Assembly: GCA_033439295.1 (NCBI GenBank)
Contig: JAVTLE010000018.1
Coordinates: forward strand, 992,001 to 1,056,000
DNA length: 64,000 nt
Direction of reading: 5' to 3'
Origin: Deuterostichococcus epilithicus
Taxonomy: Eukaryota; Chlorophyta; Trebouxiophyceae; Prasiolales; Stichococcaceae
This document shows, one piece after another, positions 1-64,000 of this stretch; positions within the stretch are counted from its first letter, which is position 1; every line of letters starts with the position of its first letter. The notes below the pieces were generated by a model. It did no database searches. It saw only the letters and a list, made by a program, of their open reading frames with translations, and had not been told where the DNA came from. The position numbers and the translations under genes were made by a program.

Positions 1-694
1 TTCAAATCTGATTTATTCACATTGAAGTTCGACCCTTCTCGGTGCTGCAAGTCCCATATAAACAATACAACTCTTCACTCCGCAACTGAGGAGCTCAATA
101 CCTAACGAAATCATGAGCTCTCTCTGACCACTTCCCCCAAGACGACCGCACACCCGCTAACACAAACGAATATGGACAAAGGATGTCAAGACGAGGCACT
201 GGCGGCGGGAGCAGGACACAGCGGCGTGGTGGATGTGCGCGGCAGTCTTCTTCCAGCACAGGCACTGCATCACTTGAGTCCCCCAAGCCGCCGCCTGGGT
301 CACACCATACGGTGCGCCACTGCCTTGGCCCGCTGCTGCAGACCGTCCATGCTCACGCAGCAACGGGCTCCTTCTCCTCAATCGCAGACGCCCGCCAGCT
401 GCGCTCAAGGCGGTCGCGCTCCGAGCGGTGGTACATCCTGCGGACGCAAGCAAGCACTGTCGGCAACAGGTGCAGCGACACCTGCTGAGGCAGCGGCGCT
501 CCGCATCCAGGATGGCGCCAGCAGCGTCATCGCGCGGGTGACGTCTGCCCTTCAGGTGGAGGCTGGCACCCGGGGGCAGCGGCATGCGAACTGTTGACAG
601 GGGAAGTGCGGCGCAGTGCAGCAAACCGCTGCAGAGACGGACACAGGAAGGGAGGGAGGCCAGGGGGCGTGGGCGGCTTCCTGAGGCGAGGTGC
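1..694. other. Non-coding flank downstream of the epoxidase gene
   Basis: I see no convincing coding sequence here. Short open frames exist on both strands but have no recognisable domain, and their composition fits random GC-rich DNA. The stretch lies 3' of the epoxidase stop and probably holds its 3' UTR. No TGTAA poly(A) signal is visible in the right orientation. Confidence 0.5.
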
Positions 695-3600
695 TTACTT
701 GATCTTGTACTGGAGGCCAGTGCCCGGCTCCCCAAACTCCAGCACGTCCCCGGGGCGCAGCCGCTGCCGGCTGCTTGGCGCCATCTTCTTCTCGTTCAGC
801 CACGTGCCGGTGGACGAGCCCAGGTCGCGCACGTAGTGGTGGCCGTCCTCCTTGATGAACTCTGCGTGCTGGTCTGACGCCTGCAGTTTGGGGTTTAGGG
901 TTAGGCTTTGCAGTGTATGGTGACCACAATCGCTTTGTCAGATCAGGAGTGAGCACGGTTCCGACCCACATGCCCTGCCTCGCCCACTCGACCCTGCGCC
1001 TGGCAGCCACCGCACACTGCTGCGACGCGCTGCCGCTGCCGGCAGCCATGCGGCGACCTGACATGGACGCCTCGAATTCGTGGCCTCTCCCAGCTGTGTG
1101 CTGCCACCTGGGATGCATCGGGAGCAGCACACCCCGAGCTGCCGCTCGTTGCTGCCTGTGGCTGTGACTTTCGAAGTCCAACCGCACTTGAGGTGAATGG
1201 TGAAGCTGCGGGGTAGGGTCCTGCATCCGGCAGCACGCTGTATCGGGACACGGCCTGTCGGTGCTCTCGGAGAGAAGGCGCTTACCGAGGGCGCATCCAG
1301 AATGAGGTTGCAGCTCTCATCGCTGCCGATGGCGCAGCACTCGTCGTCGCAGATCATGACCGCCGGCTCCGTGGTGGGCTCCGTGCCGCCGCGGCCCTGC
1401 ACCAGCACGCCAGGGGTGGTTACAACAACACTACCTACAAAGAAGCCGCTGCTGAAACGCCGCAGCGATGGCTGACATCCTTTCAGCGCGCCGGGGAGCA
1501 TGCCACCCAACCAGCATGGAAAGCGAGGAACAACGAGGGTTGACACAGGTGGTGAGGCGCAGATGCGGTGCGGTGCAGGGTGGGTGACAGCGTATGGGGG
1601 TGCCACAAGGATGTGCAAGGGACGAGTTGCACCTGGTTCGTCAGGGGCACCACTGCCCACTGCGCGTTTGCCGCCCGCAGCAGCTCGGCGTCGTCCTTCA
1701 TGAACAGGTAAAAGTCCTGCGGGGCCCACAACCTCCTGTTGGACAAACTCGCCCCGCCAAAACGGGTACTTGCGTCGCCACGCCGCCGGCCCCTTCTGGG
1801 GTCTGCACTCGCGGGCGGGCGCCCGCGACAAGGCGCAACAGCATTTCAAACCGACGAGTGGCCGCTGCTCTGGCCGACGCACGCGGGGCTGTGTGCGGCG
1901 CCTGGAAGCACGTCATCCTGGGACGCGCGCACGCAGGCAGGAGGCCGGGCCCACCGACTCGTCGAAGGTCTTGGGCTTGTCCGGCAGCCGGCAGTGCGGC
2001 GCGCGGTCCTGGCCCTTCAGGTTGCTGACATTGCCGCCCAGCACCCACGCCAGCATCGCCGGCATTGTCAGGTCCATCGCCACCTTGCCACCCACCTGCC
2101 CGCGGCATGTGTTGTACTCGTGGTTAGAGTAGGGCCAGAGCATCTGCTAGCACCTCAACTGGTATGTTGCGTACAGCATCTTTGCATTCTGCACGGTGCC
2201 TGTGCCTGCGAGTCGAGACCCGTTGACACAGTCTCGCTCACAAGGCGGCAGGATAGGGAGATTGCAATGACCTGACCTAGCCTGGCCTGTGCGCAGCATC
2301 TGTGAAATGCGACATTGTGCAGCAAGGTCGCTTCGTTGCCAAGCTGGCAGGCCGAGCCGGGGTTGTCTCATTCGCGGACAGCGCAGCAGCAAGGCGTGAG
2401 GGTAGCACACCCGGCCAAAGTGCGGGATCTTGAAGCGCATGAGCCACTTGCCGAAGTCGCCCAGACCCTCGCCCAGGTAGGCCTTATAGGTGGACGCCAT
2501 GATGGCCGCCATGCCTGCCAGCCCGTGGATGCTGCTCGCCCGTAGGAAGCGCTTCTGCGCTTGCAAAGTCGCCATCTCAGCCCTGGCGTCTCAGCGCCGG
2601 GGCATGCGATGCAGCTTACGAGGCAGATCATGGCGTCGGGGCCGCCATGCCCGCCAGCCCGTGGATGGTGCTCGTGTGCAATGACCGCTTCTGCGGCCAC
2701 AGAAACACTGACACTTCAGCGCTGGGACATGCGGCGCAGCTTTGAGCTTGTTGCTTGCCAGCAGCGGTTGCGCTGCCTGCAATTCACAGTTCCCGACCCT
2801 TGCCATGTGAAGCCCCGTGTTCTGTGCAGCACATCGCCGTCGAGATGCATCGACAGACTCTGGACAGCCATGCCGGATCTGCCATTGCGTCACTGGCAGC
2901 GTGCTGACATTGAGCCTGTTGTGTGTATATCATTCGAGGACCCACTGAAGAGCCGCGCCCCTACCCGCGACAGTGAGAGGACGAAGATGCACCACATGGC
3001 AATACACGTTCACTACAGAGTATTGCAGGGTACTGCAGGCAGGCTCACCCCTGCGTACGACTTGAGCGCGCTCTCGATGTCGACCGGCTCGCCTGGCCGC
3101 GCCGACTGCACCGCCTCGTCCAGTGTGAGGGAGAACTGGTAGCCGTCCTCGATGGCCATGCACCCCCCCTGCAGCAGCATGAGGACAGCAACTCTCAGAG
3201 ATGTCGCTCTCAGCGCACCAAAACAGGTTGCGAAACCCATGGCGTCCACAAATCAGTCTGTGACGCCTGCGCATCCTGTGGCTCATCAGGATCGTCGAGT
3301 TCACGGCCGCCATGGAGGCATGCCCCTCCGCAGCGCAAGCAAGTGCTGCCATCAACAGCGCCGTCCTTTTCGTCGCAGTGAGCTCAGCTCTGGCTGCAGC
3401 AGCCGCCCTCCGGTGCGCCCGCATGCCTGTCCCTCCTTCTGTCCAAGCACCTGCCCCCACGTCCGGGTCTGTAATCGGATTTGCAGCAGCGAGGCCGGGG
3501 CCTACCTGGCCAAGGTTGGGCTGCATCGCGTGCGCGGAGTCGCCCAGCAGCGCCACGCGGCCCTGCGTCCACTTGAAGATGGGCGGCCGGTCGAAGATGT

Positions 3601-6291
3601 CGCGGCGCAGCACATCGTCCTCAGGCGTCGCACGGATGAGGTCCGTGACTGCGTCCGCCCAGTCGCCAAAGATTTCCAGCAGCCGCTTCTTCTGCGCGCC
3701 CGGCTCGTCCTTGCCGCCTGCGTGTGTGCAGGGGTTGCAAGGTTTCGGCAACACACAGTGGACGGCTGAACAGCTTCGCCGTGAGGAGTCGGCAAGGCAG
3801 AAGGGTGCAGCGCAGCACGGCGTGCCCAAGGCTTGGGGGCGGTTGCTCGATGCTGCATGCGGGCACATGCAGCCAGGTGTGCAGCGGTGTGTTGATGACA
3901 AAAAGAAGCATGCACCCACTTGCATGCTCGTAGCTGACCAAACACCCAGCGATGGTGAGCAGGCAATCTTTGCTTGTGCTGTGTCTCAAGAGAGCCGCCC
4001 AGGTGGCACAAGGGCAGATCGACGGTGCACCAAAACGCAGCAGGAAGTCGCCAGCCGCACCTGCAGGCTCCTTGTGGAAGGCATACCACTGCATCTTGCC
4101 GCCACCCACATCGCTGGACACGAAGTACCTGCCATTGCCCAGGAACACGCGGTACCTGTGCATGGCAACCACGCAGTTGCAGTTGACTGCAACTGCAACT
4201 GCGACCTGCTGGCACGTGCCGAACGCCCTGCAGTGCAGCTTCCGAGTCCAGCAGCAGGCCGCGCCTGTCAGCAGTTCCAACAGGGGATGGAGATGTCACT
4301 GTAGCTCCCTGGTGGAAGATCGCACCCGACAGTGTCGATGTCGGGCGGCGTGAAGTCGCTGATGCCGGTGTAGCAGGTGTACTGGCTGTAGCTGGGCTGT
4401 GACTCGCCCACCAGCTTGCGCCGCACCTGCACATGCCCAGTGCTTGCCGACTGCAATCTCCGCCGGTTGCAATCTCGGTGATGCAGCAGTGAGCGCCCTT
4501 GAAGCCACTACTGGGCAGCCAGTAGTGCTGAGAAGGCAGCAATTTGCAGGCAGGCAGCGCGTCACTTTCCAGGGGTCGATGGAGTCCTCACGCGGTTGAG
4601 AGTTGACCACATCAGCGTCGAGCACGCAGCATCGAGGCCCACCTTTGACCAGATGCCATCGGCGCCAATGAGGATGTCGCCCTCGAAGCGTCTGCCGTCA
4701 TCCAGGATGGCTGTCACCACCTTGCGTCCCGTGCTGGGAGACACTGACTGCAAGAGGCACAAGCACGAGCGTGGATTGCAGGCTCCAGAAGCTCCGAGGG
4801 TGCAGTACATGCAGGCACAAGTGCTGTTGACCGCCACGGCCCGGGGTTGGTGGCTTGCATGCGGAATGTGACGAAGGAGTTCTGCCACATCACGAGCAGC
4901 GTGCAGCACCTGCACAGTGAAAGCCGCGGCATGCACCATGCTAGCCCGGGACCTTTCGTAGGCACAACCTCGCACACGACCATGTGTGACAGGCAGCGGG
5001 CTGCGCATTCCAATCAGCACCAATGTGGCACTCCCTGCGCGATCAAGCAGCGCCAGCGCAGCCCTGCACGGTGCCCGTCTGGCAGCTGCCGGCGGCCCCC
5101 GCCTCCATCCTGCTGCCTCTGCACCTCCCTTGCTGCCTCCCGCCCCATCGTGGGAACTTCTCTGCGCACGATCCCCGAAAGCGGGAAGCAGCTAGAGGCC
5201 AGCTTGTTTGGCTCACCTCCTCATAGTCGACGACGTGGCAGTCGTTGGCCAGCACGCCCTGGCCCTCCAGCTCCTCAGCCTTCTCCGCCAGCTTGCGCTG
5301 CAGCACCACGCGGCTGATGACGCGGGTCACCGGCAGCCCGATGTCCACCGCCGGGTGGAAGGTGTCGAACTTGACATACCTGTGCGGCAGCGGATCACCT
5401 CAACCAGCAGACCGGAGCGACAGGGTGTGGTGATGCGCTGCAGCGTGCTGCGACGCCCACAATGCGTGCTCCAGCGTGCCCAGCGTTTGCAGTCAGGAAC
5501 CTTGCTGTAAGATGCGAGTGTGGAAAGCTGCCAGATTGCGAGTATCATGACAGATTGGACTGTTCACCAGTCGCCGGTGACGCCGTCGCAGAGGCCATTG
5601 ATGCGGTCGCCAGTGACGCAGCCCTCCGCCAGAATGGACTCCGCCATGTCCTCATCGATGGCCTCCAGCGCCGCCAGGGCGTTGCTCTGGATCTGTTTAG
5701 GCAACGCGGCGGTTTGGAGGTTGCTTTGACTCGACGTCTTGACTTACGCTCTCGTGCCCACATAGGAGTGCCCTTTCTGCCTTGATGGAGCAGGCCTAAT
5801 GGCCTTCGACAGCGTCTAACAGCAACGCATACATCCAGCAGCTGCAAGCTGCGATTTGGTGAATCACGGACCTGGATGGGGCCGCGGTACTTGCCCTCTC
5901 CCCGAATGGCCGTGAGGTCCCGCTCAAAGACCTGCACCGGGTAGCCCCGCTTGATGAGCGCCACCGCGGCGACGAGGCCACCGATGCCACCGCCGGCGAT
6001 CAGCACCCGGGGCAGGCCGCTGGCCTCCGCCTTGGCGTCCAGGTCCAGGGGCGGGGCAGGTTCCTCGCGCGTGCTGGGGCTCGCGCCATTAGCGCTGGGG
6101 GCCGCTGCCTGGGCCGTTACGGCGCGGTCCGCTGTGGCCGTCTCGCCCCGCCTGTTGAAGGCGAAGCTTTGTCGGGGCGCTGCCGGGTCTACGCTCATGC
6201 GCCGGGCTATTGCGCTGGCACCACTCCTCGGGCAGTCCGCTGAGAGCCGGCCTTGCAGCGCATTGCGGCCCACGGCCAAGCGTCCTGCCAT
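695..6291 (-). CDS. ZEP: Zeaxanthin epoxidase, chloroplast (FAD monooxygenase + FHA domain)
   Basis: Converts zeaxanthin via antheraxanthin to violaxanthin in the plastid xanthophyll cycle. The start is the Met at 6291, followed by a Ser/Arg/Ala-rich transit peptide; an in-frame Met 21 codons upstream (6354) is the alternative. Exon 1 (6291-5872) holds the FAD Rossmann motif GGGIGGLVAAVALIKRGYP. It splices in phase 0 to IQSNALAALEAIDEDMAE near 5690. Later exons, in order: DTFHPAVDIGLPVTRVISR (about 5370), GRRFEGDILIGADGIWSKV (about 4700), YTCYTGISDFTPPDIDTVG (about 4380), VFLGNGRYFVSSDVGGGK (about 4130), RVALLGDSAHAMQPNLGQ (about 3560), GGCMAIEDGYQFSL (about 3160), IHGLAGMAAIMASTYKAYLG (about 2500), AMDLTMPAMLAWVLGGN (about 2060), FMKDDAELLRAANAQW (about 1690), then the FHA domain at about 880-700 with RDLGSSTGTWLNEKKM. 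The TAA stop is at 695-697. About a dozen exons. All blocks match plant and algal ZEP in order. Its head-to-head neighbour is CCB1. Confidence 0.93.
2505..2690 (-). repeat. 136-bp exon-edge duplication in the epoxidase gene
   Basis: The exon start coding SIHGLAGMAA (about 2505-2550) has a second copy at about 2640-2690, 136 bp upstream in gene direction, inside the preceding intron. The copy reads TIHGLAGMAAPTP before losing similarity. The intron tail before each copy, including a GCAGAAGCG stretch, is also alike. The duplicated block therefore spanned the 3' splice site and the exon 5' edge. Confidence 0.8.
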
Positions 6292-6529
6292 AGCTGGGTT
6301 TGTGCAATACAATACGGCTTGCTGATGAGACTCGCAGGTTGGCGCTGCGGGCAAAGCAATGGCGCATTATCCGCGATCAAATATCTTACTGTGAGAAGGC
6401 GTGGCTCCAGCCGCAGGCAATGCCACGTCAAATTGTTCTGGACGAAACTCCTTTGCCGACCCTTGCATGCAATGGAGAGCGCGAAGTGCAGACTGCCCCC
6501 AGCTGCATGCCCGGATTCAAACATCAACA
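6292..6529. promoter_or_regulatory. Shared divergent promoter region, ZEP / CCB1
   Basis: The two start codons face away from each other and are 238 bp apart, so both 5' UTRs and both core promoters must lie here. No clear TATA box is recognised. Both products act in the chloroplast, so coordinated light-dependent expression is a reasonable inference. The sequence alone does not show it. Confidence 0.5.
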
Positions 6530-8229
6530 ATGGCGTGCGTGGGACTCCTCAACGCTGCTGACATGACGACCCTGCGGTGCCGGGCAGGCGAGGCCACCGA
6601 CGTGTCACATCGCGAGGCATGCCTGGGGGCAGCAGTGCGCAGGACAGCACCCTTCCGCATGTCCACCCGGCGCACGCCCTTCACAAGCGCCGCCTTGAGG
6701 TGCTCAGCACAGCGCAGTGACAGGCATACTCCAGCGCGACCTGCAGAAACGGCGGCGCCGGCGCCGCTGCTGCGGCGGGCATGCGCAGACTCGGCGCGCC
6801 TGCTGGAGGCCAGCGCCCCGCTGTGGCTGCTGTCGGCGCTGCCGGCGGGCGCGGCGGACTTCTCGCAGGGCAGCGCCTCCTCAGGCAGCTACTATGCAAC
6901 GCTGTTCCTGTTTGTTGCGACACTCCCAGGTGCGCCTGCGGGCCGTGCTGCATGTGTGCGTCGACATTGCACATGCACCGTCTTCGCAGCATGTCGGCAT
7001 GCACCTGTGTCTTGCGTGCGTGCTTTCAGAAATGAAGGCCAAATGGAGCTGCTCGGCAGCTGCACCAGCTTGGCAGCCTGCCCCTGTGTCCTCGCAGCCG
7101 CACCCCATCCACGTATGGTCTCTGCAGGCCTCTGGTCGCTGGTCAAGCGGGCGCCCAAGGCGTCCGTGAAGCGCAAGGTCTTCGAGGTGGAGGGGCCCGG
7201 CGTGTCAGACGCGGTGCCGCTGGACGCCCGCGCCCGCGCCATTTTCGACTACTTCAAAAAGTACAACTATGAGGTCAAGGAGCGCGGCGAGGTCATCACC
7301 TTTGCCGGGAACTACCAGGCCAGCCGCGGGCAGGCCGCCGCGCTCGTTTCATACGTGTTCTTTGGTGAGTTTCCTTTGCGCATGGGTGACTGCTCCTGTT
7401 CACGCGTCAGTCAGTAACAGGTCATGATCTTGCGCTGTTTCCAGCTGGACCAAGCATCCTGCCGCAGCCCATCGCATTGCTGACTCTTGGGGCGCAAGGG
7501 CAACGAAGGGAGTAGGATCCCTGTGCTTGGGCGTCAGCTTGGGCGATCTACATGACATTGCCCCAGCCGCAGCTGCAGCTGCGCTCTTGCGTTCTGAGCC
7601 TGTTGCACCCTGGACGGAAGCTTACCGGTGACTTGTGTGGCGCACAGTGACGGTGACAGATTGCAAACGCTGTGCAGGTCTGGGCAGCGCAGCACTGGTG
7701 CTCAGCATTGCGGCGCCCTTTGGCGGCAACTGGTGGTACCTCATCACGCTTATCAGCCCGGCAGCCGGTGCCTACTACCTGCGCCAGGGCAACCGGCAGG
7801 AGGAGGTGAGCGCATGGCTGCCTTTGTTGAGATTGTTCATCAGAGCGCCAGGGCGAGCCTGTCCCCAGCATCCTGTTGGCAGCTCGACATTGTCAATTCT
7901 TCCTGTAGCATCTGCTGCCCAAGCTCTTGAGCTGGATGATATGTGCTGACGCTGCGGCGCCTCCCTGTGGTGCAGTTCAAGGTGAAGATGGTGACGGCGG
8001 ACGACGAGCAGACGACCGACATCATCACCTCCGGCGATGTGGAGGAGACCACCCGGTTCTGCAGGGTGACTTGTGTCTTGTGGATTGTGCGAAGTCAGGC
8101 TTGCAAAGCACAAGAGTGGCTCCGTGTGCTCGTCGATGCGTTGAGTGACATGTGGTCTTGGCCGTCCTGCAGGAATTGGGCCTGCAAGAAAAGGGCAAGG
8201 AGTACGTCAAGGGCATTTTGGAGAGGTGA
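6530..8229 (+). CDS. CCB1: CCB1, cytochrome b6 haem-ci assembly factor, chloroplast
   Basis: A membrane protein of the CCB (system IV) pathway that attaches haem ci covalently to cytochrome b6 in the thylakoid. Five exons join without frame breaks: 6530-6929, 7128-7364, 7678-7805, 7976-8065 and 8173-8229. All introns are GT-AG, and the product is 303 residues. The first about 110 residues form a transit peptide. Then come YYATLFLFVATLPGLWSLVK (first membrane span), DYFKKYNYEVKERGEVITF, SRGQAAALVSYVFFGLGSAA, a second span, WYLITLISPAAGAYYLRQ, VKMVTADDEQTTDIITSGD, and the C-terminus LQEKGKEYVKGILER. This order and these motifs match plant CCB1. The ATG sits in a good context (ACAATGG). Upstream in-frame Mets (for example 6401) are less likely because they run into the divergent promoter. 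Confidence 0.93.
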
Positions 8230-8612
8230 AGCAGCGGCGGGGAAGCGCCGGAGGGAGGACAGGATGCACGGGAGCGATCCCGGAGAAGCGAGAATGGCAA
8301 CATGTTGGTCTTCCCGTTGCGAAGCCACCGTGCTTCTTCGGCGAAGCGTGGCAATAGGTTGTCGCTTGGCTTTTGAATGTGTTCTGCCGCCTCAGCATTC
8401 GAGAGGTGCATAAGAGATGGAAGACTCGACCACCTTGCATTAGACCGCAAAAACCATACGGACTACATAGGTACGTCAAAAAACCACAAACGCAATAAGC
8501 TGTCTTTGAACCAACACGCTGCAAATGGGTCACTGAGCGCACCCTACTCTGCTGCACCCTGCACGACCAGCAATCCCTTCAACGCCTGGGCTCAGCTGCG
8601 CCCTGCACAACT

Positions 8613-8617
8613 TGTAA
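8613..8617 (+). terminator. TGTAA poly(A) signal for CCB1
   Basis: A TGTAA pentamer, the usual poly(A) signal in chlorophyte nuclear genes, lies about 385 bp after the CCB1 stop and before the converging hydratase gene ends at 8690. Confidence 0.6.
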
Positions 8618-8689
8618 ACAATGGCGGCATGACGTCCCCATCCTCTGGGATTGACTTCTAGCCCTGCACTGACATACACACAGCAGCAT

Positions 8690-9761
8690 CTAGCTCTCGT
8701 CCGGGTCCGGGTTCCAGCCCTGCAGCAGCGCCAGTGCCTTGCCGTCCACCATCACAATGTCGGCCTCGCTGCCGGCTGGCGGCTCCAGCGCCGGCGTGGG
8801 CGGCGGCGCCACCAGCCGGCACACCGTACCAAAGGCGACGCGCTTGCCGCTGACCTTCTCCACCGTCACCTCAGCACGGACTGTAGATCCCACCTGCTGG
8901 GCATGAATTGTGGACATTTGGTAAGTACTTTGGGCCAATGAGCTGCCTACAAGAAGGTGCTGCTGCAGAGGTTGGCAATTCGAAGAAGATCCTACGTGTC
9001 ACACTGCTGTGACTCTGGTCACCCTGTCGTTGAAATGTGATGGCAGGAGGGATGTGACAGCGCACCAGGGCGGGGTTGCGGAACTTGAGCGTCTGACTCA
9101 GGTACAGCGCGCCGGGAAATGCCGTGCCGATGATCGCGGGGAACAGCGCGGCGCACAGGCTCCCCGGTATGATGGCGCCGCCGATCTCTGCGCGCATGTA
9201 TACAAACGGTTGGTGGTTCGAAAGCTGCTCTGCGTAGCAATGCTGAGTAACTACCAAATTTCGCGCAAGCGCAGCCAGAACTTTACGTAATTTAGGAACA
9301 TGTCCCGCTCACAGAGCGGTCTTTTGTATGGAACAACAAACCAAAGCACAACAGGCTGGGTTCACTCACTGACTTCGCCCTGCAGCTCGGATCCCTCGTC
9401 GCCAGGGTCTGCGTGCAGGATGTTGGCGTCGCCCGTGACGCTTACAAACTGCGCCACACGGTCCGCATCAAACACCTCCTGTGTCTCGAAGGTCTGCCTG
9501 CGGAGCATGTAGAGGCAACAATCTCAGGAATGAGAAACAGCTGTGCCGTTGAAAAGTTTGCAGGCTGGAGTGACTGGGCTCGGGATCCGCAGGTGGCTGC
9601 GGCTGCCACGCAAGCGACTTGTGATTCGTGCTTTGGACCCACCCGACTTGTGGTAGAGTGTTTGAAGACACAGTGGTGTAGATCCTGGCTGTGCTGCCAA
9701 AGGATGCGGGGGAGACAAAGGTGCAGGCTTGCTTTCCGAGACGAGCGAGTGCCGACAGCAT
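8690..9761 (-). CDS. MaoC-type (R)-3-hydroxyacyl thioester dehydratase, mitochondrial
   Basis: A single hot-dog-fold hydratase, probably the dehydration step of mitochondrial fatty acid synthesis (HTD2/mtHD type) or an (R)-specific enoyl-CoA hydratase. Exons: 9761-9643, 9497-9374, about 9190-9065, about 8895-8690. Exons 1-2 join in phase 2 and exons 2-3 in phase 0. The N-terminus MLSALARLGKQACTFVSP is basic with no acidic residue, fitting a mitochondrial presequence. The active-site loop reads VSVTGDANILHADPGDEGS, the R-hydratase pattern G-D-x-N-x-x-H with both catalytic residues (Asp, His), followed by GGAIIPGSLCAALFPAIIGT and PGALYLSQTLKFRNPAL. The C-terminal exon RAEVTVEKVSGKRVAFGTVC completes the fold, and the TAG stop is at 8690-8692. 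The product is about 175 residues, normal for one hot-dog domain. Divergent from the peroxidase gene. Confidence 0.85.
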
Positions 9762-10022
9762 TGGGTGGTCAGTTCAGTTCTGATCAAATCCCAAGGCGTA
9801 GGTGCGGCCATGTGCCAGTCAGCGTTGATCATCAAAAGAAATCGTTCAGTCTGGATTGATCACGCATGCATTCTGGTGGCGAAACGCACGTGCATGCTTG
9901 CATGGTACCACAGTTAAAACTGACTTGGTAGTCCCATTCAGCAATGACACATCAGCGCCTCAAATCTTCCGACACCGGGACATTTGCATGTTGCAATTTG
10001 CTTCTGATTAGATCGGTCCGAG
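9762..10022. promoter_or_regulatory. Shared divergent promoter region, hydratase / peroxidase
   Basis: 261 bp separate the two outward-facing start codons. Both products carry mitochondrial presequences. No specific motif is recognised; assignment as the common promoter rests on gene arrangement. Confidence 0.45.
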
Positions 10023-13000
10023 ATGGCGGCACTACTGCTGCGTGCGGCGCGTGCGCGTGGCGCAACTGCTCTGCTGAGCGCAGCCTCCACCAGAACGATC
10101 CCTGCCGCGTCGTTCGGCGGAGCAGCGCGATGCTTTGCGTCGGAGACCGGAGCCTCAGCGACTGAGGCGGCGAAGAAGGGCGGCTCGGTGCGGCCTTGCT
10201 GGACGAGTGCGCATCACAAGCCAAGCAAATTTTCCGACACGAGACTTTCGTTACGAGATGGCACCCAAGCTGCCTCGTGGACGCGCCATCCGGCGCTGGA
10301 CCATGAATACTAACGCTGCAGCACCAAGATACATGTTGTATGTATGTTGGTGCCGTTTCTCAGGGAAGGATGTGCCGGACCGCATTTGCAACGTGACGAT
10401 CCAGCACCCTCGCTGTCGAACCTCTGAACAGTTCATGCTGTTGTGGTTCACGTCTGACACCAGGTGTTATTCGTGCGTTCACACCTGGGTTGTGGCGCAC
10501 CATTGCTGTCAAGAGCATCCTGGGCACAGCGAATGGCGTCGACCTGGCAACACATTTACAGTCGACGCAGTACATTTGTGGCTGAACCTTCGATAATGAT
10601 GGCGGCCCATCCTGGGTGCAGTCGCTGCCACCATCTGCAACCTGGCGTCCGCGCCAGTTGCTGGCACAATCCAAGCCCGCTCGGCGGCAGGATGATTGCA
10701 CGCTACTGCAGAGGGTTGCACCGACTCAAAGCTTGAGGTTTGTGGTTGCTTGATCCTCGTGGTCCTGCATGCAGTCGCTGCCGCTGCTGCTCGGCATTGC
10801 GGGCCTGGGTGCCGGTGCCTACTATGCGAAGCAGCAGGGCTTCCTGGATGGCATGCTGGGCGCCCCGCCAGCTGCCTCCAAGGCCATTGCCAAGGTGAGA
10901 ATGTAGCACAGCTGACCACCCATCGTTGCGAACCTGCGACTCGGTCGTCCATTCAAGCCTGCCTGGGGCTGCAAAAGATCCTGCACGGTGAGCATTACCA
11001 CTTGTGCGGCACTTGCAGAGCCGCAGTCGCGCCCTGCCATTCCTGTCCAAGCATGCGGAAAGTCCTGCTGCATGTATGGGCTGGTACTGCCGGTGCCATT
11101 GTGCACTGCCTGTTGTTACTAGCAACAGCCCGCTTCACCTCGCAAGTGCTTGCAGACTGAACGCTCAACTTTTAAACTGTTTGCAGACTGACAAGCCGGA
11201 CTACGGCGCGGTGCGGCAGGCGATCGCGGACATCCTGGAGAAGGACGAGGAATATGACGACGGCAGCTGTGAGTTTCGTCGACACCTATGCCTCGCTCAA
11301 GTATCATCACATGCACTGTTCACATGCACGTGCCGCCAAAGCTTGTGTGATGCAGTGTGCATTGTCCCTGGCTCAATCGCTGTGGCCCTGCCCCCTCTGG
11401 CTGGTGTGGAGATCTCACACATCGCATGCGGCCTGCCTCGCGCAGACGGCCCCATCCTGGTGCGGCTGGCATGGCACGCCTCAGGCTCCTACGACAAGGC
11501 ATCCAACACCGGCGGCTCCAACGGCGCCACCATGCGGTGCGCTGTCTTGTTCTCGTCTGCACCCTTCTGATACATGCACACAACAGCAGTTGGCCGGGAT
11601 CGCCAGGCAGCTGCACGGTATCAGGAAGACGTGCGGCTGCATTTGTGTGTATATGCGCAGCATAAGCACGGCTTGTAACCCAACAATGCTTTGCTGAGCC
11701 GTTCTAAAACTGCGCATCCTGGTGTATGCAGCTACAAGGAGGGCGACTACGGTGAGCAGCTCCTCCTCTTGGCTTGCTGCACATGCCGTAAATGTCTTGC
11801 AGGGCATTTTAGCCCGCCATTCCGGGGTCTGCCCAGGTCTGCAAGCCCGCACTGATCAGGTGACGATGCAGCTGTTGGAGACGGTGTGCTTGTTTGACGC
11901 AGGCGCCAATGCGGGGCTGAAGGTGGCGAGGGACCTGCTGGAGCCCATCAAGGAGAAGTTCCCTTGGATCAGCTATGCCGACCTCTGGACGCTCGCCGGC
12001 GCGACCGCCATCGAGGAGATGGGCGGTGGGCATCCGTTTCACTCAGCCCCAGCAGTCTTCTGCCATGCAAGCGTGCATTCCGGCATCTGAAGCAGGGCAC
12101 TTGAAGGGCACTCGTGATGCGCCCAGAGGTTGCCGGCAGGCTACACTAGCGCGTCCACGGCTGTGTGCATGTTGGTTGGTACCCTGCACACCAGCACGCG
12201 GTGAGCTCCATTGCAGCCTGGCAGCCGTCGTTACGATACCACAGGACCGGAGATCAAGTGGCAGCCCGGGCGCACGGACTATGACGACAGCGACGAGACA
12301 AAGTTGCCACCGGACGGCCGCCTGCCTGACGCCTCGCGCGACGCCAAGCACCTGCGCGACATCTTCTACCGGATGGTGCGGCATGTGGAGAAGCTTCAGG
12401 AAGTGTGGTCAACCTCACATCATCGATCTCTATGTCGTATGCATGTCGTTTTGCCAGGGCCTCAGTTGGACCTTGAGGACATTCGTCCTGCCGGTCGCGC
12501 CACCCGCCAATGCTCGTCAGACTGCGTCAGCGCTCAGGCGCCCTCCCGGCCCGCCGTCGCCTCGAGCCCTGCCGGCCTCGCACACCTGAAAAGGTGCTGC
12601 GGCGTGACAGGCCCCGAGCAGGCGGATGTTGTGCCCTCGCAGGGCTTTAACGACAAGGAGATTGTGGCGCTGTCGGGCGCGCACTCGCTGGGCCGTTGCC
12701 ACACCGACCGCTCCGGGTTCGACGGCCCCTGGACCAACGCGCCCACGGCGTGAGTGGTGGCGAAGCCACATCGCCGTGTGTCTGACACACCTGCGTGTCT
12801 GCGCCAAGTGTCCAGCACATCGACGACCTGGCTGCAGGTGCACTCAATAGGCAGGCCAGGCGCAGGTCCGCACTCATCGAACCCACTTCTCTTGCGCGTC
12901 ACCTCCGGCGGTGATGGCATCGTGCTTTGTGCCCCGACAGGTGGAGCAACCTGTACTTCCAGGAGCTGCTGGATAAGAAATGGGTCAAGGTAAACCCTTG

Positions 13001-14204
13001 CTTCGTTCCTTTGAACTCCACGCAGCGCTGTCGTTGCCACCTGTTGGCGGTGCCTGCGACCACCCAAGGCTTGTGGCCAACGATTGGCATGCCCGCTGCG
13101 CTGGGCAGCGCTGTTGTGCTGACACGATGTCTGTGGCGGATTGCCTGATGCTACATGCGCAAACTATATTGCGGATAGCCGGCCCAAACACTGTGCGAAG
13201 GACGACAGACGAGAGAATGTGAGCGGAGCCAGTTCGTGAAGCGAGCAGACACAGTCCACGAGCCCTGCTGACCAACTGTTGCAATGGTTTCGAAACTGCC
13301 CGCAGCGCAACAAGCTGGACTCCAGCTGGAAGGGGCCGGAGCAGTATCAGGACAAAGAGTCGCGTTCGCTCATGATGCTGCCGACGGACATGTGGTTGAT
13401 CTGGGTGAGACCAAAACTGCAGCTGCAAGCATGGCATGCAGCAAGGCAGCTCGCATTCGCATCGGGGAATCCGTTCGTATGCGGGTTTGCCGTTGATGTG
13501 CCACGCTGTCGGTCCAGGCTGATGCATGAGTGCCGTGCTCGCAGGACAAGTGCGCGCCCCCCCTCCCCTGCCTGCCGCCCTGCTGTCTGCCGGAAATGGT
13601 GCCACAAGCTGCGGCACATCGGGTCCCAGCTGCAGTGCACTCACTGGCAGCGTCGGCGGCGCATCTGAATCGCACCGAGCACCCCCAACGCGTCAGTGTG
13701 TTCGCTTCCGAGGTAATGAGATGTGCAACGTACCATGTCGCTCAGGAAGCTGAAGCCTTACGTGCAACAGTACGCTAAGGTGCGCCTTCGGATTTGCTCA
13801 TCATGCAGCCCAGTTTCCAGTCCTCGAGTTTCAGGCCCCGGGATGCCGTCACGCCTTTGCGCTCGGCAGCATGCGCTGCAGGGGTGCAGGCAGAGGTCAC
13901 GCCTCGACTGCTGCACGCCGCGCTCTGCGCTTTCGTGCTGCGGCCGTGAGCTGCGATGCGCGCCAGCACGGGCGGCGGCGTCCTCCCCCTTTGGCGCACG
14001 AGACCTCGGAGACCCCTGTTCTGGGTGCATGGGACGCATACGCATGCAAGCCTGGATGCAGACGCGCGCTGCTGTCACCCCTCTGCCCAGGACGAGGAGG
14101 CGTTCAACGCGGACTTTGCGGCGGCCTTCGCCAAGCTGCTGGAGCTGGGCGTGCCGCGGGGCGCGACGGGCGCAGGCGAGCAGACCGGCATGCATCTGTC
14201 TTGA
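10023..14204 (+). CDS. Class I haem peroxidase, cytochrome c peroxidase type, mitochondrial
   Basis: Reduces H2O2, by family most likely with cytochrome c in the intermembrane space. Exon 1 (10023-10187) encodes an Arg/Ala/Ser presequence; exon 2 (10775-10894) a hydrophobic stretch [19 protein letters not shown]. This pair resembles the two-part sorting signal of yeast Ccp1. Catalytic exons: 11187-11268 ([16 protein letters not shown]); 11446-11536 ([17 protein letters not shown], distal Arg/Trp/His); a tiny exon near 11732 (YKEGDYG); about 11901-12020 ([14 protein letters not shown]); about 12248-12378 ([20 protein letters not shown]); about 12643-12750 ([14 protein letters not shown] with the proximal His, then GFDGPWT with the electron-transfer Trp); 12942-12989; about 13326-13405 ([12 protein letters not shown]); about 13746-13779; 14091-14204. 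[11 protein letters not shown] and the GPW tryptophan favour CCP over ascorbate peroxidase, but substrate use cannot be settled from sequence. Confidence 0.88.
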
Positions 14205-14831
14205 GGCTCGGCGACCGGTTGCGATGGCTGCCGGGGTCCCGCTGGCGCTGTGCTGCGCGCTGTCTCACTCAGCAGCTGCAGCCGACCGTAAGAGCGCCGT
14301 CCCCCGGGAGGCCCTGCGCTGCAACTGACCTGGGCGTCCCTCACGACGCAGGTGCGTCTGACGGCGAGGTGGCGCCCCCCGGCCTGTAGCCCAACCTGGG
14401 CAGCGTGTGACCTCGGCCTCGCGGGGCATGCACCCAGCGGTCTGTACGGGGCTCTTTCCCACCCAGGCCGCGCGAGCGGCGACCAGCCAGGCGCGACAAC
14501 CCAATCGTCACACCGGCAGCAGTGACGCGGCCTTTTGTGTCGAGGCCGCACTATGCAGTTTCCTCAGGGCGTTAGGTGTGTGTGTTCTAGATTTTGTCCC
14601 GGTACCAGGTACCTGTTCTGCTGGCGTGCCCCGACTACCTATCTAGGCATGCAGACGCTGTGGTTGCCATCAATGCGCATGGCGAACCACATCATCAGCG
14701 GGCAAACAAGCTTGAATTTGTGCAGAAGGACACGCCATGTGCGCTTGCGTGGTGCTGGCTGCTGTTGCAGAGGGAGGCCTTCTTCGAGGTGGGCCGAGCA
14801 CGGCACCGGTTTTTGCTCAAGCGACTAACAC

Positions 14832-14836
14832 TGTAA
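14832..14836 (+). terminator. TGTAA poly(A) signal for the peroxidase gene
   Basis: TGTAA about 630 bp after the TGA stop at 14202-14204, in the convergent gap before the ArfGAP gene ends at 15073. Nothing else is recognisable in 14205-15072. Confidence 0.55.
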
Positions 14837-15072
14837 ACTGATTCAGTTTTTGCGGCCCCGTTGCACAAGTCAGTGCACTGTATCGCAAGGATGTTTGCCT
14901 TCTTTTCTGTAGCATCTCAGGCTTGACAAGGTCAGGAGCTTCTTCACTCACCAACTCTTGACCTCCGCTGATCAGTGCCGAAACCACTATGCTTCCGTCG
15001 ACTGGTCAGACTGATCGTCAGCGCAGAGCCTTGAGGCCCCACTTCTCAACCCACGACGCCTCATTTGCCGCA

Positions 15073-23839
<8,767 letters not shown>

Positions 23840-24876
23840 TCTTGGTTGTTCGGCGCGTGTAAGCAAGCGTCAACGGCAGGTCGCGCAGCCTACTCAGCAT
23901 GCGCGCCGCGGAGTGTACAGACTGCAGCTGAGACTGTCGTAGACTTCAACGGCCTGGACACCAGTGCGTTGCGCTGCTTCTCATCGCAAACGCGCTGCGT
24001 GAGCGTAAGCCAAAATCGCCTTGGATGTTCTGCGTCGGTCAACGGTGCTGCAACTGATGTGTGTTGATTTTGAGACGTCAGGCCCCCTCGCCAACATCAA
24101 GCCAGATGCAATCACGACACATGCAATCACGTTCCAATGGATCTCAATGGTACCGGTCTTTGCAGTTCCTGAGAGCGGTAACGCTCGACACGATCGATGG
24201 CTTGCCAGATGGCAGTAGCATTGCCGCCGCTGAAGGTGGCCTGCAGCTCCGGCGGAACCTGCCTCACCAGGTGGCGCGTTACCACTCCCTGTCCCTTTCA
24301 GTACACTCAACCAGGGTCGGCCAGGCATGCACACGATCAGCGAAAGCACCTGATCTGAGGGGCTTGGCTGACCGGAAGGGACTACTCGTAGGCACCGGCG
24401 CAAGCGCAGGCGGGTAAGATGCACTTGCACGAGCGAGGTCGGTCAGGCATGGTTTGCAGCAGGAAAGCGGCCACAACCTCAAACTATGTGATATACCGTA
24501 AGCAGAGTCTGCTTTGCGGCGCTTGGCCTCAATCTTCGCCTAGTCTCTAGAGACAAAGAGTGTCGAAACGAGGAGACCTCCCCAGGCGAACGACTGACAA
24601 GCCGCGCTTCAACCCTGATCTACTTGTCGGAGACAACACGCAGCTCCATGCCGTCCAGACTGACCTTGCTCTAGAGTGAGCAGGCGACAACGCTCTTCAA
24701 CTGTCTGTTGGATCTGCCGTCCTGGCCACCGGCTGCCCGTCCTCCTCCTGCACCCACCGCTCCGGCATGCTGCGCCGCCGCCACGCGCCGGTGCACGCCG
24801 CGTCGCGCTGGGCGCCTTGCCGGCGATGCGACCGCCCTGGCGGCGGCCTCCATCTGGGTTCCGGCAGCGGCGCCAT
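23840..24876. other. Spacer between the ArfGAP and TRAP-alpha genes
   Basis: Holds the 5' flank of the ArfGAP gene and the 3' flank of the TRAP-alpha gene, both on the minus strand. Short open frames on either strand show no known domain, and no RNA gene or mobile element is recognised. Confidence 0.5.
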
Positions 24877-27070
24877 CTACGACGCCTTCTTGAGCTCGGT
24901 GCCGAGGCTGCCGGAGCGCTTGGCCTTGGCGCGGGCATGCGTGTCGTAGAAGGTGCCCTTGAGCCACTGGCTGGGGTCCTGTGCGCCCGCGCCGGTCGCG
25001 CCAGTGGCCCTGGACGGCCGCCGTCGCGACGCGGCGCGCACCCACCCCAGGCTCTGCAGCTGCTTGTACACCAGGTAGCCTGCGGCGGGGAAAAAAGTGG
25101 GGAGGTTCGGTGCCGTGTCGCTGTGCACATTGCAAGCAGGCGCTGGAGTCTCAGATGTCACAGGAGTGAGCTGTGTTTCTGCTCGTCACAACATGGGCTT
25201 GCGGCGCATGGAAGAGGGTCTCCGTTCTTCAAGGAGGACAGGCATGCCCTTGGGCACACTGCCCATGCAGGTCTTGCACTATCGGGGCTGGAACACACTG
25301 ACGCCGGCCAGGACAGCGGACCTGAGAAACACAAGACCGTGCGGCTGTAGAACTTTTCACTGAATGACGCACCGACGCCGGCCAAGACGGCAAACACGAT
25401 GAGGTACAGCCCGATGAGCTCGAAGTCGACCCATTTCGGCCGCTCGATGATGTCCACCGTCTTGTTGAAGGCCAGGCTGTGGTGCGGCGTCGTCAGGCCC
25501 TGTGCGCACAGGGCATGATTTGCATTCGCAACATCCCCTCGCCAGGCATGTACAGGCTGACGGATGTGCGCCGTTGACACCGCCAACGGACACATCAGGT
25601 GAAGCAGCGGGGCATCACAGCACTTGAAAACTGCATCTGCCATTGCAACTTCCTGAAAAGCCAGTATCGGGACGACATGACAAGCAGACGCTGTTGCAAC
25701 CACAGCCAAGTTGGAGTCAGCGGCGCACGTTGTAAAAGACGTGCAGGGCGACAAGGAACTCGCGCGGCTGCAGCATGGAGTCGGGGCGGAACTGGTAGGG
25801 CAGGCTCGCCTGCTCCCCCGGCTTCAGTGACAGGTCCCCCAGCTGCGTGCGCACATCAGTTCCACATTATGATTGCGTATGCGGCCGCCTCTGCGCAGTA
25901 GTGCAGACATGCACACCTCCAGGTGTCCTGTTGAGATCGTGCCACGGAAGTCCGCAGCAGAGGGCCCGCAGCTGCACCCATGCGACGCATCTGCGGACAG
26001 CCCCCGGCATTGCCGCACAGCGACTTCATGTCTTAAGACACTACACCACCCGATGACCCAAGCAGTGGCCCCATGCCCGCCGCAGGAGGCAGTGTGAGAC
26101 GAGCCCACGTCGGCGGCTGAAGGTGAAGACTCACCGAGACCGTGAAGTTCTGGACCCAGAGATTCCACTGCGCCGCAGAGTGCAGCGAGCCCTGGATGGC
26201 GGACACGTTGTACGTCTCCTCGCCGCCATTGCTGAAGCCGACGATCACATCGACCTGCGGCGGCACAAGGGTGTGTCAATCAAACAGCGGGCACAGGCTG
26301 ACAATGTGGAGGTGCTGCCAGAAGCACACACGCATGCCTCGTGAGGCAGCTTGCAACGGTGTGACACTGTGCCAAAGGACGCGATGGCAGCAAGATTCGC
26401 GCACCGTCTCGCCCAGGGGGAACTGCAGCCGGGGGTGGCTGGGGAACCATGCCTGCACCTCCACGCCTGGCGCGCTGGGCGAGGGGTTGCCGAGGTAGTC
26501 GTGTGCAGGCCCCGGGCTGGCTGCTGCATCCTGCGCTGCTGCTGTGCCTGCAGCCGCGACGAGAACGTCAACAGACATGGAGTTTGCCAGCCCTCGTGAT
26601 GATGCAATCGAGGCTACCGCTGAGAAACTTCAATGCGGCGGCGGCGGCGAAGTGTGCAGCTTCCGGCAAAGCTCCTCGACAGACGGCACTGAGGCTTCCT
26701 GTGTGGTGTTTATCACTCAGGCTGTGTCTTGATAGAGCAGACGAGCAGCCCGCACGCCCATGCTCAGACCGCCGTGTGCCAGTTGCCAAACACTGCCAAA
26801 CGCTCTGACACATTGGCCAGAGTAATCCTGTCTTGTGGAAGAGTGCAGTTTCGACGGAAGCACACAGACGCCGACGCATCAGGTGATGCATCTGCCTCGG
26901 CTCGGACGCAGCCCAGGTGCAATCATGCCAGATCAAGTTGCCACTTCAGTCGTCTCTTTCGGTCAGCATGCAAATACATCGAAAAGCTGCTGGAGGCTAT
27001 CGGCGACGAACTGACCTGCTGCGACTGCCACCAGCAGCAGCAAACCAAGTACGCTCCTCCTCGCCATCAT
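24877..27070 (-). CDS. SSR1: Translocon-associated protein subunit alpha (TRAP-alpha)
   Basis: A single-pass ER membrane subunit of the TRAP complex that sits beside the Sec61 channel. Exon 1 (27070-27016, 55 nt) encodes the signal peptide MMARRSVLGLLLLVAVAA and ends in phase 1. It joins the exon starting at 26547 (GTAAAQDAAASPGPAHDYLG) across an intron of about 470 nt. The lumenal domain follows: VEVQAWFPSHPRLQFPLGET, DVIVGFSNGGEETYNVSAIQ, QWNLWVQNFTVS (an N-glycosylation sequon), LSLKPGEQASLPYQFRPDSM, REFLVALHVFYN, SLAFNKTVDIIERPKWVDFE. The membrane span is LIGLYLIVFAVLAGVG (about 25400). A short cytosolic tail rich in Lys/Arg ends LGTELKKAS with TAG at 24877-24879. Block order fits TRAP-alpha from plants to animals. 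A Met at 26578 just before exon 2 is open but would leave out the signal peptide, so the spliced start is preferred. Confidence 0.9.
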
Positions 27071-27415
27071 AAGTGTTGCCACTCCCACACAAGTCCAAAT
27101 CAGGAAGTTCCGAGGCGCATGCCCGGACCGTATGGCCTTCGAGCGGCTAGGGCTGTGCTTACGCAGACTTGTATGCCTCCAACGAAAAGCCGTGCGGCAA
27201 GCGACAACGACAACTCGCAAAGTGCACCCAGTTCCCGCACAAAACCGACTTTCGAATCCCATGTTTTTGCAGGGGCGCGCGGAAGTAGGTGCGAGGGAGC
27301 GTGCGCTCGTGACAACGATGACCTCTCCGCTATTGCAGCGCGGTGCTGCAATACTATTCGCCGTTCGGTATCCGGATTCTTGTTGAAGCTGCCTGTTACT
27401 GGTCAAGGCTTCGCC
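27071..27415. promoter_or_regulatory. Shared divergent promoter region, TRAP-alpha / histone deacetylase
   Basis: 345 bp between outward-facing start codons. No core promoter motif is clear. Part of it is open in the minus frame of the TRAP signal-peptide exon, but with no conserved content. Confidence 0.45.
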
Positions 27416-30400
27416 ATGACGATCAAGGGCAAGACGGTTGCGTACCTGTACGATGAGGAGCTGGGCAACTACAGTTATGGTGGTGGCAACCCCATGCGCC
27501 CGCACCGCGTTCGGCTGACGCACAGCCTGGTGGAAAATTATGGCCTGGGGTCCCGCATGCTGCAACACCGCCCGAACTGGCAGTCGCAGGAGGAAATCAG
27601 CCAATTCCACGCCGACGGTGAGCGCGCATGCTGCCCTACCTTTGCCTATATATGTCCCCCAATCGCGCACCATTTCCCAGTTCAAATTCTTTGATACACC
27701 AGGGGGGCAGCCTGCATCTGCGCGCCACGAGCTCATGGGGACGTAAAACATGGAGCTATGTGCGCCGAGCTTCCTGTCCAATCAGGGGGATGTCACACGA
27801 CCTGGCGTTGCCTTGGGCTGTCTCACAGACGCCTTCTGACGACCGGCCTATACGACCGGCAACCTCGCTTGGTGTTGTGCACAAGTCAGATAGCCGCTAC
27901 AGGGTGGGCCTTCCGAAGGGTATGGGATGCCACTGTGTGACGCGGCAAGGCGACGGTTGCTGCAAATGAGCTGCTGACCATAAGATTCACGATTGCTTCA
28001 TCTCGCCGTCCGACCCGCTCTCTACCGAGACTTGAAACATTTTACTAGCAGCCGCAGCAGAGTGCGACTCCCAGTACCCGACCCTGCCAGCCCGCATGCT
28101 ATAATCCATTGTCCGCACCCGATGCAGACTACCTGAACTTCCTGCGGCAAGTGACGCCGGACAACCAGGAGGAGTACCTGACGCACATGCGGCGCTTCAA
28201 CCTGGGGCCTGTCGGCGAGGCGGACTGCCCAGTCTTTGACGGCATGTTCGAGTACTTCCGGGTGCGCTCGAGGCTGGAGGCTGTTTTGAAGTTGTCAGCG
28301 TCCTCTTTTTTTACACCGTACTGCGCACACGCGCTGCGAGGCGTGAAGGTTGTTCAGGGGGAGGCTTGGTGCTCTGCGCTGCCTTGCTCGGCAGGATTGG
28401 CAGCGAGACGGGCTGATGGAGCGCTCGCCGGCTGCCAGCGCCTGCCGCCAGCAGTGTCTCACAGTCAGGCGCTGCAGAACCAGCACATTTGCCTGACGCC
28501 TTACCATGCCGTTGACTAACTGTGCATGTTGCCTGACGATTCCTTGGTCGCTGTGGCTGGTTCAGCTGTGCTCGGGCGTTGCCTCGGCGTTTGAGGAGTT
28601 GGGGCACTGAACGAACCTGCCATGCCTGCCCTGATGACGAGCCTGGACGTTCTTACTGCCGCAGCTGTACTCAGGCGGCTCAGTGAGCGGCGCGGCTTTC
28701 ATGAATGAGGGCACCGCCGACGTGTGCCTCAACTGGGCGGGTGCGTGGCAGAGGCGTTTCCAACTTCTAATGCCCTGGCATCTTGTTGCCTCGACGTCCG
28801 GTCACCTCCTTGTCGCAGCTTGCCTCTCCGTATGGGCTGCTGCTGTTTGCCGCCTGGCTGTGCATGCACGCCTGCTTACGAGCGCGCCCGATCGAGGCCG
28901 AATCCCCCTGAGGCGGGGGGCGGCCTGGATATAGTTCAATGCTCAAGTTTCGGGTACTGAGTTGGAACTGAGCCATGGCCCACACAGGCGGCATGCACCA
29001 TGCCAAGAAGGCAGAGGCCAGCGGCTTCTGCTACATCAATGACATCGTGCTCGCCATCCTGGAGCTGCTGAAGACCCACCAGCGGTGCGCCCGCCTTGGC
29101 GTCCCCCTCACTGAAGAGCCGAACAGCACTACCACCAACCCTTTGCCAGACGAGCATGTTCACGGCGGCGCGTGCGTGGCAGTAGCAGCAGCGGGCGCCA
29201 TGTCGGTCGGCTCGGCGGCATCGTCGCCACCTCAGATAAATACTGCTGTACTGGCTGCGCAGTGTGTTGTATGTGGACATCGACATCCACCACGGCGACG
29301 GCGTGGAGGAGGCCTTCTACACGACGGACCGCGTCATGACGGTATCCTTCCACAAGTACGGCGACTTCTTCCCCGGCACCGGTGCGCCCCGTCCTATTTT
29401 GTATAGTTTCCCTCAATTCAGCTGAGACTAACGTCGCAGCGCCACAGAAACACCTCAGCTCTGGTTGTGGCTTCGCACCTGATCTGGAAAACCGCTTCCT
29501 GGCATGGCTTCCACTTGCCGTCGGCCGTGCCACCAGCCTCGTGTCGCCGCGACATCAGTCGCTCCAGTCTCTTGCGCCTTTGGCAGCTCCAAGTCCCTGA
29601 CATGCGCATGCGCAGGCGCGCTGGACGACACGGGCACAGGCGGCGGGCACCGCTACTCGGTGAATATGCCGCTGCAGGAGGGTATGGACGATGACTCCTA
29701 CCGCCTCGTCTTCGAGCCCGTCATGCGAAAGGTGCTGTTAAATAAAGGAAAACCCTGTCCTCTGTGCGGCAGCCTGCCTCGGCCTGTGACCACCATGCGT
29801 CCGCACAGCGCACCGGCGCACCGCAAGCTTGTGCGGCAGGTACTTGGTATTGGAGGTGTCGAAGTGCTGCGGGACCCGACTGTGGTGGCGGTGTGCTTCG
29901 GCGAGCACGTGCAGAAACGTAGGGGAGAGGAAGGGTTTTTGATACGTTTCATCAGATGTTCATCTTATTCCATCGATGAAATCGCATGTTGTCAACTCCA
30001 GGTGATGGAGGTGTACCAGCCGACGGCGGTGGTGATGTGCTGCGGCGCCGACTCCCTGTCGGGCGACCGCCTGGGCTGCTTCAACCTGAGCCTGGAGGGC
30101 CACGCGCACTGCATCGAGTTCATGGCCGCCTTCAACGTGCCGCTGCTGCTGCTTGGCGGCGGCGGATACACCATGCGCAATGTCGCGCGCTGCTGGTGCT
30201 ACGAGACCGGCCGCATGCTCGGCGATGACCTCGCCGACGAGTGAGCGGTCTCCCTTCCTGACTCTGACGGGCTGAGTCCGTGCGGTGCATGTAAGGATTT
30301 GAAGCGGCGGTTTGAGTCGACTGGTGAAAGGAGCTTCTCGGCCCGGCATCGTCGACGCTCAGGATGCTCAACCGGTGCTCAGCCCGCAGCCTGCCGGAGA

Positions 30401-32302
30401 CGGCGCTGTCGAACCTGAGCCTTCTGACCCTGTCAACCCCCCCTGCAGCCTGCCGGAGACGGCGCTGTCGGACTTCGACTACTACATGGACACGCACAAG
30501 TTGCGCATCACGGTGTCCAACATGAAGAACGCCAACACCGTCGCGGCGCTGGAGTCCATGCGCGACACGGTGCTGCAGAACCTGGCGCAGCTGCCGCCCG
30601 CGCCCTCGGTGCCCTTCACCCGCCCGCCGCCCAAGTTTGAAGTGGTGCGTCCCTTTGCACCCCTCTGGTCCCTCCCCTTTGTCTGGGCGGATCTTGTTCA
30701 GCTGTGGCCACAGGCAAGTTGGCATCGACTCGACCGCATGCCCGGACTTGGGCTCAGCTTGTAGGCTCAGCAGGCTCAGAACGCGACTGCAGCACCTCGT
30801 CTTCGCCGTGGATGGTGCAGGGGCTTCCTCTATGCACATGTTTGGCTGGCAAGGCGCCATACGATCAGCCACATGACGTACAAAGGGCCGCACTGAGGGG
30901 CGAGTGCCGCATCCCGCGCAGGCGGAGGCGCCAGAGGAGGACCCAGACGTGCGCGGCGGCGGGCAAGCGGCGAACGATGCGCGCATCGTCAAGGGCGCCG
31001 ATTATGCGTCAGACGAAGAGGAACCCCTCCGCAACGAGGCGAGGGTCCTGTCTCATCATGCGGCCTCGTGCTGCTGAGCTTGTCGTGGGCCATCAAGGAG
31101 CAAGTCGCACGACCGCCGCCGTGCCCGCACCTCCCAAAAGCTGCCGCGTTGCCGTGCAGCCTTGGATCTGCGCTTTCCCGGCCCTGACAGTCGCCTGTCA
31201 ATTGCGGCGGGCTTTCGGTCTGAGAATCTGTCTTTCCTGACCGGAAACTTGCACGCCGTGCCCGCAGGGCCCTGCGCCTCCGCCGGCGGGGCTGCCAGGC
31301 TTCATTGCAAAGCAAGAGGACGGCGGCAGCGGCGCGGCGGCGGCGGCGCTTGCAGCGGCGGGCGTGGAGGAGGATGTGGGCTTCAAGCCCAAGCCGCCGA
31401 TGGTGCCGGACGAGGCGACGGTCACAGGCGCGCACGTGCCAGAGGCGGCCAACGCGCCGGCGGGCGTGGACGTGGGCACCAAGATCGGCGCCGACGAGGT
31501 AGGGAATTGCACAGGGTTTTCCATGAGGGTTGTAGAGGGATGCAGGGCATTTGAGCGTGGCGGTAGGCGGCCGACGTGCTCCGTGGCAGATGATGGGAGA
31601 GGCAGATCATGCGAGGCCAGCGCCTGCGACTGGAGGTGCCGCAGGTGCATGGCATTGCACTGCACAATCGAGAGGCTTGGCGGCGGCGACGCTAGTCCCC
31701 CACTCTTTCCTGAACAGCGATACGTTTGTGTATGCCACCATGCATCTGTCCGGCATGCTTAATGCTGGCCCGCGAGCAGGTTTAGAAGTTTCTTCACAAT
31801 GGCTCAAAGTTGGGCTGCGAGTGCGCACAGGCATACCTGCAGAGCGTGGGGCAGCCAGCTCCGGCGGCGCCAGCGGGCAACGCCGCGCCGCTGGACACGC
31901 CGGCAGCGCCCGTTGTGGACGACCGCCCGCAGCCCGGCAATGCACCAGCACAGGTGGGCGAGCATTGCCATTCTGGTGACAGCGCATTACCGGTATGGTG
32001 AGTGCACACACGGCATGATATCGTGGCGCAAGCGCGTGGGGGTCGACAGCGCATGCTGTTATGGAGTTCCAGGTTTTTGCTGGGGTTCCAAAAGCTCGCT
32101 TCGACCCTCGGTGCAGGATGTGCCCGACGTCAGCAATGCACAAGCTGCGGCGGCGGGCGGCCCGACGGACATGGAGCTGGAGGAAGAGGCGGCCGTCGGG
32201 ATTGGGCCTGGTGGTGACGCTGGTACGACGGCAGCGGGCGTGCGGACGGAGGGCCTGCAAGACTCTACATCAGTCCCTGGCGGCGGCGGCGGCGGCCACT
32301 AA
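27416..32302 (+). CDS. Class I histone deacetylase (RPD3/HDA type) with long acidic/Gly-Ala tail
   Basis: A zinc-dependent nuclear lysine deacetylase acting in co-repressor complexes. Exon 1 (27416-27617) starts [20 protein letters not shown] and includes [20 protein letters not shown]. Then [16 protein letters not shown] and [20 protein letters not shown] (about 28125-28260), [19 protein letters not shown] (28665), [20 protein letters not shown] (28986, catalytic His pair), [18 protein letters not shown] (about 29270, zinc Asp and His), [20 protein letters not shown] (about 29620), [20 protein letters not shown] (about 30040, third zinc ligand Asp), [18 protein letters not shown] (about 30150, catalytic Tyr) and [20 protein letters not shown] (about 30450). 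Further exons (about 30920-31049, 31267-31497, 31840-31950, 32114-32302) encode a disordered tail with acidic runs (DEEEP, MELEEEA) ending in a glycine run and His. The usual CWTYET motif is CWCYET here. Confidence 0.93.
30384..30480 (+). repeat. 59-bp duplication of a 3' splice site and exon start in the deacetylase gene
   Basis: The acceptor plus exon start GCAG/CCTGCCGGAGACGGCG occurs at about 30387 and again at about 30446. The second copy continues into [11 protein letters not shown], the conserved deacetylase sequence. Because 59 is not a multiple of 3, use of the first acceptor would shift the frame. Confidence 0.8.
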
Positions 32303-33757
32303 CTGATGCCATGTTGAAGTTGTTTTCGCCTGCAAGCTGGCGACGTTTCCAAGTTTCGAAGTTTAGATGACGTAAAGGAATGACTAACGCTCGCGATCGA
32401 TCCATTAAGCAGAGTGCGCCATGGTTTCTTTCCACATGGCGCATTTGCACCATGCTTGGCCAGTTCGCCACTTTGCAAGCTAGTCCCTAGACTCGAACAA
32501 GCGAGACTCGCAAGGCACCTTCGTGTCCTCAAGCACGCGAGCTCGTACCTGACCTTCGAATCCAGGTCCCACTTGACAACTTGGCGCTGTTGGATCTAGC
32601 CCTCCAGGTCTGTGATGCTGTGAGCCCTTGAAACTTCTGATTCGCAGTACCTTTGGTGCAATCTGTCAGCTTCCCGCTGTGCATGCTGTTCGAGCACAGC
32701 ACCCACCTGGTTCAGCCGCATGTTCTAGCTCTTATTCCACCCTTCCCCTCACTGATGGGGTCACATCATTGCAAGCCGTTCCAAGTTGTGCACGGCTGGC
32801 GCCAGATCATGCTCGAGCACATGCTCGCGCGTTGAAAATTCGTGCCTTCACACTCTGCGAGCTCGTCTTGCGCCCAGTCACCAGATTGGGTCTGAATACT
32901 GTTTGAATGTGATATGTCGTGCTGCGTCCGTCCAGCGATGCTCGGAGATGGGGCGCTGAGCATGACGGTCGGTCCACCACGAGTGGACGATCTGGTTGAC
33001 TTCCTTGCCGCTGACTTGGAGTTTGTGACCTGGTCTTTCTTTGCTTGCAGGTGTAAAATTTGTTGACGAGGCGAGGCTGTCGTTGCGCTCAGGCACTGAT
33101 TGTGGCACCGATTCGGCTGCTCACAGCTGTACGGCGGAAACCTGCCGCCGCAGCTGCCGCAGCCAGCCGAGTCCACCGCAGCTGGTGAACGGGCAGAGGA
33201 GCTGAGGCCAGGCGTGCACCGCAAGCCAGTGCCTCGACCGGACTTTCCAGGAGGGCGGGCAGCACCCACGCGACCGCAAAACGGCAGCGGCAGCGACGAG
33301 CGTTTCTGCGGCAGCCACGCTGGCGCAGAGCACGCTGTTAGGCATTTCCGGCAAGGTGCGGTGCCACGCCTCTCAGGGTACGCATACACATCAGTGCAAG
33401 CGAGAAGATTGTTGTGACTGTGCAGCAGCATGCCGAACATGTTTCTCAAAAGCAGGTCACGCCCTAGCCGCAGAGCAGAGACGGCATGCGTCGCCGCATG
33501 CACTACGCCCAGGCGCTCTGCAGCCATGGCGCCAGGTTGTAAACACAGCGTGGCATGCTTCGAGGCGTGTCAGGGAGCGGCGCGATGCGCTCGGCTCTCA
33601 GCCATCCATCAAATTGAACCACCTGTTGCTCCTGGTGGCGCAGGACCAGGACACGCCGCAGGGCCCTTCAGCCGCTGCAGCCGCGCCATCGGCCAGGGCA
33701 GCCGCCGGCGCGTGGGCGCGGCAGGGACAGGAGGCAGGGGGGCTGGCAGAGGCTGAC
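32303..33757. other. Spacer with possible unassigned exons
   Basis: No recognised gene. Two plus-strand pieces look protein-like: an ATG at 32962 opens a peptide containing VDDLVDFLAADLEF before a GT at about 33025, and about 33127-33353 reads YGGNLPPQLPQPAESTA and PVPRPDFPGG after a CAG. They may be 5' exons of the transporter gene or a small separate gene, but splice phases could not be joined cleanly. Confidence 0.3.
33052..33056 (+). terminator. Possible TGTAA poly(A) signal for the deacetylase gene
   Basis: The first TGTAA on the plus strand after the deacetylase stop, about 750 bp away. The distance is long and a pentamer can occur by chance. Confidence 0.3.
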
Positions 33758-36700
33758 ATGCTGGCCGGCCACGCCGAGCTGCGCACGAAGTCGTCATCCA
33801 GCTTGGACAAGCTCATCGCTGATGGCGGTGGGCCGGCGGCATCGGCGCCAGACGGCGGCAGCACTGATGCCGCAGCAAAGCCTCTGAGTGCGTCCTGCTG
33901 TTCCCGTTGGGACTGCTGATGCTCGATGGACGCTGCCGTGCTGGATGTCATCAGCTGTTGCTGACGGTTTGGCTTGCGCAGCTCAGCGGCGGCGAAGGCT
34001 TGCACAAAGCATGCTCTGCAACTCTGGTGCTTGCGCGCGCTCTTCTGCCTCGGATACGATGCATCTGACAGACTAGTCAGATGACTGGCTGCCCGGCTGC
34101 AGCTGAACAAAGCTGCTCCTTGCGCGGCACAGGTACCACCGTTTAAAGACTGACTGCGCTGCTCCCTGCCCTCCTGTCACAGCCTGATCGCCCTGACCCT
34201 GCCTCCACACCCTGGCCCTGCGCAGCGAAATGGATGTTGGGCCTGGTGGCGGGCTTCGTCTGGATGGGCGTCAGCAGTGGCCTCATCATCCTGAACAAGC
34301 ACCTGATGTCCACCGACGGGTTCCACTACCCCATGGCGCTCTCAGGCCTCGGAATGTCCTTCTCCTCCGTCGCCGCCTGGCTGTGCTGCCGGGTACGTGA
34401 GCTTCCATTCATTCATTCATTCATTCATTCATTCATTCATTCATTCATTCATTCATTCATCTTGTCCCCCAATGGGCGGCGCTGTCAGCGCTGTGGGGTC
34501 TCTTTGGCGTGGTGCCTTGCCGGCTTGCCCTGCCTGCTTGCCCTGCCTGCCTGCCTTGCCTGCCTGCCTGTTCGACCGGCGACTTGTGTGGCCGGCTGCG
34601 CTGGCTGCCGCACGACCGGCCAGGTGGCCTGACCTCGCCGCAGCAGCTGCGCACGGGCTCGGCGCGACGGCAGAGCTCGGCGGCAGGTCGGGGAGTTGGA
34701 AGCCGTTGCGCCGCAGCCTCGTGGCACTGGCTCGGCAGTGGGGGCCCCTGATGGCCCGAGACTCGATCCATCTGCAGGTTCTCAAGGTGGTGGAGGCGAA
34801 GAGGGTCGTCACCTGGCACTTCTACTTCACCAAGATCATGCCCATCGGGCTGTTCATGGCGGCCACGCTGCACTTCGGCAACCTGGTGTACCTGTACCTC
34901 ACCGTCTCCTTCATCCAGATGCTCAAGGTGGGCCGCCGCCTCCGGCGATGATGGCCATTGCCTGCCCCGACAAGAGGCGCAGAGTGCAGAATCTGGACAG
35001 TTCAAAGCTTCTGGGACATTTGAATGACGGAATGATCCCTCTCTCTTGGATTTTTGATGTTTTTATGTTCTTGATGCCCTTGACAAGACTGTATTGTGAC
35101 CCGTGCAGGCGTTCACGCCCATCGTGACGATGCTGGCACTGTTTATTGCCGGGCTGGAGGTGCCCGCCTGGCGCCTCATAGGGGCGGTGGTGGCGATTGC
35201 CATCGGCACAGCGGCAGCATCGTACGGGTGGGCAAATCTCATCCCCTGCATGCCAAGCGTGACAACATGACACCAGCTGCACGTGGAAGCACCTGAAGCA
35301 TCTGGTCCGGTCTTCGCGAGTCCGCAGAGAAGGCATGGTGCGCCCTGGCTTCGGCACACAGTGCTGCTGACCTGCACCCCCCTGACGTGTCGTCTGCTGC
35401 GGCAGGGAGCTCAACCTGTCATGGGCGGGCATCCTGTTCATGGGCCTCAGCGAGGGCTTCGAGGCGACGCGCCTGGTCATGACGCAAGTGCTGCTGGTCG
35501 GCCTGAAGTTCCACCCAAGTGCGCACAGAGTCTGGCCTTAGGCCCCCTGCTGCACCTACATCTTCCTTCATGCTGCCGCCTGCATGCCACCTTGCCGCTC
35601 TCACTGTGTCTGACGGGGGCTCAGTCCCGTGTGTATGCTGGCCCGACGGCATGGTGGCGGCGGGGACAGCATGCAGGGTGCAGACGCGGGATCCCTGTGG
35701 TCTCCTGCTTCCTCTCCTGCTCCCGCATCCCTCCGTCACTTGCGCCTCCTGCCGTCGCACCTGCCCCTCAGTCGCCACCAGGGGCCTGATGTACCTGGTG
35801 CCGCCGTGCACCTCCTGGCTCCTCGGGCCACGTAGAAGGGGGCAAGACACAGCAGGGACGGCATGCAGATGCACTTTGCGGAAGTCGCTCCGCGTGCACT
35901 CCTCCCTGACACCCCTGACACCGCGCCGCCGCTGCTGCCGCAGTCGAGGGCCTGATGTACCTGGCCCCCGCATGCACCTTCTGGCTGGCCATCGGCGTGG
36001 GGCTGCTGGAGTACCGCACCATGGTCACGGAGGGCGCCTTTGGGCTCATCGCCCGGCGTCCCGGCACCTACATGACGGCGGCCGCCATGGGCTTTGGCGT
36101 CAACGCGCTGGCGTACATCGTCATACAGTCGTCCTCCTCTCTCACGCTCAAGGTGCGTGCTAGTGATGGGAGGATAAACGTTCCTTGGATCATGCGCTCT
36201 GCGCAGGGCACTGCCGCGGAGACACTCTGCGCGGCAGGAAGGATGTGCTACGGATCCAGGGGTGGAGCGCTGCGGAGGGCCTTGAGCAACGGAGTGCTGC
36301 AGCCTGTGGTGTATGTTGGGAGGCTGTGCAGAGCACTGCTGCTTTACAAAGTCGTTCAGAGGGGGCATGGTCGTGTCAAGTATCTGGCGCCTGCTTGCAC
36401 CTGCATGCAAACCTTGCTAGGAGACCGCATTCAGCCGCTGCCAAGATGTGCTGCACGGCTTGCCTCCGCATGAAGTTGTGCTGCTGACAGCTCACCTTGA
36501 CCCACCACACTGCAGGTGCTGGGTACAGCAAAAAACGCGATCGTGGTGTGGATCGGCATCGTGTTCCTGGGCGAGACGGTGACGACGCTGCAGGGCGGCG
36601 GCTACGCGCTCTCCCTCGCCGGCTTCTTTCTGTACAATTACCTCAAGATGCAGCAGCCGACTGGTGAGCCTCACGAAGTCTCAGAATCTTCTCGACTTCT

Positions 36701-37033
36701 TATGTGGCCCAAATCTCGCTTGAAATTTCCTCATCCGCAGCAGCCCGCCGGCTGCTTCCTATGCAGCCACCGGCCGACTCCTCGCAAGGCACGCTGGCTG
36801 AGGCTCAACGGCTCCAGCACAGCACATGGCGACGAGGCGAAGGCAGGTGCAACGCCACCCAGCAGTAGGCAATAAGCAACTCGGCGGCTCTGCAGTGGCT
36901 GGAGCATGACACCTTACATGCTGACGACGGGCGCTGCCTGCATGACGCAGGCGTCAAGCCCAGCGGTAGCTATGTGTCGGTGCCAGCGGCGGACGATGAG
37001 GAGCTGGCAGTAGACGAGCACCGGCGGTCGTGA
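33758..37033 (+). CDS. Sugar-phosphate / nucleotide-sugar transporter, TPT (DMT) family
   Basis: A multi-span antiporter of the triose-phosphate-translocator family, closest in feel to plant translocators of the At3g14410 group; substrate unknown. The first coding exon is soluble ([19 protein letters not shown]). It ends in phase 1 so that AAAKPL joins [20 protein letters not shown] at about 34209. Next exons: [20 protein letters not shown] and VSFIQMLK (about 34780-34927), [20 protein letters not shown] (about 35110), [20 protein letters not shown] (about 35408), [20 protein letters not shown] with [12 protein letters not shown] (about 35942-36151), [20 protein letters not shown] to YLKMQQPT (36516-36663). 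The last exon 36951-37033, joined in phase 1, gives [20 protein letters not shown] and ends HRRS with TGA. The lysine-containing motifs SFIQMLK, SLTLK and GTAKN occupy the family's conserved places. The true start may lie further upstream. Confidence 0.82.
34406..34460 (+). repeat. CATT tetranucleotide microsatellite
   Basis: About 13.75 perfect copies of CATT in the intron right after the exon ending [10 protein letters not shown]. It is followed by a pyrimidine-rich stretch of TGCCTGCC-like repeats (about 34510-34575). Confidence 0.97.
35775..35995 (+). repeat. 166-bp exon-edge duplication upstream of a transporter exon
   Basis: The exon start [13 protein letters not shown] (about 35949) has an intron copy at about 35783 reading [14 protein letters not shown]. 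The copy has a CAG acceptor in the same splice phase and a GT about 60 bp later, so it could be spliced as an extra or alternative exon. Confidence 0.8.
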
Positions 37034-37170
37034 CGCCAACACGCAAACGGAGGAGTTGGCGGTCGACAAGCACCGACAATCATGACGGCAGCACGCCATT
37101 GAGGAGCGCAGGCGTTCGTGACGGCTGCGCGTTTGGGCATGCCGCATAGGGAGCTCCGACGGTCGTGACG
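36990..37170 (+). repeat. Degenerate tandem copies of the transporter's C-terminal coding segment
   Basis: The last coding stretch ([11 protein letters not shown] and its TGA, about 36996-37033) is echoed at about 37047-37086, and more weakly at about 37100-37121 and 37147-37168. Each echo ends in a TCGTGACG- or TCATGACG-like block. The copies lie after the stop, in the 3' UTR. Confidence 0.6.
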
Positions 37171-38111
37171 CAACGCGTCGCGGCGCAGCCTGCAGCCTTG
37201 CAGGTGGCGCTGCCATCCCGCAGCGCGGTGGCGCGGTCGGCCGCGATGCCCACAAAGAACTGCGGGGCTGGGGAGGTGCAGCGCTGCTGGAGGTCTGATT
37301 GCCACATGTTTCGGCACAGCAGGCGTGCTGGCAGCACCGCAGGCGGGAGGGTGAGCTCAGGCACTGTTTGTGTGGCATGTTTTGGGGCGCGGATCGATGA
37401 GCAGCGAAATCAGTACTACAGAAACTCGTGCATGCATCCGAGCTGGGCGGTGCTGCAGCTGCAAGAGTGTTCGTGGTCCCTACCCCGTTTCTGTTGATGT
37501 GGGAGACGGCTCGACTCAACTCGATCCTTTACTATCGGAAGCTGTAAGAGCGTCAAAGTGTGCACGAGGGACCTCCCTCCAACGCATCTGACCTGCACGG
37601 ATGTTGCCGTACCAGCGGCACGTGCAATCATGGATAATACCATATCGAATACCAAGCGTCTGGCTTCGCTGACTGATCTGACGCGTGGCCACACGCCGCG
37701 TAGCCGGGGCCGCCGACCGCCGCGATCATATGCAGTGACTGACATAGCCGTTTGCTCGTCGCGCAGCCGCTTCCGAACACTTGGGAGTCGCACCTGCACG
37801 CATGTGCGCAACCCATGTGCAGCAGGCTTTTCGGCGCTCTTGGCAGCGCGCAGACCCGGCGACGGTGATAGAACATATTTCATGAACTTCTAGAAGCGCT
37901 CCACACAGCTTGAGCGCACCTCGTGTCAAGGTGAGCCATGCGTTCCTTGGGCTGCCGATGCGATGCTACAATCGCACGCACCTGCACCCTAAGCGCAGCT
38001 GGCTTGGAAGGGTCCCAGCCAATTGAGCATGCCAGAGTTTTTGTCTGCAACTGCAGGCGCGCCCATGGTCGTGATGCCTGCTGGCTGCACACGCACAAGC
38101 AGGGCGCCAGC
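37034..38111. other. Spacer between the transporter and the giant wall-protein gene
   Basis: Contains the transporter 3' UTR and presumably the promoter of the giant gene. Short open frames on both strands have no recognisable domain. No RNA gene or mobile element is seen. Confidence 0.5.
37543..37547 (+). terminator. TGTAA poly(A) signal for the transporter gene
   Basis: TGTAA about 510 bp after the preferred transporter stop at 37031-37033, the first in this orientation. Confidence 0.5.
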
Positions 38112-41100
38112 ATGAGTGATGTGGCCGCACGCGCAGGAGCAGGCCTGCTCGTGCTGGCTGTCTTGTTCATTGGTCCGGCCTCTGCAGACTACGAAGAACC
38201 GCGGTCAGCGATGGCACAGCGTGGCGCCTCGGAGCAGCGCGCCTTGCTCTCGAATTGCAGGCAAAACTCTCGGCAGCCCGTCGCAGCCTTGAGCGCCCAG
38301 CCAGGGAGGTGTCTGAGTAGCGCAAGGAGCAGCAGACCTCCAGTACCACGGAAACATGGGGGATTCGCTGGCAGCAGTGACAGTACTGGGCGGCGGCGTC
38401 TTCGTCAGCAGCAGCCTTCGGGCGCCCGCAGGCGGTGCAACAGCGCATGCAGACATGGCTCCGGCGACTTCACCATTCATTTGCGAGGATTTGGTTCGAT
38501 TCCAGCCCTCAGAAGGGCCGCAACAGCTGGGCGGCCCTCGGCGACCCCACACAGCCCACTGCGGCGCACAGCTCCAGCGAAGCATACAGCGATTGCTGAT
38601 CAGCAATTGCTACTCCACTCGAGTGAGTGGATATTTGATCGAAGCTGGGTTTGGAGATTGGGAAAGCACGCTTCTTGTGATGCCCATCAACTTCCACGTC
38701 GTGATGGTGGCAGCACTCCGCCCGCAGGAGCTGCGGACTTGGGCACGGATGGCACCGCCGTGCCCCGCCTGCACCTCATTGCCGTGTGGCTACTTGCTAT
38801 CGCAGTTGCAATTGCCGGCGGGATGGCACGGCTTGTGTCTGGCGACGCATGGCGACCGGCGGCGGCAGCAGTGGCGGCGACAGCAGCAGCAGCAGCAGCG
38901 GCGTCGGCGGCGACAGTGGCAGCGGCCGCATCGGCAGCAGCATTGGCGGCGGCAGCGGCAGCGGCAGCGGCAGCGGCAGCGGCAGCGGCAGCGGCAGCGG
39001 CAGCGGCAGCGGCCGCAGCTGCAGATCAGCGGCAGTGCGAGGCGGTAGTGTCGATGCCTGAAGGCTCAGCCAGGCGGCCGCGCCAGCAGCAGCACTGCGG
39101 CAGCGTGGGGCAGCAGGCGCCTCAGGCCAGCCGAAGACGACATGTGCACAACAGGCCTGGCGCAGCCGCTGCCGCCACTACAGCACTCCTTCTGGCGGTG
39201 TGCCCTGCCGCCTGGCTGCCGCCAGCGCGAGCCGTGACGTATGCAGACACCAACGACTTGGCGCCCTGGCAGCTTGCGCCCTCCATCACCTATGCTGCCA
39301 ACACGCGCAACAACACGGCTGTCTATGCGCCGCACCTGGAGTTCGAGATGTCTTTCAACAATTCGGTCATCGTCAACAACGGCACGCTGTGGGGCCCCAA
39401 CACCACGCAGCCATTCTACTATACCTACATGTTGACGGACCCCACGAAGCGTAACATAACTTACGCCGCCTTGCTGATACCGTGAGTTTGTCCCCTCTCT
39501 GATTTTGCAGATTCCCTGACACATTTGACAAACCAGCCTGCCGGGTCGAATCCTGTGCTTGAGAACCATTTGATGTGATATGGAGCTGCGATTGCCAACT
39601 GCGAGTGCAAGTTATCATGATTGCAGCCGGTGTCGGCCACTCATTCTAAGCAAATGGCTGTAACACCTTTTCGCCAAATTTCATCAATGGCTGAGCAAGA
39701 CAATGACATGCTTACACCAATGGCTGAGAATTCTTCAGGACCTGCTTTCACCAATCACTAAGCAAAGTTCTGGACTGCGGCCTGCAGCGTCGGCTTCACT
39801 GCGTCCCTGATCGGCGGCTTTGGCGGGTGGTGGTGGGGCCCTCAGCTGTTCGCTTTGCCCGACATCGACGACCTGGGGTGGCGCAATGACCCGCTGAATG
39901 GAGCAGTCGGGCGGTTCGGCATCACATGGATGCCGGGAGCATACATGTATCAGACGGCTCAGGTGAGTGCGTGGTGACAGCTCTCCTGCCATTCTTGCAA
40001 TTGCAGGCAAGCATGCACGCCAGCAAGAGCTGCTGACATGGCGGCACATGCCTCGATTCTCCATGTCGTTTGAAGCCTCACTAAATTGCGCAACGATGTC
40101 AACCCTCGTGACCATGGCATTTTGCAGGGCGTCCTGACAAATACAGCAACGCTGTCGCTGGCACTGTACAACTCCTTGAACAATGGCAGTTTCATGGCGG
40201 CAATGCTAGCCGACAACGCCCACAATGGCAATGCGCTGCAGTATGGTCCCAATCTCGGCATCGTCTCGCCGCTGACCTCTGTGTGCGTGGCGAATTGCCC
40301 GGGCGCGCCGCCGCTAAAGGCGAAGCCACCAAGGCCGCCGCCGGTCCCGCCGTCCGTTCAGGCAAGCTGTCAACCTGCAACTGCATGAGCGTGGGGTCGG
40401 CCCAAACCTGCCATGCCGGCAGGAGCTGGGGTGTGTGGCGGCGTGGGCGCATTGCTGATCGCCATGCTTTGTGCCCTGCATTACTGTCCTGTAAGGGCTG
40501 AATTGGGGTTGTTGGCTGTTGGCAGCCGATAGGGTTGCCAGGCACAGCAGCACGGTCTGCGCAATAAGCCTTCTTGTCAGCAACGACACGCCAGAAGAAT
40601 GGGATGCCAAGCAGGCTTCTAGTGCAGCTTCTGGGACTACACAGCTTAAGCTTCTGGCGCCCTTTGTGCAGACTCCTGCGTGGTGGAGCTTCAAGCCGAC
40701 CTATGCGCAAGATACCAGCAACTACAGCGCCGCCTATGTGCCGCGCATGGAGTTTTCCATATCATTTTCCAACCTCATCGTCGGCAGCGATGCATACTCG
40801 CAAGCGCACGCGCCGACCAACATTGGGTACTACGTCCTCAATGCAACCAATTCCGCCCTCATCAACTACAACATCTTCGTCATTGGGTGCGCGGCGCCCG
40901 CCCATCTGATAATTGCCTGAGGGAACGCCGCCCGGCACGTCTTGCAGCCACTTTGTGGCATCTTCCCTTAGGAAGAGCTCTGCTGCAGTTGTCTTCACTA
41001 TCTTCAAAAAATCCCTCCTGCAGCAGCGGTCAGGGCGACACTGCTCATACCAGCAGCTGCCGCGCACTGCCAGAAAGCAATGCATTGACCTGCTTGATCA

Positions 41101-44100
41101 GCACTCGGCCTTGACAACGCTGGGGCGCGTGAGCGTACAGCCTGGCCCCTGCAGGGTGGGCTACACGATTGCCACTGTGGGCTCAATGTGGAGCCACCAG
41201 GACATGGACACCCCGGGCTTCGAGGTGCTGGGCTGGACGCAGCTGGCCGATGGCTCCGGCGCCCGGGTGGACATGGCCATGTACTACTATCCGCTGAACC
41301 CGGACGGCAGCTGGTACGACTTCGAGGGCTTGAATACGTTCGCCCTGGCGGCGGGCGTGCGCGCCTCCTTCCTAAATGGCACCTTCATCAGCAGCTACTG
41401 GTCAAACTCCTACTACAACGGCGGCTTCAGCCCGTCGCATGTGAAGTCGGGGCCGAGCATGGCGTTCGTGGGCAACGTGTACTCTGTCTGTGCCTTCAAC
41501 TGCCCCTGCGGCGGCCTGGGGCCAGCCTGCTACGGGCCTCCGCCTGGGCCGCCGCCCGGCCCGCCGCCTCTGCCGCCGCCCAGGCCACCGCCTTCACTGC
41601 CGCCCTGGCCCCCGCCGTCTCCGCCGCCTGGCCCCCCTCCGCTGCCTCCTCCGAGCCCACCGCCACGGCCGCCACCATCGCCGCCTCCCGGCCCGCCGCC
41701 AGGGCCAGCCCCGCTACCTCCCCCAAGCCCGACCCCTTCGCCTCCGCCATCACCCCTCCGCCGCCTCCCCCAGCCCGCCTCCGCCCAGCCCACCGCTGCC
41801 ACCCCCTCCCAGTCCGCCGCCCGGGCCGCCTCCTTCACCTCCGCCAAGCCCGCCGCCTCGGCCACCACCACTGCCGCCACCCAATNCGCCACCATCCCCA
41901 CCACCTGGGCCGCCNCCGTTGCCTCNTCCCANCCCACCTCCGCCAGGACCGCCACCTCTGGTACCCCCTAGCCCGCCGCCAGCCCCCCTATCCCGCCCCC
42001 GCTGNCGCCTCCCGGGGCCCCGCCGCATCAGCCTGCCCCGCCACCGCCGCCGCCACGGCCGCCTTTTCCTCCCCAAGGCACGAACAAACTCTGGTGGTAC
42101 CTCCGCCCCACCTATGCACAGGACACCGGCAACAGCACCGCCGCCTATGTGCCGCGCCTGGTGGCCGAATTCTCCCTTCCCTACATCATCAGCGGCACTG
42201 ACGCCTACACGATTGGCTACGGACCCACGTTCACCCGTTGGTGGATCTATGACCTCTCCGTCAACTACATCGAGAGCCTGTACGGGATTCTGAACGCGTG
42301 AGGCTCTCGTCCCGCACTCGGTGCTGGTCATGGCTTGGACCCACGTCAGTGGGCATGTGCTTTTGTGCGCTGGCACATTGTAACAATGGTGGACAGCGCC
42401 AAGCTGCCGATGCACAGCAGCACCCATGTGGCTGGATGTTGATGTTGCATGATGTGCTGGGTGGCGAGCTGCTGGTTGCATTGACGGATGGAGGATCTGC
42501 GCTGCAATGGTAGGCGGCATTGCAAACGACAGCGGGTGGCGCTGCAGGTCAAACACCAGCTGGCTTGAGCGCCATGCCACTTCCGCGCTGTCCCCGACAC
42601 GCGTGGTATGAGATGACCCACCGACGCACGACTTGTGGTGTTATTTGCAGGCTGGGTGAGGCCATCCTCCAGGCTGGCAGACTGTGGGTGCATCTATCCC
42701 CAACGCACGGCAGGCTGGACTTTTTCTCCCCCGGCATCGAGCTGTTGAACGTGCAGACGTTCAGCGATGGAACCGGCACCCACCTCACCCTGGCAGTCAC
42801 CTACTACACGAAGACAAGCGCGGGCGCACCCTTCAATTGGGGCGCCAACGACACGTTTGCTCTGGCCGAGGGGCTGCGCCAGACCCTGCTCAACGGCACC
42901 TTCATGAGCTACTACCTGCCGAAGTATCACCAAACATACTCGGGGCTCCACGTGAACGAAACCAGCGTCGTCGCCGTCGGCGAGGTCTACGCCGCATGCG
43001 CTTTCAACTGCCCATGTGGCGGGGTCAATGCCACAGCGTGCTACAGCCCGCCCTCCCCGCCTCCCCTGCCTCCGCCCGACCCGCCGCCCCCGCAGCCGCC
43101 GCCAGCACCTGCGCCCCAGTCTTCGCCCCCTCTGCCGCCAGAGTCCCCGCCTGGCCCGCCCCCTCAACCGCNGCCAACGCCGNCGNCGCTGCCGCCTCCC
43201 GGGGCCCCGCCGCATCAGCCTGCCCCGCCACCGCCGCCGCCACGGCCGCCTTTTCCTCCCCAAGGCACGAACAAACTCTGGTGGTACCTCCGCCCCACCT
43301 ATGCACAGGACACCGGCAACAGCACCGCCGCCTATGTGCCGCGCCTGGTGGCCGAATTCTCCCTTCCCTACATCATCAGCGGCACTGACGCCTACACGAT
43401 CGGCTACGGACCCACGTTCACCCGTTGGTGGATCTATGACCTCTCCGTCAACTACATCGAGAGCCTGTACGGGATTCTGAACGCGTGAGGCTCTCGTCCC
43501 GCACTCGGTGCTGGTCATGGCTTGGACCCACGTCAGTGGGCATGTGCTTTTGTGCGCTGGCACATTGTAACAATGGTGGACAGCGCCAAGCTGCCGATGC
43601 ACAGCAGCACCCATGTGGCTGGATGTTGATGTTGCATGATGTGCTGGGTGGCGAGCTGCTGGTTGCATTGACGGATGGAGGGTCTGCGCTGCAATGGTAG
43701 GCGGCATTGCAAACGACAGCGGGTGGCGCTGCAGGTCAAACACCAGCTGGCTTGAGCGCCATGCCACTTCCGCGCTGTCCCCGACACGCGCGGTATGAGA
43801 TGACCCACCGACGCACGACTTGTGGTGTTATTTGCAGGCTGGGTGAGGCCATCCTCCAGGCTGGCAGACTGTGGGTGCATCTATCCCCAACGAACGGCAG
43901 GCTGGACTTTTTCTCCCCCGGCATCGAGCTGTTGAACGTGCAGACGTTCAGCGATGGAACCGGCACCCACCTCACCCTGGCAGTCACCTACTACACGAAG
44001 ACAAGCGCGGGCGCACCCTTCAATTGGGGCGCCAACGACACGTTTGCTCTGGCCGAGGGGCTGCGCCAGACCCTGCTCAACGGCACCTTCATGAGCTACT

Positions 44101-47100
44101 ACCTGCCGAAGTATCACCAAACATACTCGGGGCTCCACGTGAACGAAACCAGCGTCGTCGCCGTCGGCGAGGTCTACGCCGCATGCGCTTTCAACTGCCC
44201 ATGTGGGGGGGTCAATGCCACAGCGTGCTACAGCCCGCCCTCCCCGCCTCCCCCGCNNNCNCCCNNCCCGCCGCCCCCGCAGCCGCCGCCAGCACCTCCG
44301 CCCCAGTCTCCGCCCAGCCCTCCTCCGCAGCCACCCCCAGCACCGCCGCCATCGCCCCCGCCTGGCCCGCCCCCTAAACCGCCCCCATTGCCGTCGCCGG
44401 CCCNACCACCGCAACCGCCGCCCAGGTAGCGTGCTTCCTGCCCGATCGTGACGCATTGCCACTTGTGCTTCACTCCCATTGCTGTGGCTCTCCGTGACAG
44501 TACAGACTTTCCGGCCCCATGCTTCCTCGACAAGAGGAAGGCGACTGTTCCTGTCGGGCCGCTTGTCGACTTGTCGGCCTCACAAGCCAGCATACTTACT
44601 GCTGGCGTCAGTATCTTGAAGTTCCGTTCGGTGCCTGGGCAATCTGCCGCGCACTGTGTGACAGCTCGGCACCAAGCAGGACATGCATCGTACCTACGTG
44701 AACTCACCCTCCGTGTCACTCAGCTCATCATGTGTGGCCGCGATGTCGCGGAGGTGACTCCGACACTGCACCCCACCATGCATCAGCCGCCGCGCATCTG
44801 ACGCAGACTCACTGTGTCTTGGTGCGCGCTTGCAGCCCGCCCCCGGCGCCGCCTCCGCGGCCGCCGCCCGTCCCGCCTCCCCAGCCGCCTCCTCAGCCGC
44901 AACACGGGCCGCCGCCGCCCCAACCGCCGCCGGGTCCGCCTCCCAGCCCGCCGCCGCTGCCTGGCCTCATGTTCGACGACCTTGCCGGCGACGAGGTGGT
45001 GCCCAGCAGCTACGGCGGCGCGACCGGCGTGACCTTCACAGGCCTGGCCGTCGCCAACACCAGCGAGTTGGCACTGTACGCGCCCGCTGCCGTGTCGCCG
45101 CCGGGCATCGCCATCAACAGCGGCGGCCAGCCGGTGCAGCTGGCAGCCGGCGGCGGCATGACCTTTGACGTGCCCTACCTGTATGCCACCAGTCTGACGG
45201 GGGCGCTGGTGCGACTGCACGCCGTCGGCAGCCTGGCCGGCGCGCAGACCGCAGTGGCGGACTTTCAGCTGCGGCCCGGTGCCAAGCCCATGCTGCTGGC
45301 CATGCCCGCATTCGTGGCACTGGACAGCCTGGTCATCACGCCATCTGCAGCAGACAGCGGCACCGGCTACAGCGCAGCGTCGACGCTGTTCGGCATTGAC
45401 AACGCGGCCGTGGTGGCACACCCTGCGCCGCCGCCCAGCCCGCCGCCGCAACCCCCTCCACAGCCGCCACCGTCGCCTCCACCAGCCCCTCCTCCCCAGC
45501 CACCGCCCAGTCCGCCTCCGCAGCCGCCCCCAGCACCGCCGCCATCGCCCCCGCCTGGCCCGCCCCCTCAACCGCCCCCATTGCCGCCGCCGGCCCCACC
45601 ACCGCAACCGCCGCCCGGCCCGCCTCCGCNGCCACCGCCCGGGCCACCACCGCAGCCGCCCCCTCGCCGCCGCCCTTGCCGCCGCCCGGTCCGCCGCCTC
45701 AGCCACCACCCTCACCGCCGCCCGGGCCGCCTCCGCAGCCGCCCCCGGACCGCCACCTGAGCCGCCGCCAAGTCCCCCACCGCAACCGCCTCCGCAGCCG
45801 CCGCCTGCACCACCGCCCAGCCCCCGCCGCAGCCGCCCCCCTCGCCGCCGCCGGGCCCGCCTCCGCAGCCGCCGCCCAGGTAGCGTGCTTCCTGCCCGAT
45901 CGTGACGCATCGCCACTTGTGATTCACTCCCATTGCTGTGGCTCTCCGTGACAGTACAGCAGACTTTTCCGGCCCCATGCTTCCTCTTGTCGAGGAGGCG
46001 ACTGTTCCTGTCAGGCCGCTTGTCGACTTGTCGGCCTCACAAGCCAGCATACTTACTGCTGGCGTCAGTATCTTGAAGGTCCGTTCGGTGCCTGGGCAAT
46101 CTGCCGCGCACTGTGTGACAGCTCGGCACCAAGCAGGACATGCATCGTACCTACGTGAACTCACCCTCCGTGTCACTCAGCTCATCATGTGTGGCCGCGA
46201 TGTCGCGGAGGTGACTCCGACACTGCACCCCACCATGCATCAGCCGCCGCGCATCTGCAGACTCACTGTGTCTTGGTGCGCGCTTGCACCACCCCCCGGC
46301 GCCGCCTCCGCGGCCGCCGCCCGTCCCGCCTCCCCAGCCGCCTCCCCAGCCGCAACACGGGCCGCCGCCGCCCCAACCGCCGCCGGGTCCGCCTCCCAGC
46401 CCGCCGCCGCTGCCTGGCCTCATGTTCGACGACCTTGCCGGCGACGAGGTGGTGCCCAGCAGCTACGGCGGCGCGACCGGCGTGACCTTCACAGGCCTGG
46501 CCGTCGCCAACACCAGCGAGTTGGCACTGTACGCGCCCGCTGCCGTGTCGCCGCCGGGCATCGCCATCAACAGCGGCGGCCAGCCGGTGCAGCTGGCAGC
46601 CGGCGGCGGCATGACCTTTGACGTGCCCTACCTGTATGCCACCAGTCTGACGGGGGCGCTGGTGCGACTGCACGCCGTCGGCAGCCTGGCCGGCGCGCAG
46701 ACCGCAGTGGCGGACTTTCAGCTGCGGCCCGGCGCCAAGCCCATGCTGCTGGCCATGCCCGCATTCGTGGCACTGGACAGCCTGGTCATCACGCCATCTG
46801 CAGCAGACAGCGGCACCGGCTACAGCGCAGCGTCGACGCTGTTCGGCATTGACAACGCGGCCGTGGTGGCACACCCTGCGCCGCCGCCCAGCCCGCCGCC
46901 GCAACCCCCTCCACAGCCGCCACCGTCGCCTCCACCAGCCCCTCCTCCCCAGCCACCGCCCAGTCCGCCTCCGCAGCCGCCCCCAGCACCGCCGCCATCG
47001 CCCCCGCCTGGCCCGCCCCCTCAACCGCCCCCATTGCCGCCGCCGGCCCCACCACCGCAACCGCCGCCCGGCCCGCCTCCGCNGCCACCGCCCGGGCCAC

Positions 47101-50100
47101 CACCGCAGCCGCCCCCTCGCCGCCGCCGCCCGGTCCGCCGCCTCAGCCACCACCCTCACCGCCGCCCGGGCCGCCTCCGCAGCCGCCCCCGGACCGCCAC
47201 CTGAGCCGCCGCCAAGTCCCCCACCGCAACCGCCTCCGCAGCCGCCGCCTGCACCACCGCCCAGCCCCCGCCGCAGCCGCCCCCCTCGCCGCCGCCGGGC
47301 CCGCCTCCGCAGCCGCCGCCCAGGTAGCGTGCTTCCTGCCCGATCGTGACGCATCGCCACTTGTGATTCACTCCCATTGCTGTGGCTCTCCGTGACAGTA
47401 CAGCAGACTTTTCCGGCCCCATGCTTCCTCTTGTCGAGGAGGCGACTGTTCCTGTCAGGCCGCTTGTCGACTTGTCGGCCTCACAAGCCAGCATACTTAC
47501 TGCTGGCGTCAGTATCTTGAAGGTCCGTTCGGTGCCTGGGCAATCTGCCGCGCACTGTGTGACAGCTCGGCACCAAGCAGGACATGCATCGTACCTATGT
47601 GAACTCACCCTCCGTGTCACTCAGCTCATCATGTGTGGCCGCGATGTCGCGGAGGTGACTCCGACACTGCACCCCACCATGCATCAGCCGCCGCGCATCT
47701 GCAGACTCACTGTGTCTTGGTGCGCGCTTGCACCACCCCCCGGCGCCGCCTCCGCGGCCGCCGCCCGTCCCGCCTCCCCAGCCGCCTCCCCAGCCGCCAC
47801 CGCCCCAACCGCCGCCGGGTCCGCCTCCCAGCCCGCCGCCGCTGCCTGGCCTCATGTTCGACGACCTTGCCGGCGACGAGGTGGTGCCCAGCAGCTACGG
47901 CGGCGCGACCGGCGTGACCTTCACAGGCCTGGCCGTCGCCAACACCAGCGAGTTGGCACTGTACGCGCCCGCTGCCGTGTCGCCGCCGGGCATCGCCATC
48001 AACAGCGGCGGCCAGCCGGTGCAGCTGGCAGCCGGCGGCGGCATGACCTTTGACGTGCCCTACCTGTATGCCACCAGTCTGACGGGGGCGCTGGTGCGAC
48101 TGCACGCCGTCGGCAGCCTGGCCGGCGCGCAGACCGCAGTGGCGGACTTTCAGCTGCGGCCCGGCGCCAAGCCCATGCTGCTGGCCATGCCCGCATTCGT
48201 GGCACTGGACAGCCTGGTCATCACGCCATCTGCAGCAGACAGCGGCACCGGCTACAGCGCAGCGTCGACGCTGTTCGGCATTGACAACGCGGCCGTGGTG
48301 GCACACCCTGCGCCGCCGCCCAGCCCCGCCGCCGCAACCCCCTCCACAGCCGCCACCGTCGCCTCCACCAGCCCCTCCTCCCCAGCCACCGCCCAGTCCG
48401 CCTCCGCAGCCGCCCCCAGCACCGCCGCCATCGCCCCCGCCTGGCCCGCCCCCTCAACCGCCCCCATTGCCGCCGCCGGCCCCACCACCGCAACCGCCGC
48501 CCGGCCCGCCTCCGCNGCCACCGCCCGGGCCACCACCGCAGCCGCCCCCTCGCCGCCGCCCTTGCCGCCGCCCGGTCCGCCGCCTCAGCCACCACCCTCA
48601 CCGCCGCCCGGGCCGCCTCCGCAGCCGCCCCCGGACCGCCACCTGAGCCGCCGCCAAGTCCCCCACCGCAACCGCCTCCGCAGCCGCCGCCTGCACCACC
48701 GCCCAGCCCCCGCCGCAGCCGCCCCCCTCGCCGCCGCCGGGCCCGCCTCCGCAGCCGCCGCCCAGGTAGCGTGCTTCCTGCCCGATCGTGACGCATCGCC
48801 ACTTGTGATTCACTCCCATTGCTGTGGCTCTCCGTGACAGTACAGCAGACTTTTCCGGCCCCATGCTTCCTCTTGTCGAGGAGGCGACTGTTCCTGTCAG
48901 GCCGCTTGTCGACTTGTCGGCCTCACAAGCCAGCATACTTACTGCTGGCGTCAGTATCTTGAAGGTCCGTTCGGTGCCTGGGCAATCTGCCGCGCACTGT
49001 GTGACAGCTCGGCACCAAGCAGGACATGCATCGTACCTACGTGAACTCACCCTCCGTGTCACTCAGCTCATCATGTGTGGCCGCGATGTCGCGGAGGTGA
49101 CTCCGACACTGCACCCCACCATGCATCAGCCGCCGCGCATCTGACGCAGACTCACTGTGTCTTGGTGCGCGCTTGCAGCCCGCCCCCGGCGCCGCCTCCG
49201 CGGCCGCCGCCCGTCCCGCCTCCCCAGCCGCCTCCTCAGCCGCAACACGGGCCGCCGCCGCCCCAACCGCCGCCGGGTCCGCCTCCCAGCCCGCCGCCGC
49301 TGCCTGGCCTCATGTTCGACGACCTTGCCGGCGACGAGGTGGTGCCCAGCAGCTACGGCGGCGCGACCGGCGTGACCTTCACAGGCCTGGCCGTCGCCAA
49401 CACCAGCGAGTTGGCACTGTACGCGCCCGCTGCCGTGTCGCCGCCGGGCATCGCCATCAACAGCGGCGGCCAGCCGGTGCAGCTGGCAGCCGGCGGCGGC
49501 ATGACCTTTGACGTGCCCTACCTGTATGCCACCAGTCTGACGGGGGCGCTGGTGCGACTGCACGCCGTCGGCAGCCTGGCCGGCGCGCAGACCGCAGTGG
49601 CGGACTTTCAGCTGCGGCCCGGCGCCAAGCCCATGCTGCTGGCCATGCCCGCATTCGTGGCACTGGACAGCCTGGTCATCACGCCATCTGCAGCAGACAG
49701 CGGCACCGGCTACAGCGCAGCGTCGACGCTGTTCGGCATTGACAACGCGGCCGTGGTGGCACACCCTGCGCCGCCGCCCAGCCCGCCGCCCAGCCCGCCN
49801 CCGCAACCCGATCGGAGCCGCCACCGTCGCCTCCACCAGCCCCTCCTCCCCAGCCACCGCCCAGTCCGCCTCCGCAGCCGCCCCCAGCACCGCCGCCATC
49901 GCCCCCGCCTGGCCCGCCCCCTCAACCGCCCCCATTGCCGCCGCCGGCCCCACCACCGCAACCGCCGCCCGGCCCGCCTCCGCNGCCACCGCCCGGGCCA
50001 CCACCGCAGCCGCCCCCTCGCCGCCGCCCTTGCCGCCGCCCGGTCCGCCGCCTCAGCCACCACCCTCACCGCCGCCCGGGCCGCCTCCGCAGCCGCCCCC

Positions 50101-53100
50101 GGACCGCCACCTGAGCCGCCGCCAAGTCCCCCACCGCAACCGCCTCCGCAGCCGCCGCCTGCACCACCGCCCAGCCCCCGCCGCAGCCGCCCCCCTCGCC
50201 GCCGCCGGGCCCGCCTCCGCAGCCGCCGCCCAGGTAGCGTGCTTCCTGCCCGATCGTGACGCATCGCCACTTGTGATTCACTCCCATTGCTGTGGCTCTC
50301 CGTGACAGTACAGCAGACTTTTCCGGCCCCATGCTTCCTCTTGTCGAGGAGGCGACTGTTCCTGTCAGGCCGCTTGTCGACTTGTCGGCCTCACAAGCCA
50401 GCATACTTACTGCTGGCGTCAGTATCTTGAAGGTCCGTTCGGTGCCTGGGCAATCTGCCGCGCACTGTGTGACAGCTCGGCACCAAGCAGGACATGCATC
50501 GTACCTACGTGAACTCACCCTCCGTGTCACTCAGCTCATCATGTGTGGCCGCGATGTCGCGGAGGTGACTCCGACACTGCACCCCACCATGCATCAGCCG
50601 CCGCGCATCTGCAGACTCACTGTGTCTTGGTGCGCGCTTGCAGCCCGCCCCCGGCGCCGCCTCCGCGGCCGCCGCCCGTCCCGCCTCCCCAGCCGCAACA
50701 CGGGCCGCCGCCGCCCCAACCGCCGCCGGGTCCGCCTCCCAGCCCGCCGCCGCTGCCTGGCCTCATGTTCGACGACCTTGCCGGCGACGAGGTGGTGCCC
50801 AGCAGCTACGGCGGCGCGACCGGCGTGACCTTCACAGGCCTGGCCGTCGCCAACACCAGCGAGTTGGCACTGTACGCGCCCGCTGCCGTGTCGCCGCCGG
50901 GCATCGCCATCAACAGCGGCGGCCAGCCGGTGCAGCTGGCAGCCGGCGGCGGCATGACCTTTGACGTGCCCTACCTGTATGCCACCAGTCTGACGGGGGC
51001 GCTGGTGCGACTGCACGCCGTCGGCAGCCTGGCCGGCGCGCAGACCGCAGTGGCGGACTTTCAGCTGCGGCCCGGCGCCAAGCCCATGCTGCTGGCCATG
51101 CCCGCATTCGTGGCACTGGACAGCCTGGTCATCACGCCATCTGCAGCAGACAGCGGCACCGGCTACAGCGCAGCGTCGACGCTGTTCGGCATTGACAACG
51201 CGGCCGTGGTGGCACACCCTGCGCCGCCGCCCAGCCCGCCGCCGCAACCCCCTCCACAGCCGCCACCGTCGCCTCCACCAGCCCCTCCTCCCCAGCCACC
51301 GCCCAGTCCGCCTCCGCAGCCGCCCCCAGCACCGCCGCCATCGCCCCCGCCTGGCCCGCCCCCTCAACCGCCCCCATTGCCGCCGCCGGCCCCACCACCG
51401 CAACCGCCGCCCGGCCCGCCTCCGCAGCCACCGCCCGGGCCACCACCGCAGCCGCCCCCCTCGCCGCCGCCCTTGCCGCCGCCCGGTCCGCCGCCTCAGC
51501 CACCACCCTCACCGCCGCCCGGGCCGCCTCCGCAGCCGCCCCCGGACCGCCACCTGAGCCGCCGCCAAGTCCCCCACCGCAACCGCCTCCGCAGCCGCCA
51601 CCTGAGCCNCCGCCNAGCCCCCCGCCGCAGCCGCCCCCCTCGCCGCCGCCGGGCCCGCCTCCGCAGCCGCCGCCCAGGTAGCGTGCTTCCTGCCCGATCG
51701 TGACGCATCGCCACTTGTGATTCACTCCCATTGCTGTGGCTCTCCGTGACAGTACAGCAGACTTTTCCGGCCCCATGCTTCCTCTTGTCGAGGAGGCGAC
51801 TGTTCCTGTCAGGCCGCTTGTCGACTTGTCGGCCTCACAAGCCAGCATACTTACTGCTGGCGTCAGTGTTTTGAAGGTCCGTTCGGTGCCTGGGCAATCT
51901 GCCGCGCACTGTGTGACAGCTCGGCACCAAGCAGGACATGCATCGTACCTATGTGAACTCACCCTCCGTGTCACTCAGCTCATCATGTGTGGCCGCGATG
52001 TCGCGGAGGTGACTCCGACACTGCACCCCACCATGCATCAGCCGCCGCGCATCTGACGCAGACTCACTGTGTCTTGGTGCGCGCTTGCAGCCCGCCCCCG
52101 CGCCGCCTCCGCGGCCGCCGCCCGTCCCGCCTCCCCAGCCGCCTCCCCAGCCGCCACCCGGGCCGCCGCCGCCCCAAGCGCCGCCGGGTCCGCCTCCCAG
52201 CCCGCCGCCGCTGCCTGGCCTCATGTTCGACGACCTTGCCGGCGACGAGGTGGTGCCCAGCAGCTACGGCGGCGCGACCGGCGTGACCTTCACAGGCCTG
52301 GCCGCCGCCAACACCAGCGAGTTGGCACTGTACGCGCCCGCTGCCGTGTCGCCGCCGGGCATCGCCATCAACAGCGGCGGCCAGCCGGTGCAGCTGGCAG
52401 CCGGCGGCGGCATGACCTTTGACGTGCCCTACCTGTATGCCACCAGTCTGACGGGGGCGCTGGTGCGACTGCACGCCGTCGGCAGCCTGGCCGGCGCGCA
52501 GACCGCAGTGGCGGACTTTCAGCTGCGGCCCGGCGCCAAGCCCATGCTGCTGGCCATGCCCGCATTCGTGGCACTGGACAGCCTGGTCATCACGCCATCT
52601 GCAGCAGACAGCGGCACCGGCTACAGCGCAGCGTCGACGCTGTTCGGCATTGACAACGCGGCCGTGGTGGCACACCCTGCGCCGCCGCCCAGCCCGCCGC
52701 CCAGCCCGCCGCCGCAACCCCCACCACAGCCGCCACCGTCGCCTCCACCAGCCCCTCCTCCCCAGCCACCGCCCAGTCCGCCTCCGCAGCCGCCCCCAGC
52801 ACCGCCGCCATCGCCCCCGCCTGGCCCGCCCCCTCAACCGCCCCCTCCGCCGCCGCCTTTGCCGCCGNCCGGTCCGCCGCCTCAGCCACCACCCTCACCG
52901 CCGCCCGGGCCGCCTCCGCAGCCGCCCCCCGGACCGCCACCTGAGCCGCCGCCNAGTCCCCCACCGCCAGCCGCCTCCGCAGCCGCCGCCTGCACCACCG
53001 CCCAGCCCCCGCCGCAGCCGCCCCCCTCGCCGCCGCCGGGCCCGCCTCCGCAGCCGCCGCCCAGGTAGCGTGCTTCCTGCCCGATCGTGACGCATCGCCA

Positions 53101-56100
53101 CTTGTGATTCACTCCCATTGCTGTGGCTCTCCGTGACAGTACAGCAGACTTTTCCGGCCCCATGCTTCCTCTTGTCGAGGAGGCGACTGTTCCTGTCAGG
53201 CCGCTTGTCGACTTGTCGGCCTCACAAGCCAGCATACTTACTGCTGGCGTCAGTATTTTGAAGGTCCGTTCGGTGCCTGGGCAATCTGCCGCGCACTGTG
53301 TGACAGCTCGGCACCAAGCAGGACATGCATCGTACCTACGTGAACTCACCCTCCGTGTCACTCAGCTCATCATGTGTGGCCGCGATGTCGCGGAGGTGAC
53401 TCCGACACTGCACCCCACCATGCATCAGCCGCCGCGCATCTGCAGACTCACTGTGTCTTGGTGCGCGCTTGCACCACCCCCCGGCGCCGCCTCCGCGGCC
53501 GCCGCCCGTCCCGCCTCCCCAGCCGCCTCCCCAGCCGCAACACGGGCCGCCGCCGCCCCAACCGCCGCCGGGTCCGCCTCCCAGCCCGCCGCCGCTGCCT
53601 GGCCTCATGTTCGACGACCTTGCCGGCGACGAGGTGGTGCCCAGCAGCTACGGCGGCGCGACCGGCGTGACCTTCACAGGCCTGGCCGCCGCCAACACCA
53701 GCGAGTTGGCACTGTACGCGCCCGCTGCCGTGTCGCCGCCGGGCATCGCCATCAACAGCGGCGGCCAGCCGGTGCAGCTGGCAGCCGGCGGCGGCATGAC
53801 CTTTGACGTGCCCTACCTGTATGCCACCAGTCTGACGGGGGCGCTGGTGCGACTGCACGCCGTCGGCAGCCTGGCCGGCGCGCAGACCGCAGTGGCGGAC
53901 TTTCAGCTGCGGCCCGGCGCCAAGCCCATGCTGCTGGCCATGCCCGCATTCGTGGCACTGGACAGCCTGGTCATCACGCCATCTGCAGCAGACAGCGGCA
54001 CCGGCTACAGCGCAGCGTCGACGCTGTTCGGCATTGACAACGCGGCCGTGGTGGCACACCCTGCGCCGCCGCCCAGCCCGCCGCCCAGCCCGCCNCCGCA
54101 ACCCGATCGGAGCCGCCACCGTCGCCTCCACCAGCCCCTCCTCCCCAGCCACCGCCCAGTCCGCCTCCGCAGCCGCCCCCAGCACCGCCGCCATCGCCCC
54201 CGCCTGGCCCGCCCCCTCAACCGCCCCCATTGCCGCCGCCGGCCCCACCACCGCAACCGCCGCCCGGCCCGCCTCCGCNGCCACCGCCCGGGCCACCACC
54301 GCAGCCGCCCCCTCGCCGCCGCCCTTGCCGCCGCCCGGTCCGCCGCCTCAGCCACCACCCTCACCGCCGCCCGGGCCGCCTCCGCAGCCGCCCCCGGACC
54401 GCCACCTGAGCCGCCGCCAAGTCCCCCACCGCAACCGCCTCCGCAGCCGCCGCCTGCACCACCGCCCAGCCCCCGCCGCAGCCGCCCCCCTCGCCGCCGC
54501 CGGGCCCGCCTCCGCAGCCGCCGCCCAGGTAGCGTGCTTCCTGCCCGATCGTGACGCATCGCCACTTGTGATTCACTCCCATTGCTGTGGCTCTCCGTGA
54601 CAGTACAGCAGACTTTTCCGGCCCCATGCTTCCTCTTGTCGAGGAGGCGACTGTTCCTGTCAGGCCGCTTGTCGACTTGTCGGCCTCACAAGCCAGCATA
54701 CTTACTGCTGGCGTCAGTATTTTGAAGGTCCGTTCGGTGCCTGGGCAATCTGCCGCGCACTGTGTGACAGCTCGGCACCAAGCAGGACATGCATCGTACC
54801 TACGTGAACTCACCCTCCGTGTCACTCAGCTCATCATGTGTGGCCGCGATGTCGCGGAGGTGACTCCGACACTGCACCCCACCATGCATCAGCCGCCGCG
54901 CATCTGCAGACTCACTGTGTCTTGGTGCGCGCTTGCACCACCCCCCGGCGCCGCCTCCGCGGCCGCCGCCCGTCCCCGCCTCCCCAGCCGCAACACGGGC
55001 CGCCGCCGCCCCAACCGCCGCCGGGTCCGCCTCCCAGCCCGCCGCCGCTGCCTGGCCTCATGTTCGACGACCTTGCCGGCGACGAGGTGGTGCCCAGCAG
55101 CTACGGCGGCGCGACCGGCGTGACCTTCACAGGCCTGGCCGCCGCCAACACCAGCGAGTTGGCACTGTACGCGCCCGCTGCCGTGTCGCCGCCGGGCATC
55201 GCCATCAACAGCGGCGGCCAGCCGGTGCAGCTGGCAGCCGGCGGCGGCATGACCTTTGACGTGCCCTACCTGTATGCCACCAGTCTGACGGGGGCGCTGG
55301 TGCGACTGCACGCCGTCGGCAGCCTGGCCGGCGCGCAGACCGCAGTGGCGGACTTTCAGCTGCGGCCCGGCGCCAAGCCCATGCTGCTGGCCATGCCCGC
55401 ATTCGTGGCACTGGACAGCCTGGTCATCACGCCATCTGCAGCAGACAGCGGCACCGGCTACAGCGCAGCGTCGACGCTGTTCGGCATTGACAACGCGGCC
55501 GTGGTGGCACACCCTGCGCCGCCGCCCAGCCCGCCGCCCAGCCCGCCGCCGCAACCCCCACCACAGCCGCCACCGTCGCCTCCACCAGCCCCTCCTCCCC
55601 AGCCACCGCCCAGTCCGCCTCCGCAGCCGCCCCCAGCACCGCCGCCATCGCCCCCGCCTGGCCCGCCCCCTCAACCGCCCCCATTGCCGCCGCCGGCCCC
55701 ACCACCGCAACCGCCGCCCGGCCCGCCTCCGCNGCCACCGCCCGGGCCACCACCGCAGCCGCCCCCTCGCCGCCGCCCTTGCCGCCGCCCGGTCCGCCGC
55801 CTCAGCCACCACCCTCACCGCCGCCCGGGCCGCCTCCGCAGCCGCCCCCGGACCGCCACCTGAGCCGCCGCCAAGTCCCCCACCGCAACCGCCTCCGCAG
55901 CCGCCGCCTGCACCACCGCCCAGCCCCCGCCGCAGCCGCCCCCCTCGCCGCCGCCGGGCCCGCCTCCGCAGCCGCCGCCCAGGTAGCGTGCTTCCTGCCC
56001 GATCGTGACGCATCGCCACTTGTGATTCACTCCCATTGCTGTGGCTCTCCGTGACAGTACAGCAGACTTTTCCGGCCCCATGCTTCCTCTTGTCGAGGAG

Positions 56101-59100
56101 GCGACTGTTCCTGTCAGGCCGCTTGTCGACTTGTCGGCCTCACAAGCCAGCATACTTACTGCTGGCGTCAGTATCTTGAAGGTCCGTTCGGTGCCTGGGC
56201 AATCTGCCGCGCACTGTGTGACAGCTCGGCACCAAGCAGGACATGCATCGTACCTATGTGAACTCACCCTCCGTGTCACTCAGCTCATCATGTGTGGCCG
56301 CGATGTCGCGGAGGTGACTCCGACACTGCACCCCACCATGCATCAGCCGCCGCGCATCTGCAGACTCACTGTGTCTTGGTGCGCGCTTGCACCACCCCCC
56401 GGCGCCGCCTCCGCGGCCGCCGCCCGTCCCGCCTCCCCAGCCGCCTCCCCAGCCGCCACCCGGGCCGCCGCCGCCCCAAGCGCCGCCGGGTCCGCCTCCC
56501 AGCCCGCCGCCGCTGCCTGGCCTCATGTTCGACGACCTTGCCGGCGACGAGGTGGTGCCCAGCAGCTACGGCGGCGCGACCGGCGTGACCTTCACAGGCC
56601 TGGCCGCCGCCAACACCAGCGAGTTGGCACTGTACGCGCCCGCTGCCGTGTCGCCGCCGGGCATCGCCATCAACAGCGGCGGCCAGCCGGTGCAGCTGGC
56701 AGCCGGCGGCGGCATGACCTTTGACGTGCCCTACCTGTATGCCACCAGTCTGACGGGGGCGCTGGTGCGACTGCACGCCGTCGGCAGCCTGGCCGGCGCG
56801 CAGACCGCAGTGGCGGACTTTCAGCTGCGGCCCGGCGCCAAGCCCATGCTGCTGGCCATGCCCGCATTCGTGGCACTGGACAGCCTGGTCATCACGCCAT
56901 CTGCAGCAGACAGCGGCACCGGCTACAGCGCAGCGTCGACGCTGTTCGGCATTGACAACGCGGCCGTGGTGGCACACCCTGCGCCGCCGCCCAGCCCGCC
57001 GCCCAGCCCGCCGCCGCAACCCCCACCACAGCCGCCACCGTCGCCTCCACCAGCCCCTCCTCCCCAGCCACCGCCCAGTCCGCCTCCGCAGCCGCCCCCA
57101 GCACCGCCGCCATCGCCCCCGCCTGGCCCGCCCCCTCAACCGCCCCCATTGCCGCCGCCGGCCCCACCACCGCAACCGCCGCCCGGCCCGCCTCCGCNGC
57201 CACCGCCCGGGCCACCACCGCAGCCGCCCCCTCGCCGCCGCCCTTGCCGCCGCCCGGTCCGCCGCCTCAGCCACCACCCTCACCGCCGCCCGGGCCGCCT
57301 CCGCAGCCGCCCCCGGACCGCCACCTGAGCCGCCGCCAAGTCCCCCACCGCAACCGCCTCCGCAGCCGCCGCCTGCACCACCGCCCAGCCCCCGCCGCAG
57401 CCGCCCCCCTCGCCGCCGCCGGGCCCGCCTCCGCAGCCGCCGCCCAGGTAGCGTGCTTCCTGCCCGATCGTGACGCATCGCCACTTGTGATTCACTCCCA
57501 TTGCTGTGGCTCTCCGTGACAGTACAGCAGACTTTTCCGGCCCCATGCTTCCTCTTGTCGAGGAGGCGACTGTTCCTGTCAGGCCGCTTGTCGACTTGTC
57601 GGCCTCACAAGCCAGCATACTTACTGCTGGCGTCAGTATCTTGAAGGTCCGTTCGGTGCCTGGGCAATCTGCCGCGCACTGTGTGACAGCTCGGCACCAA
57701 GCAGGACATGCATCGTACCTATGTGAACTCACCCTCCGTGTCACTCAGCTCATCATGTGTGGCCGCGATGTCGCGGAGGTGACTCCGACACTGCACCCCA
57801 CCATGCATCAGCCGCCGCGCATCTGCAGACTCACTGTGTCTTGGTGCGCGCTTGCACCACCCCCCGGCGCCGCCTCCGCGGCCGCCGCCCGTCCCGCCTC
57901 CCCAGCCGCCTCCCCAGCCGCCACCGCCCCCAACCGCCGCCGGGTCCGCCTCCCAGCCCGCCGCCGCTGCCTGGCCTCATGTTCGACGACCTTGCCGGCG
58001 ACGAGGTGGTGCCCAGCAGCTACGGCGGCGCGACCGGCGTGACCTTCACAGGCCTGGCCGTCGCCAACACCAGCGAGTTGGCACTGTACGCGCCCGCTGC
58101 CGTGTCGCCGCCGGGCATCGCCATCAACAGCGGCGGCCAGCCGGTGCAGCTGGCAGCCGGCGGCGGCATGACCTTTGACGTGCCCTACCTGTATGCCACC
58201 AGTCTGACGGGGGCGCTGGTGCGACTGCACGCCGTCGGCAGCCTGGCCGGCGCGCAGACCGCAGTGGCGGACTTTCAGCTGCGGCCCGGCGCCAAGCCCA
58301 TGCTGCTGGCCATGCCCGCATTCGTGGCACTGGACAGCCTGGTCATCACGCCATCTGCAGCAGACAGCGGCACCGGCTACAGCGCAGCGTCGACGCTGTT
58401 CGGCATTGACAACGCGGCCGTGGTGGCACACCCTGCGCCGCCGCCCAGCCCGCCGCCCAGCCCGCCNCCGCAACCCGATCGGAGCCGCCACCGTCGCCTC
58501 CACCAGCCCCTCCTCCCCAGCCACCGCCCAGTCCGCCTCCGCAGCCGCCCCCAGCACCGCCGCCATCGCCCCCGCCTGGCCCGCCCCCTCAACCGCCCCC
58601 ATTGCCGCCGCCGGCCCCACCACCGCAACCGCCGCCCGGCCCGCCTCCGCNGCCACCGCCCGGGCCACCACCGCAGCCGCCCCCTCGCCGCCGCCCTTGC
58701 CGCCGCCCGGTCCGCCGCCTCAGCCACCACCCTCACCGCCGCCCGGGCCGCCTCCGCAGCCGCCCCCGGACCGCCACCTGAGCCGCCGCCAAGTCCCCCA
58801 CCGCAACCGCCTCCGCAGCCGCCGCCTGCACCACCGCCCAGCCCCCGCCGCAGCCGCCCCCCTCGCCGCCGCCGGGCCCGCCTCCGCAGCCGCCGCCCAG
58901 GTAGCGTGCTTCCTGCCCGATCGTGACGCATCGCCACTTGTGATTCACTCCCATTGCTGTGGCTCTCCGTGACAGTACAGCAGACTTTTCCGGCCCCATG
59001 CTTCCTCTTGTCGAGGAGGCGACTGTTCCTGTCAGGCCGCTTGTCGACTTGTCGGCCTCACAAGCCAGCATACTTACTGCTGGCGTCAGTATCTTGAAGG

Positions 59101-62100
59101 TCCGTTCGGTGCCTGGGCAATCTGCCGCGCACTGTGTGACAGCTCGGCACCAAGCAGGACATGCATCGTACCTATGTGAACTCACCCTCCGTGTCACTCA
59201 GCTCATCATGTGTGGCCGCGATGTCGCGGAGGTGACTCCGACACTGCACCCCACCATGCATCAGCCGCCGTGCATCTGCCGCAGACTCACTGTGTCTTGG
59301 TGCGCGCTTGCAGCCCGCCCCCGGCGCCGCCTCCGCGGCCGCCGCCCGTCCCGCCTCCCCAGCCGCCTCCTCAGCCGCAACACGGGCCGCCGCCGCCCCA
59401 ACCGCCGCCGGGTCCGCCTCCCAGCCCGCCGCCGCTGCCTGGCCTCATGTTCGACGACCTTGCCGGCGACGAGGTGGTGCCCAGCAGCTACGGCGGCGCG
59501 ACCGGCGTGACCTTCACAGGCCTGGCCGTCGCCAACACCAGCGAGTTGGCACTGTACGCGCCCGCTGCCGTGTCGCCGCCGGGCATCGCCATCAACAGCG
59601 GCGGCCAGCCGGTGCAGCTGGCAGCCGGCGGCGGCATGACCTTTGACGTGCCCTACCTGTATGCCACCAGTCTGACGGGGGCGCTGGTGCGACTGCACGC
59701 CGTCGGCAGCCTGGCCGGCGCGCAGACCGCAGTGGCGGACTTTCAGCTGCGGCCCGGCGCCAAGCCCATGCTGCTGGCCATGCCCGCATTCGTGGCACTG
59801 GACAGCCTGGTCATCACGCCATCTGCAGCAGACAGCGGCACCGGCTACAGCGCAGCGTCGACGCTGTTCGGCATTGACAACGCGGCCGTGGTGGCACACC
59901 CTGCGCCGCCGCCCAGCCCGCCGCCCAGCCCGCCGCCGCAACCCCCACCACAGCCGCCACCGTCGCCTCCACCAGCCCCTCCTCCCCAGCCACCGCCCAG
60001 TCCGCCTCCGCAGCCGCCCCCAGCACCGCCGCCATCGCCCCCGCCTGGCCCGCCCCCTCAACCGCCCCCATTGCCGCCGCCGGCCCCACCACCGCAACCG
60101 CCGCCCGGCCCGCCTCCGCNGCCACCGCCCGGGCCACCACCGCAGCCGCCCCCTCGCCGCCGCCCTTGCCGCCGCCCGGTCCGCCGCCTCAGCCACCACC
60201 CTCACCGCCGCCCGGGCCGCCTCCGCAGCCGCCCCCGGACCGCCACCTGAGCCGCCGCCAAGTCCCCCACCGCAACCGCCTCCGCAGCCGCCGCCTGCAC
60301 CACCGCCCAGCCCCCGCCGCAGCCGCCCCCCTCGCCGCCGCCGGGCCCGCCTCCGCAGCCGCCGCCCAGGTAGCGTGCTTCCTGCCCGATCGTGACGCAT
60401 CGCCACTTGTGATTCACTCCCATTGCTGTGGCTCTCCGTGACAGTACAGCAGACTTTTCCGGCCCCATGCTTCCTCTTGTCGAGGAGGCGACTGTTCCTG
60501 TCAGGCCGCTTGTCGACTTGTCGGCCTCACAAGCCAGCATACTTACTGCTGGCGTCAGTATTTTGAAGGTCCGTTCGGTGCCTGGGCAATCTGCCGCGCA
60601 CTGTGTGACAGCTCGGCACCAAGCAGGACATGCATCGTACCTACGTGAACTCACCCTCCGTGTCACTCAGCTCATCATGTGTGGCCGCGATGTCGCGGAG
60701 GTGACTCCGACACTGCACCCCACCATGCATCAGCCGCCGCGCATCTGCAGACTCACTGTGTCTTGGTGCGCGCTTGCACCACCCCCCGGCGCCGCCTCCG
60801 CGGCCGCCGCCCGTCCCGCCTCCCCAGCCGCCTCCCCAGCCGCAACACGGGCCGCCGCCGCCCCAACCGCCGCCGGGTCCGCCTCCCAGCCCGCCGCCGC
60901 TGCCTGGCCTCATGTTCGACGACCTTGCCGGCGACGAGGTGGTGCCCAGCAGCTACGGCGGCGCGACCGGCGTGACCTTCACAGGCCTGGCCGCCGCCAA
61001 CACCAGCGAGTTGGCACTGTACGCGCCCGCTGCCGTGTCGCCGCCGGGCATCGCCATCAACAGCGGCGGCCAGCCGGTGCAGCTGGCAGCCGGCGGCGGC
61101 ATGACCTTTGACGTGCCCTACCTGTATGCCACCAGTCTGACGGGGGCGCTGGTGCGACTGCACGCCGTCGGCAGCCTGGCCGGCGCGCAGACCGCAGTGG
61201 CGGACTTTCAGCTGCGGCCCGGCGCCAAGCCCATGCTGCTGGCCATGCCCGCATTCGTGGCACTGGACAGCCTGGTCATCACGCCATCTGCAGCAGACAG
61301 CGGCACCGGCTACAGCGCAGCGTCGACGCTGTTCGGCATTGACAACGCGGCCGTGGTGGCACACCCTGCGCCGCCGCCCAGCCCGCCGCCCAGCCCGCCG
61401 CCGCAACCCCCACCACAGCCGCCACCGTCGCCTCCACCAGCCCCTCCTCCCCAGCCACCGCCCAGTCCGCCTCCGCAGCCGCCCCCAGCACCGCCGCCAT
61501 CGCCCCCGCCTGGCCCGCCCCCTCAACCGCCCCCATTGCCGCCGCCGGCCCCACCACCGCAACCGCCGCCCGGCCCGCCTCCGCNGCCACCGCCCGGGCC
61601 ACCACCGCAGCCGCCCCCTCGCCGCCGCCCTTGCCGCCGCCCGGTCCGCCGCCTCAGCCACCACCCTCACCGCCGCCCGGGCCGCCTCCGCAGCCGCCCC
61701 CGGACCGCCACCTGAGCCGCCGCCAAGTCCCCCACCGCAACCGCCTCCGCAGCCGCCACCTGAGCCNCCGCCNAGCCCCCCGCCGCAGCCGCCCCCCTCG
61801 CCGCCGCCGGGCCCGCCTCCGCAGCCGCCGCCCAGGTAGCGTGCTTCCTGCCCGATCGTGACGCATCGCCACTTGTGATTCACTCCCATTGCTGTGGCTC
61901 TCCGTGACAGTACAGCAGACTTTTCCGGCCCCATGCTTCCTCTTGTCGAGGAGGCGACTGTTCCTGTCAGGCCGCTTGTCGACTTGTCGGCCTCACAAGC
62001 CAGCATACTTACTGCTGGCGTCAGTATCTTGAAGGTCCGTTCGGTGCCTGGGCAATCTGCCGCGCACTGTGTGACAGCTCGGCACCAAGCAGGACATGCA

Positions 62101-64000
62101 TCGTACCTATGTGAACTCACCCTCCGTGTCACTCAGCTCATCATGTGTGGCCGCGATGTCGCGGAGGTGACTCCGACACTGCACCCCACCATGCATCAGC
62201 CGCCGCGCATCTGCAGACTCACTGTGTCTTGGTGCGCGCTTGCAGCCCGCCCCCGGCGCCGCCTCCGCGGCCGCCGCCCGTCCCGCCTCCCCAGCCGCCT
62301 CCCCAGCCGCCACCGCCCCAACCGCCGCCGGGTCCGCCTCCCAGCCCGCCGCCGCTGCCTGGCCTCATGTTCGACGACCTTGCCGGCGACGAGGTGGTGC
62401 CCAGCAGCTACGGCGGCGCGACCGGCGTGACCTTCACAGGCCTGGCCGTCGCCAACACCAGCGAGTTGGCACTGTACGCGCCCGCTGCCGTGTCGCCGCC
62501 GGGCATCGCCATCAACAGCGGCGGCCAGCCGGTGCAGCTGGCAGCCGGCGGCGGCATGACCTTTGACGTGCCCTACCTGTATGCCACCAGTCTGACGGGG
62601 GCGCTGGTGCGACTGCACGCCGTCGGCAGCCTGGCCGGCGCGCAGACCGCAGTGGCGGACTTTCAGCTGCGGCCCGGCGCCAAGCCCATGCTGCTGGCCA
62701 TGCCCGCATTCGTGGCACTGGACAGCCTGGTCATCACGCCATCTGCAGCAGACAGCGGCACCGGCTACAGCGCAGCGTCGACGCTGTTCGGCATTGACAA
62801 CGCGGCCGTGGTGGCACACCCTGCGCCGCCGCCCAGCCCGCCGCCCAGCCCGCCGCCGCAACCCCCACCACAGCCGCCACCGTCGCCTCCACCAGCCCCT
62901 CCTCCCCAGCCACCGCCCAGTCCGCCTCCGCAGCCGCCCCCAGCACCGCCGCCATCGCCCCCGCCTGGCCCGCCCCCTCAACCGCCCCCATTGCCGCCGC
63001 CGGCCCCACCACCGCAACCGCCGCCCGGCCCGCCTCCGCNGCCACCGCCCGGGCCACCACCGCAGCCGCCCCCTCGCCGCCGCCCTTGCCGCCGCCCGGT
63101 CCGCCGCCTCAGCCACCACCCTCACCGCCGCCCGGGCCGCCTCCGCAGCCGCCCCCGGACCGCCACCTGAGCCGCCGCCAAGTCCCCCACCGCAACCGCC
63201 TCCGCAGCCGCCGCCTGCACCACCGCCCAGCCCCCGCCGCAGCCGCCCCCCTCGCCGCCGCCGGGCCCGCCTCCGCAGCCGCCGCCCAGGTAGCGTGCTT
63301 CCTGCCCGATCGTGACGCATCGCCACTTGTGATTCACTCCCATTGCTGTGGCTCTCCGTGACAGTACAGCAGACTTTTCCGGCCCCATGCTTCCTCTTGT
63401 CGAGGAGGCGACTGTTCCTGTCAGGCCGCTTGTCGACTTGTCGGCCTCACAAGCCAGCATACTTACTGCTGGCGTCAGTATCTTGAAGGTCCGTTCGGTG
63501 CCTGGGCAATCTGCCGCGCACTGTGTGACAGCTCGGCACCAAGCAGGACATGCATCGTACCTATGTGAACTCACCCTCCGTGTCACTCAGCTCATCATGT
63601 GTGGCCGCGATGTCGCGGAGGTGACTCCGACACTGCACCCCACCATGCATCAGCCGCCGTGCATCTGCCGCAGACTCACTGTGTCTTGGTGCGCGCTTGC
63701 AGCCCGCCCCCGGCGCCGCCTCCGCGGCCGCCGCCCGTCCCGCCTCCCCAGCCGCCTCCTCAGCCGCCACCGCCGCCGCCAACCGCCGCCGGGTCCGCCT
63801 CCCAGCCCGCCGCCGCTGCCTGGCCTCATGTTCGACGACCTTGCCGGCGACGAGGTGGTGCCCAGCAGCTACGGCGGCGCGACCGGCGTGACCTTCACAG
63901 GCCTGGCCGTCGCCAACACCAGCGAGTTGGCACTGTACGCGCCCGCTGCCGTGTCGCCGCCGGGCATCGCCATCAACAGCGGCGGCCAGCCGGTGCAGCT
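38112..64000 (+). CDS. Giant secreted hydroxyproline-rich glycoprotein, modular, cut by window edge
   Basis: Probably an extracellular matrix or cell-wall protein; I do not recognise a named family. Two signal peptides are possible: ATG 38112 (GLLVLAVLFIGPASA) or ATG 39054 (TTALLLAVCPAAWLPPARA). Module A (about 75 residues, pattern W-x-L-x-P ... YAQDT-x-N ... AAYVPR) lies at about 39250-39481, 40672-40886, 42085-42297 and 43272-43484. Module B (about 120 residues, containing NTFALA, LLNGTF and a C-terminal VCAFNCPCGG) lies at about 39788-40310, 41155-41515, 42651-43020 and 43838-44208. PPPX linkers follow each B. From 44836 the gene becomes a 14-copy array of one exon (PPPX, about 165-residue module, PPPX). 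The exon ending at 44426 stops at the same CCCAG/GTAGCG donor as every array unit, tying both parts into one gene. The protein would exceed 5,000 residues. As assembled, frameshifts at C-runs interrupt most linkers. Confidence 0.7.
38947..39013 (+). repeat. GGCAGC hexanucleotide tandem repeat
   Basis: About 11 copies of GGCAGC inside a longer GCA/GCG-rich tract from about 38866. If translated in the frame of module A it would give polyalanine, and in another frame Gly-Ser. It lies between the two candidate signal peptides and may be intronic or 5' UTR. Confidence 0.9.
40372..40671 (+). other. Intron with GC-AG borders in the giant gene
   Basis: The exon ending PPPVPPSVQ is followed by CAG/GCAAGC with no nearby in-frame GT that keeps the linker. 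The next exon starts after TTTGTGCAG with TPAWWSFKPTYAQDT in phase 0. A GC-AG intron keeps the frame exactly. Confidence 0.55.
42003..44312 (+). repeat. 1187-bp tandem duplication (module A - intron - module B - linker)
   Basis: Copy 1 is about 42003-43189; copy 2 is about 43190-44312 (incomplete at its end). They share the PPPX linker start, module A, a 353-nt intron (42298-42650 and 43485-43837) and module B, with only a handful of base differences (for example ACGCGTGGT / ACGCGCGGT and CGCACGG / CGAACGG in or near the intron). Introns are as alike as exons, so the duplication is recent or has been homogenised. Ns fall in the proline-rich parts. Confidence 0.92.
44427..44835 (+). other. Founder-like intron before array unit 1
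   Basis: Starts GTAGCG and ends CTTGCAG. It is clearly related to the introns between later units but is the most different: TTGTGCTTCACT instead of TTGTGATTCACT, CGACAAGAGGAAGG in place of TTGTCGAGGAGG, and CCTGTCGGGC for CCTGTCAGGC. Its divergence marks the left edge of the array. Confidence 0.75.
44836..64000 (+). repeat. 14-copy tandem array of a ~1.45-kb exon+intron unit
   Basis: Position of the Met codon in the shared LMFDDLAGDE motif: 44969, 46422, 47854, 49312, 50765, 52223, 53607, 55060, 56525, 57979, 59447, 60912, 62367, 63828. Spacings are 1384-1468 bp, and copy 14 is cut by the window edge. Each unit has an exon (PPPX linker; module from MFDDLAGDEVVPSSYGG to FGIDNAAVVAHP; second PPPX linker) and an intron from CCCAG/GTAGCG. 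Where the acceptor is intact, exon lengths as assembled are 1044 (unit 1: 44836-45879), 1056 (unit 11: 59314-60369) and 1044 (unit 13: 62246-63289), all multiples of 3 with phase-2 ends. The module sequence is almost unchanged between units. The variable points are linker lengths, V or A in GLAVANTSE, the acceptor, and the second linker start. Confidence 0.93.
50644..51677 (+). repeat. Array unit 5 exon, the least damaged copy
   Basis: In this copy the position read as N in most other units is A (PQP), and the first and third C-runs of the second linker have six Cs, not five. The PPPX frame therefore runs on through PSPPPLPPPGPPP. One C-run (near 51540) is still one base short. It is 1034 nt as assembled; one added base gives 1035, a multiple of 3. 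It serves as the reference for how the other units probably read. Confidence 0.7.

Follow-up and report, generated by a model that had tools for sequence, protein, structure and literature searches.

Near-identical tandem units that carry an intron along with coding sequence are known from the human LPA gene, where the KIV-2 repeat unit contains exons and introns. As far as the available accounts go, this coding VNTR, with exon and intron in the unit, is the clearest precedent for the locus described here. On the side of protein design, long chimeric extensins and pherophorins join rods to globular parts. Both belong to the hydroxyproline-rich glycoproteins (HRGPs) of green algae and have proline-rich rods (PMC10762512), and amplification of an exon plus intron is absent from the account of them in the available portion of that paper. 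In the open-licence literature, to the extent that its texts were accessible, we found no account of an exon-plus-intron array in an algal wall-protein gene.

Our window (the whole stretch of DNA analysed, 64,000 bases from Deuterostichococcus epilithicus) is part of contig C16, of 1,058,402 bases, in a genome of 46.8 Mb and 21 contigs, whose GC content, introns and rod proteins are in keeping with a green alga. Like LPA KIV-2, the array found in it consists of near-identical tandem units spanning an intron as well as an exon, but its module and lineage are different, it has one exon per 1.45-kb unit together with PPPX rods, and it is known from one assembly. Like the green-algal chimeric HRGPs, the gene alternates PPPX rods with globular domains in a putatively secreted protein, whereas its array module, unlike that of a pherophorin, has no Pfam family match.

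The reading that we consider probable is that of a coding exon-plus-intron VNTR, of the LPA KIV-2 kind, in one large gene for a secreted, HRGP-type chimeric protein. Its unit (an intron in phase 2, then a short PPPX rod, a module of 158 residues modelled as a beta-sandwich and a long PPPX rod) would have been amplified to at least 15 copies, the introns being copied together with the exons. Self-similar, C-rich rod DNA would allow misaligned recombination to add or remove whole units, so that copy number would be expected to vary, and the phase-2 junctions should preserve the frame when units are gained or lost. One transcript would span the array, the rods of its product would be hydroxyprolinated, and the modules would bind wall glycan or another ligand. 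Should the gene be intact, a single recombination event could alter how long a secreted rod protein is and how many modules it carries; on the initial annotation's proposal, copy number might then tune the properties of the wall. What is observed in favour of this reading is the array itself, its identical donors, near-identity that extends to introns as well as exons, mosaic haplotypes, a diverged edge unit, exons 6 and 7 in phase 2-2 and open modules in all 15 units; counting against it are a frame kept in none of 14 units, the lack of AG at seven of 15 acceptors and a contig break inside the gene.

The array, its upstream exons and the contig end

A tandem array is present in the assembly, and it is not a product of chance. 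The features of the array are as follows.

44426..64000, + strand, array of exon-plus-intron units, continuing for about 2.2 kb past the window (from donors, spacing and self-comparison)
44425, 45879, 47323, 48765, 50233, 51677, 53064, 54528, + strand, donors 1-8 (last exon base)
55982, 57447, 58900, 60369, 61835, 63289, 64750, + strand, donors 9-15 (last exon base)
44426..44835, + strand, unit 1 intron of 410 bp, more diverged than any other intron in the array
44836..45879, + strand, exon of unit 1 (rod 1 at 44836-44956, module at 44957-45430, rod 2 to 45879)
44957..45430, + strand, module 1, 158 codons, open
46410..46883, + strand, module 2
47842..48315, + strand, module 3
49300..49773, + strand, module 4
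50753..51226, + strand, module 5
52211..52684, + strand, module 6
53595..54068, + strand, module 7
55048..55521, + strand, module 8
56513..56986, + strand, module 9
57967..58440, + strand, module 10
59435..59908, + strand, module 11
60900..61373, + strand, module 12
62355..62828, + strand, module 13
63816..64000, + strand, module 14, truncated at the end of the window and complete in the adjoining contig sequence

Each unit runs in the order intron (410-413 bases), short proline rod, globular module of 158 codons and long PPPX rod, and the exon of unit 6 is shorter than the others. The donor, AG/GTAGCGTGC after a proline codon, is identical in 15 of 15 units; donors lie 1387-1469 bp apart (mean 1452), and self-comparison gives matching blocks as long as 9.9 kb that are 98% identical, beyond chance. 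The initial annotation's description of exon-plus-intron units repeated about 1.45 kb apart is therefore confirmed, as is, for the assembly, its count of at least 14 copies: 15 modules are present as assembled, of which 14 begin in the window and the 15th begins at 65284, in adjoining contig sequence.

Upstream of the array we recognise seven exons, with splice sites picked by eye.

39054..39481, + strand, exon 1; 3' end at 39481 in phase 2, start uncertain, open frame 38001-39482
39788..39962, + strand, exon 2; first A/B-type module (splice sites, open frame)
40128..40361, + strand, exon 3; end of the first A/B-type module and a short rod, GC donor
40672..40886, + strand, exon 4; second A module
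41155..42297, + strand, exon 5; B module, PPPX rod and A module, phase 2-2, length divisible by 3
42651..43484, + strand, exon 6; B module, rod and A module, phase 2-2, length divisible by 3, open throughout
43838..44425, + strand, exon 7; B module and rod, phase 2-2, length divisible by 3, open, ending at the first array donor

In exon 1, an in-frame ATG at 39054 is followed by a hydrophobic Ala/Leu-rich stretch which, read by eye, could be a signal peptide. The rod of exon 5 contains two opposite frame switches with a stop between them. This part of the gene carries a tandem duplication of its own, in which 1,129 bases (42000-43128 versus 43187-44315, 98.7% identical) repeat a segment of rod, A module, intron and B module with exons in phase 2-2. 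No homologues of the A/B module were found outside the genome, and the structure model of the B module is poor (pLDDT 41). Within the genome, the B module has distant relatives at C13:509120-511443, with identities of 32-34% and E values between 5e-4 and 4e-6. CATT and CCTG microsatellites occur at window positions 34406-34570, upstream of the gene, and a scan of the window against Rfam at the gathering threshold, together with a tRNA scan, found nothing.

The last B-module exon had been proposed to share its donor with the units, and it does: the sequence is the same and, in the open frame of that exon, the donor lies in phase 2, although the coordinate given earlier, 44426, is the G of GT and the last exon base is 44425. 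The rod-plus-globule chimeric design also stands, since modules alternate with PPPX rods and the amplified unit lies downstream of rod exons with the same junction phase. This junction bears as well on whether each unit of the array could instead be a small gene by itself. An unspliced rod would stop right after the donor-spanning codon (AGG TAG), one frame of the 410-bp spacer stays open over a long stretch, and in unit 14, by way of a frame break in rod 1, the open frame of the spacer appears to continue into the module. Where rod 1 is unbroken, however, the open spacer frame differs from the PPPX frame; the spacer begins with GT and in eight of 15 units ends with TGCAG, and the exon before the first unit has the same donor and phase, so that separate genes seem to us very improbable.

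The contig ends 2402 bp beyond the window end. This break is inside the gene, and the C-terminus lies beyond the assembled sequence. In the final 0.2 kb of C16 the rod after the last module is already distinct from the unit rods, and the last 213 bases have 17 matches, all to C16 itself. Joining this end to the start of contig C3 was considered and rejected, the similarity being at the level of rods (72-76%, among the best 15 BLAST matches) and without overlap; the search of the genome contigs with the module gave no match on C3. That contig starts within another proline-rod gene (C3:1-6560), which holds about three copies of a tandem unit of 2124 bases, 94.7% identical over 4.4 kb by self-comparison. 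Eight loci were compared with themselves in this way; strict limits miss the C3 repeat, and looser limits were used for three of the loci. Both contig ends met here, those of C16 and C3, fall in proline-rod repeats.

Reading frame and splice acceptors as assembled

The initial annotation had described in-phase copies of which any number would keep the frame, a property that the assembled sequence does not have. The PPPX frame is kept through rod 2 in none of the 14 complete units, exon length is divisible by 3 in six of them, and a stop in the module's frame is found in eight of the 14 complete exons. With the module as reference, four of the 14 exons (units 1, 8, 11 and 13) both start and end in phase 2, unit 8 being without an AG acceptor. 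By the local PPPX frame the donor is in phase 2 in 15 of 15 cases, and all 15 modules are open over their 158 codons, encoding two distinct proteins, which have either V or A following GLA. Of the single giant frame that had been proposed, what stands is the junction in phase 2 after the open exons 6 and 7; beyond it every complete unit is broken, AG is missing from seven of the 15 acceptors and the contig breaks off before the gene does.

The count of frame switches depends on a single, simple periodic model (emission table derived from unit 1, penalty fixed), run on 27 rods of this gene, including nine of the 15 short and all 15 long unit rods. The 45 switches found are an undercount, as in units 8, 10 and 14 the short rod looks broken but does not reach a countable length. 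Of these switches 43 are one-base losses, and 39 of the losses are next to a C/G run of at least 5; five distinct contexts (four of them near a run) account for all 43 losses, switches in copied units not being independent. The same model was applied to nine comparison loci, chosen for rods like those of the query or for a module, among which the C9 locus is a relative of this gene and C10 and C14 contribute a pair each. Here there were 151 rod switches, comprising 121 one-base losses and 30 of other kinds, 13 of the latter also near long runs. A C/G run of at least 5 was near 47 of the 121 losses, while 74 were away from such runs; by distinct contexts, 29 of 78 were near a run, as compared with 861 of 6119 positions in the background (p = 4e-7). 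Switch density is 4.6 per kb in this gene; eight of the nine other loci have 2.6-6.3 per kb, and the ninth (C18) has 0 switches in 488 rod bases. As for undetermined bases, all 41 in the window and its extension are within rods, as are 73 of 121 in the other loci (the other 48 being outside detected rods), and one N column is common to 13 of the 15 units.

The preponderance of one-base losses, their adjacency to C/G runs, the similar density in other loci and the openness of all 15 modules suggest that the rod frame breaks are probably consensus error in C-rich DNA, even if long C runs would explain only part of the breaks, since most one-base losses in other loci are not near runs. A single in-phase giant gene is likely on this basis, that is, if the breaks are treated as errors. 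The alternative is a decaying array, in which the breaks and the missing acceptors would be real and most units would make no contribution to the protein or would be skipped in splicing. The absence of any kept frame, the seven acceptors without AG and the position of most one-base losses in other loci away from long runs are what it would predict. Decay is harder to reconcile with 15 unbroken modules out of 15, with breaks that, as counted, are in rods, are mostly one-base losses and have a density like that of eight of nine other loci, or with a dN/dS of about 0.40 between the C16 and C9 loci, and we consider it quite unlikely. Whatever the state of this array, the breaks in rod DNA at eight of the nine other loci mean that HRGP-type gene models in this assembly are unreliable at face value.

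The acceptors fall into two forms. TTGCAG/C, in eight of 15 units, completes a serine codon with the AG of the donor; TTGCACC, which has no AG at that place, is found in the other seven (units 2, 3, 7, 8, 9, 10 and 12).

46289, 47733, 53474, 54938, 56392, 57857, 60779, + strand, TTGCACC sites (window positions)

Each of the seven TTGCACC units also carries a three-base-shorter GCATCTGCAG upstream, and units 5 and 13 have the short GCATCTGCAG form with TTGCAG kept. Judged by its sequence, TTGCACC is a variant of several changes, beyond homopolymer error, and it may have arisen by conversion, by misassembly or by real loss of the splice site.

Divergence among units and mode of amplification

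Over units 1-14, pairwise substitution averages 0.74% both for introns and for rod 2, against 2.5% for rod 1 and 0.14% for modules; among units 2-14 it falls to 0.36% in introns and 0.11% in modules. As the introns are nearly as alike as the exons, near-identity of the modules alone says little about selection. There are 24 variable intron columns; 16 of them set unit 1 apart from all others, as would be expected at the edge of an array that is homogenised in place, and eight vary among units 2-14. The columns private to unit 1 include, at window positions 44526-44534, a short segment, CTCGACAAG, that is the reverse complement of CTTGTCGAG in the other units, resembling a micro-inversion. Nine informative intron and module columns, together with rod variants, yield mosaic unit haplotypes; at the nine columns, haplotypes are shared by units 3 and 10, by units 7, 8 and 12, and by units 11 and 14, whereas the sharing by units 1 and 4 is confined to these columns. 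The introns of units 2-14, differing by only 0.4%, point to recent amplification or homogenisation, and the pattern as a whole fits recent unequal exchange or conversion.

Introner elements are intron copies found at many unrelated genes. Such an origin of the unit intron is ruled out by its matches in the genome, all 15 of which are in the array (the search skips very common words).

The assembly could instead have inflated the array, the true unit number being smaller (or larger) and one noisy consensus having been copied by the assembler or polisher. The position of the array at a contig end would suit such an account, as would the start of the C3 contig in a proline-rod repeat, the sharing of haplotypes by several units, and the recurrence of one N column and of one-base losses at the same place in most units. 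Given the shared errors and the shared N column, the units may not have been called independently of one another, and consensus building may have made them look more alike than they are. Against copying of a single consensus, the units differ in introns, module and rods in a linked but mosaic manner, a shorter exon is peculiar to unit 6 and certain intron variants to unit 1, and no simple block of units recurs in order, as judged by eye. We regard inflation as unlikely, and continue with the VNTR reading.

The module, its fold and a second array

Pfam includes a family of pherophorin domains. With hmmscan at E up to 1, none of three module types matched it or any other Pfam family above the cut-off, the sole sub-threshold hit being DUF6950; in 11 modules, at E up to 10, there was no Pfam match to a carbohydrate-binding module (CBM) or to DUF4465, and the one module scanned against NCBIfam had no sequence-family match. 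Sequence matches in the PDB, to an antibody (E 0.3) and to ATP synthase delta subunits (E 0.006 and above), were taken as chance. Outside the genome, a sequence search found three short unnamed proteins as homologues and a profile search found one of these again, each search scoring the approximately 8000 candidates that share most words.

The structure model of the array module (pLDDT 88.9) is a beta-sandwich with a predicted fold near DUF4465 and CBM16, 22, 4 and 61, and it has the beta-jellyroll of DUF4465. The likeness to the CBMs is one of modelled fold, with no sequence-family match. Adhesin and binary-toxin binding-domain sandwiches score as high as the CBMs in structure comparison, and on the model these matches are a matter of a shared, common sandwich fold only. 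In the cobalamin-binding DUF4465/BtuJ proteins, according to the part of the description available, the HI loop GTPAYF carries the binding tyrosine (PMC13398666). By comparison, the module is 12-16% identical to these proteins in the structure-match rows and lacks a DUF4465 profile match, and GTPAYF was not seen in 11 aligned module rows, of which the C18 row stops before that part.

A more speculative proposal, which we think distinctly improbable, builds on this modelled fold. The protein would be an extracellular fibre for the capture of a ligand (glycan, or cobalamin in view of the closest fold), and its valency would be dialled through the number of modules, set by unit exchange and by acceptor-linked exon skipping. 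Acceptors ending in TGCAG (8/15) and TGCAC (7/15) would allow roughly half of the phase-symmetric exons to be skipped.

The genome contains at least 27 module matches, including those in a second gene.

C9:2174423-2184825, second module gene, with six near-identical intronless copies in a unit of about 0.96 kb and PPPX rods

The module is common to the two arrays, whereas the C9 unit is shorter and has no intron, and the later copies at C9 are spaced by PTxPT: after the six tandem copies come five diverged ones, with PTxPT rods, in an open frame of 1992 codons. The C9 tandem module is 57% identical to the array module. Their comparison gives dN 0.369 and dS 0.921, and the resulting dN/dS of about 0.40, with dS already high, argues for selection on the module. 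Identity within each locus far exceeds that between the loci, so the C16 and C9 arrays most likely expanded or were homogenised separately. A module without a Pfam match, and with a modelled fold near B12- and sugar-binding domains, appears in this way to have been amplified in two genes by means of two types of unit. One more distant copy of the module is found on C18.
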